A stretch of 64,000 nucleotides of DNA. Source: Myxococcales bacterium (GTDB lineage Bacteria > Myxococcota_A > Polyangia > Palsa-1104 > JAEUJZ01). Position numbers and translations under genes: made by a program. Below are positions 1-64,000 of this stretch, one piece after another. Position 1 is the first letter of the stretch; each line of letters opens with the position of its first letter. The stretch spans positions 1 through 64,000 of the forward strand of contig JAEUJZ010000127.1 in the NCBI GenBank assembly GCA_016794505.1. The letters run 5' to 3'. Below the pieces are notes generated by a model. The model was not told the origin of the DNA and did not search any database. It saw only the letters and a program-made list of their open reading frames with translations.

Positions 1-147
1 GATGGTCGATCCGATGTCGTGGTTGCCAACGACACGCTGGGTACGCTCAGCCTGTTCTGGAACCAAGGCGCCGGCAGCTTGCAGGCCGCCACCCCCCCCA
101 TCTCCACCAACTGCCGCCCACGCGCGCTCGCGCTGGCGGACGCCTGA
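1..147 (+). pseudogene. 3' fragment of an FG-GAP/VCBS repeat protein
   Basis: Frame 1 is open from the window edge to a TGA at 145-147 and reads DGRSDVVVAND followed by a Gly/Asn-rich turn and RALALADA. This is the beta-propeller blade pattern of FG-GAP/VCBS repeats (Asp-Gly-Asp/Ser calcium loop, then a hydrophobic strand). The reading stops exactly where the next calcium loop should begin (LALADxNxDG in this family), and the stop codon lies inside the 55-bp repeat at 138-192. The natural reading is that the gene was interrupted there and ends in foreign DNA. The rest of the gene is not visible in this window. Its function would be a secreted or surface propeller protein. Confidence 0.6.
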
Positions 148-192
148 CCCAATTAAACCGCTCCGTGAAGCAACCACATTCACTCACGGAGG
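138..192 (+). repeat. 55-bp repeat with inverted repeat, left copy
   Basis: This segment matches 16847-16901 at about 51 of 55 positions. It starts GGACGCCTGACCCAATTAAA and ends CACGGAGG. It contains an inverted repeat: CTCCGTGA at 161-168 and TCACGGAG at 184-191. In the other copy the right arm contains the Shine-Dalgarno sequence of a serine recombinase gene. Here an ATG also follows at 199, but the open frame after it (to 438) resembles nothing known. It is probably one end, or a solo remnant, of the same mobile element family. Confidence 0.7.
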
Positions 193-424
193 GCAGTCAT
201 GAACATGGGCACACGGCGTTCCGCACGGCCAATCGGCGCACTTTATGACGGTACTGTGGCTGCCGCATGCGGGGCGCTCGGCGGCTGCAGAAGCAGACGC
301 CCCAGGATCAGACTCAGCGCGCCCGCGCGGGCGCCGGCAGAGCTCGGCTTGCGATCAGGTGTTCTGTTGGGCTCAGAGTTGCAGGGGGGCCCAGCGCTGC
401 CAGCGGAACTGCGACGACGAGGCA

Positions 425-497
425 CTAGCCGTACGTGATTCCGACGCCGCCGATGTTGCCAGACTCCGCCCAGCGCGCTGCGTGCTGGATCGTCAGG
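425..497 (-). pseudogene. Internally deleted universal stress protein remnant
   Basis: Bases 425-460 match the 3' end of the intact usp gene (19983-20018), including the final Tyr-Arg codons and stop. Bases 461-497 match its 5' part (about 20472-20508). The roughly 450 bp between are missing, so what remains is two joined ends of a usp gene on the minus strand, divergent from the acetate kinase fusion gene. This is the same arrangement as the intact module at 19983-22457. It is not expected to make a functional protein. Confidence 0.7.
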
Positions 498-540
498 GCT
501 GCGTTCCCCGACGGGGTCTGCGTCCGGGGCTTCACAAGCG

Positions 541-585
541 CGTTTGCGCGCGATGCGCAGACTGGCTCTGCTAGGGTTTTTGTGC
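541..585 (+). promoter_or_regulatory. Putative leaderless promoter of first ackA-pduL gene
   Basis: The sequence in front of this gene and in front of its paralogue at 20700 shares CGTTTGCGCGCG and, near the start codon, TTTTGTGCATGAA. Between them lie extended -10-like elements (TGCTAGGGT here, TGATACGTT in the paralogue), 12-14 nt before the ATG. No Shine-Dalgarno sequence is present, so a leaderless transcript is likely. Conservation between the two paralogous upstream regions is the main support. Confidence 0.4.
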
Positions 586-2343
586 ATGAAAATCCTTGTC
601 CTCAACGCGGGCTCTTCCAGCCTCAAGTACCAGCTTGTCGATCCTTCCACCGGGCAGCGCGTGCGTGCCGGCCACGTCGAGGGGCTTGGTTCTACTTGTT
701 CCCATGAAGACGCGCTGCGCCCAATCCTCGCGGAGCTGGGTGGCGCGCAGGTGGACGCAGTGGGCCACCGCGTGGTGCATGGTGGCGAGCAGTTCGTGGA
801 CGCCGTGCGAATCGATGACGCGGTGCTCGCCGCGATCGAGACCTGCGTGCCGCTTGCGCCCTTGCACAACCCCGCGAACCTTGCGGGCATCCGCGCTGCA
901 CGCGCGCTCCTCCCCGGCGTGCCGCAGGTGGCGGTCTTCGACACCGCGTTCCATGTGCGGATGCCGCGCCGTGCGCGCACCTATGCGATCGACCAGGGGC
1001 TCGCAGCGCAGAAGGGTCTGCGGCGCTTTGGCTTCCATGGCACGTCGCACCGCTTCGTGTCGGCGCTTGCGGCTGCGCACATCGGTCGAGCGCTCACGGA
1101 TCTGCGCGTCGTGACGCTGCACCTCGGGAACGGAGCGAGCGCGTGCGCGATCGAGCACGGGCACAGCGTCGACACATCGATGGGCCTGACTCCGATCGAA
1201 GGCTTGGTGATGGGCACTCGGGCGGGCGACATCGATCCGGGCATCGTCCTGGCGCTGGCTCGCGAGCTTGGGATCGACGGGGCCGAGAAGGTCCTCAACA
1301 CCAGAAGCGGCCTCGCCGGGCTCTCTGGGATCTCCCATGATCTGCGGGCGATCCAGGCTGCTGCGGCAGAGGGACACGATGGCGCGCGTCTTGCGATCGG
1401 TGTCTTCGCCCACCGCGTGCGCAAGTACGTGGGCGCGTACGCAGCGGTGATGGGGGGCCTCGACCTTGTGGTGCTTACCGGTGGCATCGGTGAGAACAGC
1501 GCTGAGATGCGCCGCCGCATCCTCCAGCGACTGGACTTCCTTGGGCTCACGATCGATGACGACCAAAATGGCGATGTACGCGTCGATGACGACCATCCCA
1601 TCGCCGAGATCTCGGCGGATCACGCGCGCGTGCGCACGCTCGTCATCGCGACCAACGAAGAACTCCAGATTGCGCGCGACGTCGCAGCCGTGGTCGGCGA
1701 TGGCAAGACCGTGCGCCAGCCGGGGCCGATCCCCATCGCCGTCAGCGCGCGGCATGTCCACTTGGATCGCGCTGGGATGGATGCTCTCTTTGGGCCGGGC
1801 TCTGAGCTTACGCCGATCAAGCCCCTGTCGCAGCCGGGGCAGTTCGCATGTGCAGAGCAGCTGACCCTCGTCGGACCCCGCGGTCGCCTGGAACGCGTGC
1901 GCGTGCTTGGTCCGCTGCGCAAGAGCTGCCAAGTCGAGGTGTCACGCACCGACGAATTCCTTCTTGGAGTGGACGCGCCGATCCGTCAGTCGGGTCACAC
2001 CCAGGGATCTGCCCCGATCCTGCTTGAGGGACCGCAGGGCACGCTTCGCCTGGACGAAGGGCTCATCTGCGCTTGGCGTCACATCCACATGCACCCCAAC
2101 GACGCGGAAGCCTATGGCGTGGCCGATGGCGATGAGGTGGAAGTCGCGGTGACCGGAGGACCGCGCGATCTCGTCTTCGGGGATGTGATCGTGCGCGTGA
2201 GCGAGCAGTTCGCGCTTGAGATGCATATCGACACCGACGAGGCCAACGCCGCTGAGCTCTCGCCTGGCGCGGCGGGAGCTCTGCTCACCGAGGCCTATAC
2301 CCGACCCGAGCGCGGCGAGGCAACCCTGCGAAGCAAGCGCTGA
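586..2343 (+). CDS. Acetate kinase-PduL phosphotransacylase fusion, copy 1
   Basis: A 585-residue fusion of two enzymes that act in sequence. Residues 1 to about 380 are an acetate/propionate kinase (ASKHA fold) with the phosphate loop NAGSSSLKYQLVD, GHRVVHGGE, RRFGFHGTSH, the signature around SMGLTPIEGLVMGTRAGD, and TGGIGENS. Residues about 383-575 are a PduL-type phosphate acyltransferase with metal-binding motifs VSARHVHL (H390, H392) and CAWRHIHMHP (H499, H501, H503), then MHIDTDEANA. Together they interconvert acyl-CoA, acyl-phosphate and acid plus ATP. The ATG at 586 is chosen because kinase homology begins with MKILVLN and the paralogue starts identically. It is strongly similar to the product of 20700-22457 along the whole length. 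A strong-stem hairpin follows the stop. Phosphoketolase at 32159-34525 could supply its acetyl-phosphate. Confidence 0.93.
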   Translation: MKILVLNAGSSSLKYQLVDPSTGQRVRAGHVEGLGSTCSHEDALRPILAELGGAQVDAVGHRVVHGGEQFVDAVRIDDAVLAAIETCVPLAPLHNPANLAGIRAARALLPGVPQVAVFDTAFHVRMPRRARTYAIDQGLAAQKGLRRFGFHGTSHRFVSALAAAHIGRALTDLRVVTLHLGNGASACAIEHGHSVDTSMGLTPIEGLVMGTRAGDIDPGIVLALARELGIDGAEKVLNTRSGLAGLSGISHDLRAIQAAAAEGHDGARLAIGVFAHRVRKYVGAYAAVMGGLDLVVLTGGIGENSAEMRRRILQRLDFLGLTIDDDQNGDVRVDDDHPIAEISADHARVRTLVIATNEELQIARDVAAVVGDGKTVRQPGPIPIAVSARHVHLDRAGMDALFGPGSELTPIKPLSQPGQFACAEQLTLVGPRGRLERVRVLGPLRKSCQVEVSRTDEFLLGVDAPIRQSGHTQGSAPILLEGPQGTLRLDEGLICAWRHIHMHPNDAEAYGVADGDEVEVAVTGGPRDLVFGDVIVRVSEQFALEMHIDTDEANAAELSPGAAGALLTEAYTRPERGEATLRSKR

Positions 2344-2350
2344 TCCGCGC

Positions 2351-2367
2351 CGGCTCGAAGCGAGCCG
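2351..2367 (+). terminator. Hairpin after first ackA-pduL gene
   Basis: A perfect 7-bp stem, CGGCTCG / CGAGCCG, with an AAG loop begins 7 nt after the stop codon. The equivalent place after the paralogue (22466-22480) keeps a weaker version, GGCTC / GAGCC. There is no T-tract, so intrinsic termination is uncertain; it may stabilise the 3' end. Confidence 0.45.
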
Positions 2368-2456
2368 CCATCGCTGGGTAGGCGGACGTGAAGGCATCCA
2401 CAAAGGGGTCGGGTTCGGCCGGACGTGCGCGCGGTCGATCCGCACGTGCCGACCGC

Positions 2457-2499
2457 TTGGCTGAGACAAGACGCCAACCTGTGGCAAGTCGTCCCAGTC
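2457..2499 (+). repeat. Intergenic palindromic repeat, copy A
   Basis: Begins TTGGCTGAGACAAGACGCC and continues CTGTGGCAAGTCGTCCCAGTC. It belongs to a family of six imperfect palindromes of about 43 bp in this window, with arms approximating CTGAGACAATTTGCCA and TGGCAAATTGTCACAG around a 3-5 nt centre. This copy lies 114 nt after the ackA-pduL stop. It and copy B share the same position and flank, because the two ackA-pduL modules are duplicates. Confidence 0.7.
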
Positions 2500-2587
2500 A
2501 AACGGACATGCCGCCGCCGCGGGTCGTGGAATCCTGTCCTCCGTGCAAGCCCAGTCAACCCCCTTAGCGCCGCGCCGAGCACGACCT

Positions 2588-2884
2588 TTGGATACTGCAA
2601 CGAGCGACGTCCTGGTGTTCGTCGAAGGCGCATTGGGCACTGGCACGCCCGAGGTCGTTGCTGCTTTCCAACGCGTTGTTGAGCCCCAGCGGCCCAGCCC
2701 GCTCGGTCAGAAGGGTCGCACGGGACCATTGCTCAACATCGAGGAGATCGAGGGCCGAACCGTTTACTCGAAGAACGGACAAACTGCGAGGTTCAACTCG
2801 CAGATCCTATTCACAATCGCGCCGCCGGCAGCAGTGGTGGTGCTGACCAACTCACGTGAGCTCGCTGATGGGAGCGCCCTTTGA
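2588..2884 (+). pseudogene. C-terminal fragment of a beta-lactamase-family serine hydrolase
   Basis: This frame reads LVFVEGALGTGTPEVVAAF, then NIEEIEGRTVYSKNGQTARF and FTIAPPAAVVVLTNSRE before the stop at 2884. In class C beta-lactamase/D-Ala-D-Ala carboxypeptidase-like hydrolases the last third has this form: a Lys-Asn/Asp-Gly-x-Thr-x-Gly-Phe loop followed by a strand ending in VVVLTNS. The catalytic SxxK and YxN regions upstream are absent, and no sensible start codon or ribosome site is present. It looks like the surviving tail of a deleted gene next to other decayed DNA. Confidence 0.45.
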
Positions 2885-3535
2885 GATCTTGGACTGGCGA
2901 TCCTCGCGTCGCTTGAGTGCGGCGACAGGACGATGGTCGGCGCGCAGGTCAAGAGGCCAGCGCCTACGATCGAATCGCGATGAATGACGCGCTGCCGATG
3001 AGCTTGCTGCAGGACGGAGGCGAGCTGCCGCATCACGGCGATAGCCCGTATTTGCAGATAGTGGGCCTTCTTTGACGAGAGGGGGACCACGTCGACTGCA
3101 TTGTCCTCGGTCGGAACGAGCACCGCATCGAGCAGACTAGCGGTGTCTCGGCGAAGCTCCGCGAAGCTCCGCGAAGCGTTCCTCGTCTCCAGCGCCAGCC
3201 CCAGCAGTACTGTCCGCCGCACCAAGCCTGCTACGTGCCACCAGAACAGCGCATGCTACTCCCATGATGTTCTGCGACTTATTGAGCCGGCCTGCTACCG
3301 GTGAATTAACCCTCCTTCGTCTAGCCGAAAAAAGCTTTGGACAGGGACGCCTCAAGGAAATGGCTGGCTCCGTCGCGAACGCATAATCCGCGAAGCATCC
3401 GAACGGGCTGAACGCCTGTGGCAGCCGTCGCTTTGTCCAGCCGCTCACGGCCGACCGCAGCGCAGGCCGGAACATCGAGCGGGGAAGCGCACTTAAAGCG
3501 GGTTCCGAGAGCTCAGGCTAGGGATGTCCCGCGTC
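2885..3535. other. Decayed intergenic DNA, no intact gene
   Basis: No credible intact gene is seen on either strand. On the minus strand, 2968-3051 reads VMRQLASVLQQAHRQRVIHR followed by Asp, which resembles the alpha-E helix and catalytic loop of a Ser/Thr protein kinase, but the continuing sequence lacks the Lys-Pro-x-Asn and DFG parts. This may be a kinase remnant. The remaining frames look random. Confidence 0.4.
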
Positions 3536-3565
3536 TTCACAGCCGCGAATCGCGGGTGGTACGAT
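3536..3565 (+). promoter_or_regulatory. Putative sigma70-type promoter of the kinase cluster
   Basis: TTCACA (3536-3541) and TACGAT (3560-3565) are separated by 18 bp, a good housekeeping-type promoter. The spacing predicts transcription from about 3572, so the ATG at 3524 would lie upstream of the transcript. This favours the kinase start at 3638. Confidence 0.5.
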
Positions 3566-3637
3566 AAGACGATTTTTCCTGTGCTGTGCTCGGGGGCAGC
3601 TACCCCGCCACTCTCTGCGAAGCCGAGTGCGATCACC

Positions 3638-6600
3638 ATGCTTCATGCCGGCCACTACACGTTGACGAACCTGCTCCACGAGGGCACAGAGACGCTGGTC
3701 TACGAGGCTCAGCGCGATCAGGATGGCTTGCCTGTCGTGGCGAAGGTTCCAAAGTCTGCCTACCCGTCCGCGCGCGAGCTGGCCAGACTTCAGAATGAGT
3801 TTTCCATCCTTCGTGATCTCAAGCACCCCCACGTTGTGAAGGCGCTCGCGCTGGAGCCTCACCAGACCGGGCTGGCGCTGATCCTTGAGCGCGTTGCGGC
3901 CCGCCCTCTGAGCGCCCGACTGCGGCAAGGTCGCCTGCGCATCGAGTCTGCCCTGAAGCTTGCCCATGCGCTGGCCCTGGTACTCGCTGCGGTTCACAAG
4001 GCGGGAGTGATTCACAAAGACATCAAGCCGCAGAACATCCTGGTCGAAGACGAAACCGACCAGGTGACCCTGATCGACTTTGGCATTGCGGCGCGCCTGC
4101 CGCAGGAAACACAGGCCTTGGTTCCTGCCGAGTCGCTTGAGGGCACGCTGGTGTATATGTCGCCCGAGCAGACCGGGCGCATGAACCGTCCCATCGGCCA
4201 CCGCACCGACTTCTACTCACTGGGCGTCACGCTCTACGAAATGCTCACTGGGGCACCGCCCTTTCACAGCAGCGACGCTAGCGAGCTCGTACATTGCCAC
4301 ATCGCCCAGCTGCCGCTTCCCCCAGAGCGTGTGAATCCAGAGATCCCTGCCGCGCTGTCGGCGCTGGTCATGAAGCTCCTGGCCAAGAACGCCGAAGATC
4401 GCTACCAAAGTGCGGGCGGGCTCGCGCAGGACCTCATGCACTGCCTGTCGGAATGGCGGGCCACCGGAACGATCGCGGCGTTTGATCTGGGACGCAAAGA
4501 CCTAAACCCCGAGCTGCAGGTTCCGCATACGCTGATCGGTCGGGAGGCTCAAGTTTCGACGCTGCTCTCGGCATTTGACCGAGTGCGCGCGGGGGGGGTT
4601 GAGCTGCTCTTGGTCACCGGCCCGCCGGGGATTGGCAAGTCATCACTGATCGGCGAAGTCCATCCCGCGCTCGCTCAGCATGGCGGCCTCTTTATCTCGG
4701 GCAAGTTTGATCCGCTCAACCGCAGCACTCCGTTTTCTGCTTTCGTGGCCGCGTTTCAGGAATTGGTACGGCAGCTTCTGGGTGAGCGCCCCGAGCGATT
4801 GGCCGTCTGGAAGGCAACGCTGTGCTCAGCCCTGGGCACAAATGGCGGACTTCTGACCGCTCTCATCCCCGGTCTCGATCTGATCATCGGCGCGCAAGCT
4901 CCGCCCGAGGAGCTGGGTCCCACCGAGGCGAAGAACCGCTTTGGCTTGGTGCTGCAAGACTTCGTTCGCTCTCTGTGCTCGCCCGCGCATCCTCTCGTTC
5001 TCTATCTGGATGATCTGCAGTGGGCGGACTCCGCGTCTCTGTGGTTGGTACAGACGCTGCTGTCCGATCCTGCGCGCCGCAACCTCTTGCTGATCGGCGC
5101 CTATCGCAGCAGTGAAGTCGATGCGGCACACCCGCTTACCGCCACGCTCGACAAGCTGCGACAGCATGGCCTGGCGCCCACGCAGCTTCAGCTCGGACCG
5201 CTCGACGCGGCGAGCACCCGACAGCTGCTGGCCGAGACCCTGCAGCAGGCAGCATCGCCTGAGCTTGATGCGCTGACGCATCTGGTGCTCGCCAAGACCC
5301 ACGGCAACCCATTCTTTCTGCTGCAGTTCCTGCGCACGCTAGTGCAGCGTTCCCTGTTGTGGGCCGATCTCGACCTGGGACGCTGGAACTGGAACCTGAA
5401 AGAGATCGCTGCGGCGCCGCTGACTGAAAACGTGATGGACTTCATCGCGGAACAGCTGCACCAGTTCAGCCAAGACACCCAGCACGCGCTGGCCGTTTCA
5501 GCGTGCATTGGGTACGAGTTCGATCTGGGAACGCTCGCAAGAACACAGGATCAGACACCCGCCGCCACGGCCGCAGTGCTTTGGCCCGCACTTCGCGCCG
5601 GGCTTTTGATCCCGCTGTCGAGCAACTATCGCCTGCTCACCGGAGGCGAAGCCAGCGAGGCAAACACCACGCCCGACGCGACCGTCATTACGTATCGCTT
5701 CCTTCATGACCGCACGCGGCAGGTTGCTCTGCAGCGGCTCAGTGAGGTGGATCAAGCAGCCACCCATCTGCGCATTGGTCGTCACCTGCATGAGCGACTG
5801 TCCAGCGACTCAAGTTCCGAGCTGCTCTTTGATGTCGTCAGCCACCTAAACGCGGGGGCTGCGCAGATCCAGGAGGCTGCAGAACGTCGCGATCTCGCAG
5901 CGCTCAATCAACGCGCAGCACGGCTGGCTCGCAGCGCGACCGCGTACGCAGCGGCCACGTCTTTTCTGCAAGCCGCGCAGTCGCTTCTTGGCGCCGATGC
6001 GCAGACGACCGACCCGCAGTTTGACTTCTCGGTGCGGCGTGACTTGGCCGAGTCGCTCTATCTCGTCGGAGAGTTCAGCCGCGCGGATCAACAGCTGGCT
6101 GCGCTGCTCTTGGGTGACCTCACGAACATCCAGCGTGCGAGCATCCTCGGGCTGCGCCTGATGCTGTACACATCCCAGGGGCGCTTCGAGGAGGGAATGC
6201 AGGCGGGGCTGGAAGGCCTGGCGCTTTTGGGTGTGTCCCTGCCATCCACAGCCGAGGGCTGCAAGGCCGCGCTGTTGGCCGAAGTGATGGCCATCGAGCA
6301 GCGCATGGCTTCGCTGTCGACCGACGCTGTACTGGACGCACCGCGCTTGCAGGATCCCGAAAAGATCGCAGTGCTGCAGCTGATGGTCATGCTCAGTCAG
6401 CCCGCGTATCAAGTGGCGCCACCGCTGGCTGCGCTGGTGATGGCCAAGCAGGCGCATCACTCTTTGGTCCATGGCCATGCCGCACTCTCACCCTATGGCT
6501 ATGTGGCGTACGGGCTGATCTTGGCCGGTCTTCTTGGGCGCTATGACGAAGCCGATACGTTTGGCCGCCTGGCGCGTCAGCTCGTCGAGCGAACCGGCTT

Positions 6601-8983
6601 CTCGGAAGTGGCGTGCAAGGTGCGCTTCATGTACGCGATCTACGCGCCCTACAAGCACCCGCTGCGCGAGACGCTGGCCGAGTTTGCCCAAGCACAACAG
6701 ATCGGGCTCGACACAGGCGATCTGTTCTATGCATCGCTGGCGTTTTCCTACCTGCCGCTGACTCAGCTGCGCTTGGGCGATCCGCTTGAAGCGACGCGTC
6801 GCGAGCTGCAGCGCGGAATGGCGGCGATGAAGCGCACCAAGGATCTGATCAACACAGGCGCACACGAGCTGCTTTTGCAGGTGGCTGCGGCCTTGTCTGA
6901 TCAGACTCACTCGCCAACCTCGCTTGCCGACGACCACTTCAATGAGTCGGACTGGCTGGCCCGCATGGACGCCATGCGCTTTGGGGCTGGACGATGTCTG
7001 TTCCATCTCTACAAGCTGCAGCTCTGCTACCTGCATGGCGACTATGCGGCGGCGCTCGCGTTCGCCGAGCACGCCGAGCAAAGCCTGGCCACTGCACTTG
7101 GGATGCACTGGACAACGGACCTGTCGTTCTATGCCGGTCTGGCGGCGGCGTCGGCACTCGCCGAAGGGACGGATCTGCCTCAGGACGCTGTGCGGGCATC
7201 GCTGGCTCGACATCGTGAACAGGTCGCCGCGCTGGCAGCCGCGTGTCCAGAAAACGCGCAGCACCGGCTGCTCTTGCTCGACGCTGAGCACGCTCGCGCG
7301 ACCGGTGACCGTGGCCGGGCCTTGGATCTTTTTGATCGCGCCGTCGAACAGGCCGGTCGCAGTGGACTGACCCAAGACGAAGCCCTGGCCAACGAGCTCT
7401 GCGGTCGCCTGTATCTGCAGCTCGGCCGCAGAAAGGTCGCCGCTCTCTTTCTAAGCGAAGCCCGTCACGGATACGAACGCTGGGGCGCGGCGGCCAAAGT
7501 TCGCCAGATCTCCGAAAAGTTTGGCGTGCTGCTCGCAGAGGGCAGTCCTCGCCCCAGCACGCGGGCGGCCGCGTCCGAGCCATCAGAGGGCAGCTCGACG
7601 GTATGGATGCCAGGGCGACGCATCGACATGGACCATGCGCTGAAGGCAGCGCAAGCCATCTCTAGCGAAATCGTCCTCGACAAAGTGCTTGAGCGCGTCA
7701 TGCGCGTCGTGCTCTCTAGCGCCGGGGCGCAGCGTGGCTTTTTGGTGCTGGAACGCGATGGCGCACTGTGGGTGAAAGCGGTGCTCACACTCAACCCGCA
7801 GCGTGCCGAGATCGGCATCCACACGCCGATCGGCGATCGCAACGACTTCGCAGCCAGCGTGGTTCATTACGTCGCGCGCACGCGCGAGCTTGTGCTGCTG
7901 GGCCATGCGGCCAAGGACACGCGCTTCTCGGCCGATCCATACATCCAAGCGCAGCGGCCCAAGTCCATCTTGTGCATGGCGCTGCAGCACCAGGGGCGAC
8001 TCTCGGGCGTCCTGTACCTTGAGAACAACAGCTCCGTCGACGCATTCACCAGCGATCGAGTCGAGCTTCTGCGCATCCTGTCCTCGCAAGCCACGATCTC
8101 GCTTGAGAATGGCTTCCTGTTTGACAACCTTCAGACCGCGACCGAGAAGCTGCGTCAGGCGAACGACACGCTGGAACAGCAGGTCGCGCAGCGAACCGCG
8201 CAGCTCAGCAAGGCGCTGCAAGAGCTCTGGAGCGAGATGGATCTGGCGCGCAAGATCCAGACGGTCCTGGTTCCGACGAGTCCAACCATCCCTGGCTATC
8301 AACTGGCCGCGACCATGCGCCCTGCGGCGAATGTCGGCGGCGACTACTTCGACTGCTTCCACATGGCCGGCGCGGACTGGCTGCTCATCGGTGACGTCTC
8401 GGGCCATGGGATCAGCGCAGGGCTGTGCATGATGATGGTGCAGACCGCGGTGCGTTCTGTGGTCGCCAGCTTGCAGAAAGCCCCCACCGTGCCGCGACCG
8501 TCCGAGGTCCTGGCTCTGGTGAACGCCGCCATCCACGGCAACCTCGCCCACATCGGGCGCGATCAGTACATGACCATCACCGCCTTTTGCTTTCGCGACG
8601 GCGAGATCGCATTCGCAGGACAGCACCAGGACCTTTTGATCTATCGCGCCGCGACGCGAAGCGTCGAGCAGATCGAGACACGCGGCGTGTGGCTCGGGGT
8701 GCTGCCAGATATCGACACGCTCTTGCCTGAGGGCCGCGTTCGCCTAGAGCCAGGGGACACCATGCTCCTCTTTACCGATGGCATCACGGAAGCCAAAATT
8801 AATAAACGCACGATGTTATTGACCAGTGGGCTATCGCGATTACTACAGCAGTCCGCTGAGGCAATGAATACTGCAGAAGAAACCGTGGCTCGAATTATCA
8901 ACGAAACCAGCAAGTTCGTGATCAACGATGATCTAACCCTGGTGGCCATCCGTCGCGTGCCATTGGAGTCGTCCGATGCATAA
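3638..8983 (+). CDS. Giant Ser/Thr kinase-AAA-TPR-GAF-SpoIIE phosphatase
   Basis: About 1781 residues combining both sides of a phosphorylation switch. Residues 7-270 are a Hanks-type kinase with Lys36, catalytic loop HKDIKPQN (D128) and DFG (D147). A STAND/AAA ATPase follows with P-loop GPPGIGKSS near 327 and a Walker B-like LYLDDLQWAD near 455, then a long TPR-like helical region. Residues about 1330-1500 form a GAF sensor, followed by a coiled coil and a C-terminal PP2C/SpoIIE phosphatase (NVGGDYFDCF, GDVSGHG, LFTDGITE). It overlaps the RsbW-like gene by 8 nt, so its phosphatase probably acts on the STAS-like protein two genes on. The start at 3638 is chosen because the kinase fold begins at residue 7; an upstream ATG at 3524 would add 38 unlikely residues. 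GC content drops sharply near 8795, inside the phosphatase domain. Confidence 0.9.
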   Translation: MLHAGHYTLTNLLHEGTETLVYEAQRDQDGLPVVAKVPKSAYPSARELARLQNEFSILRDLKHPHVVKALALEPHQTGLALILERVAARPLSARLRQGRLRIESALKLAHALALVLAAVHKAGVIHKDIKPQNILVEDETDQVTLIDFGIAARLPQETQALVPAESLEGTLVYMSPEQTGRMNRPIGHRTDFYSLGVTLYEMLTGAPPFHSSDASELVHCHIAQLPLPPERVNPEIPAALSALVMKLLAKNAEDRYQSAGGLAQDLMHCLSEWRATGTIAAFDLGRKDLNPELQVPHTLIGREAQVSTLLSAFDRVRAGGVELLLVTGPPGIGKSSLIGEVHPALAQHGGLFISGKFDPLNRSTPFSAFVAAFQELVRQLLGERPERLAVWKATLCSALGTNGGLLTALIPGLDLIIGAQAPPEELGPTEAKNRFGLVLQDFVRSLCSPAHPLVLYLDDLQWADSASLWLVQTLLSDPARRNLLLIGAYRSSEVDAAHPLTATLDKLRQHGLAPTQLQLGPLDAASTRQLLAETLQQAASPELDALTHLVLAKTHGNPFFLLQFLRTLVQRSLLWADLDLGRWNWNLKEIAAAPLTENVMDFIAEQLHQFSQDTQHALAVSACIGYEFDLGTLARTQDQTPAATAAVLWPALRAGLLIPLSSNYRLLTGGEASEANTTPDATVITYRFLHDRTRQVALQRLSEVDQAATHLRIGRHLHERLSSDSSSELLFDVVSHLNAGAAQIQEAAERRDLAALNQRAARLARSATAYAAATSFLQAAQSLLGADAQTTDPQFDFSVRRDLAESLYLVGEFSRADQQLAALLLGDLTNIQRASILGLRLMLYTSQGRFEEGMQAGLEGLALLGVSLPSTAEGCKAALLAEVMAIEQRMASLSTDAVLDAPRLQDPEKIAVLQLMVMLSQPAYQVAPPLAALVMAKQAHHSLVHGHAALSPYGYVAYGLILAGLLGRYDEADTFGRLARQLVERTGFSEVACKVRFMYAIYAPYKHPLRETLAEFAQAQQIGLDTGDLFYASLAFSYLPLTQLRLGDPLEATRRELQRGMAAMKRTKDLINTGAHELLLQVAAALSDQTHSPTSLADDHFNESDWLARMDAMRFGAGRCLFHLYKLQLCYLHGDYAAALAFAEHAEQSLATALGMHWTTDLSFYAGLAAASALAEGTDLPQDAVRASLARHREQVAALAAACPENAQHRLLLLDAEHARATGDRGRALDLFDRAVEQAGRSGLTQDEALANELCGRLYLQLGRRKVAALFLSEARHGYERWGAAAKVRQISEKFGVLLAEGSPRPSTRAAASEPSEGSSTVWMPGRRIDMDHALKAAQAISSEIVLDKVLERVMRVVLSSAGAQRGFLVLERDGALWVKAVLTLNPQRAEIGIHTPIGDRNDFAASVVHYVARTRELVLLGHAAKDTRFSADPYIQAQRPKSILCMALQHQGRLSGVLYLENNSSVDAFTSDRVELLRILSSQATISLENGFLFDNLQTATEKLRQANDTLEQQVAQRTAQLSKALQELWSEMDLARKIQTVLVPTSPTIPGYQLAATMRPAANVGGDYFDCFHMAGADWLLIGDVSGHGISAGLCMMMVQTAVRSVVASLQKAPTVPRPSEVLALVNAAIHGNLAHIGRDQYMTITAFCFRDGEIAFAGQHQDLLIYRAATRSVEQIETRGVWLGVLPDIDTLLPEGRVRLEPGDTMLLFTDGITEAKINKRTMLLTSGLSRLLQQSAEAMNTAEETVARIINETSKFVINDDLTLVAIRRVPLESSDA

Positions 8984-9443
8984 ATCCATAAAAATGGATA
9001 TTCCCGTAGCCTGGCAATTCGTCAAGAATGTCAAGCTTATGGTGGAAGAGACATTGCGAAGTTACCCAGATAACATTCGCTACAGCGCGGGCATGGTTGC
9101 TTCAGAGCTGGTTGGCAATGCCATCAAGTACGGCGATCGCACCGAGTCTGCGCCTCAAGCCAAATTTGAAATTTCAGTAACGGACAGTCACGTCGTTATT
9201 GAAGTATCGAACGGTGTGCGCTCTGTAGATCATCTAGAACAAGTCACCAAGCGAATTGATGAACTTGCGGGCTCAACGAACAAGGAAGAATTCTACTTGC
9301 GGCGCCTGCAGGAGCTCCTCTCAGGAGTGTCCCAAGGTAGCCAGCTAGGCATCTATCGTATTGGCTATGAGGGAGAGTTTGACCTCAGCTACACGTTTGT
9401 GAACCAGATCTTGACGATCAAGGCAACGAGAGGTCTTTCATGA
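8976..9443 (+). CDS. RsbW-like anti-sigma/serine kinase ATPase
   Basis: A 155-residue protein of the GHKL ATPase fold. The N-box helix is visible in VASELVGNAIKYGDR (the Glu-x-x-x-Asn metal and ATP motif), followed by strands typical of RsbW/SpoIIAB-type anti-sigma kinases. It resembles the cyanobacterial Slr1658-type regulators. It overlaps the kinase/phosphatase gene by 8 nt and the next gene by 4 nt (ATGA), so all three are translationally coupled. In partner-switching systems such a protein phosphorylates a STAS antagonist and may hold a target. No sigma factor is encoded nearby, so the target may be one of the kinases or the A-T-R enzyme. Base composition is clearly lower in GC than the flanks. 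Confidence 0.72.
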   Translation: MHKSIKMDIPVAWQFVKNVKLMVEETLRSYPDNIRYSAGMVASELVGNAIKYGDRTESAPQAKFEISVTDSHVVIEVSNGVRSVDHLEQVTKRIDELAGSTNKEEFYLRRLQELLSGVSQGSQLGIYRIGYEGEFDLSYTFVNQILTIKATRGLS

Positions 9444-9808
9444 GTCCAGAGAACCACACGCTGACGCTGGATGAGTTACAGATTCGCTTCACGACAGAGG
9501 ACGGTAAGTCGTTCATTACTTGGCATGGTACCAGCGAGATTCAAGATCCCGCTGCGAGCATTGGCGGATTTCTGCGCAGCCTGATTCCCGTCATTCAAGA
9601 AAAGCGTGTCACGATGGACTTCAGGCCGCTTGAGTACATGAACTCAGCGACCATTCAACCGCTGCTGCAAATCATGAGAGAATACAATGCTGCTGGCATC
9701 TTCACCGAAATCGTGTATGACGCGAATATTGAATGGCAGCGCATTGTCTTTCGCTCGGTTGCGTCGATTAGTACAACCCTCGCCAATGTTTCAATTCGTC
9801 GAGTCTGA
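9440..9808 (+). CDS. STAS-like anti-sigma antagonist (Slr1659-type)
   Basis: A 122-residue protein whose start overlaps the stop of the RsbW-like gene by 4 nt. The pattern of a strand (VTMDFRPLEYMNSATIQPLL), helix (LLQIMREYN) and strand (FTEIVYD) fits a STAS domain, and the Asn-Ser-Ala-Thr segment lies where the phosphorylatable Ser/Thr sits in SpoIIAA/RsbV. It probably forms the switch with its two upstream neighbours: phosphorylated by the RsbW-like ATPase and dephosphorylated by the SpoIIE-type domain. The family is poorly characterised; the assignment rests on fold pattern and position. Confidence 0.62.
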   Translation: MSPENHTLTLDELQIRFTTEDGKSFITWHGTSEIQDPAASIGGFLRSLIPVIQEKRVTMDFRPLEYMNSATIQPLLQIMREYNAAGIFTEIVYDANIEWQRIVFRSVASISTTLANVSIRRV

Positions 9809-9860
9809 CAAGTAAACTGCTCTCACTTTGGATGTAGTAAACACGAGCAGTTAGGCCAGA

Positions 9861-12800
9861 ATGAGCACCAATCGCTCTAATCTTATCGGCAATCGCTATC
9901 AAATCCTCTCGCGGCTTGGCCAGGGAGGAATGGGGATTGTGTACCGAGCGCTGGATCGACTGCGCAGCCAGCCGGTCGCACTCAAGAGCATCTCGTCGCT
10001 GGCTCCGATGCTGGATGTCACCCACAGCGGCAACATCAGCGCATCCAGCCACACCGAGCAGCAAGCGACCGCGCCGCAGGTCCCCGCGCCCACGGCGTCG
10101 ATGAGCGTCCGCATCACCGAGTTCGGCGTGGGCTCGGCCCTGCAGATCAGAAACTCGCACGACCCGGTGGCGCTGCGCATCGCACTTTCGCAAGAGTTCC
10201 GCACGCTCGCCTCGCTGCGTCACCCGCACATCATCACCGTGCTGGACTATGGCTTCGATGCCCAGCACACCCCCTTCTTCACGATGGAGCTGCTCAGCGA
10301 TGCCTGGCCCATCCTGACGGTTGCCCGCGACATGGCCTATCCACAGCAGGTCGAGCTGCTCCTGCAAGTGGCGCAGGCCCTGGTCTATCTGCACCGCCGC
10401 GGCGTCCTGCATCGCGACTTGAAGCCCGCGAACATCCTCGCGCAGCCGACCCCGCAGGGCTATCACGTCAAGGTCCTCGACTTTGGCTTGGCCACCGCCA
10501 AGTCCATGGATGTGGCGGCACAGAACATCGTCGGAACCCTGGCCTTCATGGCCCCTGAGCTGCTGTGGGGCGAGCGACCCAGTGAAGCCACCGACGTATA
10601 TGCCTTTGGCGTCATGGCCTATGAGCTCTTGGCGCGACGTTCGCCGTTTGCCGGCGCATCAACCAGCGACCTGGTGTCCGCGGTTCTTTCGCGCGTGCCC
10701 GATACCAGCTGGCTCGCCGTGCCCGAGCCGCTGCGAGACTTGCTAAACCAACTTCTGGCCAAGGATCCAGCGACCCGCCCCAAGGATGCATCCGAGCTCT
10801 GCGCCAAGCTGGCGAGCGCAGTCGGACTGAGCGTGCCGACAGAGACCAGCACCATCCGCGACAGCTTTCTTCAGGCGGCGTCCTTCGTCGCGCGCGATGA
10901 AGAGGTCGCGACGCTCATGGATGCGCTCGATGCAGGGGCCGCCGGACGAGGCAGTGGGTGGCTGGTCGGCGGCGAGAGCGGCGTTGGCAAGTCGCGGCTC
11001 ATCGATGAAGTGAGCACGCTGGCGCGTGTCCGGGGCATCCAAGTGCTGCGAGGTGAGACGCTGCGAGCCGGCGCCGCCCCGTATCAAGCATTCCGCGATG
11101 TCCTGCGGGCTCTGCTTCTGCAAGTCGAATGCGATGACAGTCTGGCCAGCCTGCTGTTGCCGCTGGTCCCGGACCTTCCCGTGCTGCTGCAGCGCGAGCT
11201 GGTCGAGCGCCCTGCGGTCGATGCGAAGTCAGCGCAAGAGCGCTTGCTGCGAACGATCGATGACTGCTTTGGCCTGGTGCGCACGCCGACGCTGGTGATC
11301 ATCGAGGACGTCCACTGGGCCGGGGTCGAGGTCATCCTGACGCTGAGCCGGCTGATGCGCAGCATCCGCAAGCGACCGCTGGTGATCATCGCCAGCTACC
11401 GTGATGACGAAGCCCCGTGGGTGCCGTCCGCTCTGCCCGCGATGGAGCCGCTGCGGCTGGCGCGGCTCGATCGGGCAAGTGTCACCGCGCTCAGTCAGTC
11501 GATGCTGGGCCCGCTCGGCGGTCACCCTGATCTCATCGAGCTGCTGCTGCGAGAAACGGAGGGAAACGCGTTCTTTATGGTCGAGGTCCTGCGCTCGCTG
11601 GCTGAAGAGCGCGGCATGCTCAGCGAGATTGCCTCGAACCGACTGCCCGATCGCGTCTTTGCTGGCGGCATGCGCGCCGTGCTGGAACGACGACTCAGCC
11701 GCGTGCCCGGCAAAGCACGACCGCTTCTGCACTTGGCTGCCGTGGCCGGGCGTCAGCTCGACCTCCCTCTTTTGCGATCGCAAGAGTCGCAGCTCAACGC
11801 ATGGCTTGAGGCCTGTGCCAACGTCGCGGTGCTCGAAACCGTGAACCAGGGCTGGCGCTTCACGCACGACAAGCTCCGCGAGCGTCTGCTCGAAGAGCTG
11901 TCCTCTGATCAGCGCCGCCAGCTACACCGCAAGGTCGCAGAGCTGCTTGAGCAGTCGGTCTCTCCGGCCGAGCTCGATCCGTCTCGGCTGGCCTATCACT
12001 ATGGCGAGGCGGGCGTCGCGACCTTGGCTGTTCGCTATGCGACCATGGCGGGTGAACGCGCGCTGCGCGAGGGCGCGATCGAGAAATCGCTGACCTACCT
12101 GAACGATCTGCCCCGCTGGCAAGAGCAGATTGAAGCGAAGACCGCGCTGGCACCTGGCTACCGGCTCGCAGCCAGCGCTCTGCTCGCGCTGGGTCGACTC
12201 ACCGAGAGCGGCGAGCGCTGCGAGCTGGCGTGGGCGACCCTCGGCTATCCGCTGCCAGCTCCCGAGCCGCTCTCAGCCGCCTTGGCCAAGAGCATACGAG
12301 CCGAGGTGGCGGCAACGCTTTCGCAGCGGGACTTTGGGCCGCACACATCGAAGGACGCGATCCGCCTAGCGCTTGAGACCATCGAGCTCGCTGCGCAGAG
12401 CATCGGTGCTTTCCTGCCCTTGAGCCAACACAGCAGTGCCTATCGCGTCTGCTTGCTGGCGCTCGGCATCGTGCGGCGGCTAGAGCTTCCTTCGCTGCGG
12501 CCGTTCTTCGCCATCCATATCAATTACCTTCACCGGCTGTATGCGATCGATGCGGATCCAGATCTTGATTTGTCACAGACAGAGTTTTCTACATCTTTGT
12601 CGATCAACGATGACACGTTAATCGATCTTCGTAACAAACTTGAGGGATTACTATCCCTACAGCATGGACATTTTGATGAAGCATTAAAGCATTTACAACT
12701 AGCAATTCAAAACAGCATAAAACAAGACAACAATCAGCAAAGTTTGTTTTGCCAGCTACAGATAGCTTTCGTCCATTACTATCGCGGCCCATGCGAAGAT

Positions 12801-13526
12801 GCACTGCGGGAATCGAACGTATTGCAGACACGAGCCACCGTCGATGGCATTGCTCAATTTCAAGCATGGGGACATGCACTCAGCGCTCTAACCCTCATTC
12901 GTATGAATCAGCTAGCGCGAGCGCAACACGAGCTGGATCTAGCGCGCAAAAATCTTGATCGCATAAATGATCCACATTGTTTGTTATTCTATTCTTGTGT
13001 GCAATCATCTTATCATGCAACCATTGCCAATATCATTGAATCACGACGCTGGGCTGAGCGGGCATTGGATCTCCTCAGTAAGCATCTTTTTGTTTCGCAC
13101 GAAGCACTCATAGCCGTCACGATCTTGGCAGAGGTTTATGTCGAACTGGTGAGTGATAAGGCGCATTCTTCCTGGACTGACACCAATACACTACTTGCCA
13201 AGACACGATCTCATATACACCGACTTGTAACGATCTTCTGTGTGGGTCGCCCACGAGCGCTCTTGCTAGAGAGCGCTGACGCCTGGCTAGCGGGGCGTGT
13301 TCGCCGAGGAACCGCGCTGGCCCGCTTGAGCCTGCGCCATGCCCAGCGCGCTGGCATGCCTTATGAAACGGCATTGGCGCATTTGGTTCTAAGCCGATTT
13401 GCTCCAAGCGACAGCCAGAGACGCTCTTGGCATGAACAACACGGGCGAGAGCAGCTCGCGCGAGTTGGCCTGACTTGGCCACCGCATTATCCTGATATTA
13501 GGTCATCAGGAAAACTTAGCGAATAA
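9861..13526 (+). CDS. Ser/Thr protein kinase-AAA ATPase-TPR giant
   Basis: A 1221-residue Hanks kinase (residues 12 to about 310) with a Gly loop LGQGGMG, Lys42, catalytic loop HRDLKPAN (D186) and DFG (D207). The distance from Lys42 to the probable alpha-C Glu112 is about 70 residues, so there is an unusual insertion of about 50 residues, rich in Ser, Thr, Ala and Pro, in the N-lobe. A STAND/AAA module follows (GGESGVGKSRL near 369, VIIEDVHWAG), then winged-helix and TPR-like repeats. Unlike the first giant, it has no GAF or phosphatase. It starts 52 nt after the STAS-like gene and ends 39 nt before the A-T-R gene, so it is probably in the same operon. The segment 12540-13230 is notably AT-rich. 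Confidence 0.88.
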   Translation: MSTNRSNLIGNRYQILSRLGQGGMGIVYRALDRLRSQPVALKSISSLAPMLDVTHSGNISASSHTEQQATAPQVPAPTASMSVRITEFGVGSALQIRNSHDPVALRIALSQEFRTLASLRHPHIITVLDYGFDAQHTPFFTMELLSDAWPILTVARDMAYPQQVELLLQVAQALVYLHRRGVLHRDLKPANILAQPTPQGYHVKVLDFGLATAKSMDVAAQNIVGTLAFMAPELLWGERPSEATDVYAFGVMAYELLARRSPFAGASTSDLVSAVLSRVPDTSWLAVPEPLRDLLNQLLAKDPATRPKDASELCAKLASAVGLSVPTETSTIRDSFLQAASFVARDEEVATLMDALDAGAAGRGSGWLVGGESGVGKSRLIDEVSTLARVRGIQVLRGETLRAGAAPYQAFRDVLRALLLQVECDDSLASLLLPLVPDLPVLLQRELVERPAVDAKSAQERLLRTIDDCFGLVRTPTLVIIEDVHWAGVEVILTLSRLMRSIRKRPLVIIASYRDDEAPWVPSALPAMEPLRLARLDRASVTALSQSMLGPLGGHPDLIELLLRETEGNAFFMVEVLRSLAEERGMLSEIASNRLPDRVFAGGMRAVLERRLSRVPGKARPLLHLAAVAGRQLDLPLLRSQESQLNAWLEACANVAVLETVNQGWRFTHDKLRERLLEELSSDQRRQLHRKVAELLEQSVSPAELDPSRLAYHYGEAGVATLAVRYATMAGERALREGAIEKSLTYLNDLPRWQEQIEAKTALAPGYRLAASALLALGRLTESGERCELAWATLGYPLPAPEPLSAALAKSIRAEVAATLSQRDFGPHTSKDAIRLALETIELAAQSIGAFLPLSQHSSAYRVCLLALGIVRRLELPSLRPFFAIHINYLHRLYAIDADPDLDLSQTEFSTSLSINDDTLIDLRNKLEGLLSLQHGHFDEALKHLQLAIQNSIKQDNNQQSLFCQLQIAFVHYYRGPCEDALRESNVLQTRATVDGIAQFQAWGHALSALTLIRMNQLARAQHELDLARKNLDRINDPHCLLFYSCVQSSYHATIANIIESRRWAERALDLLSKHLFVSHEALIAVTILAEVYVELVSDKAHSSWTDTNTLLAKTRSHIHRLVTIFCVGRPRALLLESADAWLAGRVRRGTALARLSLRHAQRAGMPYETALAHLVLSRFAPSDSQRRSWHEQHGREQLARVGLTWPPHYPDIRSSGKLSE

Positions 13527-13565
13527 ACCATATGCTCCGAAGTATTGGAGCCAAGGGAAGTCGCA

Positions 13566-16500
13566 ATGGAACGTACCACACGCTGCGAGCAAACGATTGT
13601 CTCGCGCTTGCGAGCTGTATGCACTCAGCATCCAGACGCCGTTGCCCTTGAACATGCCGGTGTAACCATTAGCTATGGCGACATGTGGCAACGCACAGAT
13701 GCTCTTGCGCTTTATTTGCGCCAACAAATGAGCGTGCGACGCGGTGACTGTGTTGGTATTTGCATTGATTCAAATTTGAACATGATCTTGGCGTTAATTG
13801 CCACATTCAAGGCAGGTGCCTATTACGTTCCGCTCGATGCCGACCTACCAAAGCATCGCCTGCAGTACATGGCAGCAGAGACGCGGCCAAAAGTCATATT
13901 GACCCAGCGAAAATACAGCATCGATATGACGATGGCGGCCGATGGAATTGACGGTCTGAGCATTCTGCTCATGGACCAGGATCTCAGCTGGCAACGCGCG
14001 GTTTCCGTGCAGCTGGAATCAGAGGAAGTACAGCCAAATGACCTGGCCTACGTTATCTACACATCGGGTTCAACCGGTGAACCCAAGGGGGTCATGGTCG
14101 AGCATGCCGGCTTGCTGAACTTGGCACTGGCCAATGTCGCCGCCTTCGAAATCGATGGCCGCACACGCCTGATCCAGTTTGCTTCCTTGAGCTTCGATGC
14201 TGCGGCCTGGGAGATCTTCAGTGTTCTCGCCGGGGCCGGGACGCTGGTCTTGGGCAGCAAGGAAGACATGATTCCCGGCCGCGCGCTGGGGGCCTTCTTG
14301 GCGCACAAACAGGTGACGATGATCTGCATTGCGCCCTCGCTGCTGGCCACCCTCACCTCGGCGCGCGACGATCTGCCCTGTCTGCGCACCGTTGTCGTGG
14401 CTGGCGAAGCGTGCCCGGTGTCGGTCGTTCGCGACTGGGCAGGTGGTGGACGCACGCTGTGGAATGCCTATGGCCCGACGGAAGCCACGGTCTGCGCAAC
14501 GATGCACCGCTTTGCTGGCGATGAGCAGACGGCGCCCATCGGCGTGCCACTTCCCGGCGTCTCGGTGTACCTGGTGAACGAAGCGATGCAGCAGGTCCCC
14601 CCAGGGCAAGCCGGCGAGCTTTGCATCGGTGGCATCGGGGTGGCCCGCGGCTACCTGCACAAGCCCGCTCTTTCAAGCGCGGTGTTCGTCGCCAATCCAT
14701 GGGGCCCAGGGCGACTGTATCGAACCGGCGACATCGCGGTTCAGCACGAACCAGGCGGCGTCTTGGAATTCGTCGGACGCCGAGACGATCAAGTGAAGGT
14801 GCATGGCTTCCGCGTGGAGCTTGGCGCCATCGAAAATGCACTCGGCTCGCATCCTGCGATCCTGTCGGCCGCAGTGATCGCCACCGAGCTTGTGGGCTAT
14901 GGCGCGGAACCCACGCGGTCGCTGGTTGGCTACTTTGTTGCACGGCCCGGCGCCGATCCCGACCTGCTCACGCAGGAATCGTTGGCGCGCTTTCTCGACC
15001 AGCGCCTGCCCAACTTCATGGTGCCTCCGGTTTATGTCGCTCTGGATGCGATGCCGATGATGCCCAATCGCAGCAAGATCGATCGGTCGGCGCTGCCACT
15101 GCCATCGACGCGTCGCCGCGTTGTGACCCCGAACTCGACACGCGCGACAGAGATGGCGGCGCTTTTCGATCAAGCACTCGGCTTGCCGCTTGGAACCTTT
15201 GATGTGCAGGGCCACTTCTTTGAAATGGGCGGCAACTCGATGGCCGTGGCCCACTTGATCCTGGCGATCAAGACCGAATTCGGAATCCGCATGCCGGCCC
15301 GCCAGATCTACCAACACCCGACGCCCGCCAGCCTCATGCGGGTCGTCGATGCGATGCTGGCTTCGCCCTATCGTCAAGCAGCCGCCGAAGTCGTCGATGT
15401 TCGCGAGGCCGCCTACAAAGAGCCATGGCCAGAGCCCCAAGCCCCAGCCGCGACTGGCCCGATGCGGTCTGTGCTGCTCACAGGAGCCAATGGATTTCTC
15501 GGCTCGTTCCTCTTGGTCGAGCTATTGCGAATGAAAGACCCGCCGCGGATCTATTGCCTGGTCCGCGCAGATTCCGATGTGCAGGCGCAGCAACGCCTGA
15601 CCGAGCAGCTTGCAGAGTATGGCCTGGCCTCGACTCTTCCCGAGACCGTGCAGGTCCTCGCGGGGGACTTGCGGGACAAGCAAATGGCGCTGTCAGAAGA
15701 GCGCTACGCGACGCTCGCGCAGGACATCGACACGGTGTTTCATTGCGGGGCGGATGTGAATCACCTCAAGCCATATGCGGCGCTGCGGGCGGCCAACGTC
15801 GACGGGACTCGCCATGCCCTGCGCTTCGCATTCACCGCGCGGACGAAGCGCTTTCATTTCGCCTCGACGCTGGGAGTCACCGGCTCGGCGGATATCTTGC
15901 TCGGCATTCACCACATTCCTGAGGACTACGACATCGAGCAGAGTGTCTCGATCTTGGACATCGAAAATGGCTACACGAAGTCCAAGTGGGTGGCCGAACG
16001 CGTCGTCCAGCAAGCAGCCGATCTGGGACTCCCGGTGACGATTCATCGCACGGGGTTTCTCACGGGCAGCACACAGACTGGGGCCGTCAAGCTTTCCGAT
16101 TTGATGTCGCGGCTGGTTGTCGGTTGTATCCAGCTTGGCTGCTATCCCTATTTGCCGCGCAAGTACTGGTGTCCGATTCCGGTCGATTTTGTCGCGCAGG
16201 CCATGGCTACCGTCGCTGTTCGCGAGCTGCGCGGCCCGTTTCAGTGGGTCGTCGATCGTGACAAAGAGCCAAGTCACCTCGATCTGTTCCGCATGATCAA
16301 CGATCTGGGGTTTCCGGTTCGCGCGGTCGATCCCGCAGTCTGGTTCGAGGCGCTGGCGACGTGCAAGACCGACAATGCGCTGTATCCGGTCACGCCGTTC
16401 CTGCTCGAAAAGGTGCATGAAGGTCGCAACACCATTCTCGAAGTCCACTATCGGTCCGCCACGTGTGGCAACCAGCTTGCACGACAGGCGCTGGCCGGAA

Positions 16501-16622
16501 GCGACATCGCGTTCCCGGCGATTGATGCGGCCCTGATGCGCCGCTACCTGGACTACTTTGTCCGCACCGGTCTCTTGCCAGAAGCGGTCGGCACAGCCGC
16601 GTCCAGTGTGTCCTTCCGCTGA
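13566..16622 (+). CDS. NRPS-like adenylation-thiolation-reductase protein
   Basis: A 1018-residue stand-alone module. The adenylation domain shows VIYTSGSTGEPKGV near 160, SFDAAAWEIF, NAYGPTEATV near 298 and YRTGD near 384. The carrier domain carries the phosphopantetheine Ser in FFEMGGNSM near 553. A terminal short-chain-type thioester reductase follows with LLTGANGFLGSFLL near 636 and a catalytic Tyr-x-x-x-Lys (NGYTKSKW near 801). This layout resembles LYS2 and carboxylic acid reductases: activate an acid, load it as a thioester, release it as an aldehyde or alcohol. Asp is kept in the A4 region (FDAA), which in NRPS domains contacts an alpha-amino group, so an amino acid substrate is favoured. 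There is no condensation domain. The ATG at 13566 has AAGGGAAG 5 nt upstream. Confidence 0.88.
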   Translation: MERTTRCEQTIVSRLRAVCTQHPDAVALEHAGVTISYGDMWQRTDALALYLRQQMSVRRGDCVGICIDSNLNMILALIATFKAGAYYVPLDADLPKHRLQYMAAETRPKVILTQRKYSIDMTMAADGIDGLSILLMDQDLSWQRAVSVQLESEEVQPNDLAYVIYTSGSTGEPKGVMVEHAGLLNLALANVAAFEIDGRTRLIQFASLSFDAAAWEIFSVLAGAGTLVLGSKEDMIPGRALGAFLAHKQVTMICIAPSLLATLTSARDDLPCLRTVVVAGEACPVSVVRDWAGGGRTLWNAYGPTEATVCATMHRFAGDEQTAPIGVPLPGVSVYLVNEAMQQVPPGQAGELCIGGIGVARGYLHKPALSSAVFVANPWGPGRLYRTGDIAVQHEPGGVLEFVGRRDDQVKVHGFRVELGAIENALGSHPAILSAAVIATELVGYGAEPTRSLVGYFVARPGADPDLLTQESLARFLDQRLPNFMVPPVYVALDAMPMMPNRSKIDRSALPLPSTRRRVVTPNSTRATEMAALFDQALGLPLGTFDVQGHFFEMGGNSMAVAHLILAIKTEFGIRMPARQIYQHPTPASLMRVVDAMLASPYRQAAAEVVDVREAAYKEPWPEPQAPAATGPMRSVLLTGANGFLGSFLLVELLRMKDPPRIYCLVRADSDVQAQQRLTEQLAEYGLASTLPETVQVLAGDLRDKQMALSEERYATLAQDIDTVFHCGADVNHLKPYAALRAANVDGTRHALRFAFTARTKRFHFASTLGVTGSADILLGIHHIPEDYDIEQSVSILDIENGYTKSKWVAERVVQQAADLGLPVTIHRTGFLTGSTQTGAVKLSDLMSRLVVGCIQLGCYPYLPRKYWCPIPVDFVAQAMATVAVRELRGPFQWVVDRDKEPSHLDLFRMINDLGFPVRAVDPAVWFEALATCKTDNALYPVTPFLLEKVHEGRNTILEVHYRSATCGNQLARQALAGSDIAFPAIDAALMRRYLDYFVRTGLLPEAVGTAASSVSFR

Positions 16623-16846
16623 TCCACCCCGATGATTCGTTCCGCCCGGCAGCGCTGGCAACGGCCAGGCGTCTGATCCTGACTGCCGTCTTCAGCGCTC
16701 GCCAGGCCCATACAGCACGCCGTCGATGGCCTGTTCACCAGACAGCACCGACATCGGCCAACGCCGTGCGCACGTACCCGACAGGCCCGCGAACCAAGCG
16801 CGTGTGCCCTCGTGTGCGCAGGACGGGAGTCCAGATTCCTGAATAG
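16623..16846. other. Intergenic region, no gene seen
   Basis: About 220 bp between the A-T-R gene and the 55-bp repeat. No frame looks coding and no clear hairpin was seen. Confidence 0.5.
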
Positions 16847-16901
16847 GGACGCCTGACCCAATTAAACCCCTCCGTGAAGCACCCACGTTCACACACGGAG
16901 G
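16847..16901 (+). repeat. 55-bp repeat with SD-sequestering hairpin, right copy
   Basis: This is the second copy of the element at 138-192. CTCCGTG (16870-16876) can pair with CACGGAG (16894-16900) across a 17-nt loop. The right arm contains the GGAGG Shine-Dalgarno sequence of the recombinase gene, whose ATG starts 6 nt later. Folding would hide the ribosome site, suggesting translational control, or the repeat may form part of the recombination site. Confidence 0.65.
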
Positions 16902-16907
16902 AATTGG

Positions 16908-18122
16908 ATGACGGCGAGTTTGAAACCGTCCGCAGGGGCGGCGCGGAAAGATATGGGCGCTGGCGCGAGCCAGCCAACGACTCGACGGGCTATCGGCTAT
17001 GTCCGAGTCTCGACGGATATGCAGGCCAATGAGGGAATCTCGTTGGAAGCGCAGCAGTCAGCGATTGCGCAATACTGTGACTTGCACGGTCTGAAGTTGG
17101 TCCGCGTGTACCAGGACATTCTCTCGGGTGGGAAGGATCGGAGACCGGGACTTCAGGATGCTCTGACTCATCTCGACAAGGGTGGCGACGTGCTTGTCGT
17201 GGTGAAGTTCGATCGCTTGAGCAGGTCGATTCGTCATTTCTGCGAGCTGTACGAGACCTTCTTCAAAGACGGAGCGAAGGAACTCGTTGCGATCCGCGAG
17301 TCGATCCGGCTCGACTCTGCGCTCGGTCGTGCGCTGATCAACATTCTGCTCGTCTTCGCGCAGATGGAGAGAGAGGCGACGGGGGAACGCACGCGCGAGG
17401 CGATCCATCACATTCGCCAGAGCGGCTACCACTTCGGCAAGGTGCCGTATGGCAAGAAGACCATTCCGGCTCCTGACAATCCGCGGATGAAGATCCTTGT
17501 CGATGACGAGGACGAGCTAGTGGTGATCGCTCAGCTCAAGGCGTGGGCGGCTCAGGATGTCGGCATCACGGAGATGGCGAAACGTCTGAATGCCGCCGGC
17601 ACTCCGCCACCGCAGGGCGCTCGCTGGACCAAGAGTCTCATCTACAACCTGCGCCTGCGGCTGAGTCACATCCAGCCACGACCCATCAACGAGCGTCCGC
17701 ACACCGACGAAGAACTGAAGCAACGCATGGTTGAGCTGCGCAAACGTGGGCACACGCAGGCGCAGATCGCGGCGATTCTGAATGAGCTGGGATTCCTGCC
17801 GCTCAAGGGGCGTCGCTTCACGGAGAACAGCGTGCGCAAGCTGATGGTGCGCTGTGTTGAGACGCAGCTTCTGACGCCGCGCCGATTCTTGGAAGCGATG
17901 CTGGAGCGGATGAGGCAGGAGCATGAAGCGGCGGGTCACAGCGAGCGTTTTTCACGGCCAGGATATCCGAAGCTGGCGAAGGTGCTAACGGAGGCGGGCT
18001 ATTCGACGCCGAAGGGCCGGGGGCGCTGGTGGCCGGCGCAGGTGCAGCAGCTTCTGGAAGGTCGCTTCGACCGCTACTACGACCGCGCCTCTCGATCAGC
18101 AGTCAGAATCCAAGGCACATAG
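16908..18122 (+). CDS. Serine recombinase (Resolvase plus Recombinase domains)
   Basis: A 404-residue site-specific recombinase. The catalytic resolvase domain begins GYVRVSTDMQ (Ser nucleophile in the Arg-Val-Ser motif) and continues with LSGGKDRRPGLQ and VVKFDRLSRS. The helix region ALINILLVFAQMEREATGER is typical. Residues about 190-300 match the Recombinase DNA-binding domain (GKVPYGKK, GITEMAKRLNAAG, WTKSLIYNL). It is shorter than phage large serine integrases and lacks their long zinc-ribbon/coiled-coil tail. The start ATG has a strong GGAGG inside the upstream repeat, and a 10-bp hairpin follows the stop. It probably mobilises, or once mobilised, local DNA; a copy of its upstream repeat lies 16.7 kb to the left. 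Confidence 0.9.
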   Translation: MTASLKPSAGAARKDMGAGASQPTTRRAIGYVRVSTDMQANEGISLEAQQSAIAQYCDLHGLKLVRVYQDILSGGKDRRPGLQDALTHLDKGGDVLVVVKFDRLSRSIRHFCELYETFFKDGAKELVAIRESIRLDSALGRALINILLVFAQMEREATGERTREAIHHIRQSGYHFGKVPYGKKTIPAPDNPRMKILVDDEDELVVIAQLKAWAAQDVGITEMAKRLNAAGTPPPQGARWTKSLIYNLRLRLSHIQPRPINERPHTDEELKQRMVELRKRGHTQAQIAAILNELGFLPLKGRRFTENSVRKLMVRCVETQLLTPRRFLEAMLERMRQEHEAAGHSERFSRPGYPKLAKVLTEAGYSTPKGRGRWWPAQVQQLLEGRFDRYYDRASRSAVRIQGT

Positions 18123-18138
18123 CCAAAAAGTAAAGCGA

Positions 18139-18165
18139 CCTCCGTCGTGGTTCAGACGACGGAGG
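18139..18165 (+). terminator. Hairpin after the recombinase gene
   Basis: A perfect 10-bp stem, CCTCCGTCGT (18139-18148) and ACGACGGAGG (18156-18165), with a 7-nt loop, 16 nt after the stop. No T-tract follows. It may be a terminator or part of the element end. Confidence 0.55.
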
Positions 18166-18257
18166 CCAAGTTCCCCGTAGTGAGGGCATCACCCCACGGA
18201 ACTGATGCGCACGGTATTCGCGGGGCTTCATAAACGCAACTGCGCTTGGAGCCTTCC

Positions 18258-19850
18258 ATGAAATGGAGTCCCGTTTCTTCGTCTGCCAATCGTCGGTGGT
18301 CTCTGGTCTTGCTCTGTGCAGTACAGAGCTGCGAGCGCTTCGCGTTCTTGGCGATGCTGCCGCTGTTCGTGCCGTATGCGCAGGAGCGTCACGGCATCGC
18401 GGCTCCGCAGGCGCTGTTCATCCTTGCGCTGTTTCAGGCGCTCGCGTACCTGGGTGGGCTACCAGGTGGCTGGCTTGCAGACCGCGCTATTGGCACGCGG
18501 AAAGCAACCGTGCTCGGTGCCTGCTTGCTGGCCTGTGGCTACGGTCTGCTCGCGCTTGATCGAGCTTCTCTGCTGTGGCCGGCTTTGCTGATGATGGTGC
18601 TGGGGCAGAGCGCGTTCCGTCCCGGCCTGCATGTGCTGCTAGCCCGCGTTGCCGACGCTGACGATCATGTGCGCGAGCGCGTCTTCCTGTGGCACTACCT
18701 CGCCGCGAATCTAGGCTACGCAGCCGGTGCCCTGTTCAGCGAGTGGGCACATGCGCGCGTGGGGTGGCGCCTGCTGTTTCTAGGCGCGGCAGGGGCATCC
18801 GCGATGAGTGTCGTGCTCCTGGTCGCCAGGCTGCCGTGGCTCCGCGCGCAGGCAATACGCGCGCTCGATGAGTCAGCGCACAACTCGCGATCACCGGGGG
18901 CCGCGAGCATGAAGGCAGTCTGGTTGCTGTCCGGTGTGGCGGTAATCTTCTGGCTGACGGCGCAACAGGCCGGGAGCTCTCTAACGGTGTTCGCGGCGAT
19001 GAACACCCTGCAACGCGTGACTCTGTTAGGTCAAACAATCCAGATCGGCCCGGGTCACTTCGCATCACTACATGGGCTGATCGTGCTGGCCATGCTGCCG
19101 ATCCTTCTCGCGCTTCAGGGGCGAAAGATCAGGCGGGCACCTTCGACAATTGACCTGATGATCTGGGGCTATGTAGCCACGGCCGGAGCCTTTGCGCTGA
19201 TGGCTCTGGCCGGACTTCGTGGCGGCGATCTGGGTCGCGTCAGCAGTGTGTGGCTTGTCTGCTGCTATTTGCTGCTATCGCTGGCCGAGGTGCTGCTGGC
19301 GCCGCTGGGCATGTCGCTGCTGACGCGGCTCGCACCGAAGCACAAGGCAGCGCAGGTCGTGGGCCTGTGGTTTTCCGGATCGGCGATCGGCAATGGGCTC
19401 GCCGGTATGCTCGGTCTGTGCTGGGACCGCTGGCCGCATCACCGTTACTTCGCCGCGCTCGCAGTGCTCTCGCTTGCCGCTGCCGCCGGGCTGCTGTCTC
19501 GACGACGGTACCTTGACTGGCTCACCGCGCTCAATACGAGCGCAGCTTCACCACCCGTAGTTGAGAAAAGGACGCAGACCATGACCCCGACCTCGAAGCC
19601 CAACCGCAAACCCATCGCCCAACCGCTCTCAGCCACCGTCAGCGATCAGCCTGCAAGTTGGACGCGAGTGTTGCTGATGGCTCTGCCGATCTTCCTGCCA
19701 GGCGCACTGATGGCGAACACGGCCCTATCGCTGCTGCTGCGCGGAGTCAGCGCGATCGTCTGCGGCCTGGCTGTGCTGCTCTGCGGGCCGTACCTGTTCA
19801 CCCAATCGCTGATGCAGTGGGCACGACGGGGCATCGCCCACCCCAATTAA
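18258..19850 (+). CDS. POT/MFS-type transporter with extra C-terminal membrane segments
   Basis: About 530 residues. The start ERFAFLAMLPLFVPYAQE and the loop GGWLADRAIGTRKA match the proton-dependent oligopeptide (POT/PTR, DtpT-like) branch of the major facilitator superfamily, which imports di- and tripeptides by proton symport. Around twelve hydrophobic segments are visible up to residue 425. A polar linker with Lys/Pro/Thr follows, then two further hydrophobic segments, an unusual extension. The ATG at 18258 is chosen because GGAG lies 6 nt upstream. It follows the recombinase on the same strand and could be cargo. Substrate is not certain. Confidence 0.72.
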   Translation: MKWSPVSSSANRRWSLVLLCAVQSCERFAFLAMLPLFVPYAQERHGIAAPQALFILALFQALAYLGGLPGGWLADRAIGTRKATVLGACLLACGYGLLALDRASLLWPALLMMVLGQSAFRPGLHVLLARVADADDHVRERVFLWHYLAANLGYAAGALFSEWAHARVGWRLLFLGAAGASAMSVVLLVARLPWLRAQAIRALDESAHNSRSPGAASMKAVWLLSGVAVIFWLTAQQAGSSLTVFAAMNTLQRVTLLGQTIQIGPGHFASLHGLIVLAMLPILLALQGRKIRRAPSTIDLMIWGYVATAGAFALMALAGLRGGDLGRVSSVWLVCCYLLLSLAEVLLAPLGMSLLTRLAPKHKAAQVVGLWFSGSAIGNGLAGMLGLCWDRWPHHRYFAALAVLSLAAAAGLLSRRRYLDWLTALNTSAASPPVVEKRTQTMTPTSKPNRKPIAQPLSATVSDQPASWTRVLLMALPIFLPGALMANTALSLLLRGVSAIVCGLAVLLCGPYLFTQSLMQWARRGIAHPN

Positions 19851-19852
19851 GA

Positions 19853-19869
19853 GCCCAGCATGGCTGGGC
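19853..19869 (+). terminator. Hairpin after the POT/MFS gene
   Basis: GCCCAG / CTGGGC form a 6-bp stem with loop CATGG, directly after the stop codon. No long T-run follows. Confidence 0.5.
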
Positions 19870-19982
19870 GATACGACTAAGAAGCCGCGACGTTACCCTT
19901 TTTCAGCATTGCATCAGTTCGGCGCGCCTATAGCAGGAAACCTCAGCAGCTAACCCGCACCGAAGATGCTTGCAGCAACGGC

Positions 19983-20564
19983 CTAGCGGTACGTGATCCC
20001 GACGCCGCCGATACTGCCGACGCCGAACGTGGTGGTGCCGCCGCCGGTGTCGGCCACTGCCCGACCTACCGAGGGAAGCTCCGGCTCCTTCGGCGGCTCG
20101 GGCTGGTTCAGAAGCTCTTCGCGACCGGGAGTGGGAATGATCATCACGGGCACTGGGCTCTTAGCTGCAAGCTCACTTGACACCGACCCGAGCAGCGCAC
20201 GGCGCAGCATACCCTTGCCGTGACTGCCAACGACGACAACGTCTGGCTTGATTTCTTTGATCAGGGACAGCATACCCGTCATCGGCGAGGTACCCAGACG
20301 CACATGGACCTCGCCATCGATGCGCGCCCCAAACTGCACGAGCAGGCGCTGCAGGCTGCTCCGCGCCTCTTTCGCCTCGGGGAACTCGCTGGGGATGTTC
20401 AGCCCCAGGCTAGTGTCCGCGACAATGCCCTCGCCTTGAGCGATGTGGCAGAGGTGCAGTCGAGCATCGCAAGACTCTGCCCAGCGCGCCGCGTGCTGGA
20501 TCGCTAGGTCCGAGCTATCGCTGAAGTCGATTCCAACCAGGATGTGGATCTTCTCTTGACTCAT
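19983..20564 (-). CDS. Universal stress protein (UspA family)
   Basis: A 193-residue single-domain Usp. The fold begins HILVGIDFSDSSDLAIQHA (Asp of the nucleotide site), and the ATP-binding loop reads VVVGSHGKGMLRRALLGSVS, matching Gly-x2-Gly-x9-Gly-Ser/Thr. A Pro/Glu-rich then Gly-rich tail of about 40 residues ending GVGSIGGVGITYR is unusual. The ATG at 20564 has AAAGGAG 6 nt upstream. It is divergent from the second acetate kinase-PduL gene, sharing a 135-bp intergenic region; the same pair exists in damaged form at 425-2343. Usp and acetate kinase often respond together to energy or oxygen stress, which suggests joint control. Confidence 0.9.
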   Translation of the reverse strand: MSQEKIHILVGIDFSDSSDLAIQHAARWAESCDARLHLCHIAQGEGIVADTSLGLNIPSEFPEAKEARSSLQRLLVQFGARIDGEVHVRLGTSPMTGMLSLIKEIKPDVVVVGSHGKGMLRRALLGSVSSELAAKSPVPVMIIPTPGREELLNQPEPPKEPELPSVGRAVADTGGGTTTFGVGSIGGVGITYR

Positions 20565-20656
20565 CGGGGCTCCTTTCTGATAGGCCTTCTCTGAACTCCT
20601 CGGCATGCCACTGCAAACCGCGTGCCCGCTCCCGCTTGGCCGGGGCGTGACTAGAG

Positions 20657-20699
20657 CGTTTGCGCGCGCTCCTCAGGCCGCCTCTGATACGTTTTGTGC
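20657..20699 (+). promoter_or_regulatory. Putative leaderless promoter of second ackA-pduL gene
   Basis: It shares CGTTTGCGCGCG and TTTTGTGCATGAA with the region in front of the first copy. TGATACGTT resembles an extended -10 element ending about 9 nt before the start codon, and no ribosome site is seen, which suggests a leaderless mRNA. Confidence 0.4.
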
Positions 20700-22457
20700 A
20701 TGAAGATCCTCGTCCTCAACACTGGCTCTTCTAGCCTCAAGTATCAGCTCGTCGATCCCGCAACGGGGCAGCGCGTGCGTGCCGGCCAGGTCGAGGGGCT
20801 TGGCTCGGCCCATTCCCACGCAGACGCACTGCGGCCGATCCTCGCAGAGCTAGGCAGCGCGCGGGTGGACGCTGTGGGTCACCGTGTAGTGCACGGTGGC
20901 GAGCAGTTCGTGGATGCGGTGCGAATCGACGATGCCGTTCTCTCTGCGATCGAGGCATGCGTGCCGCTCGCGCCCCTACACAACCCCGCGAACCTGGCTG
21001 GCATCCGGGCTGCACGCACGCTCCTCCCCGATGTGCCGCAGGTGGCGGTGTTCGACACCGCGTTCCACGTGCGGATGCCGCGTCGTGCGCGCACCTATGC
21101 GATCGACCAAGGGCTCGCAGCGCAGAGGGGCCTGCGGCGCTTTGGTTTCCATGGCACCTCGCACCGCTTCGTCTCAGCGCTGGCGGCTGCGCACATCGGT
21201 CGGCCGCTCAGCGACCTGCGCGTCGTCAGCCTGCACCTTGGGAACGGGGCGAGCGCGTGCGCGATCGAGCACGGGCATAGCGTCGACACATCGATGGGTC
21301 TGACCCCGATTGAGGGCTTGGTGATGGGCACACGTGCTGGTGACATCGATCCGGGCATCGTACTTGCGCTGGCTCGGGAGCTTGGCGTCGATGGGGCTGA
21401 GAAGGTTCTGAACACCCAGAGCGGCCTCACCGGCCTCTCTGGGATCTCAAATGATCTGCGGGCGATCCAGGCAGCAGCGGCAGGGGGACATGACGGTGCG
21501 CGGCTCGCGATCGCTGTGTTTGCGCACCGGGTGCGCAAGTACCTGGGCGCGTACGCGGCGGTGATGGGGGGCCTCGACCTTGTGCTGCTGACCGGCGGCA
21601 TCGGTGAAAACAGTGCCGAGATGCGCCGCCGCATCCTGCAGCGCCTGGACTTCCTAGGCCTTTCGATCGATGACGACATCAACGGTGATGCGCGCGTCAA
21701 TGACGAGCATCCCATCGCCGAGATCTCTGCGGAACATGCGCGGGTGCGCACGCTCGTCATCGCGACCAACGAAGAACTCCAGATTGCCCGCGACGTCGCA
21801 GCCGTGGTCGGTGATGGCAAGTCCGTGCGTCAGCCGCGGCCGATCCCGATCGCTGTCAGCGCGCGCCATGTGCACCTGGATCGCACTGGGATGGATGTTC
21901 TCTTTGGAACTGGATCGGAGCTGACGCCGATCAAGCCCCTCTCGCAGCCGGGGCAGTTTGCCTGTGCAGAGCAGGTGACGATCGTAGGCCCCCGCGGACG
22001 CATTGAGCGAGTGCGAGTCCTCGGTCCGCTCCGCAAAAGTTGCCAAGTCGAAGTGTCGCGCACCGACGAGTTCGTACTGGGGGTCGATGCGCCGATCCGC
22101 CAGTCCGGCCACACCAAGGGCTCAGCCCCGATCCTGCTGGATGGGCCGAGAGGCGCTCTTCGCCTGGACGATGGGTTAATCTGCGCTTGGCGCCACATCC
22201 ACATGCACCCAGTGGACGCCGAGGCCTACGGTGTGGCCGATGGAGACGAGGTAGAGGTGGCAGTGACCGGAGGCCCACGCGATCTTGTGTTCGGGGATGT
22301 GATCGTGCGCGTGAGCGAGCAGTTTGCGCTAGAGATGCACATCGACACCGACGAGGCGAACGCCGCTGAGCTCTCACCTGGCGCGGCTGGAGCCCTGCTC
22401 TCTGAGCCATACACCCGGCCCGAGCGCGGCGAGGCAACCCTTCGTAGCAAGCGCTGA
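20700..22457 (+). CDS. Acetate kinase-PduL phosphotransacylase fusion, copy 2
   Basis: A 585-residue fusion, colinear with the product of 586-2343 without gaps and differing by scattered substitutions. The kinase part shows NTGSSSLKYQLVD, GHRVVHGGE, RRFGFHGTSH and TGGIGENSAEM. The PduL part shows VSARHVHLDRTGMD, CAWRHIHMHP and MHIDTDEANAAEL. It would couple acetyl-CoA, acetyl-phosphate and acetate with ATP formation in one polypeptide. The start at 20700 matches the first copy; the TTG at 20694 is two codons upstream. The module with the divergent usp gene is intact here, so this is probably the functional original or the better-kept duplicate. A palindromic repeat lies 111 nt after the stop. 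Confidence 0.93.
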   Translation: MKILVLNTGSSSLKYQLVDPATGQRVRAGQVEGLGSAHSHADALRPILAELGSARVDAVGHRVVHGGEQFVDAVRIDDAVLSAIEACVPLAPLHNPANLAGIRAARTLLPDVPQVAVFDTAFHVRMPRRARTYAIDQGLAAQRGLRRFGFHGTSHRFVSALAAAHIGRPLSDLRVVSLHLGNGASACAIEHGHSVDTSMGLTPIEGLVMGTRAGDIDPGIVLALARELGVDGAEKVLNTQSGLTGLSGISNDLRAIQAAAAGGHDGARLAIAVFAHRVRKYLGAYAAVMGGLDLVLLTGGIGENSAEMRRRILQRLDFLGLSIDDDINGDARVNDEHPIAEISAEHARVRTLVIATNEELQIARDVAAVVGDGKSVRQPRPIPIAVSARHVHLDRTGMDVLFGTGSELTPIKPLSQPGQFACAEQVTIVGPRGRIERVRVLGPLRKSCQVEVSRTDEFVLGVDAPIRQSGHTKGSAPILLDGPRGALRLDDGLICAWRHIHMHPVDAEAYGVADGDEVEVAVTGGPRDLVFGDVIVRVSEQFALEMHIDTDEANAAELSPGAAGALLSEPYTRPERGEATLRSKR

Positions 22458-22465
22458 TCCGGGCA

Positions 22466-22480
22466 GGCTCGAAGTGAGCC
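22466..22480 (+). terminator. Weak hairpin after second ackA-pduL gene
   Basis: GGCTC / GAGCC with a 5-nt loop, the counterpart of the stronger hairpin at 2351-2367. A second small stem, GTCC / GGAC (22483-22497), follows. Termination is uncertain. Confidence 0.35.
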
Positions 22481-22568
22481 CCGTCCTATCGCCGGACAGG
22501 GTGTGCGCATCCACGTGGGTGTCTGGTCTGCCGAACATGAATGCGATAGAGCGGCACCCAGCGACCAC

Positions 22569-22611
22569 TTTGCTGAGACAAAATGCCAACCCGTGGCAAA
22601 TCGTCACAGTC
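22569..22611 (+). repeat. Intergenic palindromic repeat, copy B
   Basis: Arms CTGAGACAAAATGCCA and TGGCAAATCGTCACAG surround ACCCG. This is one of the more symmetric copies of the six-member family. It lies between the second ackA-pduL gene and the exchanger gene that starts at 22777, on the same strand. Confidence 0.75.
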
Positions 22612-22776
22612 CAACGGACATGCTGCTCCAGCGGGTCGTGAAATCAGTCCCAGGTGCAACCCCAACCAACCCGACCTCGGCTTGGCTTATTGGATGGGCT
22701 TCGACGTTGGGCATGGGCCTCCCCTGGCTAGCTCGCGAAGCCGACGCTCGTGTAGGCTCTCTGATGGGCGTGTTGA

Positions 22777-23760
22777 ATGAACGATCTGGTGCTCTTGCTT
22801 CTAGGTGGTGTGCTTCTCTACTTCGGCGCCGAGTGGCTCGTCTCAGGTTCGTCCTCGCTGGCGCTCTCGCTGCGCATCCCCAAGCTCTTGGTCGGATTGA
22901 CTGTCGTCGCTTACGGGACCTCGGCCCCTGAGGCAGTGGTTGGTGTTCAAGCTGCGCGGACACAGCATGCCGACATCGCGCTGGGCAATGTGGTGGGCTC
23001 AAACATCGCAAACCTCGGACTGATTTTGGCCCTGTCGGTCCTGTTACGACCCGCGCGCGTAAGCGGCGTACTGCGTTCCCGTGAAGTCCCAGTCCTCGTG
23101 CTGGCCACGATCGCACTGCCGGTGCTGCTGCTGGATGGTCGTGTCTCGCTGCCTGAGTCCGCTCTGCTCTTGGGCATGGCAGTTGTGTACACCGCGTGGA
23201 TGGTCGCGGATGCTCGCAAGCGCGACCGGATCGCACAGGCAACAGAGGCAGGGCTGACGGCAGCCGCAGCAGCGGATGCAGCCGGCGGACCCACAGGATC
23301 CCGGCAGGTCGGCCGCTCGCTGGGCATCGCTCTTGTGGGGTTGCTGCTGTTAATAGCGGGAGGGCAGCTCTTCGTGCAGTCTGCGACAGCGCTCGCACGA
23401 AGCTGGGGAGTCAGTGAGCGCATTGTCGGTCTAACCCTGGTGGCCATCGGTACTTCGCTGCCCGAGTTGGCTACTAGCCTCATCGCATCGGCCAAGGGGC
23501 ACGCCGAGATCGCCGTCGGCAATGTCATCGGCTCGAACATCTTTAACGTCCTCCTGTGCTTGCCGGCCTCGGCAATCGCGGGGCGGGTCGGCGCGCCGTT
23601 ATCCGCGGTGGCACCCGACCTGGCGGCTATGGTCTCCATCACGTTCCTCGGCTGTCTGTTTCTGCGCAGCGAGCGGCAGATCACGCGACTCGAAGGGGCC
23701 ATCCTACTGCTGCTCTACATCGCGTTCCTGGTGGGTCTGTCATGGAGCCCGGGCCGCTGA
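22777..23760 (+). CDS. Calcium/sodium antiporter (CaCA family, YrbG-like)
   Basis: A 327-residue membrane protein with the two inverted alpha-repeats of cation/calcium exchangers: GTSAPEAVVG with GNVVGSNIANLGLIL in the first half, and GTSLPELATSLIASAKGH with GNVIGSNIFNVLL in the second. The acidic residues in Ser-Ala/Leu-Pro-Glu form the ion path. About ten membrane segments are split by a cytoplasmic loop near residues 150-175. It exports Ca2+ in exchange for Na+ or H+ across the inner membrane. Family proteins are 310-330 residues, so it is full length. There is no obvious Shine-Dalgarno in front of the ATG. Palindrome copy B lies about 165 nt upstream. Confidence 0.9.
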   Translation: MNDLVLLLLGGVLLYFGAEWLVSGSSSLALSLRIPKLLVGLTVVAYGTSAPEAVVGVQAARTQHADIALGNVVGSNIANLGLILALSVLLRPARVSGVLRSREVPVLVLATIALPVLLLDGRVSLPESALLLGMAVVYTAWMVADARKRDRIAQATEAGLTAAAAADAAGGPTGSRQVGRSLGIALVGLLLLIAGGQLFVQSATALARSWGVSERIVGLTLVAIGTSLPELATSLIASAKGHAEIAVGNVIGSNIFNVLLCLPASAIAGRVGAPLSAVAPDLAAMVSITFLGCLFLRSERQITRLEGAILLLLYIAFLVGLSWSPGR

Positions 23761-23898
23761 CCCGATTGCTGCACACGCGATGTGTCTGATCTCAGCTGGC
23801 TGCGCCTTCTTGTCAGAAGTCAAGTCCGCGTACGACGTATGGTCCACCTGGCATACCCGCGCGCCGATCCCATGGCATCCACCCGCAGCCGCCACGGG

Positions 23899-26646
23899 TT
23901 AGTCGCCGGCGGAGCTGGGAAAGCGAGCACGCAAGCGCCAACGCAGCCACTTTTCAAGCTCGACAGCCAGCATCGCCACAGCCGCGATAGCAGCGATGCG
24001 AAGCCAGGCATCGGCGCGGATCGGCGTCGTGTGGAACAGACGGTTCATCAGCGGGGCGTAGGTGAACAAGAGCTGCGCAATCAGCATGGCTAGGATGCCT
24101 GGCCAGATAAAGGGGTTGCTAAACAGCCCAATCTGTGTTGGCGGATGCAAGAGCGAGCGACAGCTCAGCAGGTACGCTGCTTCGACAGCCACAATGACGT
24201 TGATGACGACGGTGCGTGCCGCCGAAAGGCTGGCTCCGTATGTCTGCTGCTCAAGCACGAACAAGCCGAAGGCTCCGGCCAGAATGACGAGCGCGACCAG
24301 CCCGGTACGCATGAACAGCGGGAACGTCAGGATCGGTCGGTTGGGGGCTCGTGGGGGGCGTTGCATCAGGCCGGGCTCTTTGGGCTCGAAGACGAGCGTC
24401 AACCCTAAGAAAAGTGATGTTGCCATGTTCACCCACAGAAGCTGCACCGGCAGAACAGGCAGCGCAGTTCCTAGCGCCAGGGCTGCCATCATCACCAACG
24501 CTTCGCTGGTGTTGGTGGGTAGCGTCCAGATGATGAACTTCCTCAGGTTGTCAAAAACACCACGCCCCTCCTCCACCGCCGCTTCGATCGTCGCAAAGTT
24601 GTCATCGAGAAGTTGCATGGCTGAGGCGCCTTTGGCCACGTCGGTGCCGCTGCGCCCCATGGCGATACCAATGTCGGCTTGTCGCAGCGCCGGAGCATCG
24701 TTCACGCCGTCACCCGTCATCGCCACGATGTGCCCTCGCGCTTGCAGCGCTTTGACCAGCTGCAGCTTCTGCTCTGGTGCCACGCGCGCGAACACCGCGG
24801 TCCGCTCAACGAGGTCGGGTACATCCGCAGCCGCAACGCTCTGCAAGGCGTGACCGGTGCAGACACTCAGCGTCGCATTCCCAGCCGGTGCCTGGATGCC
24901 AAGCTTCTCAGCCACCGCGCGCGCGGTCAGCGGATGATCGCCAGTGATCATCTTGACGCGAATGCCTGCCTGCTGGCAGGCAGCGACCGCCACCTTGGCC
25001 TCGCTACGTGGCGGGTCCAGCATCCCTTGCAGTCCGACGAATACCAAGCCCGTCGCAACATGGGAGTGATCCAGGCTGGGTTCGACTGCAGACTCGCGAC
25101 AGGCGAACGCCAGAACACGCAGCCCACGCCCAGCCATTTCCTCCGATGCACGACGAATCGATTCCGGCACAAGAGGCGCCAGCGACCCATCGCTCTGCAT
25201 ATAGTGTGTGCAGCGCTCAAGGGCTCGCTCCACTGCACCCTTCCAATAGATCATGTGGCGCTCATGGTGCGCATGACGGGTGGCCATGAACTGATGCTCG
25301 GACTCAAAGGGCACGCTGTCGATGCGTGGGTGCGCGCGGCTTAGCTCCGCCACCTTCAGGCCAGCCTTGTGCGCCACCACTAGAAGCGCCGCCTCGGTAG
25401 GATCTCCCTCGACATGCCAGCCATCGTCTTTACGGGTGACGGTGGAGTCATTGGCCAGCGCCCCCGCTTTCAGGCACGTCAGCAGCGCGTGCTGAGACCT
25501 CACATCGACCGGCTGTTCTCGATGCCGGATCTCTCCGACGGGATCGTAGCCACTGCCAGTGATGTCAAAGAGCTGGCCACCGGCCACGATCTGCTGCACG
25601 GTCATCTGGTTCCGGGTCAAGGTTCCCGTCTTGTCCGAGCAGATCACGGTGGTGCTGCCCAAGGTTTCAACGGCTGGCAGCTTGCGGATGATCGCCTGGC
25701 GCCGGGCCATGCGCGCCACACCCACCGCCAGCGTGATGGTGACCGCAGCAGGTAAACCTTCGGGGATGGCTCCGACGGCGATCGCCACTGCCGCCATTAG
25801 CATCTGTGATGCCGGATGGCCGCGCAGAACACCCAGCCCAAAGGCCAAGGCAGACAAGGCGAGAATGATCCACAACAAGAGCTGACTAAACGCAGCGATC
25901 TTGCGTGTAAGCGGGGTCGCCAAGTCGGTCGTACCACGCAGGAGCCCCGCAATTCGCCCGGCCTCGGTTTGATCGCCGGTCGCCCAGACCACGCCGGTGG
26001 CCTGACCGTAGGTAACGTGCGTCGCTGCGTATGCGCTGTTGCGCCGCTCGGCCAGCACGGAATCGGTGGGCAACGGTTCTTTGTGCTTATCGATAGGAAC
26101 CGACTCACCCGTGAGCGGGGACTCATCGACCCGTAGGTTGCGTACCTCGATCAGACGCAGGTCTGCTGGGACCTGATCCCCTGACTGCAAAAGCACGATG
26201 TCGCCAGGCACGATTTCATCGGCGGCGATGCGCAGACGCCGGCCATCCCGACGGACTGTGCATTCTGTCTGAACCAGACGGCTCAGTGCTGCCAGTGCCT
26301 GCTCGGCGCGCTGCTCCTGTACGAAGCCGACCAGTGCATTGATCAGCACAACGCCCAGGATCACGCCACCATCCACCCACTCGCGAAGGAGGAATGTCAC
26401 TACTCCAGCGAGCAGCAGGATGTAGACCAGAGGCTGGCGAAACTGGGAGAGAAAGCGCCGCAGCGCACTTTGGCCTTGAGCGCTACGAATCCGATTTCTG
26501 CCAAAACGCTCCTGCCGCCTCGCGGCCTCCGCAGTGCTCAAGCCCGTGGCTGCATCTACTTCCAGAATGCGTAGCGCTGCAGCTGCATCGATCTGGTGAT
26601 AGGTCGACGTCTGCGTGACTCGTGGCTTCTTGTGTGGCTTGGTCAT
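23899..26646 (-). CDS. Cation-transporting P2-type ATPase
   Basis: A 915-residue P-type ATPase of the SERCA/Na,K-like class. It has the N-terminal cation ATPase domain (TGLSTAEAARRQERFGRN), actuator motif DESPLTGESVPID, a membrane PEGL motif (GAIPEGLPAAVTITLAVG), phosphorylation motif ICSDKTGTLT (D338), the hinge MTGDGVNDAPALRQADIGIA and a C-terminal membrane region with about six helices. It probably exports Ca2+, Mg2+ or Na+; the exact ion cannot be read with certainty. It starts 12 nt after the tandem Usp gene with AGGAAGG upstream, so it is the last gene of the KefB/zinc-ribbon/Usp operon. Confidence 0.9.
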   Translation of the reverse strand: MTKPHKKPRVTQTSTYHQIDAAAALRILEVDAATGLSTAEAARRQERFGRNRIRSAQGQSALRRFLSQFRQPLVYILLLAGVVTFLLREWVDGGVILGVVLINALVGFVQEQRAEQALAALSRLVQTECTVRRDGRRLRIAADEIVPGDIVLLQSGDQVPADLRLIEVRNLRVDESPLTGESVPIDKHKEPLPTDSVLAERRNSAYAATHVTYGQATGVVWATGDQTEAGRIAGLLRGTTDLATPLTRKIAAFSQLLLWIILALSALAFGLGVLRGHPASQMLMAAVAIAVGAIPEGLPAAVTITLAVGVARMARRQAIIRKLPAVETLGSTTVICSDKTGTLTRNQMTVQQIVAGGQLFDITGSGYDPVGEIRHREQPVDVRSQHALLTCLKAGALANDSTVTRKDDGWHVEGDPTEAALLVVAHKAGLKVAELSRAHPRIDSVPFESEHQFMATRHAHHERHMIYWKGAVERALERCTHYMQSDGSLAPLVPESIRRASEEMAGRGLRVLAFACRESAVEPSLDHSHVATGLVFVGLQGMLDPPRSEAKVAVAACQQAGIRVKMITGDHPLTARAVAEKLGIQAPAGNATLSVCTGHALQSVAAADVPDLVERTAVFARVAPEQKLQLVKALQARGHIVAMTGDGVNDAPALRQADIGIAMGRSGTDVAKGASAMQLLDDNFATIEAAVEEGRGVFDNLRKFIIWTLPTNTSEALVMMAALALGTALPVLPVQLLWVNMATSLFLGLTLVFEPKEPGLMQRPPRAPNRPILTFPLFMRTGLVALVILAGAFGLFVLEQQTYGASLSAARTVVINVIVAVEAAYLLSCRSLLHPPTQIGLFSNPFIWPGILAMLIAQLLFTYAPLMNRLFHTTPIRADAWLRIAAIAAVAMLAVELEKWLRWRLRARFPSSAGD

Positions 26647-26657
26647 GGCCTTCCTGC

Positions 26658-27584
26658 CTATTGAGCCGCGGGTGCGGCCTCTTCGCCCTGTGCCAAGCCC
26701 TGCCAGACCAGGACGTCGGCTTCCGTCTCGGCCAGCACGGCATTGGCCGTCGAGGGGAGGAATAAGCTCGAGAGAATCGACTGCCCAGCGCGGCCCAGCA
26801 CGATCAGGTCGGCGTGGATCTCGCTGGCTCTGCGGCCCAGCGCATGCGTGGGATCGCCAGCGATGACCTCGCTATTTTTTTGAGTCGCAGCCGCTGCTCC
26901 AGCTTGCAGCAGCAGGCTGCAAAGCTCGCGCCTAGCATCCGCTTCACACTGCTCGCGATAGCGCCGCAGAGCCTCCTGCGAGACCCCGGAGCCGATGAGC
27001 TTCATCTCGACCAGCGGTTCCTGGACATGCACGACATGCAGGCTTGCTTCCGGGGCAAGCTGCGCGGCCAGCCGCAGCGCAGCTTGGCTGTGGGGTGAGA
27101 AGTCAATCGCAACCAGGACACTGCGATAGACCCCCTTGGGCATACGTCGCACGCACAGCAAGGGACGCTCGATGAGCCGTAGCAGTTTGTGACTGGTTCC
27201 TCCCAGAAAGTTGCGAAGCGGCCCGTGCTCCCCCTGCGCGCCGATCACCAGCAGTGCGGCCTGGCAGTCGCGCGCATGCTGTAAAAGCTGCTGGTGTGCA
27301 CGCCCCTGCACGATGTGGATGCTCACCTCGCACGCGTAGTCGCGCACCAGGTCGCGCTGCAGGATCTCAAGCTGAAGCCGTCGCACCTCGTGAAGCTGGG
27401 CCGAGACTTCGTCCTCGCCCAACCCGAGCAGATCGCGCAGCCTGTGGATCGTTCGCAAAGGCAAGGCGGTGACGACGTCCAAGCGTGCTCGGCGCTGCCC
27501 GGCCAGTAACGCCGCACGATGCACAGCCGCGCGCGCATGCGGTGAAAAGTCGGTGCCGGTAACAAAGATCATCGGGTCGGACAT
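26658..27584 (-). CDS. Tandem-domain universal stress protein
   Basis: A 308-residue protein with two Usp domains. The first begins IFVTGTDFSPHARAAVHRA with loop VIGAQGEHGPLRNFLGGTSH, a good ATP-type Gly-x2-Gly-x9-Gly-Thr site. The second begins VLVAIDFSPHSQAALRLA with loop VLGRAGQSILSSLFLPSTAN, a less regular site. The ATG has AAAGGAG 6 nt upstream. It sits 48 nt after the zinc-ribbon gene and 11 nt before the P-type ATPase gene. Pairing of Usp proteins with cation ATPases and KefB-type antiporters suggests control of ion transport during energy or oxygen stress. Confidence 0.9.
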   Translation of the reverse strand: MSDPMIFVTGTDFSPHARAAVHRAALLAGQRRARLDVVTALPLRTIHRLRDLLGLGEDEVSAQLHEVRRLQLEILQRDLVRDYACEVSIHIVQGRAHQQLLQHARDCQAALLVIGAQGEHGPLRNFLGGTSHKLLRLIERPLLCVRRMPKGVYRSVLVAIDFSPHSQAALRLAAQLAPEASLHVVHVQEPLVEMKLIGSGVSQEALRRYREQCEADARRELCSLLLQAGAAAATQKNSEVIAGDPTHALGRRASEIHADLIVLGRAGQSILSSLFLPSTANAVLAETEADVLVWQGLAQGEEAAPAAQ

Positions 27585-27632
27585 GGCAGGCTCCTTTGCA
27601 CGCGGCTTTCGACCGCCGTGCGGTGGGGATGA

Positions 27633-27869
27633 CTACTTCTTGTTCTTTGGATGTCTATCGGGGGCTGAGCTTGCTGGCAGCGTTGCTGGGATCAACCCAC
27701 CGCAGCGACGGCAGGTGACGGCCACATAGAGCAACGTCAGAGCAACCCCTTGTACATGTCCACAGGACGGGCAGCGTCGCTTACGCATGGGCATACCGGC
27801 TCCGGCTGGAATCATCGAGGGCCTTGTCGGGGCTGGGTGTTCGGTTTCATCTCGTTGGCTTGCCATCAT
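27633..27869 (-). CDS. Small zinc-ribbon protein coupled to the antiporter
   Basis: A 79-residue protein with one probable zinc ribbon, Cys-Pro-x-Cys-Gly then 16 residues later Cys-x2-Cys-Gly (RCPSCGHVQGVALTL, then VTCRRCGG), and a short Lys-rich end. The start ATGATG lies inside the last codons of the KefB-type gene (overlap about 23 nt), which suggests translational coupling. The family is not recognised; a role in metal sensing or as an antiporter partner is only a guess. Confidence 0.55.
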   Translation of the reverse strand: MMASQRDETEHPAPTRPSMIPAGAGMPMRKRRCPSCGHVQGVALTLLYVAVTCRRCGGLIPATLPASSAPDRHPKNKK

Positions 27870-29913
27870 GGCCGTCTGCTTGCAGGAGAGTCGGAGAGTC
27901 AGCTGATTCGCCCCCTGAGTCAGCCTGAGCGCCCAGGAGCAGCGATGTGGCTCGCCGAGTGGCCTGCTTCGAGCCGACCAGATACACAACGTCGCCGCTG
28001 CGCAGCGACTCGTGCGGGCTAGGTGCCTCAATCACAACTCCCTCGCGTTCCAGTGCAACAATCAGCGCACTGGTCGCGCTGCGTAGCTTGAGCGCTGCGG
28101 CGCTCATTCCCACACTGGGGCTTGTGGTTTCGATCTGGACGCTCTCAATCTTCAAGTTTGCGAGACGTGCATGCTGGGCCAGCGTTGGGCATGGCAGCGT
28201 CGCTGCGCGAGCCGACTGCTGCGTCTGATCGCGTGCCTCGCGGAGCGAACGCAAGATGACATTGCGTGGCACCGTGAGTCGACGCAACAGTCGCGCCACC
28301 ATCTCGACGCCTCCCTCCACTTCTTCAGCAATGACCTCGTCTGCTCCGATCCGCTGAAGATAGTCACGCTCACCCAAGTAGCGGGCTCGTGTCATTACGG
28401 GTACGTGCGGCGCAACGCGACGGGCCACATCGATTACGCGCTTTGTGGCCGCTGGATCATTCATCAGAAGGACCAGTGCTTTAGCCGCTGGCAGGTGCGC
28501 ATGCCCCAGTGCTTCAGGACTAGTGGCATCGGCATAATAGATCGACAATCCGCTGCGGCGCGACTGCCGCACCACCTCTGCATTCAGCTCCAGCACCACG
28601 TATGGAACTTGGGCTTGGCTGAGTGCCTGCACGACCAGCCGCCCGGCTACGCCGTAGCCAACGACCACGACATGGTCGGAAATGGAGTGTCTAGAGTCTG
28701 CTTCGTGAATGCTGCGTGCTCCGAGTAGGCGCGAGAGGGGGGCCAGCAAGCGCTCGCCTGCTGAGACATGCGGCGCAATCCCAACCAGGGCAGGCGTTAG
28801 GAACATGCTGATCACGCCCGCTGCCAAGAGCTGACGCGAAGTCTCCACATCGAGGACATTCGCAGCTTCACCTAGCTTGGCCAGCACAAAGCCGAACTCA
28901 CCAAACTGAGCCAGTCCGACTCCGGCCAGCCATGCGACCCGCGCAGGGAAACGCATCAGCAGCACGGCGAGTGTTGCCAGCAGGCCCTTGCCAAACAAGA
29001 AGCCTGCGAGCAGCACGGCGACAGAGAGTGGGTGCTGCCACACCACGCGCGCGTCAAATAGCATGCCAAGTGACACGAAGAAGAGGCTGACGAACGCGTC
29101 ACGCAGCGGCAGCATCTCGCTCATCGCACGGTGGCCATACTCGGTGTCGGAGATCACCATGCCACCAAGGAAGGCCCCCAAGGCCAGCGAGAGTCCAGCC
29201 AGCGATGTGAGCCAAGCTGTGCCGATACACAGGGCAAGGACCGCCAGTAGAAAAATCTCGCGGCTCCGGCTGGCATCAACCCAGCCCAAGACACGCGGAA
29301 CTAGTAAGCGCGCAATTGCGATGGTGGCAACCACTACTCCGGACGCCTTGAGAAGCGCGCTACCGATGGCCCATACGACAGGGCCTCCTACCGCTGCACG
29401 TCCCAGAAGTGGGACGATCAGGACCATGGGTACGACGCACAGATCCTGAAAGATCAGCGTGCCGACAATGAATCGGCCATGGGGGGCATCCAGCTCGCGA
29501 CGATCGGCGAGAAAGCGCAGGACAATGGCAGTGCTGGATAGCGCAAAGATGAAGCCGAACAGCACACCTTGCGCCAGCGGTCGCCCCATCGCGCTGCTGA
29601 CGGCCGCAGTTCCGACGGCAGTCAAGACCACCTGTGCAAGACCACCTAGCAGCACCTGGCGAAAGATGTGGCGAAGACGTTCTAACGAGAACTCTAGTCC
29701 GATCGTGAATAACAAGAGGACCACGCCGATCTCGGCCAGTACCTCGATCGATCCTTCCTGCCGGACAAAGCCCAGCCCAGCTGGTCCAATGAGCGCTCCG
29801 ACGAGCAAGAGGCCCGCGACGGTGGGCAGCTTCAGACGGGCCAATAGCAGCGTCATCACAACGCCAAGGCCCGCAATCAGAGCTAGCTCATTCAAGAATG
29901 GAATGTGTGCCAT
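27847..29913 (-). CDS. KefB-type CPA2 monovalent cation:proton antiporter with RCK domains
   Basis: About 688 residues. The membrane part (to about residue 390) has around 12 helices with PTVAGLLLVGALIGPAGLG and LAEIGVVLLLFTIGLEFSLE typical of the Na+/H+ exchanger-2 family. A TrkA-N Rossmann domain follows (HVVVVGYGVAGRLVVQAL, the Gly-x-Gly-x2-Gly NAD site), then a TrkA-C domain near the end (VYLVGSKQATRRATSLL). It moves K+ or Na+ against protons and is nucleotide gated. The ATG at 29913 is preferred over 29919 and a TTG at 29931 because AGGG lies 6 nt upstream. It is the first gene of a four-gene minus-strand operon. Confidence 0.9.
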   Translation of the reverse strand: MAHIPFLNELALIAGLGVVMTLLLARLKLPTVAGLLLVGALIGPAGLGFVRQEGSIEVLAEIGVVLLLFTIGLEFSLERLRHIFRQVLLGGLAQVVLTAVGTAAVSSAMGRPLAQGVLFGFIFALSSTAIVLRFLADRRELDAPHGRFIVGTLIFQDLCVVPMVLIVPLLGRAAVGGPVVWAIGSALLKASGVVVATIAIARLLVPRVLGWVDASRSREIFLLAVLALCIGTAWLTSLAGLSLALGAFLGGMVISDTEYGHRAMSEMLPLRDAFVSLFFVSLGMLFDARVVWQHPLSVAVLLAGFLFGKGLLATLAVLLMRFPARVAWLAGVGLAQFGEFGFVLAKLGEAANVLDVETSRQLLAAGVISMFLTPALVGIAPHVSAGERLLAPLSRLLGARSIHEADSRHSISDHVVVVGYGVAGRLVVQALSQAQVPYVVLELNAEVVRQSRRSGLSIYYADATSPEALGHAHLPAAKALVLLMNDPAATKRVIDVARRVAPHVPVMTRARYLGERDYLQRIGADEVIAEEVEGGVEMVARLLRRLTVPRNVILRSLREARDQTQQSARAATLPCPTLAQHARLANLKIESVQIETTSPSVGMSAAALKLRSATSALIVALEREGVVIEAPSPHESLRSGDVVYLVGSKQATRRATSLLLGAQADSGGESADSPTLLQADGHDGKPTR

Positions 29914-30113
29914 CAACATCCCTATCTGCAATCGCGTGCGCCAGACGAATGGTTGCGACCCGCTACAGTCCTTGCTTGTGCGGCGTGCTTACGGCTACGC
30001 GCGATGCGCCAAACCGAGTCCCAAGCACACAGCACCCACAATCGCGAGGCAGCCTCCGGGCTGTGGTGCCGAGTTCGGCGACGACTGATCGTGCGTGACG
30101 TCCCCCTGGCTCC

Positions 30114-31508
30114 CTATTCAAGCTCAATGGTGTCTCCCCGCTCGGGAACATGGACGCAGACGCCGCGCTCCGCAAGAGTTGCGCGGAGAGGTCCTTGCTG
30201 GTCGGGCTCTCCATGCACCAGAAACACACGGCGCATGGCGCCGCAGGCTTCGACGTACTTCAGAAGATCGCCACGATCGGCGTGAGCACTGAAGGCATTT
30301 AGCACCTCCACCCGCGCGCGGACGTCTCGTTCCAGTCCCCAGATCTTTACGCGTGGGCGACGTTCAACGAAGCGCCGGCCCAGCGTGTGCTGAGCCATAA
30401 AGCCGACGATCAGGATGGTGCTGCGTTCGTCTCCGACGTGATTGCGCAGGTGATGCAGCACGCGCCCAGCTTCCGCCATGCCAGAGGCCGAGATGATGAT
30501 GGCCGGGCCGGCATGACGATTGATCTCCATCGACTCTTCCGGCGTCCGCACATACCTGACGCCTTGGAAGGAAAAAACATCGCCATGCTCGTCGAGGAAG
30601 GAGCGGGTCTCGGCATCGAAGCACTCGGGATGCAGGCGAAAGACCTCGGTCACGTTGATGGCAAGTGGCGAGTCGATGAAGATTGGAATCGCGGGTAGTC
30701 GCCCGGCCTTAAACAGGCCATGCAGCACGTAGAGGATCTCTTGTGTTCGACCCACTGCGAAGGCCGGCACGATCAGCTTGCCGCCGCGTCGAACGGAGTC
30801 CTTTACGACGCGCTCCAAGTCGTCGTGCATCTGCTCGACCGTGCCATGCAGGCGGTTGCCGTAGGTACTCTCGATGACGAGGTAATCGACGGGGAGCGGA
30901 GGCGGCTCGGGGTCCCGGATGATCGGCAGACCCTGGCGGCCAAGATCGCCCGAGACCACCAGTCGCCGACTGTGGCCATTGTCGCTGATATCGAGAACCA
31001 GCTGGGCCGATCCCAGAATATGGCCGGAGTTCAGGAATGTCGCCTTCACACCGGGGAGCGGTTCGAATGCATGGTGATAGGGAATGGCCACGAAGCGCTC
31101 AAGCGCTTGCAGAACGTCCGTCTCGTCGTAGAGAGGGACGATCGGAATCCAGTCCGGATCGTTTTGAAACTTCCGATTCAGGTACGCCGCGTCCCCAGTC
31201 TGAATCCGCGCAGAGTCGCGGAGCATGTAGGCGCAGAGATCCAGGGTCGCCGGCGTCGCGTAGATGGAGCCCGTGAAGCCCGACTTGACCAGCGTCGGAA
31301 GATTTCCAGAGTGGTCGATGTGCGAGTGCGTGAGAATCGCGACATCGGCGTGAATGGCCTCAGCCGGGAGCTGGCGGTTCCTTTGGCGTGACTCCTCTCG
31401 CCGTCCCTGAAACATCCCGCAGTCCACGGCGATGGTGCCGCTTGCCACCTCGACTAGCAGGAGCGAGCCGGTCACCTCTTGCGCAGCACCAAGAAAACGA
31501 AGGCGCAT
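30114..31508 (-). CDS. MBL-fold beta-CASP RNase (RNA-processing exonuclease family)
   Basis: A 464-residue metallo-beta-lactamase of the CPSF/beta-CASP group. It shows the metal site LTHSHIDHSGN, later LNSGHILGSAQ and VVSGDLGR, then the beta-CASP signatures VIESTYGNR, PAFAVGRTQEIL, ISASGMAEAGRVLHHL and a final FSAHADRGDL, with the C-terminal RMMBL domain (VFLVHGEP). Such proteins are RNA endo/exonucleases. The ATG has a strong GGAGG and starts 2 nt after the NTPase gene, forming a small operon. Similar genes occur near Usp, phosphoketolase and cation ATPase genes in other proteobacterial stress clusters. Confidence 0.9.
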   Translation of the reverse strand: MRLRFLGAAQEVTGSLLLVEVASGTIAVDCGMFQGRREESRQRNRQLPAEAIHADVAILTHSHIDHSGNLPTLVKSGFTGSIYATPATLDLCAYMLRDSARIQTGDAAYLNRKFQNDPDWIPIVPLYDETDVLQALERFVAIPYHHAFEPLPGVKATFLNSGHILGSAQLVLDISDNGHSRRLVVSGDLGRQGLPIIRDPEPPPLPVDYLVIESTYGNRLHGTVEQMHDDLERVVKDSVRRGGKLIVPAFAVGRTQEILYVLHGLFKAGRLPAIPIFIDSPLAINVTEVFRLHPECFDAETRSFLDEHGDVFSFQGVRYVRTPEESMEINRHAGPAIIISASGMAEAGRVLHHLRNHVGDERSTILIVGFMAQHTLGRRFVERRPRVKIWGLERDVRARVEVLNAFSAHADRGDLLKYVEACGAMRRVFLVHGEPDQQGPLRATLAERGVCVHVPERGDTIELE

Positions 31509-31510
31509 GT

Positions 31511-31921
31511 TTACCTCCGAAGCTGCGCCACGATGCTGTCTAGTGCGGCGAGCCCGAGCATGATCTTCTTCACAAAGGAAGCGTTGTGGGGCACGACGAC
31601 GAAGCGCGGGTGTTTCGACCAGATCTCTCGCAGCCGTCGGTCAAGGTTGAGGGCCTGCGCATTCGACTCAATACGCGTGGGGTTGCCGCCTTCCGCATTC
31701 CGCTGCACATGGTAGATAGCGCACTGCGCCGATCTGCGAGCGTGGATCTCAGGCGACCTGGGAAATCCGCCCGAGAAGAGCAGCGTGGCTGCCTCTGGGA
31801 CGACAACTACGCGTTCGCCAATCTCACGGCGGAAGAGGTCAGCGGCGGTCGTCTTGCCGCCACCAGGGCCACCTGTGAGCACGATGCGACACCGCACAGT
31901 GGTTTCTTTCTGCTCCATCAT
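31511..31921 (-). CDS. P-loop NTPase (AAA_28-like) with probable internal deletion
   Basis: 136 residues from a start with AGGAGGAA 6 nt upstream. The N-terminal half has a Walker A motif, IVLTGGPGGGKTTAADLFRR, then VVVPEAATLLFSGGFPRS and CAIYHVQRN. The C-terminal half reads EGGNPTRIESN, LDRRLREIW and HPRFVVVPH. In this family (usually 180-200 residues) a section of roughly 50-60 residues with the CDRGTVDGAAYW motif lies between these halves and is missing here. The join is in frame after YHVQRN. The protein probably lacks its full active site and may be non-functional. It is co-transcribed with the MBL RNase gene. Confidence 0.7.
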   Translation of the reverse strand: MMEQKETTVRCRIVLTGGPGGGKTTAADLFRREIGERVVVVPEAATLLFSGGFPRSPEIHARRSAQCAIYHVQRNAEGGNPTRIESNAQALNLDRRLREIWSKHPRFVVVPHNASFVKKIMLGLAALDSIVAQLRR

Positions 31922-32158
31922 CGCTGCTTCCTCCTGGGCGGTCGCGTCCTTTGCAGTGCGTAGTCCCTCATCTGCCAGTCCAGCCGAACGATCGGAACAA
32001 AACATCATGAGAAGCGCGAGCCCAGCGAGGATCACCACAAAAGCCAGCCGAACGAACCATCGCGGCCCAGGTGTCGTAGAGTGCCAATGTCGTGTCTGCG
32101 ATGGCTGCGAGCATTGTCAGTCAACCAAGCTTTCATAGAACCACCCGAGTAGATTCGT

Positions 32159-34525
32159 TCACCGACCTGGCCACTTCCAGTCGCGGATCTCTGGCATGTC
32201 GTCACCCGTCTTCACGATGCACTGACGGTGCTCGATTAGCTTATTACGCACCTTCTGGCGCACATACGCCGCGCGTACCGAAAGACCCGGCACGCGGTCG
32301 ATGACGTCATCGACCAGGTGGAAGCGGTCGATGTCGTTGCGCACCGCCATGTCGAACGGTGTAGTGGTGGTCCCCTCTTCCTTGTAGCCTCGCACGTGCA
32401 GGTTCGCGTGGCCGGCGCGCCGGTAGGTGAGCCGATGGATGAGCCACGGGTAGCCGTGGAACGCGAAGATGATCGGCTTGTCCGTCGTGAAGAGTCCGTC
32501 GAACTCCTTGTCGGGGAGCCCGTGCGGGTGCTCGTTGGGCGACTGCAGCTTCATCAGGTTGACCACGTTGATCACGCGGACCTTGAGCTCAGGGAGCTCC
32601 TTGCGCAGGATCGCCACCGCGGCGAGCGTCTCCATCGTGGGCACGTCGCCACAGCACCCCAGCACCACGTCCGGCTCGCTGCCCTGATCGTTCGACGCCC
32701 AGTCCCAGATGCCCAGGCCGGCGGTGCAGTGCTTCACCGCCGCGTCCATGTCGAGGTACTGGAGCGCCGGCTGCTTGCCCGCCACGATCACGTTCACGTA
32801 GTTCGTGCTGCGCAGGCAGTGGTCCGCGACCGATAGGAGCGTGTTTGCGTCGGGCGGCAGGTAGACCCGGATGATCTCGGCCTTCTTGTTCACCACGTGG
32901 TCGATGAACCCCGGATCCTGGTGCGAGAATCCGTTGTGGTCCTGGCGCCACACATGGCTGGTCAGCAGATAGTTCAGGCTCGCGATTGGCGCCCGCCAGG
33001 CGATCTCTTGGCTGGTGGTCTTGAGCCACTTCGCGTGCTGGTTGAACATCGAGTCGATCACGTGCACAAACGCCTCGTAGGTCGAGAAGAACCCGTGGCG
33101 TCCGGTGAGCAGGTAGCCCTCGAGCCAACCCTGGCAGGTGTGCTCTGACAGGATCTCCATCACGCGGCCGTCCGGCGCGAGGTGCATGTCGTCGTCCTGA
33201 TGTTCGGCGAGCCACGTGCGCGGCGTCTCCTCGAATACGGCCTGCAGCCGGTTCGAAGCCGTCTCGTCCGGGCCAAAGATGCGGAAGTTCCGCTGCGCGG
33301 CGTTCTTGCGCATCACGTCGCGCAGGAACTTGCCCAGCACCGCTGTCGACTCTGCGACCACATCCCCCGGCTTCGGGATCTCGACCGCGTACTCGCGGAA
33401 GTCCGGCATCTTGAGTGTGCGCATCAGGAGCCCACCATTTGCGTGCGGGATCGCGCCCATGCGCCGCGGGCCCTTGGGCGCTAGCTCGGCAAGCTCCGCC
33501 TTCAGGCGACCCTGCCCGTCGAACAGCTCCTCGGGGCGATAGCTCTTGAGCCACTCCTCAAGCTGCTGGAGGTGATCCGGCTTTCGCGCCAGATCGGCGA
33601 GCGGCACTTGGTGCGAGCGCCAGTTGCCTTCGGTGGGCTTGCCGTCCACTCGCTTCGGGCCGGTCCAGCCCTTCGGCGAACGCAGAACGACCATTGGCCA
33701 GCGCGGCCGCGTCGAGTGTCCTGTCGCGCGCGCCTCCTTCTGGATCGCGCGGATCTTCGCGTGGACCTCCTCCAGCGTGCGCGCCATCTTCTCGTGCATC
33801 TCGGCGGGGTCAGAGCCCTCGACGAAGTACGGCTCATGACCGTAGCCGATCATCAGGCTTCTCAGCTCGTCGTGCGGGATGCGCGCGAGCACCGTCGGGT
33901 TCGCGATCTTGTAGCCGTTGAGGTGCAGGATCGGCAGCACCGCGCCATCGGTCGCGGGGTTTAGGAACTTGTTGGAGTGCCAGGCCGCCGCGAGGGGGCC
34001 CGTCTCGGCCTCGCCGTCCCCGATCACGCAGGCGACGAGGAGATCCGGGTTATCGAAGGCGGCGCCGTACGCGTGACTGAGCGCGTAACCGAGCTCGCCG
34101 CCCTCGTGGATCGAGCCCGGTGTCTCGGGGGCCACGTGGCTCGGGATACCACCCGGGAACGAGAACTGCTTAAACAGCCGGCGCATGCCATCCTCGTCGG
34201 CCGACACGTTGGGGTACACCTCACTGTACGTGCCTTCGAGGTACGTGTTCGCGACCAGCCCCGGCCCACCGTGGCCCGGGCCAGCGATGTACACGATCTG
34301 CGCGTCGTGCCGACGGATCAGCCGGTTCAGGTGAACGTAGATGAAGTTGAGGCCGGGCGTGGTCCCCCAGTGGCCGAGCAGGCGCGGCTTTATGTCTTTG
34401 AGCTCCAGCGGCCGTTTCAGGAGGGGATTGTCCAGGAGATAGATTTGACCCACGGACAGGTAGTTCGCAGCGCGCCAGTAGGCGTCGATGGCGGACAGCT
34501 CGGAGGGCGAGAGTTCAGCGGTCAC
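32159..34525 (-). CDS. xfp: Xylulose-5-phosphate/fructose-6-phosphate phosphoketolase
   Basis: 788 residues, the usual length for phosphoketolase. It uses thiamine diphosphate to split xylulose-5-phosphate or fructose-6-phosphate with phosphate into acetyl-phosphate and an aldose phosphate. Recognisable motifs are [76 protein letters not shown], and near the C-terminus [12 protein letters not shown] and [13 protein letters not shown] with [15 protein letters not shown]. The GTG at 34525 is chosen because GAGGA lies 5 nt upstream and family homology starts there; an upstream open stretch adds 28 unlike residues. With the AckA part of the fusion proteins it gives ATP from sugar phosphates. Confidence 0.95.
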
Positions 34526-34802
34526 GTTTTCCTCGACTTTCGATCGGCGGGTCAGAGAAAACACGGGTGACTGGCTGGCCAAACCCCTCTGCGTTGGGCT
34601 GCTGAGCACCCCGCGCGCAGGAGGTTAGATCCGCAGGCACCTATGCAGAAGAGTCCCATCGGCCATCAGACCCGGCGCATTGAGCAGCACCCAGGGCTCG
34701 CCGCGCACGGAGCTCGCAAGGCAGGGAAGATGGTACGCATCCAGGAAGCGTATGAAGAGAAAACATCCAGATTCCTCTCAGGCTACAGCGCATTCTTCGT
34801 GC

Positions 34803-35051
34803 CTAGATGCCGCCACTGGCCCAGCTCAGAAGGCTGCGGAACTGACGAAATAAGACAATCAGCAGGCCGGGCGGCTGCGCATGTGGTAGCTCATGGCGCC
34901 CATAGCGCACCACGCGCTGGCGGATCTCTTCTGCGCTTAGGCCACCCTCGGAGAAACCGAGGGCCGCGAGCGCGCGATCCGGTGTGCAGGTGTGTAACTG
35001 CTGGCTCAGCAGGCGGTGGTAGTGCGCCTCTACCGGGGACAAGGCTGTCAT
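34803..35051 (-). pseudogene. N-terminal fragment of a cation P-type ATPase
   Basis: The 82-residue reading contains ALAALGFSEGGLSAEEIRQR and YGRHELPHAQPP followed by FRQFRSLL. This is the N-terminal cation ATPase domain that precedes the first membrane helix of P2-type ATPases. The frame then ends at a stop at 34803, with nothing of the actuator or phosphorylation domains downstream. It is not a direct copy of the start of the intact ATPase at 23899-26646. It is probably the remnant of a deleted second pump. Confidence 0.65.
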
Positions 35052-35491
35052 GCGAGAGACGGCTCAATCGAAGGAGGATCCACCCTGCCGGAAAAATCGA
35101 GCACCACACGCTGCGACAACCACGTCTTGTTTCGTTCCAGGAGAAGAGAACGTCCCGGCATGGGCGGACCCGAGGGGGTGCTCGGCGGGGACAGAACATC
35201 AGCAAGTGCAATGCCAGCCGGGGTGGAGTCGGATAGGCAGCGCGCTACGAGGCAGAGGCGCTTTGGTTGGGGCAATTTGCCAAACTGTGACAATTTGCAC
35301 CGATCGTTACAGGGGCTTCCTGCTGATCTGTGGCAGTGTGCGATGGCAGAATCCGAGCGCCAGCCATGCTGCATCGTCTTTGCAATGGCTCTGGCCCATG
35401 GGACGCTGGCGCAACCCGCTGAACGGCGGGGGATGCGCAGCAAACGGAAGAGAGAGGCCGGCACAATAAGCAGGCCCTAGCCCAGGTCGTC
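35052..35491. other. Gene-free stretch holding palindrome copy C
   Basis: About 440 bp without a credible gene. It lies between the 3' end of nhaA and the start of the ATPase fragment, and carries palindrome copy C at 35263-35305. Confidence 0.5.
35263..35305 (+). repeat. Intergenic palindromic repeat, copy C
   Basis: Reads TTGGTTGGGGCAATTTGCC and then ACTGTGACAATTTGCACC. It keeps the family core (GGCAATTTGCCAA, then TGTGACAATTTG) with a weaker outer dyad. It lies about 210 nt upstream of the ATPase fragment, which is read on the minus strand. Confidence 0.65.
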
Positions 35492-36910
35492 TCACAGCTC
35501 CGTGGATGTTTCGGCCTCGTCAGCGGTCTGGGCATGCGGAACAGAGAGCTGCGGCGGCAAGAGCGCATGACCAATCAGGACACTCAATGTGCCTGCTGTA
35601 ACGCTGGCCGCGAGCACGCCGAGCTTTGCAGAGCCAAGCAAGCCTGCGTCGGTAAAGGCGAGCTGCGCGATAAACAGCGACATCGTAAATCCAATGCCCG
35701 CGACCACTCCTAGTACGACCAGGTGACGCAGGCCCAGGCCGCGAGGCAAAGATGCCAGACCGAGCTTGATGCTCAGCAGGCTGGCAGCGAAGATGCCGAG
35801 TGGCTTTCCAAACAAGAGTCCAATCGAGCAGCCTAAAAGCACATCCAGCGTTGAAGCACCAAACGTCATTCCGTTGAGACGAACACCGGCATTGGCCAGC
35901 GCGAACAGGGGCATGATGGCGTAAGCCACCCACGGATGCAGCGCTTCGATGAGTGCTTCCGCGGGTGACTGGGCTTCGCGGCGAGCGCGATTGATCGCCC
36001 GCAGTCGACTGCTGAGCTGCTGGGTCGATAGCGTCTGGGTTGGCTGCGCGAGAAGCTGCTGCAAGTTCGACTGCACATCGTGCACAAAGCCGCTTGGCCC
36101 CAACCACGCCCGCACTGGAGTCAGAAGGCCCACGATCACACCGGCAATCGTCGGATGCACGCCAGCGCCATAGATGCCAGCCCAGGCAAGCACTCCAGGC
36201 AGCACGTACAGGAGCTTGGTGCGGATGCCCATGCGCTGCATGACCATGATGACCGCGATGCCGGCGCAGGCGAGCAGCAACCCTTTGAACGCGAGACCAG
36301 TGGAGTAAAACGCGGCGATCACCAAGATCGCTCCCAGATCATCGATGACGGCGATCGCCAACAGCAGCACACGCAGTGCGGCGGGCACACGCTTGCCAAG
36401 TAGGGTCAGCACTCCAAGCGCAAACGCGATGTCCGTAGCCATCGGCACACCCCAGCCCGAACGGGTAGCGGGGGATCCTGCCAAGGACAGGTACAGCAGC
36501 GCGGGCACCACCATCCCTCCACATGCCGCAACCAGCGGAAGCGCTGCGCGTCGCCACTCAGATAGCTCGCCATCGTGTAGCTCACGGCGGATCTCCATCC
36601 CCACGACGAAGAAGAACAGGACCATCAGGGCATCGTTGATGAACCACTCAAGCGAGCGCTCGAAGTGGAAGGGACCGATGCGAATGCCCAGTGGTGTCTG
36701 CCAGAGCGCTGTGTACAGCGAAGACCACGGCGAGTTCGCCCAGATCAGGGCCAGCACAGCCGCAAGCAACAGCAAGATGCCGCTGGCCGCTTCGATGTGA
36801 AGGAAACGCTCCAGAGGGCGCGTAGTTCGTCGTGCCAAGCGCAATAGCGGCGCCCACGCTTCCGGGGGTGCCCCCGAGGGGGAATTAGGATCGGTTTGCG
36901 AGGTCCACAT
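35492..36910 (-). CDS. nhaA: Na+/H+ antiporter NhaA
   Basis: About 472 residues of the NhaA family, which exchanges one Na+ or Li+ outward for two H+ inward. Signatures are FLHIEAASGILLLLAAVLAL, FFFVVGMEIRRELHDGEL, MATDIAFALGVLTLLGKRVP and the ion-binding double Asp in AIAVIDDLGAI. It is longer than E. coli NhaA (388) because of a polar N-terminus of about 30 residues and a longer loop with RAINRARREAQ near the middle. The ATG at 36910 is chosen as the first plausible start; the longer open frame upstream is non-homologous. No clear ribosome site is seen. It is divergent from an uncharacterised three-gene operon at 37142. Confidence 0.93.
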   Translation of the reverse strand: MWTSQTDPNSPSGAPPEAWAPLLRLARRTTRPLERFLHIEAASGILLLLAAVLALIWANSPWSSLYTALWQTPLGIRIGPFHFERSLEWFINDALMVLFFFVVGMEIRRELHDGELSEWRRAALPLVAACGGMVVPALLYLSLAGSPATRSGWGVPMATDIAFALGVLTLLGKRVPAALRVLLLAIAVIDDLGAILVIAAFYSTGLAFKGLLLACAGIAVIMVMQRMGIRTKLLYVLPGVLAWAGIYGAGVHPTIAGVIVGLLTPVRAWLGPSGFVHDVQSNLQQLLAQPTQTLSTQQLSSRLRAINRARREAQSPAEALIEALHPWVAYAIMPLFALANAGVRLNGMTFGASTLDVLLGCSIGLLFGKPLGIFAASLLSIKLGLASLPRGLGLRHLVVLGVVAGIGFTMSLFIAQLAFTDAGLLGSAKLGVLAASVTAGTLSVLIGHALLPPQLSVPHAQTADEAETSTEL

Positions 36911-37141
36911 CACACACCAGAAGAAGACTACGAGCGAACAAGCGGCACTCTTTGCCTGATCAAGACTGTCTAGCAAAGCACGAGCCATGCCCTGTGTGCC
37001 GTGCGCCAAGCAGAGGCTCGCAGTGGCATATCTCGTGCACTGGCTCGGGGAACTGGGTGGGGTCTTCTGCCGCGACCCCGCGTAGCGCAGTAAGCTCTTC
37101 CAAGACAAGCCGTTTGCTTGGGTTGAAACGATGGTAGGTGC

Positions 37142-37657
37142 ATGAAAAGCGAAGACGCCTCTGTGGACGAGGGGATCCGCATCACACCGCGTGTCCCTGC
37201 CTCTGAGATCGCAGCGTTCATCCAGCCTGATCAGATCGACTCGCTCCTTGAGCCCTGGCTGCCCGATGCAGGCGAAAGAGCCATGGTGATCCGCTGCCTT
37301 CTTGAAGTGGGACCGGCCCATCACCGTGGGTCCAACTTCGTCTTGCTGCGCCTTTTGGGCCTGCTCCTGAAACGCAGCGGAGCCTCGCCGACGCCGCTAT
37401 CCACAGGCGCGGTCGTACCCGTGCCCCTGCGAATCCCGCCCTCCGTCGATTCGAGTACCGGCCCGATGAACTATCCCTTGGGCGTGCCTACCGATGTACT
37501 TGAACGGCTGGCTCCGCGGGGCTCGCGTGCCTGGGTAGCCATGATCGACTGCCTAACCGATGGGCCGCCGCAGCACTCACTGGCCAACGCGGCGATGCTC
37601 TGCATCCTCAGCGCGTTACTGCGCGGAGGAGATACCGCGGCGGACCCCGCGCGATGA
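37142..37657 (+). CDS. Uncharacterised protein with two internal repeats
   Basis: A 171-residue protein, not recognised. It is built from two related halves. In the first, LLEPWLPDAGERAMVIRCL is followed by GPAHHRGSNFVLLRLLGLLL. In the second, VLERLAPRGSRAWVAMIDCL is followed by GPPQHSLANAAMLCILSALL. The shared pattern is Cys-Leu-x3-Gly-Pro-x2-His-x4-Asn-x3-Leu. Each half is preceded by a Pro-rich strand (IRITPRVPAS, VPLRIPPSV). No signal peptide or membrane segment is visible. The stop overlaps the next start by 4 nt, so it is coupled to the two following genes. Confidence 0.6.
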   Translation: MKSEDASVDEGIRITPRVPASEIAAFIQPDQIDSLLEPWLPDAGERAMVIRCLLEVGPAHHRGSNFVLLRLLGLLLKRSGASPTPLSTGAVVPVPLRIPPSVDSSTGPMNYPLGVPTDVLERLAPRGSRAWVAMIDCLTDGPPQHSLANAAMLCILSALLRGGDTAADPAR

Positions 37658-38292
37658 CGCCGCTTTCTCCGGCACTGACCCAGTCGTTCGCAGTCGCCGC
37701 CGCAGAGCTAGGGTTTTGCTCCGCAGCCTGGCTTTTCACTGAAGCCGTAGCCGCCGAGGGTGGCGACGCAAAGGTTCGCGTTCTCCGCGACTTACTGGGC
37801 CGCACCTATCCGGTGCTGGATGCGGTCTGTGTGGCCTGGCTGGCGGGTGAGCGGAAAGCCAGGACCGAGCCCGGTGCCGTCTGCAACGCACTACAGGGCG
37901 CAAAGGCGGTGATCGTCGTAGGCTTCGAGTCGCTGTTCCTGGATGCACTGCTTCCCACCTTGCGCGACAAAGCGATTCATTTGCTTGTGCAGAGCCGCGT
38001 CGATTCCGAGGCATGGGATCGCATTCTGTCGAACTATGACCATCGCGTTCGGAGCCTCGACTTAATCGATGTTCAGCGGCTAGCAGGCAGTCAGACTGCG
38101 ATCCTGTGTCTGCTCTACGGGGCCAATGAGCACTCGGTCCATGTGCCCCCGGCCTGGCTGCGCCTCTTCGGCGACGACGTTCGCGCGCAGTATCGATCGT
38201 TCATTGGCTGGGATGTGCTGCATCAGCCGATGTACGTCTATCCGCGCTGGCTGATCGAAGTGCCGCGCAGCGACTTTACGAGGATCGTATGA
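37654..38292 (+). CDS. Uncharacterised protein coupled to a permease
   Basis: A 212-residue protein, not recognised. It has no membrane segment. Alternating hydrophobic strands and helices (AKAVIVVGFESLFLDALLP, AIHLLVQSRV, AILCLLYGANEHSV) suggest an alpha/beta fold. It ends with an aromatic-rich section (GWDVLHQPMYVYPRWLIEVP). It overlaps both neighbours by 4 nt (ATGA), so the three products are probably made in fixed ratio and may form a complex with the permease. Confidence 0.55.
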   Translation: MTPLSPALTQSFAVAAAELGFCSAAWLFTEAVAAEGGDAKVRVLRDLLGRTYPVLDAVCVAWLAGERKARTEPGAVCNALQGAKAVIVVGFESLFLDALLPTLRDKAIHLLVQSRVDSEAWDRILSNYDHRVRSLDLIDVQRLAGSQTAILCLLYGANEHSVHVPPAWLRLFGDDVRAQYRSFIGWDVLHQPMYVYPRWLIEVPRSDFTRIV

Positions 38293-39617
38293 GCGCTGCT
38301 CCGCTGTGCCTCGCACTGCTCTTGTTGGTCACGCTGATCGCCCAAGCGGTGCTGCCCAGCTTACGTGTGCTGATCGTGGTCAGTGGTGCCGCGCTCTCGT
38401 GTCTTGCGGTCACACTCTTGGGCTTGTCCACGACGCACCAAGTGATGTCCGAGCTACCTTGGGATGTCCTCATTCTGCTCGTGGGCCTTGGCCTCTTGTC
38501 CGAGATCTTCGCCGCATCGCGTGTGTTCGGCTTGCTCGCGGTGCGCTTCACGCGGCTCAGCCAAGCCCAGCCGCGACGCTTGCTGGTTTTTTTCGCCGTC
38601 GGCATGTACCTGATCAGCGGCCTGGTCAACAACCTAACGGCGCTTCTGCTCGTGCTGCCGATCCTGCACATCTTGCTCAAGCTCCTGGGCTATCCACAGC
38701 GCTATGTGTCGTGGACGCTGGGCGTGCTCTTGGTCGCCTGCAACCTGGGAGGCGCGGCGACCCCAATCGGCGACTTTCCCGCAATCTTGCTGTTGAGCAG
38801 TGGTCGCATGCAGTTCGGTGCCTATCTGCGGTATGCCGCACCGCCAACGCTGCTGGGTCTGGCGATCTTGCTCTTCGTCGTTCTGGTCTGGGTGCGGCCT
38901 CATCGATCTGTGGAGCGCGATCCGCTGACCTCGCGACTGTCTGTCTTGATCATGGAGCGCCTGTATCGCGGCGTGCGTCTGGACCGTCTTCGCTTTGTGC
39001 CAGCGGCGTTGATACTTCTTCTGATGCTCTTTGCGTGGATCGCAGTGCCTGCGAAGAGTGGCGTTGGCGCAGAATTGATCTGCTGGTTGGGCGTCTCGTG
39101 CGCGCTCCTGCTCAATCTGAAGAGAGGCGAGCACTTGCTGCGCACCCGCGTCGATGTCGAAGCCGTCCTGTTCTTGCTCTCGCTCTTTGTCATGGTGGCC
39201 GCCGTTCGCCAGAGCGGACTGTTCTCGCGCCTCGCCCAAGCGCTGATTCATCTGCCTCTGTCCGCGCAAGGCCAGCTCGCGGTGTTTCTCCTCGCAGCGG
39301 GTGTACTCACCGGGCTCTTCTCTGCCGGTCCCAGTATGGCCGGACTGCTAGAGGTGGCGCATGTGCTGGCACAGAAGCTGCCCCCACAAGCCGTCTACGT
39401 CGGCCTTGCGTTGTCCGTCTGTGCGGGAAGCTCGCTATTCCTGACGGCGGCGACTTCCGGTCCCATGGCGCAAGCGCTCACGGAGCGCGCCCAACTAACC
39501 GACAGCCAGGGTCGTCCGCTCCACTTCGGCTTTGCCGAGTTCTTGCCGATTGGGTTGCTTAGCTTCGCGGTGATTCAGAGCATCGCGATTGGGTATGGAT
39601 GGCTGTTCACGCGATAG
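38289..39617 (+). CDS. SLC13/ArsB/NhaD-type ion permease
   Basis: A 442-residue integral membrane protein with about 11-12 helices. The paired re-entrant loop motifs GLVNNLTALLLVLPIL and NLGGAATPIGDFPAILLL match the ion transporter superfamily that includes ArsB, NhaD and SLC13 carriers. A C-terminal counterpart is GLFSAGPSMAGLLEVA with AGSSLFLTAATSGPMA. The substrate could be Na+/H+, citrate or another anion; I cannot choose from sequence. It is the last gene of a tightly overlapped operon with two unknown soluble proteins. Confidence 0.75.
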   Translation: MSAAPLCLALLLLVTLIAQAVLPSLRVLIVVSGAALSCLAVTLLGLSTTHQVMSELPWDVLILLVGLGLLSEIFAASRVFGLLAVRFTRLSQAQPRRLLVFFAVGMYLISGLVNNLTALLLVLPILHILLKLLGYPQRYVSWTLGVLLVACNLGGAATPIGDFPAILLLSSGRMQFGAYLRYAAPPTLLGLAILLFVVLVWVRPHRSVERDPLTSRLSVLIMERLYRGVRLDRLRFVPAALILLLMLFAWIAVPAKSGVGAELICWLGVSCALLLNLKRGEHLLRTRVDVEAVLFLLSLFVMVAAVRQSGLFSRLAQALIHLPLSAQGQLAVFLLAAGVLTGLFSAGPSMAGLLEVAHVLAQKLPPQAVYVGLALSVCAGSSLFLTAATSGPMAQALTERAQLTDSQGRPLHFGFAEFLPIGLLSFAVIQSIAIGYGWLFTR

Positions 39618-39642
39618 CCCTACTAAGAACGATCTTTGAACT

Positions 39643-40383
39643 TCAACTTCGTGCGCTCAAAATCCGGTGCAATAACAGATCCACTTCACTCTGGTTCTTC
39701 AGATACAAGCAGGCAGCGGATGCAGCACGATACCCGACCCGGATTCCCAGGACACGCTGCTCTGCGGCGAGCGCAAAGGCCGGCTCATCGGTGGCGTCGT
39801 CGCCCAGAAACAGCGCATGTGAGCATCCGAAGGCATCGAGGGCTCGCAGCAGCCCTTGTCCTTTGTGTAACGCTCCAGGCGGCAGCAAGCTGAGCACGTA
39901 CTTGCCTGGGATAAGCGCTCCGGCACCCAAGTCTGTTGCCACAGCGGATGTCATGTCAATTACACGCTGCCGATGGAAGGCTCGACGGTAGTGAACCGAG
40001 ATCGAGGCCGCCTTGTCTTCAATCTCGACGCCTGGAATTGCAGACAGACATTGCCGCAGCACAGGGAGCACTCGCGCTGTCCAACAGCGCAGAGGTTCTA
40101 GATCGCTCCAGGGCTCACTGCCGTGGTTCCCGATGATCTCAGCCAGAGCGATGCCCTCCATTCGACACGTCACGTCCGAGCGCGCACGCCCCGAGACGAC
40201 GATGCACGGATATCGCAAGGCTAGAGGCTGAAGTAGATGGCGGGTCGAATCTGGCAGCCTCGCCTGATCCGGTTGTGAGACGATGGGCGCGAGCGTGCCA
40301 TCAAAGTCCAGGGCTAGCATCGGTCGTCTCGACAACCACGAACGCAGGAGGGACCATCCTGCACTGCCAAGCGCCCATTTCAT
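39643..40383 (-). CDS. otsB: Trehalose-6-phosphate phosphatase
   Basis: A 246-residue HAD-superfamily phosphatase that removes phosphate from trehalose-6-phosphate. Motif I is ALDFDGTLAPIV, with nucleophile and acid Asp. The VVSGRARSDV segment matches motif II. The cap domain has EDKAASISVHYRRA, and the final motif is LFLGDDATDEPAF. The length is normal for OtsB. The start overlaps the otsA stop by 4 nt (ATGA), so synthase and phosphatase are translationally coupled. It is convergent with the permease gene. Confidence 0.93.
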   Translation of the reverse strand: MKWALGSAGWSLLRSWLSRRPMLALDFDGTLAPIVSQPDQARLPDSTRHLLQPLALRYPCIVVSGRARSDVTCRMEGIALAEIIGNHGSEPWSDLEPLRCWTARVLPVLRQCLSAIPGVEIEDKAASISVHYRRAFHRQRVIDMTSAVATDLGAGALIPGKYVLSLLPPGALHKGQGLLRALDAFGCSHALFLGDDATDEPAFALAAEQRVLGIRVGYRAASAACLYLKNQSEVDLLLHRILSARS

Positions 40384-42644
40384 AGGGGACCTTGTGCCCA
40401 GAGCAACGCATCGCGAGAGGACTCGCTCGCCTCGCTGGTCTCGCGTTGCCGTAGGCGTTGATTAAGGCGTTCCCGCTCCCGCAGCCGGGCCGCATCGAGC
40501 AGCATCCGCCCAGCCCAGCGATAGACGTTGAACTCTGCCACGAGCGCGCGCAGCGAGCGCATGCGCTCGCGCTGCAGGTCGCTCGGCATCAGAAGCGCAT
40601 TGTGCATGGCGGCACAGGTCTGGCGGATGTCATAGGGATTCACGATCAACGCATTAGTCAGCTCTTGCGCGGCCCCGGCGAACTGACTCAGCAAGAGCAC
40701 CCCTTGCTCATCATCGCGCGCGGCAACAAACTCTTTGGCGACGAGGTTCATACCGTCGTGCAAGCTGCTGACATAGCAGAACTCTGCAGCGCGATAGTAG
40801 CGGAATACCGTCGGCGGCTCGTGGTGCGCACGCGCGAAGACGATAGGCTGGTACTGCGGTCGGCGGAAGCGCTGGTTGATGCGCTCCGCAAGCTCTAGCA
40901 GGCGATCATTCAAGGTGCGATAGCGCGGGATCACAGTTCGGCTGGGGGCTCCGAGCTGCACAAAGACAAAGCGTCCAACAAGCTCTGGATGCGCTTCCAG
41001 CAGCGCTTCCACGGCGAGGAGTCTCTCCTCAATCCCCTTGGTGTAGTCGATGCGATCTACACCAACGCCAAGCAGTGCGTCTGGAGCCAAGCCCAGCTCA
41101 GCACGGACGCTAGCTCGACACTCGGCGATCGATGGTGCTTGTGTCGCCCAGGGATTTGGCCACGCGATTGAGATGGGATATGGGCGAACGAGCGTGGCCT
41201 TGGCTTGGCGAATGACTGCATCATTCTCTCGATCGAGCCGTGCTTCTAGAAAGCGATCCACCGCTTCAAGGAAGTTGTTGCAGTGTGCCTGCGTGTGAAA
41301 GCCAACGATGCTACTGCCGAGAAGTCCCGAGAGGATCTCGCGATGCCAGGGGCAGATGCCAAAGCGCTCAGCATTGGGCCAGGGGATGTGCCAGAAGGTA
41401 ATGAGCGTCGCGCGCGGCAGGCGCCTGCGGATCATCGCGGGAGCGAGCGCGAAGTGATAATCCTGCACGAGCACGATCGGGTCCTCGCACTCGGCTTCGT
41501 CGCAGACGGCATCGGCGAAGCGCTGATTGACCTCGCGATACGCAGCGAAGTCGCTGTCCCGAAACTCTGGCCGGTTGTGTGCAAGATGGCACAGCGGCCA
41601 GAGCCCTTCATTGGCGAAGCCATAATAGTAGCCCTGCTCTTCTGCCTCACTCAGCCAGACCCGTCTCAGCCAGTACGCGGGATCATTCGGGGGCACTTGC
41701 AGACGGTTCTTGGCATCCACCGTCTCGCGATCTGCACTGCCGCTGCCATGCGCGATCCACACACCAGAACAAGCGCGCATCACCGGCTCTAGTGCGGTGA
41801 CGAGACCACTCGCGGGGTGAAGGATCTGCACGCTCCCGGAAGCGGTGCGGTTGTGGATGTAGGGCTCGCGGTTCGCGACCAAGAGCACGCGCTCTCCCTG
41901 CAAGTGCTCGGTCAACACACCGCGAAGCCGCTGCGGGCTCCAGCGACCTTCCTGCTGGCCGCGCTCTCGCTCACGCACAAGCTGCCCTACCAAGGCACGC
42001 ACGTCGGCGGCGACCGGGGCAAAGTCCGCTTCGGGCTCTCCCCCCTGAAGCTGCGCCCGCAGCGTGTTCGTCCACCTGCGCCACAGTCCGCGGGTCAGAA
42101 GCAGGGTTAGAAGAGATGCAGCGATCGAAAGCAGCGCGAAGGCGATGAAGAGGAAACGCTGAGAGGCTCCTTCGCGGCGGTCGAGAAAGCTCAGATCATG
42201 AATGAGCAGAATGACGCCGAGCATCTGGTCATCGTGTCGCAGCGGTAGCGCTGTCAGGTGAACCCGACCCGTTGGCAGTGTCACCATTTCCCGGATCGGG
42301 CCACTTTGGGTCTGTGCTCTGGGCAGCTGAGCAGCACAGGCCAGCTGAGCAGGAAATTCTTCCGTCTCAACAGCAATTTCTCCCGAAGCTCCGCAGGCCG
42401 CAGCCGCTAACAAGCGGTCATCGCGGGTCAGTTCGCTTAGGATTTCGCGGATCTGTCCAAGATCCTTGGCTTGCCAGGCCGCCGTCAGATTGCGTCGCGC
42501 CCCATGCATGGCGAGATCTCCTCGCAGCTGCAGATCGCGCTCGGTCCACCGCCACAGCGTGCGCTGTACAAGGAGCTCGGCGGTCCAGGTCAGCGCAGCT
42601 AGACCCAGCAGCAAACCAAGCAAGACTTTCCAGGTACGCCGCAT
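40380..42644 (-). CDS. otsA: Membrane-anchored trehalose-6-phosphate synthase with sensor-like N-terminus
   Basis: A 754-residue protein. From about residue 250 it is a GT20 synthase making trehalose-6-phosphate from UDP-glucose and glucose-6-phosphate (LLVANREPYIHNR, VLVQDYHFALAPAMIRRRLP, FWHIPWPNAERFG, GFHTQAHCNNFLEA, GVDRIDYTKGIEERL). Before this lie a membrane helix (residues 7-27), an extracytoplasmic segment of about 130 residues, a second helix (FLFIAFALLSIAASLLTLLL) and a HAMP-like linker, the layout of a chemoreceptor or histidine kinase. Typical OtsA is about 470 residues. The enzyme is therefore probably held at the membrane and tuned by an external signal such as osmotic stress. 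It is coupled to otsB and divergent from the GH15 gene with 63 bp between them. Confidence 0.9.
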   Translation of the reverse strand: MRRTWKVLLGLLLGLAALTWTAELLVQRTLWRWTERDLQLRGDLAMHGARRNLTAAWQAKDLGQIREILSELTRDDRLLAAAACGASGEIAVETEEFPAQLACAAQLPRAQTQSGPIREMVTLPTGRVHLTALPLRHDDQMLGVILLIHDLSFLDRREGASQRFLFIAFALLSIAASLLTLLLTRGLWRRWTNTLRAQLQGGEPEADFAPVAADVRALVGQLVRERERGQQEGRWSPQRLRGVLTEHLQGERVLLVANREPYIHNRTASGSVQILHPASGLVTALEPVMRACSGVWIAHGSGSADRETVDAKNRLQVPPNDPAYWLRRVWLSEAEEQGYYYGFANEGLWPLCHLAHNRPEFRDSDFAAYREVNQRFADAVCDEAECEDPIVLVQDYHFALAPAMIRRRLPRATLITFWHIPWPNAERFGICPWHREILSGLLGSSIVGFHTQAHCNNFLEAVDRFLEARLDRENDAVIRQAKATLVRPYPISIAWPNPWATQAPSIAECRASVRAELGLAPDALLGVGVDRIDYTKGIEERLLAVEALLEAHPELVGRFVFVQLGAPSRTVIPRYRTLNDRLLELAERINQRFRRPQYQPIVFARAHHEPPTVFRYYRAAEFCYVSSLHDGMNLVAKEFVAARDDEQGVLLLSQFAGAAQELTNALIVNPYDIRQTCAAMHNALLMPSDLQRERMRSLRALVAEFNVYRWAGRMLLDAARLRERERLNQRLRQRETSEASESSRDALLWAQGPL

Positions 42645-42707
42645 GCAAGGGATTCACAGCAGCAACCATGCCACCTCTGCGCGCTAGCGCCCGCCTGGAG
42701 AATTCGG

Positions 42708-44480
42708 ATGCAGCTTGAGACCTTGGGACTTGTAGGGAACTGTCAGATTTCCGCGCTGGTTTCCGCATCGGGAGCTGTGGTCTGGTGCTGTCTTCCGCGC
42801 TTTGACTCCGAGCCTGTCTTTGCCGCACTACTCGACGAACTCGCGGGCGGCTCGATGCTCATCGCCCCGGATGAAGGAGGCGTGGGGACTCAACGATATC
42901 TTGAAAACACCAATGTACTGGAGACTCGCTTCGATACCGGGAGCGGTAGCTTTCGCATCCTCGATTTTGCGCCGCGCTTCGTGCTGTACGAGCGGTTCTT
43001 CAGGCCCACCAAGCTGTGCCGCATCATCGAGCCGATCGAGGGAAGCCCGCGCATCCGCATGAGCTGCAAGCCTCGTTTGGGTTGGTCAAAAGGTGTGCCC
43101 ACCGAGACGCAGGGCTCGCATCACATCCGCTACCACGGATATGCCTCGCAGCTTCGCCTGACCACAGATGTTCCGCTGTCCTATCTAAATGAGCAGGCAT
43201 TCGCGCTGACCGAGCGCAAGCATCTGGTGCTGAGCTGGGGCGATCCCGTGGAGGAACCATTGGCCCCACTGTGCGAGCGCTTTCTGAGCAGCACCGTGCA
43301 GTACTGGCAGACCTGGGTGAAGCACTGCTCGATTCCTCCGCTTTGGCAGAAGGAAGTGATCCGCTCTGCGCTGGCGCTCAAGCTGCACTGTTTTGAAGAC
43401 ACTGGCGCCATCGTCGCTGCGCTAACCACTTCGCTCCCCGAGGCACCGGCTAGCGGACGCACCTGGGACTATCGTTACTGCTGGCTACGGGATGCGTACT
43501 ACGCGATCAGTGCCTTTCGCTTGCTCGGTCACTTCGAGGAGCGCGAGCAGTTCATTCAGTTCTTGCTCAATGTCGCCGCCAGCGCGCCTGATCTAGACCT
43601 AGCACCGCTGTACGGCATCGATGGCCGGACACTCGCGGACGAGCGCATCCTGAGCACCTGGCCAGGCTTTGAAGGACACGGACCCGTGCGCGTTGGCAAT
43701 GCTGCAGCGGCGCACCGGCAACACGATGTCTTTGGCGAGATGGTCCTGGCGCTATCGCCCATATTCTTCGACGAGCGTTATGCAGCCGAGCGCTCCGAGG
43801 CGAGCCTGAGCCTGCTTCTGCGCCTAGCACGCAAGGCCGCAGCTGTGGCTGGAACCCCGGACGCAGGCATCTGGGAGTATCGCAGCGACTGGCGACCGCA
43901 GACGTTTTCCAGCTTGATGTGCTGGGCGGCCTGCGACCGCGTGGCCCGCGTCGCGCAAAGGCATGCACCCGCGCAGGAGCGCGAGTTCCGTGGGGCGGCG
44001 GATCAGCTTCGCGGGCAGATCCTGGCGCGTAGCTTTAACGCAGGCATGCAGAGCTTGGTTGCGACGTATGACGGCAGCGAGCTGGATGCGTCGCTGTTGC
44101 AGGCCGTGATGCTTCGTCTGTTACCCGGACAGGATCCGCGGATCTTGAGCACAGTGCGCGCGATCCAGCAGTCCCTCCGCGTGCCCCCCAGCGTCTGGCT
44201 CCGTCGCTACGCAGTTGATGACGGCTTCGGCGTGCCGCGGAGTGCCTTTGTGATCTGCACCTTCTGGCTGATTGAGGCACTCGCTCTTTGTGGTCAAGTC
44301 GATGAAGCGCGGCAAGCCATGGAGCAGGCGCTGCTCGCACTGTCTCCTCTCGGTCTGCTCTCGGAGGACATCGATGCGCACAGCGGTCGCCTGTGGGGAA
44401 ACTTTCCGCAAGCGTACTCGCACGTCGGACTGATCCATGCTGCGTTCGCGGCTTCTCCCCGCTGGGCTGACCTCTTGTGA
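42708..44480 (+). CDS. Glycoside hydrolase family 15 (glucoamylase/trehalase-like)
   Basis: A 590-residue GH15 enzyme. The N-terminal beta domain starts LGLVGNCQISALVSASGAVVW, and the catalytic (alpha/alpha)6 barrel has RTWDYRYCWLRDAYYAI and the general acid region AGIWEYRSDWR (E390). The C-terminal end HSGRLWGNFPQAYSHVGLI is typical. There is no signal peptide, so it acts in the cytoplasm. Members cleave alpha-glucosides, and several bacterial ones are trehalases. Being divergent from otsA-otsB by 63 bp, trehalose turnover is the most likely job, but glucoamylase activity cannot be excluded. Confidence 0.88.
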   Translation: MQLETLGLVGNCQISALVSASGAVVWCCLPRFDSEPVFAALLDELAGGSMLIAPDEGGVGTQRYLENTNVLETRFDTGSGSFRILDFAPRFVLYERFFRPTKLCRIIEPIEGSPRIRMSCKPRLGWSKGVPTETQGSHHIRYHGYASQLRLTTDVPLSYLNEQAFALTERKHLVLSWGDPVEEPLAPLCERFLSSTVQYWQTWVKHCSIPPLWQKEVIRSALALKLHCFEDTGAIVAALTTSLPEAPASGRTWDYRYCWLRDAYYAISAFRLLGHFEEREQFIQFLLNVAASAPDLDLAPLYGIDGRTLADERILSTWPGFEGHGPVRVGNAAAAHRQHDVFGEMVLALSPIFFDERYAAERSEASLSLLLRLARKAAAVAGTPDAGIWEYRSDWRPQTFSSLMCWAACDRVARVAQRHAPAQEREFRGAADQLRGQILARSFNAGMQSLVATYDGSELDASLLQAVMLRLLPGQDPRILSTVRAIQQSLRVPPSVWLRRYAVDDGFGVPRSAFVICTFWLIEALALCGQVDEARQAMEQALLALSPLGLLSEDIDAHSGRLWGNFPQAYSHVGLIHAAFAASPRWADLL

Positions 44481-44492
44481 AGGAATCTTCCC

Positions 44493-46406
44493 ATGCTCAC
44501 AGCGCTCGATCTGCTGATCTTCGCCGCGTTTCTTGCCTACTCGATCTGGAGTGGGCTGCGTTCACGTGCCGTCGCTGCCCAGAACTTGGAGGAGTATTTC
44601 TTGGCCGGACGCACGCTGCCCGGTTGGAAGGCCGGGCTGAGCATGGCGGCCACCCAGTTCGCCGCTGACACGCCGCTTCTGGTCACGGGTCTCATCGCCA
44701 CCGCAGGCATTTTTTCGCTATGGCGCTTGTGGATCTATGCGCTGGCTTTTTTGCTGATGGGTTTCTTGCTGGGCGGTGCATGGCGACGAGCCGGCGTCTT
44801 GACCGATGCCGAGCTAGCGGAGCTTCGCTATGGCGGTCGTCTGGCCACGGCACTGCGAGGACTCAAAGCGATCTACTTTGGCGTGATCTTCAACTGCGTG
44901 GTGATGGCGATGGTGCTGCTTGCCGCCACCCGCATCGCCGAGCCGTTCTTGCCCTGGAACACCTGGCTCCCGACGTGGCTATTCGAGCCCGTGGCCCTGC
45001 TCGTGCAGTGGGTGAATGTCCCCCTGACGACGACACCGGAATCGACCACATGGGTCACGCAGAGCGCCAACAACCTGATCTCGCTCCTGACCATTGTGAG
45101 CGTCACGACGCTGTATTCAACGACGGGTGGGCTGCGCGCAGTCGTGGATACCGACGTCGTCCAGCTTGGCATTGCGCTGCTGGGAACGGCGATCTACGCC
45201 GTCGCGGTGATCGGGCAGGTCGGGGGCCTGGGACAGCTACGGCTGCGACTCGACTCGCTGTACGGATCGCAGCACGCATCGCAGCTTCTGGCCTTCACAC
45301 CGGACGGCGCACGCGATGCCTCACTGGCTGTGCTCGGAGTCCTGGCGATCCAGTGGTTTGCGCAGATGAACAGCGATGGCACCGGCTATCTCGCGCAGCG
45401 CACGATGGCGTGTCGCAGCGATCGCGATGCCAAGACCGCAGCACTGCTGTTTGTGATCACCCAGGTCCTATTGCGATCCCTGTTGTGGCTACCGATTGGA
45501 TTGGGCCTCCTGGTTCTCATCCCTTTGACGAGTGCAGATCCCACGACGCAGACCGCGCTGCGAGAAGCCAGCTATGTCGAAGGAATCGTGCGCTTCTTGC
45601 CTGCGGGCGCACGCGGCCTCTTGCTCACTGGAATGCTCGCAGCCCTGGCATCGACGCTGGACACCCACTTGAACTGGGGAGCTTCGTACTTCGCCAACGA
45701 TCTGTACAAGCGCCTGTATTGCGAGGTGTGGCGCAAGACATCGCCTTCGGAACGCTCGCTGGTCTGGGTCGCACGGGGCAGCAACCTGCTCATTCTTGCG
45801 CTGTCGCTGGTTGTGCTGACCCAGCTTCGTTCCATTCAGTCCGCTTGGTCGATCAGCTTGCTCTTAGGAGCCGGCATGGGGGCTCCTTTGCTTCTGCGCT
45901 GGCTGTGGTGGCGCGTCAGCGCGGCCTGCGAGCTGGCGGCGGTTGCGGCCTCGCTTGTGACCGCACCGCTCTTGCTTCACTTCGTCTCTGGCGAAGCGCT
46001 GCGCCTGCTGTGGATGACCTTGATCACCAGCAGCACCGTGCTCGTGGTTGCATGGGCCTTTCCACAGTCGATCTCCGCCGGTCTGCTGACGTTTTATCGC
46101 CGCGTGCAGCCTCCAGGGTTTTGGGGTCCGGTTGCGGCACAAGTCGAGGGCTCAGAATCGCTCTCTTCGCGAAGGCTGTGGCGGGGTCTGGTGATCACCA
46201 GCACGGCGGCGCTTTCGATCTTCACCTGGCTCACGCTGCTCGGCAGCGTGCTTGTACAGGCTCCCGCACCTACTGGGATCTCCTCGCGAGCGGCCTGGTG
46301 GATCTTCCTTGCGCTAGTGGCGATGCTGACTTCCTGTCTGACTTGGATCTGGGGACTGCGCAGCCGAGCAGATGAGCAAAGCGCAGCAGCCGAGCCCGCG
46401 GCATAG
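44493..46406 (+). CDS. Sodium:solute symporter (SSS family)
   Basis: A 637-residue membrane protein with about 13-15 helices, starting 12 nt after the GH15 stop with AAGGAA upstream. It shows SSS features: YFLAGRTLPGWKAGLSMAAT near the N-terminus, the AQRTMACRSDRDAKTAALLF segment, and LASTLDTHLNWGASYFANDL in place of the usual Ser-Ala-Asp-Ser sodium-site helix. The solute is unknown. Adjacency to GH15 and otsAB makes a sugar or compatible solute plausible, by inference only. The polar C-terminus is Glu/Ala rich. Confidence 0.85.
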   Translation: MLTALDLLIFAAFLAYSIWSGLRSRAVAAQNLEEYFLAGRTLPGWKAGLSMAATQFAADTPLLVTGLIATAGIFSLWRLWIYALAFLLMGFLLGGAWRRAGVLTDAELAELRYGGRLATALRGLKAIYFGVIFNCVVMAMVLLAATRIAEPFLPWNTWLPTWLFEPVALLVQWVNVPLTTTPESTTWVTQSANNLISLLTIVSVTTLYSTTGGLRAVVDTDVVQLGIALLGTAIYAVAVIGQVGGLGQLRLRLDSLYGSQHASQLLAFTPDGARDASLAVLGVLAIQWFAQMNSDGTGYLAQRTMACRSDRDAKTAALLFVITQVLLRSLLWLPIGLGLLVLIPLTSADPTTQTALREASYVEGIVRFLPAGARGLLLTGMLAALASTLDTHLNWGASYFANDLYKRLYCEVWRKTSPSERSLVWVARGSNLLILALSLVVLTQLRSIQSAWSISLLLGAGMGAPLLLRWLWWRVSAACELAAVAASLVTAPLLLHFVSGEALRLLWMTLITSSTVLVVAWAFPQSISAGLLTFYRRVQPPGFWGPVAAQVEGSESLSSRRLWRGLVITSTAALSIFTWLTLLGSVLVQAPAPTGISSRAAWWIFLALVAMLTSCLTWIWGLRSRADEQSAAAEPAA

Positions 46407-46417
46407 ACGAGGACAGC

Positions 46418-46461
46418 TTGGCTGGGGCAAACTGCCAAGTTGAGGCAATTTGCCTCATGTC
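46418..46461 (+). repeat. Intergenic palindromic repeat, copy D
   Basis: Arms TGGGGCAAACTGCC and GGCAATTTGCCTCA pair almost perfectly, so this copy is strongly dyadic. It begins 12 nt after the symporter stop and ends 18 bp before a good -10 element (TACACT, 46480-46485) of the antiporter gene, so it covers the -35 region, as an operator or activator site would. Confidence 0.75.
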
Positions 46462-46479
46462 CGTCGAGCCGGCACTGGA

Positions 46480-46485
46480 TACACT
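46480..46485 (+). promoter_or_regulatory. -10 element of a probable leaderless antiporter mRNA
   Basis: TACACT ends 8 nt before the ATG at 46494, and no Shine-Dalgarno sequence is present between them. Transcription would start at or just before the start codon. No good -35 is visible; palindrome copy D occupies that position. Confidence 0.5.
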
Positions 46486-46493
46486 GATCAGCA

Positions 46494-48050
46494 ATGCACT
46501 TTGAAGCCGTCTTTGTCACGCTGTTCGCCGTCGCTACAGCGGTTGCGCTGACTGCGCGCTGGCTCAAGGTTCCGTACACAGTTGCATTGGTCGTGGCGGG
46601 CTTGGTGCTGGGCAGTGTGCGTGTCTTGGATCCGCCGCACCTGACCAAAGATCTGCTGTACGCGATCTTTCTACCGGGCCTGGTCTTCGAGGCCGCGTTC
46701 CACTTGGACTTCCAGAAGTTCTGGCAAAACAAGCTCGCCATTCACTCGCTGGCAGTGCCTGGGGTCGCGGCAGCGATCGGGCTGACCGCGATCCTGCTTC
46801 AGCCCGTTGCCAATGCCTTGCACTTCGTGGATGGATTTACCTTCGCACACGCGCTGGTCTTCGCTGCGCTGATCGCCGCCACCGATCCCATCGCGGTCGT
46901 CGCGCTGTTCAAGAGCTTGGGCGCCCCGAAGCGCCTGGCGATCCTGGTCGAAGGCGAGAGCCTACTTAACGATGGCACCGCCGTTGTCTTTTTCACGCTG
47001 ATCTTGGGTGTCGTCAGTGGTGGAGCGGGGTCGTTTTCCATCGCGGGTGCGGCGCTCGACTTCGTGCGCGTGGTGGGACTGGGCACCGCGATTGGCGTGG
47101 TCGTCGGCTACCTCGCGTCCAAGCTGACGCAGCGGGTTGACGATCCCATGATCGAGATCACGCTAACCACCATCGCCGCCTACGGCAGCTTTATCGTGGC
47201 CGAGCACTTTCATCTGTCGGGTGTCATCGCCACCGTCGCTGCGGGCATGCTCTGCGGCAACTATGGCGCGCGAACTGGCATGAGCCCCTCGACGCGCATC
47301 GCTGTCGAGTCGTTCTGGGAATACATCGCCTTCGCGCTGAACTCGATCGTGTTTTTGCTCATCGGCTTCGAGGTTCACATTCGTGATCTCGCGCGCTCGT
47401 GGAAGCCAATCTTGGTGGCCTACCTCGCGGTCACGGTCGGGCGCGCTGCGCTGATCTATCTGGCGACGCTGCTTTTGCGCCGCACACGCGAGACGCTGCC
47501 CTGGTCGTGGAGCGCGGTGCTGACCTGGGGCGGTCTGCGCGGCGGCTTGTCGATGGTGCTGGCCCTGGCGCTGCCGCGTGACTTCCCACATCGCGAGCTT
47601 CTGGTGACGATGACTTTTGGCGTGGTCATCCTCTCGATCTTGCTCCAGGGGCTCAGCATGGGACCGCTGCTGCGACGGCTGGGACTCATCGGGCTGCGTG
47701 CCGAGCGTCGCGAGTACGAGCGCGAGCGCGGCATTGTGCGGGCCAAGACCGCGGCGCTGCAAGCACTTGACCAATTGGTCAAGGATGGCGCGGTGCATGC
47801 CGAAGCGGTGACGCAGATCCGCAGCGACTATGCGCAAGAGATGAGCGATGCCGAAGGCCGCATCAAAGACATGCACCTGCAAGCCGATGAGCTACGCACC
47901 GAAGAACAGCACGCCGCTCGTCGCCACATGCTCGTCGTCGAAAAGGACGCCATCCTGGCCGCGTTCCGCAAAGGCTACGTCAGCCAAGAAGTTCACGACG
48001 AGCTACTGGCCGATGTCGATGCACGACTCCTGAACCTGGACTCGCACTAG
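46494..48050 (+). CDS. CPA1-family Na+/H+ antiporter
   Basis: A 518-residue antiporter. The membrane domain of about 12 helices has KVPYTVALVVAGLVLG, FLPGLVFEAAFHLD, AATDPIAVVALFKSLGAPKR (catalytic Asp) and LVEGESLLNDGTAVVFF, all typical of NhaP/NHE-type CPA1 carriers. A cytoplasmic tail of about 110 charged, helical residues follows (RREYERERGIVRAKTAAL, then KDAILAAFRKGYVSQEV). It exchanges Na+ or K+ for protons at the inner membrane. Its promoter region carries palindrome copy D. It is convergent with the nuclease gene, 6 nt apart. Confidence 0.92.
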   Translation: MHFEAVFVTLFAVATAVALTARWLKVPYTVALVVAGLVLGSVRVLDPPHLTKDLLYAIFLPGLVFEAAFHLDFQKFWQNKLAIHSLAVPGVAAAIGLTAILLQPVANALHFVDGFTFAHALVFAALIAATDPIAVVALFKSLGAPKRLAILVEGESLLNDGTAVVFFTLILGVVSGGAGSFSIAGAALDFVRVVGLGTAIGVVVGYLASKLTQRVDDPMIEITLTTIAAYGSFIVAEHFHLSGVIATVAAGMLCGNYGARTGMSPSTRIAVESFWEYIAFALNSIVFLLIGFEVHIRDLARSWKPILVAYLAVTVGRAALIYLATLLLRRTRETLPWSWSAVLTWGGLRGGLSMVLALALPRDFPHRELLVTMTFGVVILSILLQGLSMGPLLRRLGLIGLRAERREYERERGIVRAKTAALQALDQLVKDGAVHAEAVTQIRSDYAQEMSDAEGRIKDMHLQADELRTEEQHAARRHMLVVEKDAILAAFRKGYVSQEVHDELLADVDARLLNLDSH

Positions 48051-48056
48051 TCACGT

Positions 48057-48944
48057 CTATTTTTCGACAAAGACCATGTCGAAGACATCGGCCTGGCAAC
48101 GAACGCGGCTGTTCTTCTGTTCAAACAGCGCCGACAAGCGTAGCTCCATGCCTTTGACCACCACGGTGTCGTTCTCGCGCTCGCTTGCGGCGAGCCAGTC
48201 CGGGAAGTCTCGACCCGAAGCTGCGCCGGTTGCTGTCTGACGGAAGTAATCAATGCAGCGCCGGAAGAACTTGGGATAGATCAGGCTGGGGTGTTCCTCG
48301 GGAGGACGCTCGGGCTGGTGCCGCCCTGCGATCGACTCCCGGCCTTGCAGGCGAAACTCACGAGAGCAGTCGTGCTGCCAGATCCCAAACGCTCTGCGAC
48401 GAGCCGCTTCAGCGAGCTGACACAACACGGCGCGATGCGGTGCAGGCGTGGACGTGTACAGGAGCGGATACGCAAACCCGGCGGCGACCATGCGCGCATT
48501 CAGCGTCTTTGCGAGCAGAGCCTCATCGACACGAACCGCATCTCCATCGCCCGTGCTCGGCACATCCTCTCCGACCAGGGCATAGCTAATCGGCCGGCCA
48601 TGCGAGTCAAAGCTGCGGGTCAGGATGGCCCCGGGGATCTGGTCGTTTCTGCCCTTCACCACGCGCTGTCCCGAGAACTCGACCTCGCCAGTGCCCAGCA
48701 AGTGCACCAGGTGATCGCGGGCCTCATCGCCCATCGGCTGCACATCGGAGCCATAGTGGGTTTCGGGGGCGTCAATGCCTTCGAGGCGTAGCTGGAAGCT
48801 GCCCTTGGTGAAGTCGGCTTTGTAGGCTCCATACAGATCGCGAAAGGGCTCGACTGATGCGGCAAAGCGAATCGAGTCGCCATCGGGCTTAAAGCCGGCG
48901 ATCTGAAAAGACCCGCGGATGAGGCGATAGAACGAGTGCGGCAT
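48057..48944 (-). CDS. Staphylococcal nuclease-like (SNase) protein
   Basis: About 295 residues. It has the SNase/thermonuclease OB-fold core: DGDSIRF, SFQLRLEGIDAPETHY with the Arg and Asp of the active site, and ARMVAAGFAYPLLYTS. The family proteins hydrolyse DNA or RNA with Ca2+. There is no signal peptide, and a C-terminal section of about 100 residues (PKFFRRCIDYFRQTATG, LRLSALFEQKNSRVRCQADV) is outside the SNase core and resembles an OB-like end domain. The ATG at 48944 has AGGAG 6 nt upstream; an earlier in-frame start at 48995 lacks one. Confidence 0.75.
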   Translation of the reverse strand: MPHSFYRLIRGSFQIAGFKPDGDSIRFAASVEPFRDLYGAYKADFTKGSFQLRLEGIDAPETHYGSDVQPMGDEARDHLVHLLGTGEVEFSGQRVVKGRNDQIPGAILTRSFDSHGRPISYALVGEDVPSTGDGDAVRVDEALLAKTLNARMVAAGFAYPLLYTSTPAPHRAVLCQLAEAARRRAFGIWQHDCSREFRLQGRESIAGRHQPERPPEEHPSLIYPKFFRRCIDYFRQTATGAASGRDFPDWLAASERENDTVVVKGMELRLSALFEQKNSRVRCQADVFDMVFVEK

Positions 48945-49106
48945 GCGTGGCTCCTGGTCGTGCGCGATTGCGCGGTGCGACGCTCTCTGCTGCATAAGTC
49001 GCGCCGTGCTTCGTCAGAGCCCTTGCACTGTACTGGCGTGGCATTGCGGCTGCACTGGATGCAGAAGTCCCTTGGGGACGGTCCACACTCAACGAAGGAG
49101 ATCCCG

Positions 49107-49268
49107 ATGAAGAAGCTAGCTCTTGGTCTGACCGCGCTGTTTGCCTTGTCGACGGCTGTCCCGGCGTTCGCCGCTGAAAAGGAGGAGGGCGCAAAGAAGG
49201 AAGCCAAAGCCGGCAAGAAGGGCGGCAAGAAGGCCCCAAAGAAGGGCGAGGACAAGAAGGGCGAGTAG
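49107..49268 (+). CDS. Tiny secreted Lys-rich protein
   Basis: A 53-residue product from an ATG with GAAGGAG upstream. The first 23 residues are a clear signal peptide (MKKLALGLTALFALSTAVPA, then FAA cleavage). The mature part of about 30 residues is almost only Lys, Gly, Glu and Ala (KKEAKAGKKGGKKAPKK), very basic and likely disordered. The family is unrecognised. Similar Lys-rich secreted peptides could bind polyanions, but this is a guess. Palindrome copy E begins 12 nt after its stop. Confidence 0.65.
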   Translation: MKKLALGLTALFALSTAVPAFAAEKEEGAKKEAKAGKKGGKKAPKKGEDKKGE

Positions 49269-49280
49269 GCGCAGACCAAG

Positions 49281-49323
49281 TTGGCTGAGACGTTTTGCCC
49301 ATTCGTAGCAAAATGTCACAGTC
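49281..49323 (+). repeat. Intergenic palindromic repeat, copy E
   Basis: CTGAGACGTTTTGC and GCAAAATGTCACAG form a nearly perfect 14-bp stem (one mismatch, one G-U) around CCATTCGTA. It lies between two convergent genes, ending 11 nt before the last base of the response regulator gene, where a bidirectional terminator would be expected. Confidence 0.75.
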
Positions 49324-49334
49324 CCATCGCTGGG

Positions 49335-50693
49335 CTAAGACGTGATGCCGTAGCGCTCCAGCTTGCGGTAGAGCGTCCGCCGGTCAAAGCCCAGGATCTG
49401 CGCCGCCAGCGACTTGTTACCAGCGACGACATCGAGCACGCGGAGGATGTAGCGGCGCTCGATCTCGTCCATGGTGACAAGCTCGCTGGGGTGGTCGCTG
49501 GGAACTAGGATCTGCGAGGGGCGGTAGTCGCGGATGCGATCCGGCAGATCATCGACGCCGATCTGGTTAAACGCCGCCAGCGCGACCGCGCGTTCGATGC
49601 AGTTCTGTAGCTCGCGGACGTTGCCCGGCCAGCTATAGGCCAGCAGGCGTTCGGCGGCCTTGGGATTCAGGCTTTCGACGCGCTTGCCGATGCGATTCGC
49701 GGTCTGCTGCAAGAAGTGCTGCGCAAGGAGAAGCACATCGTTTCCGCGTGTGCGCAGCGGAGGAAGCCGAAGCTGCACGACGTTCAGCCGGTAGAACAAG
49801 TCGCCTCGGAAACTCTTACTCTCGACAGCCTTCTCTAGATCCTGATTGGTCGCGGCCAGTACACGCACATCGACATCGATCTCGACATCGCTGCCGACGG
49901 GCCGCACCTTGCGCTCTTGCAGGGCGCGCAGCAGTCGCGGCTGCAAAGACAGGGGCAGGTCGCCGATCTCATCCAGAAAGATCGTGCCCTCGTGCGCTTG
50001 CTGGAACAGTCCACGGCGGGCGCTGCGGGCGTCGGTGAAGGCGCCGCGGGCATGCCCAAACAGCTCGCTCTCCAGCAGCGCTTCGGGCAGAGCTGAGCAG
50101 TTGATGGCGACGAAGGGGCCATCCTTGCGCTGGCTGCGCTGATGCAGGGAACGGGCGATCAGCTCTTTGCCAGTGCCGCTCTCCCCCAGGATCAGGACGG
50201 ATACGTCGGCGTCTGCGACACGCGAGACCAAGTCGAAGACCTGCTTCATCTCCTGACTGTCCCCGAGCACATGCTCGGGTTGCGCTCCGCTCACCGCCAA
50301 GCGCAGACGCTTGACCTCCTCACGCAGCGCACGATGCTGGACCGCTCGCTGAAGTACCAAGGCAAGGGCATCGACCTCTAGCGGCTTGGTCACGAAGTCA
50401 TAGGCTCCGGCGCGCATGGCTTCGACCGCCGACGCCATACTCCCAAATGCAGTGATCACCACAATGGGTACATCGGGGCGATTGCCGACGATCTGGCGCG
50501 TCAGCTCGATGCCGTTCTGTCCCGGCATGTTCAGATCCGACACGATGGCCGCGAAGTCGTTTTCTTGGACGAGATCCATGACCTTGCGCGGCTCGGTGGT
50601 CCAGCGCACAGCGAAGCCACGTCGGGCGAGGCCCAGCTCCAGCAGCTCGCACATTCCGCGATCGTCATCGATGGCGAGGATCAGCGGCTTCAT
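49335..50693 (-). CDS. NtrC-family sigma54-dependent response regulator
   Basis: 452 residues: a receiver domain with phospho-acceptor D53 (IVSDLNMPG), a sigma54 AAA+ domain with Walker A GESGTGKELIARSLHQ and Walker B FLDEIGDLP, and a C-terminal Fis-type helix-turn-helix (NKSLAAQILGFDRRTLYRKL). The sigma54-contact loop reads GAFTDA (217-222) rather than the usual GAFTGA. It activates transcription from sigma54 promoters when phosphorylated by its partner kinase. Its start overlaps the kinase stop by 4 nt, and it is the last gene of the RND efflux operon. It probably controls that operon in response to metal or envelope stress. Confidence 0.93.
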   Translation of the reverse strand: MKPLILAIDDDRGMCELLELGLARRGFAVRWTTEPRKVMDLVQENDFAAIVSDLNMPGQNGIELTRQIVGNRPDVPIVVITAFGSMASAVEAMRAGAYDFVTKPLEVDALALVLQRAVQHRALREEVKRLRLAVSGAQPEHVLGDSQEMKQVFDLVSRVADADVSVLILGESGTGKELIARSLHQRSQRKDGPFVAINCSALPEALLESELFGHARGAFTDARSARRGLFQQAHEGTIFLDEIGDLPLSLQPRLLRALQERKVRPVGSDVEIDVDVRVLAATNQDLEKAVESKSFRGDLFYRLNVVQLRLPPLRTRGNDVLLLAQHFLQQTANRIGKRVESLNPKAAERLLAYSWPGNVRELQNCIERAVALAAFNQIGVDDLPDRIRDYRPSQILVPSDHPSELVTMDEIERRYILRVLDVVAGNKSLAAQILGFDRRTLYRKLERYGITS

Positions 50694-51781
50694 GAGGTCT
50701 GCTCCTTGAGCGTGACACCCACTTGCGGTGCCGGCTTCACGCTTCGTCGCGGCAGATGAATGCGAAAGCAGCTTCCTTTGCCTACTTCGCTGTCGAGTTC
50801 GATATGGCCACCGTGATCGCGCACGATTCCCTCAGTGATCGATAGACCCAACCCGGTGCCCTGTCCGGCGCCCTGGGTCGTAAAGAAGGGCTCAAAGATT
50901 CGGTCTTGATGTTCCTTGGCAATTCCCGTGCCTGTGTCTGTAACCGACACGATCAGCTCTGTCTCTTGCTCGGTGATTTCCATGCGGACCTGTCCCCCGT
51001 CTGGCATGGCCTGCATGGCGTTCATCACCAGGTTGCTTAGGGCCTGCTGAAGTTGGTTGTAGTCCACCGCGACCGCACAGTCGGTGGCAGCCGGGCGCAG
51101 GCTGAGTTCCACGCGTCGCTTCTTCGCCAGCGGGCGTAAAAGCTCGACGACGCTGTCGCACAGGGCCTGCAAGTCTACGCGCCCTAGATCCGGCCCTCTG
51201 CGGCGCGCAAAGTCGAGAAGCTGGCGGATGATGTGTGTCATGCGCTCGGCCTGTTCCAAGATCGCGCGAACGTGACCCGCCTCGGTCGGACTCGCCGCTT
51301 CGGACTCCAGCATCAGGCGAGCCCGCCCCGCGACCACGTTGAGCGGCGTCCCTAGCTCGTGCGCTAGACCAGAGGCTATCTGCCCCACCAGTGCCAGCCG
51401 GTCGCGATGCCGAAGCTGATCGATGGTCGCGACGTGAGCCGAGGTCCGTTCAGCGAGGAGCTGATCGAGTCGATCGCGATCACGACGCAGCCACGCCAGC
51501 AAGTGCCCCATCGCACCCAATACGCCGACGCGCGTCGACATGTTCCACAGCGTAATCAGCGATGCTTCCTGCCCGCCCCAGGCGATGTCTGCCGTGAACT
51601 GCGCCAGTCCGACAACACAGGTGACGGTCCATGCAGATCGCGCCCCGAGCAGCCACCCCGCTACGGAGACTGGGGCCAAGTAGAAGAGGCCAAAGGACAG
51701 CCTTGGCCCGGTGATGTAGTCGAGCCAGCCAAGCATCAGCGTGGCCAGGACCAGAAGCGGCAGCAGATACGGGCGTGACAT
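50690..51781 (-). CDS. Membrane sensor histidine kinase
   Basis: 363 residues. Four or five membrane helices occupy residues 1-100 with very short loops, so sensing is probably within or at the membrane. The dimerisation box is GLAHELGTPLN (phospho-His141). The ATPase has the N box LVMNAMQAMPDGGQ, G1 VSVTDTGTGI, F box IFEPFFTTQGAG and G2 GTGLGLSI. It phosphorylates the NtrC-type regulator encoded immediately downstream (4-nt overlap). It starts 6 nt after the RND pump gene, so pump and two-component system are one transcript. Confidence 0.92.
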   Translation of the reverse strand: MSRPYLLPLLVLATLMLGWLDYITGPRLSFGLFYLAPVSVAGWLLGARSAWTVTCVVGLAQFTADIAWGGQEASLITLWNMSTRVGVLGAMGHLLAWLRRDRDRLDQLLAERTSAHVATIDQLRHRDRLALVGQIASGLAHELGTPLNVVAGRARLMLESEAASPTEAGHVRAILEQAERMTHIIRQLLDFARRRGPDLGRVDLQALCDSVVELLRPLAKKRRVELSLRPAATDCAVAVDYNQLQQALSNLVMNAMQAMPDGGQVRMEITEQETELIVSVTDTGTGIAKEHQDRIFEPFFTTQGAGQGTGLGLSITEGIVRDHGGHIELDSEVGKGSCFRIHLPRRSVKPAPQVGVTLKEQTS

Positions 51782-51787
51782 GCAGGC

Positions 51788-54700
51788 TCACTGTACTGAA
51801 GCCGACGTGGACATCCCATCGCGTTTCGCCAGAGCGACGAGCAGCACGCGATACATGACGGGCAGGACATAGAGCGTGAGCAGGGCGGCTGAGAGCGTGC
51901 CACCCACGATGACCACCGCGATCGGGCGCTGCGTCTCGGAGCCGATGGCGCGCGAGAGGGCGGCAGGAATTAGGCCCAGCGCAGCCAAGGCAGCGGTCAT
52001 GAGAACCGCGCGGAGTCGCCCCTGTGCTCCTAGTACGATCGCTGCGTCGAGTGGCTCACCCGCGCGACGACGTTCCTCGATGGCTGAGACCACCAGCACA
52101 CCGTTTAGCGCCGCCTGCCCGACGAGAGCGATGAATCCCACAGCCGCCGCGACAGAGATCGGCATGTTGACCAGCCACAGTCCGATGGCACCGCCAATCA
52201 GCGCAAATGGGACATTGAGAAGTACCAGCAGAGCGAGCAGCATCGAGTCGAACGCTTGAAACAGCAAGGCCAGGGTGATGACCAGCGCAACGGGCACCAC
52301 CAGCTTAAGGCGCTGCATGGACCGCTCTTTCGACTCGAACTCCCCGCCCCATTCAACGGACATTCCCGGCTTGAGCGGAACCTTGTTGCGCACGGCGGCC
52401 TGCGCTTCCTCGACAAAGCTCCCGAGGTCGCGACCTCGGACATTCATGCGCAGTCCGATGTAGCGACGGCCATTTTCGCGGTTCAGCGTCGCGCGACCGT
52501 AGTCGACACGCAGCGTAGCCACCGCGCTCAAGGGAATCAGCGCACCGCTCTTGGTGGGAATGCGCAGCGCGCCGATCTTCTCGATCGTGTTGCGTGCGGC
52601 ATCGGGCAGGCGCAGCACGACATCGAAGTTGCGCTCACCCTCCCAAAGCGTGCCCACCGGACTGCCGCCCAGGGCCACCGAGATAAAGTGCTGCACCTCG
52701 GCCATGCTGAGTCCGAAGCGTCCCAGAAGCTCGCGCTGCGGTCGGACTTGCAGCTGTGGCACGGGGGCGCTCTTGACGATGCCCAGATCGGCCACGCCGC
52801 GCACGGCGCTAATGGCTGCCTGCGCAGCCTCCGCAGCGGCTTGCAGATCTTTCAGATCGTGATGATAGATTTTGAGCGCGATCTGCCCGAACTGGCCATA
52901 GATGTTTTCATTCACGTTGTCTCGGATTGGCTGAGAGAAGTTCACCGAAAGACCAGGCACCACGCTGAGTCTCTGCTTCAGCTCCTCCACCAAAGCTGCA
53001 AGGTCGGGAGTCGATGCCGGCCATGTTTCCATCGGCTTCAGCTTGACGAAGAACTCCAGATTGTTCGACAGCGTGGCATCTGTACCGTCCTCTGGCCGAC
53101 CGAGCTGGGCTGACAGTGCCTCGACCTGCGGAAACTCGCCGAGCAGCATGCTCAGTCGGGGCATCAATCGGCGTCCCTCATCGAGCGAACTATTGGCTGG
53201 GAGCGTGAAGGTCAAGTACAACGCGCCTTCGTTGATCTCGGGAAGAAACTCACTGCCCCGATGCGCGAGAAGATATCCAGCAAACAAGAGCGCGCTGGTG
53301 GCACCGGCCATGACAGACCAAGGGCGTCGTAGCGCTACGCGCAAGGTGGGCAGGTAACTCGCCTCGGCCACGCGCAGCACAGGCGACTCGCGGTGGTGAG
53401 CGCCACGCCGATACGCGAACGTGGCGAGCACTGGCACCAGCGTGATCGAAAACAGCAAGCTCCCCAGCAGCGCAGCAACCACTGTATGCGCCATCGGTGC
53501 AAAGATGCGGCCCTCGACGCGCTGCAAAAGAAAGATGGGCAGGTAGGCAGCGATGATGATCAGCAGCGCAAAGATCGTGGGCCGCGCGACCTGAGCCACT
53601 GCCCAGCCGATGCGCTCGCGTGGCTGCTCTGGGGCCAGCTTGGGTGGATGATGCAGAGTACTCACGACGTACTCGATGATCACCACCGCGCCATCCACGA
53701 TGACCCCGAAATCTACCGCTCCCATCGACAGCAGGTTGGCGGACATGCCGCGCGTGTGCAGGTAAATGAACGCCACGCACAGGGACAGCGGGATGGTTGT
53801 GGCGACGATAAGCGCGGCTTTCACATCGAGCAGAAAAACAAACAGCACCAGGATAACGAGGACTGCACCTTCCAGGAGGTTTCTGCCAACGGTTTGCAGC
53901 GTCTTCTCGATCAGCTCGGTACGGTCATAAAACGGCCAGATGCGCACCTGGGCTGGTAGGACACGCGCGTTGAGTTCTTCAATCCGAGTGCGCAAGCGCC
54001 CCAGAACCGATGAGGGGTTTTCACCGCGCCGCATCAGCACGATGCCTTCGACGGCATCAAGATCAGCTCCACGGCTGTAGATGCCTTGGCGTGGTGCCCA
54101 GCCTTCCTTCACCGATGCGACATCACGCACCAGGATTGGCGTACCGCCGCGCGTCGCGACTGCGACCTTGCCGATGTCGGATTCGCTGCTAAACAGGCCC
54201 TCGCTGCGGATCACAAGCTGCTCGGCTCCGCGCGTGAGCACGCCGCCGGATGCGTTCTGTGACGCGCTCTCCAGCGCATCTTCTAGCTCACGCAGAGTCA
54301 GACCCTTCGCGGCCAGCAGCGCGGGTTCGGCGCGAACGTGAATCTCGCGCACGAGGCCCCCATAGCTGACGACATCGGCGACGCCATCGACTTGCAGCAG
54401 ACGCGGACGCACCACCCAGTCTTGTAGCGTGCGCAGCAGCAAGGGGTCGCCCTGCATCGTCTGCCCTTCTTGGTTCACCGAGCGCAGCGAGTAGCGATAG
54501 ATCTCGCCGATCGGCGTCGATAGCGAGCCAAGCTGTGGCGTGACAGTGGCTGGTAGCTCCGCCAGCCGCAGCCGCTCCAGCGTCTGAGAGCGCGCGAACA
54601 GGACATCCACGCCATCTGAGAAGGTGAGCGTGACAAACGAGAGTCCAAAGAGGTTGATGCTGCGCACCTTGGCCAAGCCGAAGGTGCCATTGACGGCACG

Positions 54701-54910
54701 CTCAATCGGAATCGACACCTGGCGCTCGACCTCTTCGGCGGGCTGGCCGGGATAGATCGAGATGATGTTGACCTGGGTGTCGGTGGGATCGGGGAACGCT
54801 TCTATCGTCATGTCGCGAAACGCATAGAGCCCCCAGCCCAAGCAAACCAGGGTGGCGATGAGCACGGCCATGCGGCTGCGTAGCGCGGTCTGGATGAGTG
54901 CATCGAGCAT
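51788..54910 (-). CDS. RND heavy-metal efflux pump (CusA/CzcA family)
   Basis: A 1040-residue inner-membrane RND transporter. It has 12 helices with two large periplasmic loops. The membrane motif VDFGVIVDGAVVIIEYVVST carries the two Asp residues typical of the heavy-metal subgroup (DFGxxVDG). The N-terminus begins with RMAVLIATLVCLGWGLYAFR, and EVERQVSIPIERAVNG is conserved. It exports divalent or monovalent metal ions with the fusion protein (stop and start 3 nt apart) and the outer-membrane channel. The exact metal cannot be fixed; no obvious Met-rich Cu/Ag site was seen. Confidence 0.92.
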   Translation of the reverse strand: MLDALIQTALRSRMAVLIATLVCLGWGLYAFRDMTIEAFPDPTDTQVNIISIYPGQPAEEVERQVSIPIERAVNGTFGLAKVRSINLFGLSFVTLTFSDGVDVLFARSQTLERLRLAELPATVTPQLGSLSTPIGEIYRYSLRSVNQEGQTMQGDPLLLRTLQDWVVRPRLLQVDGVADVVSYGGLVREIHVRAEPALLAAKGLTLRELEDALESASQNASGGVLTRGAEQLVIRSEGLFSSESDIGKVAVATRGGTPILVRDVASVKEGWAPRQGIYSRGADLDAVEGIVLMRRGENPSSVLGRLRTRIEELNARVLPAQVRIWPFYDRTELIEKTLQTVGRNLLEGAVLVILVLFVFLLDVKAALIVATTIPLSLCVAFIYLHTRGMSANLLSMGAVDFGVIVDGAVVIIEYVVSTLHHPPKLAPEQPRERIGWAVAQVARPTIFALLIIIAAYLPIFLLQRVEGRIFAPMAHTVVAALLGSLLFSITLVPVLATFAYRRGAHHRESPVLRVAEASYLPTLRVALRRPWSVMAGATSALLFAGYLLAHRGSEFLPEINEGALYLTFTLPANSSLDEGRRLMPRLSMLLGEFPQVEALSAQLGRPEDGTDATLSNNLEFFVKLKPMETWPASTPDLAALVEELKQRLSVVPGLSVNFSQPIRDNVNENIYGQFGQIALKIYHHDLKDLQAAAEAAQAAISAVRGVADLGIVKSAPVPQLQVRPQRELLGRFGLSMAEVQHFISVALGGSPVGTLWEGERNFDVVLRLPDAARNTIEKIGALRIPTKSGALIPLSAVATLRVDYGRATLNRENGRRYIGLRMNVRGRDLGSFVEEAQAAVRNKVPLKPGMSVEWGGEFESKERSMQRLKLVVPVALVITLALLFQAFDSMLLALLVLLNVPFALIGGAIGLWLVNMPISVAAAVGFIALVGQAALNGVLVVSAIEERRRAGEPLDAAIVLGAQGRLRAVLMTAALAALGLIPAALSRAIGSETQRPIAVVIVGGTLSAALLTLYVLPVMYRVLLVALAKRDGMSTSASVQ

Positions 54911-54913
54911 GGG

Positions 54914-56134
54914 CTAGCCCTCAACATCCAGCGAGTTGAGAAGCAGCAACGCTCCGCGGGTCACGATGCGATCCCCGGACTTCAGGCCAGCGCGGATCTC
55001 GGTCAGCTTGCCGCGCTGACGTCCCACGGTGACCTCGGTGCGACGAAACCGTCCTGGCTCGCCCTGCACGAAGACCACGGACTCTAGTCCGTCGCTAACC
55101 ACTGCCTCGGTGGGCACAAGGAGCATGGTGCGCGGAGCGGATGCGCTGGCTCCAAAGTGTGCTTCGACGAAGGCGTTGGGACGTAGCCGGCGCTCGCGGT
55201 TGTCGGCACGAATGCGGATCGGAATCGTCTGGCGATCGGGATCCACGACCTGCGAGATGTTGTCGATGGCTCCACTGCCGATGCGGTCGTTGTCCCCCAG
55301 GATGCGAAGCTCGACGGGGTCGCCGATGTGCAAGACCCCGGCATCCTGCTGCGGCACATCGGCCAGCACCAGCACAGTGTCCAGGTCCGCCAGCGTTGCA
55401 ACGGGTCGATCGCGCCCCGGGCCGACCTGCTGGCCAGGCGTGGCTTCGATCTGAGTGACTACGCCCGCGCGTCCCGCGAGCAGCCAGTATAGGTTGTCGC
55501 CGGCGGGCTCGATCGAAAGGGACTTCAGGCGCGACTCCGCCGTTCGGGCTTGCAGCTCGGCATCGCGCAGATCATTGCGTGCGACCAACAGATCATTGCT
55601 CGATGCTCCGCGCGCCTCGACCAAGACCTGCATGCGAGTCGCGAGTGCGCGCTTGGTCTGGGCCAGCGCGCTGCTCGACCGCAGATCGCGCAACATGCTG
55701 GCCAAGTCCCCGCTGCGCAGCAGCGCCAGTCGCGAGCCCCCTGCCACCGTCTCACCCAGCTTGACCAGGACGTGATCGACTCGACTTTCGAGCGGTGCAT
55801 ACGCGGGCGCGGTGTTGGCCTCCAGTGCCGCGATGCGCGCCGTAACCGGCGGCAGCGACAGCGCAGGACCAAGCTGGACCGCTTCGATCTCAAATGGGAT
55901 CGGCTGAGGCACATCCTGCCGCAAGACCACATCCTGCTTAGTGCGCGAGAACGCGGGAGCCTGGCTGCTGGTCTTGCTAGGTTGTCGCAGCAAAACAACC
56001 ATGGCGCCAAGCAGCGCTGAACCGCCGACCCCCACCAGGCAGCCCAGCGCGAAGATACGGCGATGTGCCCTCTGCCACGGGATCGCTTGAGAGGGTGCGT
56101 TTGGACTAGGAACGGGATTGTGCATGGGCTCCAC
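54914..56134 (-). CDS. RND periplasmic membrane-fusion protein
   Basis: About 406 residues from a GTG start at 56134 with GGAG upstream; an ATG at 56125 is an alternative. It has an N-terminal membrane anchor (FALGCLVGVGGSALLGAMVV) and a lipoyl/barrel-sandwich part (PLESRVDHVLVKLGETVAGG), split by a helical hairpin (LVARNDLRDAELQARTAESR), then beta-barrel and membrane-proximal domains (VQGEPGRFRRTEVTVGRQRG). It bridges the pump and the outer-membrane channel. It overlaps the channel gene by about 29 nt and lies 3 nt from the pump gene. Confidence 0.9.
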   Translation of the reverse strand: MEPMHNPVPSPNAPSQAIPWQRAHRRIFALGCLVGVGGSALLGAMVVLLRQPSKTSSQAPAFSRTKQDVVLRQDVPQPIPFEIEAVQLGPALSLPPVTARIAALEANTAPAYAPLESRVDHVLVKLGETVAGGSRLALLRSGDLASMLRDLRSSSALAQTKRALATRMQVLVEARGASSNDLLVARNDLRDAELQARTAESRLKSLSIEPAGDNLYWLLAGRAGVVTQIEATPGQQVGPGRDRPVATLADLDTVLVLADVPQQDAGVLHIGDPVELRILGDNDRIGSGAIDNISQVVDPDRQTIPIRIRADNRERRLRPNAFVEAHFGASASAPRTMLLVPTEAVVSDGLESVVFVQGEPGRFRRTEVTVGRQRGKLTEIRAGLKSGDRIVTRGALLLLNSLDVEG

Positions 56135-57401
56135 TCAGCTCCAACAGGTCAACACAGAGGCGGAAGAGATCGCCGAGAGCGGTCGCCTCTTGCAGCAGTA
56201 GCTCGTCAAGAGCGCGCTGGGCTTGGTTCAGATCGGTGAGGGGCACGGCCCGCGCCTCAAACGCGCGGCGCACATCGCGCAGAATGGACTGACCGCGAGG
56301 CAGCACTTGCTGCTGCAAAACGGTCAGTCGCTGACGCTGCATGACCGCTGCACGCTGTAACGATTCAGCGCGTGCCATCGATGACAGCACCATCAGCCGT
56401 CGCTGTTCCTGCATGCGGTGCGACTGCGCCGCCGCCGACTGGGCAGCCGCCTGTCCCCGATCGCTGAGGGCCAGCGGCAGGCTCAGGCTTACGTTCAGCG
56501 AGTGTTGCTGGTTGCCGGAAAAAACGAAGCTGTCGTAGACATAGCCCACGCGCACGGTGGGATCTGGAATCTGCCCCGCACGGGCCAGACGCTGCTCTGC
56601 TGCCGCCGCTCGGGCCTGGGCTGCCATCGCTTGCAGATCTGGACGCGACTCGATGGCGAGGACTTCCGACTCCGCCTGCGTGATCCAGCGAGACAGGAAG
56701 CGGCGCGCATCCGGCTCTTCGGCAAAAGCGTTGCACGGTGTCCCCAAGATCTCGGCGCAGGACGCTTGGGCAAGCAGGATGTCTCCACGATCGGCAGAGA
56801 CCTGCTGTTCCAAGCGCAAGAGCTCGATCTCGGCGCGATCGGCATCGAGGGGCGGACCAAAGCCCGTGCGAACGCGATCCCGCGCCAGACCCAGCGAGGC
56901 TCTGGCTTGCCCCACAAGGCGCAGATCGGCGGTAAGTCGCAGGGTCGAGACCGCCAGATCTCCGAGGATGCGCAGCAAGCGTAGGGCCTGTCCGCGAATG
57001 GCATAGCGTCGCTGCGCCGCCGCGGCTGCAAGCAAGTGCTGCCCACGCTCTATTCGTGCGCTACGCCGCGCGAGATCGGGGTGCAGACTTAGGCCCGCGG
57101 AATAGTTGGGAATGTTGCTCAACGGGCTCGGCAAGTCGGGGGGATTCGCCGGGCCGATGGGCAGTGTTCCGACGGCGAGATCCAAGACCGGGTTATCGAG
57201 CAGCCGACTCTGCCTCAGCTCCGCCTGACGGATCTCAACGGCCAGATGTTCGGCTTGCAGCACGGGACTTCGCGGCTCAACCAAGGCCATCAGCCCATCG
57301 AGATCCAGCTCGCTGGTGGGTTGAAAGGCGGCCGATTCAGGACTCGCGTGCGCGGTGGGTAAGAGCGGGGATGACAGCGCGAGCAACAGCCAAAATGTCA
57401 C
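56106..57401 (-). CDS. TolC-family outer-membrane efflux protein
   Basis: About 431 residues from a GTG at 57401. This start gives a clean signal peptide (TFWLLLALSSPLLPTAHA, cleavage after AHA). The mature protein has the two coiled-coil OEP halves (LAVEIRQAELRQSRLLDNPV, QAMAAQARAAAAEQRLARAG, SLSLPLALSDRGQAAAQSAA), matching CusC/CzcC-type channels. An alternative ATG at 57503 would add 34 residues before the signal. The GTG lies inside palindrome copy F and has no ribosome site, so translation start and operator may overlap. It is the first gene of the efflux operon. Confidence 0.85.
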   Translation of the reverse strand: MTFWLLLALSSPLLPTAHASPESAAFQPTSELDLDGLMALVEPRSPVLQAEHLAVEIRQAELRQSRLLDNPVLDLAVGTLPIGPANPPDLPSPLSNIPNYSAGLSLHPDLARRSARIERGQHLLAAAAAQRRYAIRGQALRLLRILGDLAVSTLRLTADLRLVGQARASLGLARDRVRTGFGPPLDADRAEIELLRLEQQVSADRGDILLAQASCAEILGTPCNAFAEEPDARRFLSRWITQAESEVLAIESRPDLQAMAAQARAAAAEQRLARAGQIPDPTVRVGYVYDSFVFSGNQQHSLNVSLSLPLALSDRGQAAAQSAAAQSHRMQEQRRLMVLSSMARAESLQRAAVMQRQRLTVLQQQVLPRGQSILRDVRRAFEARAVPLTDLNQAQRALDELLLQEATALGDLFRLCVDLLELSGAHAQSRS

Positions 57402-57425
57402 AGCTTGGCAAATTGTCTCAGCCAA
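57385..57425 (-). repeat. Palindromic repeat, copy F, overlapping the TolC start
   Basis: On the minus strand it reads TTGGCTGAGACAATTTGCC and then CTGTGACATTTTGGCTG. It keeps the family left arm exactly, while the right half has drifted, as expected because it encodes the first residues of the TolC protein. It starts about 85 nt after the sulfatase gene's stop. Confidence 0.7.
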
Positions 57426-57510
57426 GTTGGTTGGCGCGATCCGAGCAGCAGCGCGGTTCGGACGCAGCACACAAGGGAGGAAGCAATCGGACTTGGCTTG
57501 CATGGGTTGG

Positions 57511-59508
57511 TTAGGGGGCAGTCTGTGTTGCGATCTTCGGTGCCGCAGGTCGTTCAATCGGATGCAGAGCAGGCTGCGCCGCGTCGCGCACAGCCTGTTC
57601 GGGGTCGGACGCTGCGGCTTGCACCAGTGCAGCCTGCGCTTCTGATCCACCGATGCGCCGGAGCGCTCGCGCGGCTTCGAGACGGGCCAGCACTCGCGGA
57701 TCGGTGGCGAGTCGGTGGAGAAGGGCTGGAATGCACTCTGGCGATCCGATCTCCCCCAAAGCACGCAGCACTTCGCGCTGGACCATGGGGTCTTGGACGC
57801 GCTGGAGCAGAGCGGGAAGTGCTCGCGGATCTCGAAGCTGCCCCAGGAATCCGATGACGGCTCGCTGTGCCTCATAGTCGGTGGCGTGGTCTAGCAGATC
57901 AAGGAGGGCCGGCAGCGCAGCTTGAACCCGACGGAAGGCCAGGACTTCGACGGCCCGCAGGCGTAGCTCCGTGTCCGCCGCCGCATCCTGCGCGAGCCGC
58001 AGTACATATATCTGGGAAGGCGCGTGCCCAAGCCGCAGCGCAGCGATGTGTGCGATGTCTGCGACGCGGGCATCAGGGTTGCGCGTGAGAGCGGTCAGAG
58101 CAGTCCCGGTCTGACTCTGCGGGGGCAGTCGTAGAAGAAGTCGCCCGGCGTCCTCTTGGACACTTGGCTCGTCAGACCGAGTCAGCAGCCTCAGCAAGCC
58201 ATCGACGGCCCGCACATCTCCGAGCCGAGCGCGCAGGATCTCCGTCGGTGCCCGGGGCAGTGCCCTGATCCAGCGCAGGCGCTGCGCGCTCTCCATTCGT
58301 GCTTCGATCCAGGTGTACAGCTCACTGCGCAGCAGACTCGCCGTGCGTGGATCACGCTGGCTGAGATCCTCTCGCTCACCCGGATCGCGCTGCAAGTCAA
58401 AGAGCTGGCTGGTGCCCCGCCTTAGATCCCAGATCAGCTTGTGTGTCTGGGTTGCGATCATGCGCTGGTCTTCCAATGCGGCAAACGCCGCCGCCCCCGG
58501 CTGAAATTGACCTGTGAGCGCAGGTAAAAGATCGCGACCGTCCGTCTCAAACAGCCATCGCGCATTGGCGAGCTGCGCCAGCGTTGGAAACACATCCACA
58601 AGCTGCACGGGCTCTGAAATCACCTGCGGCCTCAGATGAGGAGCCAAAAGGACAAGCGGTACGCGCACCTGTTCTTCATGCAGGTTGGTTCCGTGTAGGC
58701 TCTCGCCATGTTCATTGAAGGCTTCGCCATGATCAGACGTGACGACAAGGATGAAGCCGGGCTGCTTCTTCTCTAAGTAGTGTGCCAAGCGACCGAGCGC
58801 CGCATCAGCGACGACCAGCTCTTGGTCATAGCGATCCATCGCTGTGCTGCCGAACTGCGGAGCCCCGCCCGCTTCATAGGGCTCGTGCGGCTCGAACAGA
58901 TGCAGCCACAGAAACGCTCGCTCGGGGCGCTTCTGCTCGAAGAAGCGAATGGCCTCATCAACGCTCTGGTCCGCACTCAGGTACTCGCAGCGCACATGCT
59001 GAAAGCCGAAGTGACTGGACTTGTAGGGAGCCAGAGCCGCCTCGTCGGTGACGTAGATCGCAGGCGGATAAATCGCCGCCGTCTGCCAGCCATACGCCGC
59101 GAAGTGGGAAGCGAGCGTCGGCAACAGCGCTTCCGGCACCATGCGCGACAGCAGGCCGAAGTATCGACCCGTCAGCAGCGACGCGATGGAAAATGAAGTA
59201 TGCGGGGCTTGGGAATAGGCTCGCTCAAAGCGCACTCCTCGCGCGGCGAGCTGATCGAGGTTGGGCGTGGTGCGGCGGGCATAGCCATACGCGCCGACGT
59301 GATCGGCTCGCACGCTATCAATCGTCACGATCACGACATCAGGTCGCGTATCGCGAAGGGCTTCGCCGACAGGGGGCCAGCCCGTGCCGGATGTCTGAGC
59401 CTGTTTGCAGGCTACATAGAACAGAAGAGGCGTCAGCCCGAGGAGCAGCAGCCGACGCCAACGCGCAGCCGGCAGCCAACGAGACGACGAGAACGGACCC
59501 AGCGGCAT
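57511..59508 (-). CDS. Membrane sulfatase-like hydrolase with HEAT repeats
   Basis: 665 residues. After an N-terminal membrane helix (LLLLGLTPLLFYVACK) comes an alkaline-phosphatase-superfamily sulfatase domain: VIVTIDSVRADHVGAYGY, TTPNLDQLAARGV, FLWLHLFEPHEPY and VTSDHGEAFNEHGESLHGTN. The nucleophile region reads APHTSFSIASLLTG, with no Cys or Ser in the CxPxR formylglycine motif, so a Thr is the likely catalytic residue, as in phosphoglycerol or phosphoethanolamine transferases. Residues about 420-640 are HEAT/PBS-lyase-like repeats (ALPALLQRVQDPMVQREVLRALGEIG). It precedes the efflux operon by 109 bp. The substrate is unknown; an envelope lipid or polysaccharide is a guess. Confidence 0.82.
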   Translation of the reverse strand: MPLGPFSSSRWLPAARWRRLLLLGLTPLLFYVACKQAQTSGTGWPPVGEALRDTRPDVVIVTIDSVRADHVGAYGYARRTTPNLDQLAARGVRFERAYSQAPHTSFSIASLLTGRYFGLLSRMVPEALLPTLASHFAAYGWQTAAIYPPAIYVTDEAALAPYKSSHFGFQHVRCEYLSADQSVDEAIRFFEQKRPERAFLWLHLFEPHEPYEAGGAPQFGSTAMDRYDQELVVADAALGRLAHYLEKKQPGFILVVTSDHGEAFNEHGESLHGTNLHEEQVRVPLVLLAPHLRPQVISEPVQLVDVFPTLAQLANARWLFETDGRDLLPALTGQFQPGAAAFAALEDQRMIATQTHKLIWDLRRGTSQLFDLQRDPGEREDLSQRDPRTASLLRSELYTWIEARMESAQRLRWIRALPRAPTEILRARLGDVRAVDGLLRLLTRSDEPSVQEDAGRLLLRLPPQSQTGTALTALTRNPDARVADIAHIAALRLGHAPSQIYVLRLAQDAAADTELRLRAVEVLAFRRVQAALPALLDLLDHATDYEAQRAVIGFLGQLRDPRALPALLQRVQDPMVQREVLRALGEIGSPECIPALLHRLATDPRVLARLEAARALRRIGGSEAQAALVQAAASDPEQAVRDAAQPALHPIERPAAPKIATQTAP

Positions 59509-59607
59509 ATCGGCAAGTTCCTGTGCTCGCTGGCTAAAGCAACCTGCATACCAAGACGCGTTGGCAGCAGCGGCCTTCGCTGAAACCGCGGGGTCTGCGA
59601 GCAGGCC

Positions 59608-60777
59608 CTATGGCCAGGGAGCCCAGGCCACGCCCCGATATGCAGTGTTCGCTGAAGCGGTGGCAAGAGGCTGGGCGGCGATCATGTCTAGCGCAGTGCC
59701 GTCGTCTTCAAATCGAACCACACGCGCTGGTGACTCTGCCGTCGTGACCACCAGCGTCACGCCGCTTGGATGTGCATAGCCGGCCAGGCCGCGGACGCCT
59801 GCGGTCAGGTTCTTGCTCATCGTGCCTTCCAGCACCCACGTCGTGCCAGAGAGCTTCCAGCGCTGCACGCCACCACCCGTCGCAACGCTGCGATCATCCG
59901 CCACGTAGATCACATCAAGTCCGGGCTGACCGTCACGATCCGCGGCGAAAAAGCCATAGTGCGACGTGTTGGCCTGAGCCGAGAAGCCCGCGAGCAGCGT
60001 CGCGGTGGCCGTGCCGGTCGGGGTGCCGTTGCCGACGCGGCTGATGCCTTGATTGCTCCCGGAAGCACTGCTGGCGTAGAGCTGCGCGCTTGCGACCTGG
60101 AGCCAGCGCATGTTCGTTGCCAACAACGACGCGGGCTTGGCAGTGCTGCCAAATACCGCGTAGACAATTCCCCCCGCACCGGCTGCCCAGAGGCTGCGAC
60201 CATCCGTGCTGGTGGCGCTGCGAATCGCATTGCCGCTAAAGAAATCCGCTGCCGTACTGGTGTCCACACCGCCGCTGGCATCCACGCGTGCGATCACACG
60301 GTTCACGGTGGCTGACGACGTACTGGCCACGGCAGCGGTGCCGGGTGCGGCATCGTAGCCAGCGAGCAGCAGGTATCGCCCGTCCGCGGATCGACTGAGC
60401 GAGCCTTCGGAAATCGAGCTGCCGCCCAGAGTGATCGCTCGCTGAGCCCCGCTGCCACTTGTCGGCAAGGCCAACGCTGCACCGACCATGCTGCCATCCG
60501 CGAGCTTGCGACGCTCCAGAGACAACGCCGTCGCTGCGCTGCTCAGCGCCACCGCTCCATCGCCCACGCGCACGACGTAAAATTCAGTGGGTGGAGGAGC
60601 AGGCATCAGATCAGGCGTAGCCATGTCCTGTAACCCCGCCGCTTGATCGGTGGGCATCGCCAAATCCTCAGACGGCGTTGCGAGATCCATCGGTGGCTCT
60701 CCGCTGCCCGCCTCACCCCGACAGCTCGCCAGCCCCAAGAACCCAAGAGATATCGCACCCAGCAATCGACTGTACAT
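59608..60777 (-). CDS. Myxobacterial-type lipoprotein, beta-propeller-like
   Basis: 389 residues with a lipoprotein signal (FLGLASC, Cys19 lipobox). A linker rich in Asp-Leu-Ala and Met-Asp/Pro repeats (DLATPSEDLAMPTDQAA) is common in myxobacterial surface lipoproteins. The rest has repeating strands with Asp-Gly turns (SADGRYLLLAGYDAA, STDGRSLWAAGAGG, ADRDGQPGLDVIYVAD) and looks like a beta-propeller. The function is unknown; outer-membrane or surface anchoring is likely. Confidence 0.7.
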   Translation of the reverse strand: MYSRLLGAISLGFLGLASCRGEAGSGEPPMDLATPSEDLAMPTDQAAGLQDMATPDLMPAPPPTEFYVVRVGDGAVALSSAATALSLERRKLADGSMVGAALALPTSGSGAQRAITLGGSSISEGSLSRSADGRYLLLAGYDAAPGTAAVASTSSATVNRVIARVDASGGVDTSTAADFFSGNAIRSATSTDGRSLWAAGAGGIVYAVFGSTAKPASLLATNMRWLQVASAQLYASSASGSNQGISRVGNGTPTGTATATLLAGFSAQANTSHYGFFAADRDGQPGLDVIYVADDRSVATGGGVQRWKLSGTTWVLEGTMSKNLTAGVRGLAGYAHPSGVTLVVTTAESPARVVRFEDDGTALDMIAAQPLATASANTAYRGVAWAPWP

Positions 60778-60780
60778 AGA

Positions 60781-61209
60781 CCCTCCGAACGTGTGAGCCG
60801 AGCCAGCGGCCCGTGGACCGAGCCCCGCCCATCGGTTGGCTCTACACCAAGCACGCTGGGTGCCAAGGACAGCGGGCTCCGACTTGACGCAGAGGGTTCG
60901 CCGGTTCAGTCCGAGCGCCAGACGGGATCTGACGGGTCATGGTCAGCCCAGTCCTCCGTTACTGCACCGTGGGTAGATTTTCGTGGGGTTGCGATTGCGG
61001 TCGTGGCCGCGACCCGGAATGCGGGCACTCAGATCGATACGGGCCTACGCGGTTGCCTCTTGAAACAGATCCCCCGTGTGCGACTGCATCAGGCCGATCG
61101 ATGCAGTCGCACGGCGGGAGTCTGCCCAAGCTGAAAATTCAAGGCTCGCAGCGTGATGGCGCTGCGCTCAAGGCGTGGTTAGGGCGGTCTTCCCAAGGCA
61201 TCCCCCAGT
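60781..61209. other. Gene-free stretch upstream of the lipoprotein gene
   Basis: No convincing gene in about 430 bp. It contains a strong inverted repeat at 61078-61112 and leads into the tandem array. Confidence 0.5.
61078..61112. terminator. Strong 13-bp inverted repeat
   Basis: GTGCGACTGCATC (61078-61090) and GATGCAGTCGCAC (61100-61112) pair perfectly around a 9-nt loop and could extend with a small bulge. There is no neighbouring gene end, so it is either a terminator of a minus-strand transcript crossing the repeat array or a structural or binding site. Confidence 0.45.
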
Positions 61210-61551
61210 GCGGCCTTGCCATCCGCGCGAACGACGTACTCGCAAAGGGGGACGATGCGGCCTTGCCGTCAGCGTGGACGACGTACTCGCATCTGTGATG
61301 TGCGGCTTTGCCGCCACGAAGGACGGCGTACTCGCGGCGCTGCGGCCTTGCCATCCCGCAGGATGACGTACTCGCAACGCTGGGATTGCGGCCTTGACAT
61401 CCCGCAGGATGACGTACTCGCATCCGAAAATGCGGCTTTGCCGCCACGAAGGGCGACGTACTCGCGGCGCTGCGGCCTTGCCATCTCGAAGGATGACGTA
61501 CTCGCAACGCTGGGATTGCGGCCTTGCCATCCCGCAGGATGACGTACTCGC
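61210..61551. repeat. Eight-unit interspersed tandem repeat array
   Basis: Eight units of about 34 bp, with consensus beginning GCGGCCTTGCCATCCCGCAG and ending GATGACGTACTCGC. They are separated by spacers of only 6-13 bp. The spacers recur (GGCGCT twice, AACGCTGGGATT twice, ATCCGAA twice), showing that a block of about 126 bp starting at 61309 was itself duplicated from 61435 on. Units 3 and 6 are a variant subtype (CTTTGCCGCCACGAAGG). On the minus strand one frame of a unit reads CEYVILRDGKAA, but frames shift between units, so it is probably non-coding. Confidence 0.85.
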
Positions 61552-61739
61552 ATCCGAAGGCTTGGGGAAACACGACCGCGCAGGCTCGCCGATCACCCAG
61601 CGCGACGACGGCCACGCCGGTCTGGATGACGATTGCGTCCCTGCGATGACACGTCGAGCGGGCCGCGCCGTCTGCGCACGAACCGACGCTGCCTGCCCTG
61701 GTGTCATGCTCATAGCTGGCCAAATCGCCATGAATCCGT

Positions 61740-62611
61740 CAAGGCTATTTTATAAACGCGCAAGATGCCTTGGGTTTCAGGTTTTCTTAGACCACGGCGG
61801 TACCCATTCCTCAATCAATCCAGCCCCAGGCAGAACGCTCCCTTCGCCGGGCCAGAGGCTCCGCCGGCGCCAAATAATTGCTTGATAAATACCGAACTAA
61901 GTTATCGCAAATCAGCCGCATAGCTTCCCAAAAAACCGCCATCAAGGAAAGTGTTACAGAATTTCCTTCCAGGGATAACCGTGCGAAATTCATGCGGAAT
62001 ATTAATTCTAAAAAGCAAAAATTAAAATCTTCGATTTCGCAAAAATATCATCATAAAATCAACCTCACCTATAGTAATTAAGGTTCTCTTGATCCCATTG
62101 CAGCTCATCGTCCCTGCGTTGTGTGGTCTCAGGTTGCAGCCACGAGTTGTCGTGCAGTGCTGCCGCCGACATCGACCGTACCATGACGCGTTGCTTAGCC
62201 GTTGCCGTCAGGCCGAGGTTGTCGGGAAAAGCACGGACTTCTACGCGACGATTTTCCTCATACTTTCATGGACATATCTATGTGCGTCAAAATAGGTCGG
62301 TTCATTGCATTGTAGAGCAAATGTATACAAGAATATAACTTGGCAGAAATATTCGATTATTTTAGGTGTGAGCCTGTGCGAAAAAGGGTTACATGATTTC
62401 GAGAACGGCAACGCCTCCGCGCCCTGCTATGCTGGCATTCACTGATCACGGGAGAAACGACCCTGCGCTGCGGTTCGAAATTACAGTCGTGTAAGAGCGG
62501 GGTAACTCGCGGCGATTTATCTCGGTCCCAAAGCGGAGTAATTTCAAGCATTTAACAATATCTTTGAGTATCGGCATTGACAAAATGACAACTTGCAGAA
62601 GACTTTATCCT
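61740..62611. other. AT-rich stretch, no clear gene
   Basis: From about 61860 to 62600 GC content falls well below the window average, with runs such as AAATTAAAATC. A short Lys/Ser/Asn-rich open frame (61878-62081) exists but has no ribosome site and no recognisable fold. It may be foreign DNA or the regulatory region of the downstream gene. Confidence 0.5.
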
Positions 62612-63214
62612 ATGCCAATCAGAAAATGTGAGTACTGTCGCAGCCACTTGCCCAAGGGGCTGCGAATTGATGCATTCCATTGTGACGATAACTGCCGCGT
62701 GAATGCCCATAAGAAGCGAAAACGCGACAATCGGAAACAGCAGCTATTACGGGAGGATCACATTCCCATCTGGTCGTTCCCGTTTTCGGAGTCCTGGCAG
62801 CCGCTCGTCGATAAGATGGCGCGCTCGCGCGGCGCTCGCAGCACTGCCGTTGGCTACCGCCTGAAAAAAAAGGGCAGCATCTTTCCCAATCCCAAGAGCC
62901 CGCTTCGCATCATCGCCGGCGAGCTGGTCAGCCTCCCGCACTACCTCTGGGACCCCTTTGAACCGCCATCGGTGCCCGAGGTCGGGGAGTATCAGTTGCA
63001 GTGGTGCCTCGGGGATGGCCGCGCTCTCATGGCCTTTGACACCGAGGGCATCCCGACCTGCTTCGTTCCGATCGCGGACCCGCAAGCCTGCTTTCACAAC
63101 AATCGGCTGACGCGAGAGGTGCTCTCACACCCGGCATGGCAGCGACAGGTGAAAGCCAAGCTCAGGCCCCTGCGCGCTGAGATCGCGAGGGCCGAGGCGG
63201 CGAAGAACAAGTAG
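62612..63214 (+). CDS. Putative zinc-finger protein of unknown function
   Basis: About 200 residues from an ATG at 62612; an ATG at 62585 would add nine. The N-terminus has a probable zinc-binding module, KCEYCRSHLPKG then FHCDDNCRVNAHKKRKRD (Cys-x2-Cys, spacer, Cys-x3-Cys), followed by a highly basic stretch. The rest has aromatic and Pro motifs (IWSFPFSESWQPLVDKMARS, LVSLPHYLWDPFEPP) and a charged C-terminal helix. It resembles small zinc-ribbon proteins of mobile elements, but I do not recognise the family. The upstream DNA is AT-rich, while the gene itself returns to high GC after residue 50. Confidence 0.55.
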   Translation: MPIRKCEYCRSHLPKGLRIDAFHCDDNCRVNAHKKRKRDNRKQQLLREDHIPIWSFPFSESWQPLVDKMARSRGARSTAVGYRLKKKGSIFPNPKSPLRIIAGELVSLPHYLWDPFEPPSVPEVGEYQLQWCLGDGRALMAFDTEGIPTCFVPIADPQACFHNNRLTREVLSHPAWQRQVKAKLRPLRAEIARAEAAKNK

Positions 63215-63522
63215 ACAGCCCTTGGACTGTCAGATCAGAGACCTTGCCGCCGCTGCTCCCCAGGCTCAGAGCTTCCTGGCCATGGATCGTCCGGTGCGAC
63301 GAATCCGCCAGACGACGTTAGGGCCAAAGCTGCGGATGCTGATCATGACAACGTGGGTCGTGCACGAGGCCGGTCTGCCCGCGGCCGTCATCTGCATCTA
63401 CAAAATCGAACCCATCAACGACGAACGATCGAGTCGTGGAGCCGCTTCCATCGGTGACTGTGCAGGCGAGCCAATAGGATCTTCTGTCCGGTTGCGTCTG
63501 GGGTCACATGCAGTAAAGGCTG

Positions 63523-63843
63523 CTACGCCTCACTTTCATGAAGATAAGACTGAAACTCACCAAATTGGATTGGGAACTCCTTCGTCAGTCCGCTGGCTAG
63601 CTGATCCAGCTCAGGATGAAGGCGGTAGGTTCTCTTCCAGTCGTCGAGCGGTGCCACGTCCGAGTACTTGAGGATGGAGAATCCATATTCGGTCATGGTG
63701 GCTTCGACGAGGTCCTTGTATTCGTGCTCGCTTGGGGCAAGCGCCACCACATTCACGAACGCCCCCTTTGCACCCTTAAGAGAGTCATTCCCCGGCTGAG
63801 GCTGCACCTCGACCAGTCCAATCCAGGCTTCAGTACGCTTCAT
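63523..63843 (-). CDS. Candidate immunity protein next to a toxin C-terminus
   Basis: About 106 residues starting MKRTEAWIGLVEVQPQPGND and including GAFVNVVALAPSEHEYKDLV and YGFSILKYSDVAPL. It is small, acidic and has no signal or membrane segment. Its ATG lies within the last codons of the upstream minus-strand gene (14-nt overlap), a strong sign of coupled expression. Position behind a putative secreted toxin tail suggests an immunity protein, but no known Imm family is recognised with confidence. An earlier start at 63873 in the same frame overlaps the neighbour further. Confidence 0.5.
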   Translation of the reverse strand: MKRTEAWIGLVEVQPQPGNDSLKGAKGAFVNVVALAPSEHEYKDLVEATMTEYGFSILKYSDVAPLDDWKRTYRLHPELDQLASGLTKEFPIQFGEFQSYLHESEA

Positions 63844-64000
63844 TCTTGGGGTAGTTCGCTCGTGGGTACGCATGGTGCTCGCGGTGCCGCGATCCGCTCG
63901 GATGATAGTGTGGATCGCCGACGGTGGGGTTGGAATGTTCTTCAGGCGCTACCCCTCTTCGACTTTCGGCCTGGGCAGCATCCTGGGCCCGCTTGCGAGT
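63830..64000 (-). CDS. C-terminal end of a possible polymorphic toxin (partial)
   Basis: An open minus-strand frame enters from the right edge and ends at a TGA at 63830-63832; 56 residues are visible. It reads TRKRAQDAAQAESRRG, then NPTVGDPHYHPSGSRHREHH, then AYPRANYPKNEAY. The His-rich cluster (PHYH, RHREHH) resembles metal-dependent nuclease tips at the ends of RHS or other polymorphic toxins. The following gene overlaps it by 14 nt, as immunity genes often do. Most of the protein lies outside the window, so the assignment is tentative. Confidence 0.35.
   Translation of the reverse strand, partial: TRKRAQDAAQAESRRGVAPEEHSNPTVGDPHYHPSGSRHREHHAYPRANYPKNEAY

Follow-up and report, generated by a model that had tools for sequence, protein, structure and literature searches.

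A trehalose-6-phosphate synthase fused to a predicted periplasmic sensor domain: some bacteria may control trehalose synthesis directly from an outside cue

Closest described systems

When a receptor carries a periplasmic domain between two transmembrane (TM) segments, what it controls is usually a kinase, a cyclase, or a chemotaxis protein. In the PDC/Cache receptors (CitA, DctB, KinD, and chemoreceptors such as PctC) and in WalK, the outputs are kinases or chemotaxis signaling domains, while nucleotide cyclases are the outputs of other PDC/Cache-type receptors. The protein analyzed here, coded in a 64,000-nt stretch of the Myxococcales bacterium contig JAEUJZ010000127.1 (the window), shares with them the predicted sensor fold and the order TM, periplasmic PAS-like domain, TM, and cytoplasmic output, but its output is a biosynthetic glycosyltransferase, a trehalose-6-phosphate (T6P) synthase. 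With OtsA/TPS1 (PDB 1GZ5 and 5JIO) it has in common the GT-B fold (TM-score on the target of 0.88 to 0.92), all the catalytic residues, and a trehalose-6-phosphate phosphatase (TPP) as partner. Those enzymes, however, are soluble, have no membrane or sensor module, and form a separate clade, and where OtsA has W42, the window protein carries a His.

Two other enzymes belong in this comparison. GSU2337 of Geobacter sulfurreducens is described as a T6P synthase "containing a domain 37% identical" to the Mycobacterium tuberculosis enzyme and is listed with the TPP GSU2336 (PMC2700814), the one directly relevant mention that we found. Geobacter relatives in the family described here carry the fusion, but the passage that describes GSU2337 in that paper, which is our only basis for comparison, does not mention an N-terminal module. 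The nearest outgroup GT20 protein is a T6P synthase coded on an Aminobacter plasmid (WP_083948901.1), which is 57.5% identical over residues 235 to 719 and has an N-terminal hydrophobic helix, but lacks the periplasmic domain and TM2 and has no TPP annotated next to it. We found no description of the architecture in the open-access literature on OtsA/TPS proteins with HAMP, Cache, or transmembrane features, and the word "transmembrane" is absent from a review of trehalose pathway evolution (PMC1769515). A known enzyme and a known sensor fold thus appear in a widespread combination that is apparently undescribed, although it may already stand in public domain databases. If our reading is true, an outside signal sets the rate of a stress-protectant biosynthetic enzyme with no intermediate steps, a route for fast posttranslational control of trehalose that can be tested in cultured Anaeromyxobacter, Janthinobacterium, and Noviherbaspirillum, and a large set of records named just "trehalose-6-phosphate synthase" would have to be corrected.

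Gene and domain organization

The synthase, of 754 amino acids, is coded by the minus-strand open reading frame (ORF) 40380 to 42644. Its parts and its two immediate neighbors are as follows.

39643..40383, minus strand: trehalose-6-phosphate phosphatase (PF02358, E = 2.9e-25; TIGR00685 above cutoff)
40380..42644, minus strand: sensor-fused trehalose-6-phosphate synthase, whole gene, 754 amino acids (ORF, GT20 Pfam match, homologs)
40491..41891, minus strand: GT20 catalytic domain, residues 252 to 718 (Pfam, OtsA/TPS fold match, invariant residues)
41892..42092, minus strand: signaling linker, residues 185 to 251 (AlphaFold2 model, conserved residues)
42093..42164, minus strand: TM2, residues ~161 to 184 (hydropathy; AlphaFold2 helix 152 to 199)
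42171..42554, minus strand: extracytoplasmic domain, predicted PDC/Cache type, residues ~31 to 158 (alignments, AlphaFold2, Foldseek)
42564..42626, minus strand: TM1, residues ~7 to 27, preceded by positively charged MRRTWK (hydropathy; AlphaFold2 helix 2 to 58)
42708..44480, plus strand: GH15 glycoside hydrolase with a trehalase-like N-terminal domain (PF00723, PF19291)

The N terminus of the synthase is effectively fixed, as an in-frame TGA lies 12 nt 5' of the ATG with no alternative ATG, GTG, or TTG between them. Hydropathy places the TM segments at 10 to 28 and 168 to 186 in stop-to-stop numbering (protein numbering plus 3), and the ~130 residues between them should lie outside the cytoplasm, because the positive MRRTWK precedes TM1 and the positive-inside rule applies. 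The initial annotation, made from the letters and ORFs of the window, had described two TM helices, an extracytoplasmic part of this size, and a GT20 domain in this ORF, a description with which hydropathy and the Pfam GT20 match agree. An assembly artifact, a frameshift, or a chance fusion can be ruled out, as the same layout is found in nearly all full-length relatives.

Distribution and evolutionary origin

A scan of 84,980 species genomes showed relatives to be coded in at least 579 stretches. Of the 80 best, which were retained, nearly all align from query residues 1 to 32 up to about residue 730. Approximately 120 relatives of full length, spread over at least eight phyla, have this layout and form one clade apart from soluble OtsA. 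By hydropathy, nearly all the full-length proteins keep the spacing TM1, ~130 to 150 residues, TM2, ~70 residues, and GT20, with an N-terminal module of 240 to 280 residues; the exceptions are proteins cut by contig ends, domain boundaries miscalled in over-long stop-to-stop frames, and two cases in which TM1 is below threshold and nevertheless aligned (L104 and L018). Members belong to the Myxococcota, Acidobacteriota, Planctomycetota, Pseudomonadota, Bdellovibrionota, Nitrospirota, Gemmatimonadota, and Thermodesulfobacteriota, and include the cultured isolates Anaeromyxobacter oryzae, Janthinobacterium, Noviherbaspirillum, Massilia, Paucimonas, and Sulfurisoma. A ninth phylum label comes from one Cloacimonadota MAG (L051), whose copy is almost identical to one from Geobacter and is probably mis-binned. 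How common the architecture is had been left by the initial annotation to a database search, and the answer is a patchy yet widespread distribution: it is present in 42 of the 318 genomes sampled from the class of the window, and in 16 to 17 of 200 from the order of Janthinobacterium sp. LM6 (17 if one soluble relative, in G610, is included).

In the more careful of two trees, the earliest branch is that of the soluble Massilia-type enzymes; Aminobacter comes next, followed by all the sensor-fused members, with support values of 87/92 for the sensor-fused group and 99/96 for this group with Aminobacter included. This order fits a stepwise assembly, from soluble to anchored to receptor-like, with a single gain of the sensor module. 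A quicker tree put Aminobacter inside the sensor-fused group, so a secondary loss of the module in Aminobacter may be the alternative. The Aminobacter plasmid gene (L109:5782-7599), in which a single N-terminal hydrophobic helix replaces the sensor module, could be either an evolutionary intermediate or a reduced form.

Periplasmic domain and linker

The periplasmic part is conserved. In an alignment of 84 sequences, 22 of its 130 columns are at least 80% identical, the corresponding counts being 4 of 30 columns for TM1 and 4 of 24 for TM2. W33, D37, D150, and R157 are invariant in an alignment of 68 diverse members. Both C84 and C103 are found in 99% of relatives, and the position of the pair in the periplasm suggests a disulfide. 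In an AlphaFold2 model of the N-terminal module built from the 68 sequences (pLDDT of 90.3), a long helix and a second helix are followed by two strands, one more helix, three strands, and finally the TM2 helix. The top Foldseek match of this model in the PDB was an integrative WalK-YycH model, followed by CitA (1p0z, E = 4.1e-5), WalK crystal structures (4ywz, 6.2e-5), DctB (3by9, 4.7e-4), KinD (5e-4), and domains of amino acid chemoreceptors, so a PDC/Cache sensor fold can be predicted. Searches by sequence gave far less: no Pfam Cache model reached its cutoff in the periplasmic domain, where only scattered weak matches to CHASE4, GAF_3, PAS_4, and dCache_3 appeared, and the N-terminal alignment profile had no meaningful match among PDB sequences. 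Judged by sequence, the domain is therefore unassigned. The N-terminal module diverges at roughly twice the rate of GT20. In the genome of the window, it was not found joined to any other output (E ≤ 10). At the phylum level it had one weak match (L122), a generic membrane sensor that is truncated and lies at the edge of a contig.

The finding that would have spoken against a sensor is a simple anchor that lacks any ligand-binding fold; the predicted fold contradicts this as far as prediction allows, and the conservation of the periplasmic part likewise disfavors a plain signal anchor. The receptor-like design proposed in the initial annotation is thus supported by the two TM segments, a conserved periplasmic domain with a predicted PDC/Cache fold, and a complete-looking active site in the cytoplasmic output.

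The "HAMP-like" character given to the linker fared worse. In the AlphaFold2 model, the TM2 helix runs to residue 199 and is followed by a short connector, a helix at 206 to 231, and a second helix at 237 to 248 that leads into GT20 strand 1 (253 to 256); G201, P210, D214, L218, W235, and L240 are conserved. The predicted layout after TM2 is reminiscent of HAMP (helices 152 to 199 and 206 to 231 around a connector, whose length varies among relatives), and a D-hydrophobic-R-x-L motif stands where HAMP carries DEIGxL. However, the window protein has no match to PF00672 (E ≤ 1), and HAMP is absent from the 25 most-matched Pfam families of the 68 members scanned. Comparison by hhalign of the linker profile with 17 HAMP domains of the same genome gave probabilities of 0.1 to 10%, versus 98.7 to 99.1% for the positive control, in which HAMP halves from that genome were compared with each other. 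Homology to HAMP is therefore rejected as demonstrable, and this region is best called just a signaling linker. Its length differs by ~10 to 20 residues between lineages. One member (L019:8001-10130) keeps the periplasmic domain and TM2, with most of the linker deleted, a natural deletion that could reveal whether this region is required.

Proposed mode of action

The architecture, its conservation, the gene cluster, and an active site that looks complete can be considered established at the level of sequence. From these we think it reasonably probable that the protein is a one-component transmembrane receptor-enzyme that tunes trehalose synthesis. The broader claim, that the family is an undescribed and widespread class of one-component receptors, spanning at least eight bacterial phyla, in which a periplasmic Cache-type sensor directly gates T6P synthesis, is put forward more tentatively, at somewhat less than even confidence.

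The PDC/Cache-type domain, probably stabilized by a Cys84-Cys103 disulfide and dimerizing through its helices, would detect a cue in the envelope or outside the cell, and the resulting conformational change would travel by way of TM2 and the helices after it directly into GT20 strand 1. The predicted helix 237 to 248 enters this strand a few residues before R259, which belongs to the acceptor-phosphate site and the glucose-6-phosphate-binding loop, so a shift of TM2 could alter the closure of the acceptor loop and with it the rate. Sensing would in this way set the rate of T6P synthesis. The overlapping phosphatase would complete trehalose and the divergent GH15 enzyme would probably degrade it, so that the locus could adjust trehalose without new transcription. 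In this scheme we infer the ligand, the disulfide, the dimerization, the signal transfer, and the direction of the effect, on a sensor fold that is itself predicted; that an external signal controls the enzyme directly, and that this signal is osmolarity, are likewise what we infer.

Some observations fit the receptor reading poorly. The variable length of the linker and the member that has lost most of it (L019) are awkward for a strict mechanical relay, the Aminobacter relative has a membrane anchor only, and the conservation of many periplasmic residues across phyla could reflect a structural role, not a sensor adapting to different ligands. In the strongest alternative, which we consider rather unlikely, the N-terminal module would be a localization device that does no more than keep the synthase on the inner membrane, close to transporters, substrate supply, or partner proteins, with the periplasmic domain as a structural or partner-binding element that has no effect on catalysis. 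Anchoring alone seems to be of value, because the closest outgroup, from Aminobacter, has the same GT20 type with one hydrophobic helix and no periplasmic domain, and both the loss of most of the linker in L019 and the roughly twofold divergence of the module relative to GT20 are in line with it. A simple anchor, however, would be unlikely to keep, across lineages as far apart as phyla, a whole PDC/Cache-like domain with its Cys pair and its invariant polar residues.

Genomic context

The phosphatase gene overlaps the stop of the synthase by 4 nt (ATGA), and the GH15 gene, whose top NCBIfam match is an archaeal trehalase below cutoff, diverges from the synthase with 63 bp between them; a promoter scan of this gap found nothing. 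Of 83 relatives, at least 72 have a same-strand TPP gene downstream and at least 54 have a GH15 gene within 4 kb, both counts being lower bounds because of early contig ends and miscalled domain boundaries. No other gene recurs in the wider neighborhood, where the remaining clusters reach at most 8 loci and one of them is an apparent antisense shadow ORF.

In the window, the neighbors also include three transporters of the Na+/H+ antiporter type (NhaA, a CitMHS/NhaD-like protein, and CPA1) and an SSF-family symporter. They form a cluster of ~14 kb (35491 to 49811) with the order NhaA, a 212-amino-acid protein, CitMHS/NhaD-like, TPP, sensor-fused synthase, GH15, SSF, and CPA1. A second copy, with a second sensor-fused synthase, is found in the same genome at 71 to 81% DNA identity (L115, G000:C148:192000-209000, positions about 3679 to 17000). 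The doubled cluster would be a salt/trehalose island that was duplicated or acquired long ago. No GT20 genes other than these two synthases were found in the genome (~92% complete), and the receptor form therefore accounts for any trehalose synthesis by GT20 enzymes seen there. The 212-amino-acid protein (window positions 37654 to 38292) has no Pfam or NCBIfam match; it is kept in the second copy at 70% identity and is also found near CitMHS in L007.

The ion transport genes suggest salt or osmotic stress as the setting, although such neighbors are not conserved family-wide. In a feedback or partner-sensing scheme, the domain might instead read a specific periplasmic molecule, e.g., a sugar or a carboxylate, or an envelope protein and not osmolarity, so that the nutrient state or the integrity of the envelope would be linked to trehalose synthesis. 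We regard this as improbable. The best structural matches do bind citrate, C4-dicarboxylates, and amino acids, with WalK in addition, and the antiporter context belongs to the lineage of the window, TPP and GH15 being the only widely conserved neighbors. However, no ligand motif was identified in the domain, and the classical role of trehalose together with the local Na+ transport genes fits osmotic or salt stress.

Catalytic domain and product

The GT20 assignment is clear. PF00982 covers residues 252 to 717 (profile positions 2 to 470 of 473, E = 3.9e-112) with 375.8 bits against a cutoff of 32.5, and the GT20 model gives target-normalized TM-scores of 0.85 to 0.92 against OtsA/TPS structures. 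The residues R259, G280, Y340, W349, D395, H419, R531, K536, R569, D630, and E638 are invariant in 68 aligned members; we take their counterparts in Escherichia coli OtsA to be R9, G22, Y76, W85, D130, H154, R262, K267, R300, D361, and E369, respectively (Met uncounted). On this basis, the active site looks complete. The NCBIfam OtsA equivalog TIGR02400 scores 396.5 bits against a cutoff of 564.85, which makes the protein a relative outside the strict equivalog group.

The likely product is T6P, as the downstream phosphatase passes its NCBIfam cutoff for T6P phosphatases and overlaps the synthase by 4 nt. That the enzyme makes something else, for example another alpha-glucosyl phosphate, so that the gene would not code for a T6P synthase, is very improbable: the clade stands apart from OtsA, with altered pocket positions (H299 for W42, Met counted; HDGMNLV for RDGMNLV) and a score under the OtsA cutoff, but the phosphate contacts R259, Y340, and R569 are invariant, the OtsA model outscores that of glucosylglycerol-phosphate synthase (396 versus 277 bits), and the coencoded T6P phosphatase is above its own cutoff. 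His299 is not linked to the membrane module, because soluble relatives (L144) share it with the sensor-fused clade. The WIAHGSG motif is also carried by soluble sister enzymes seen in Massilia and in another genome of its order (L144:2834-4510 and L187:1-3063), and Massilia sp. HP4 has both the membrane form and the soluble form.
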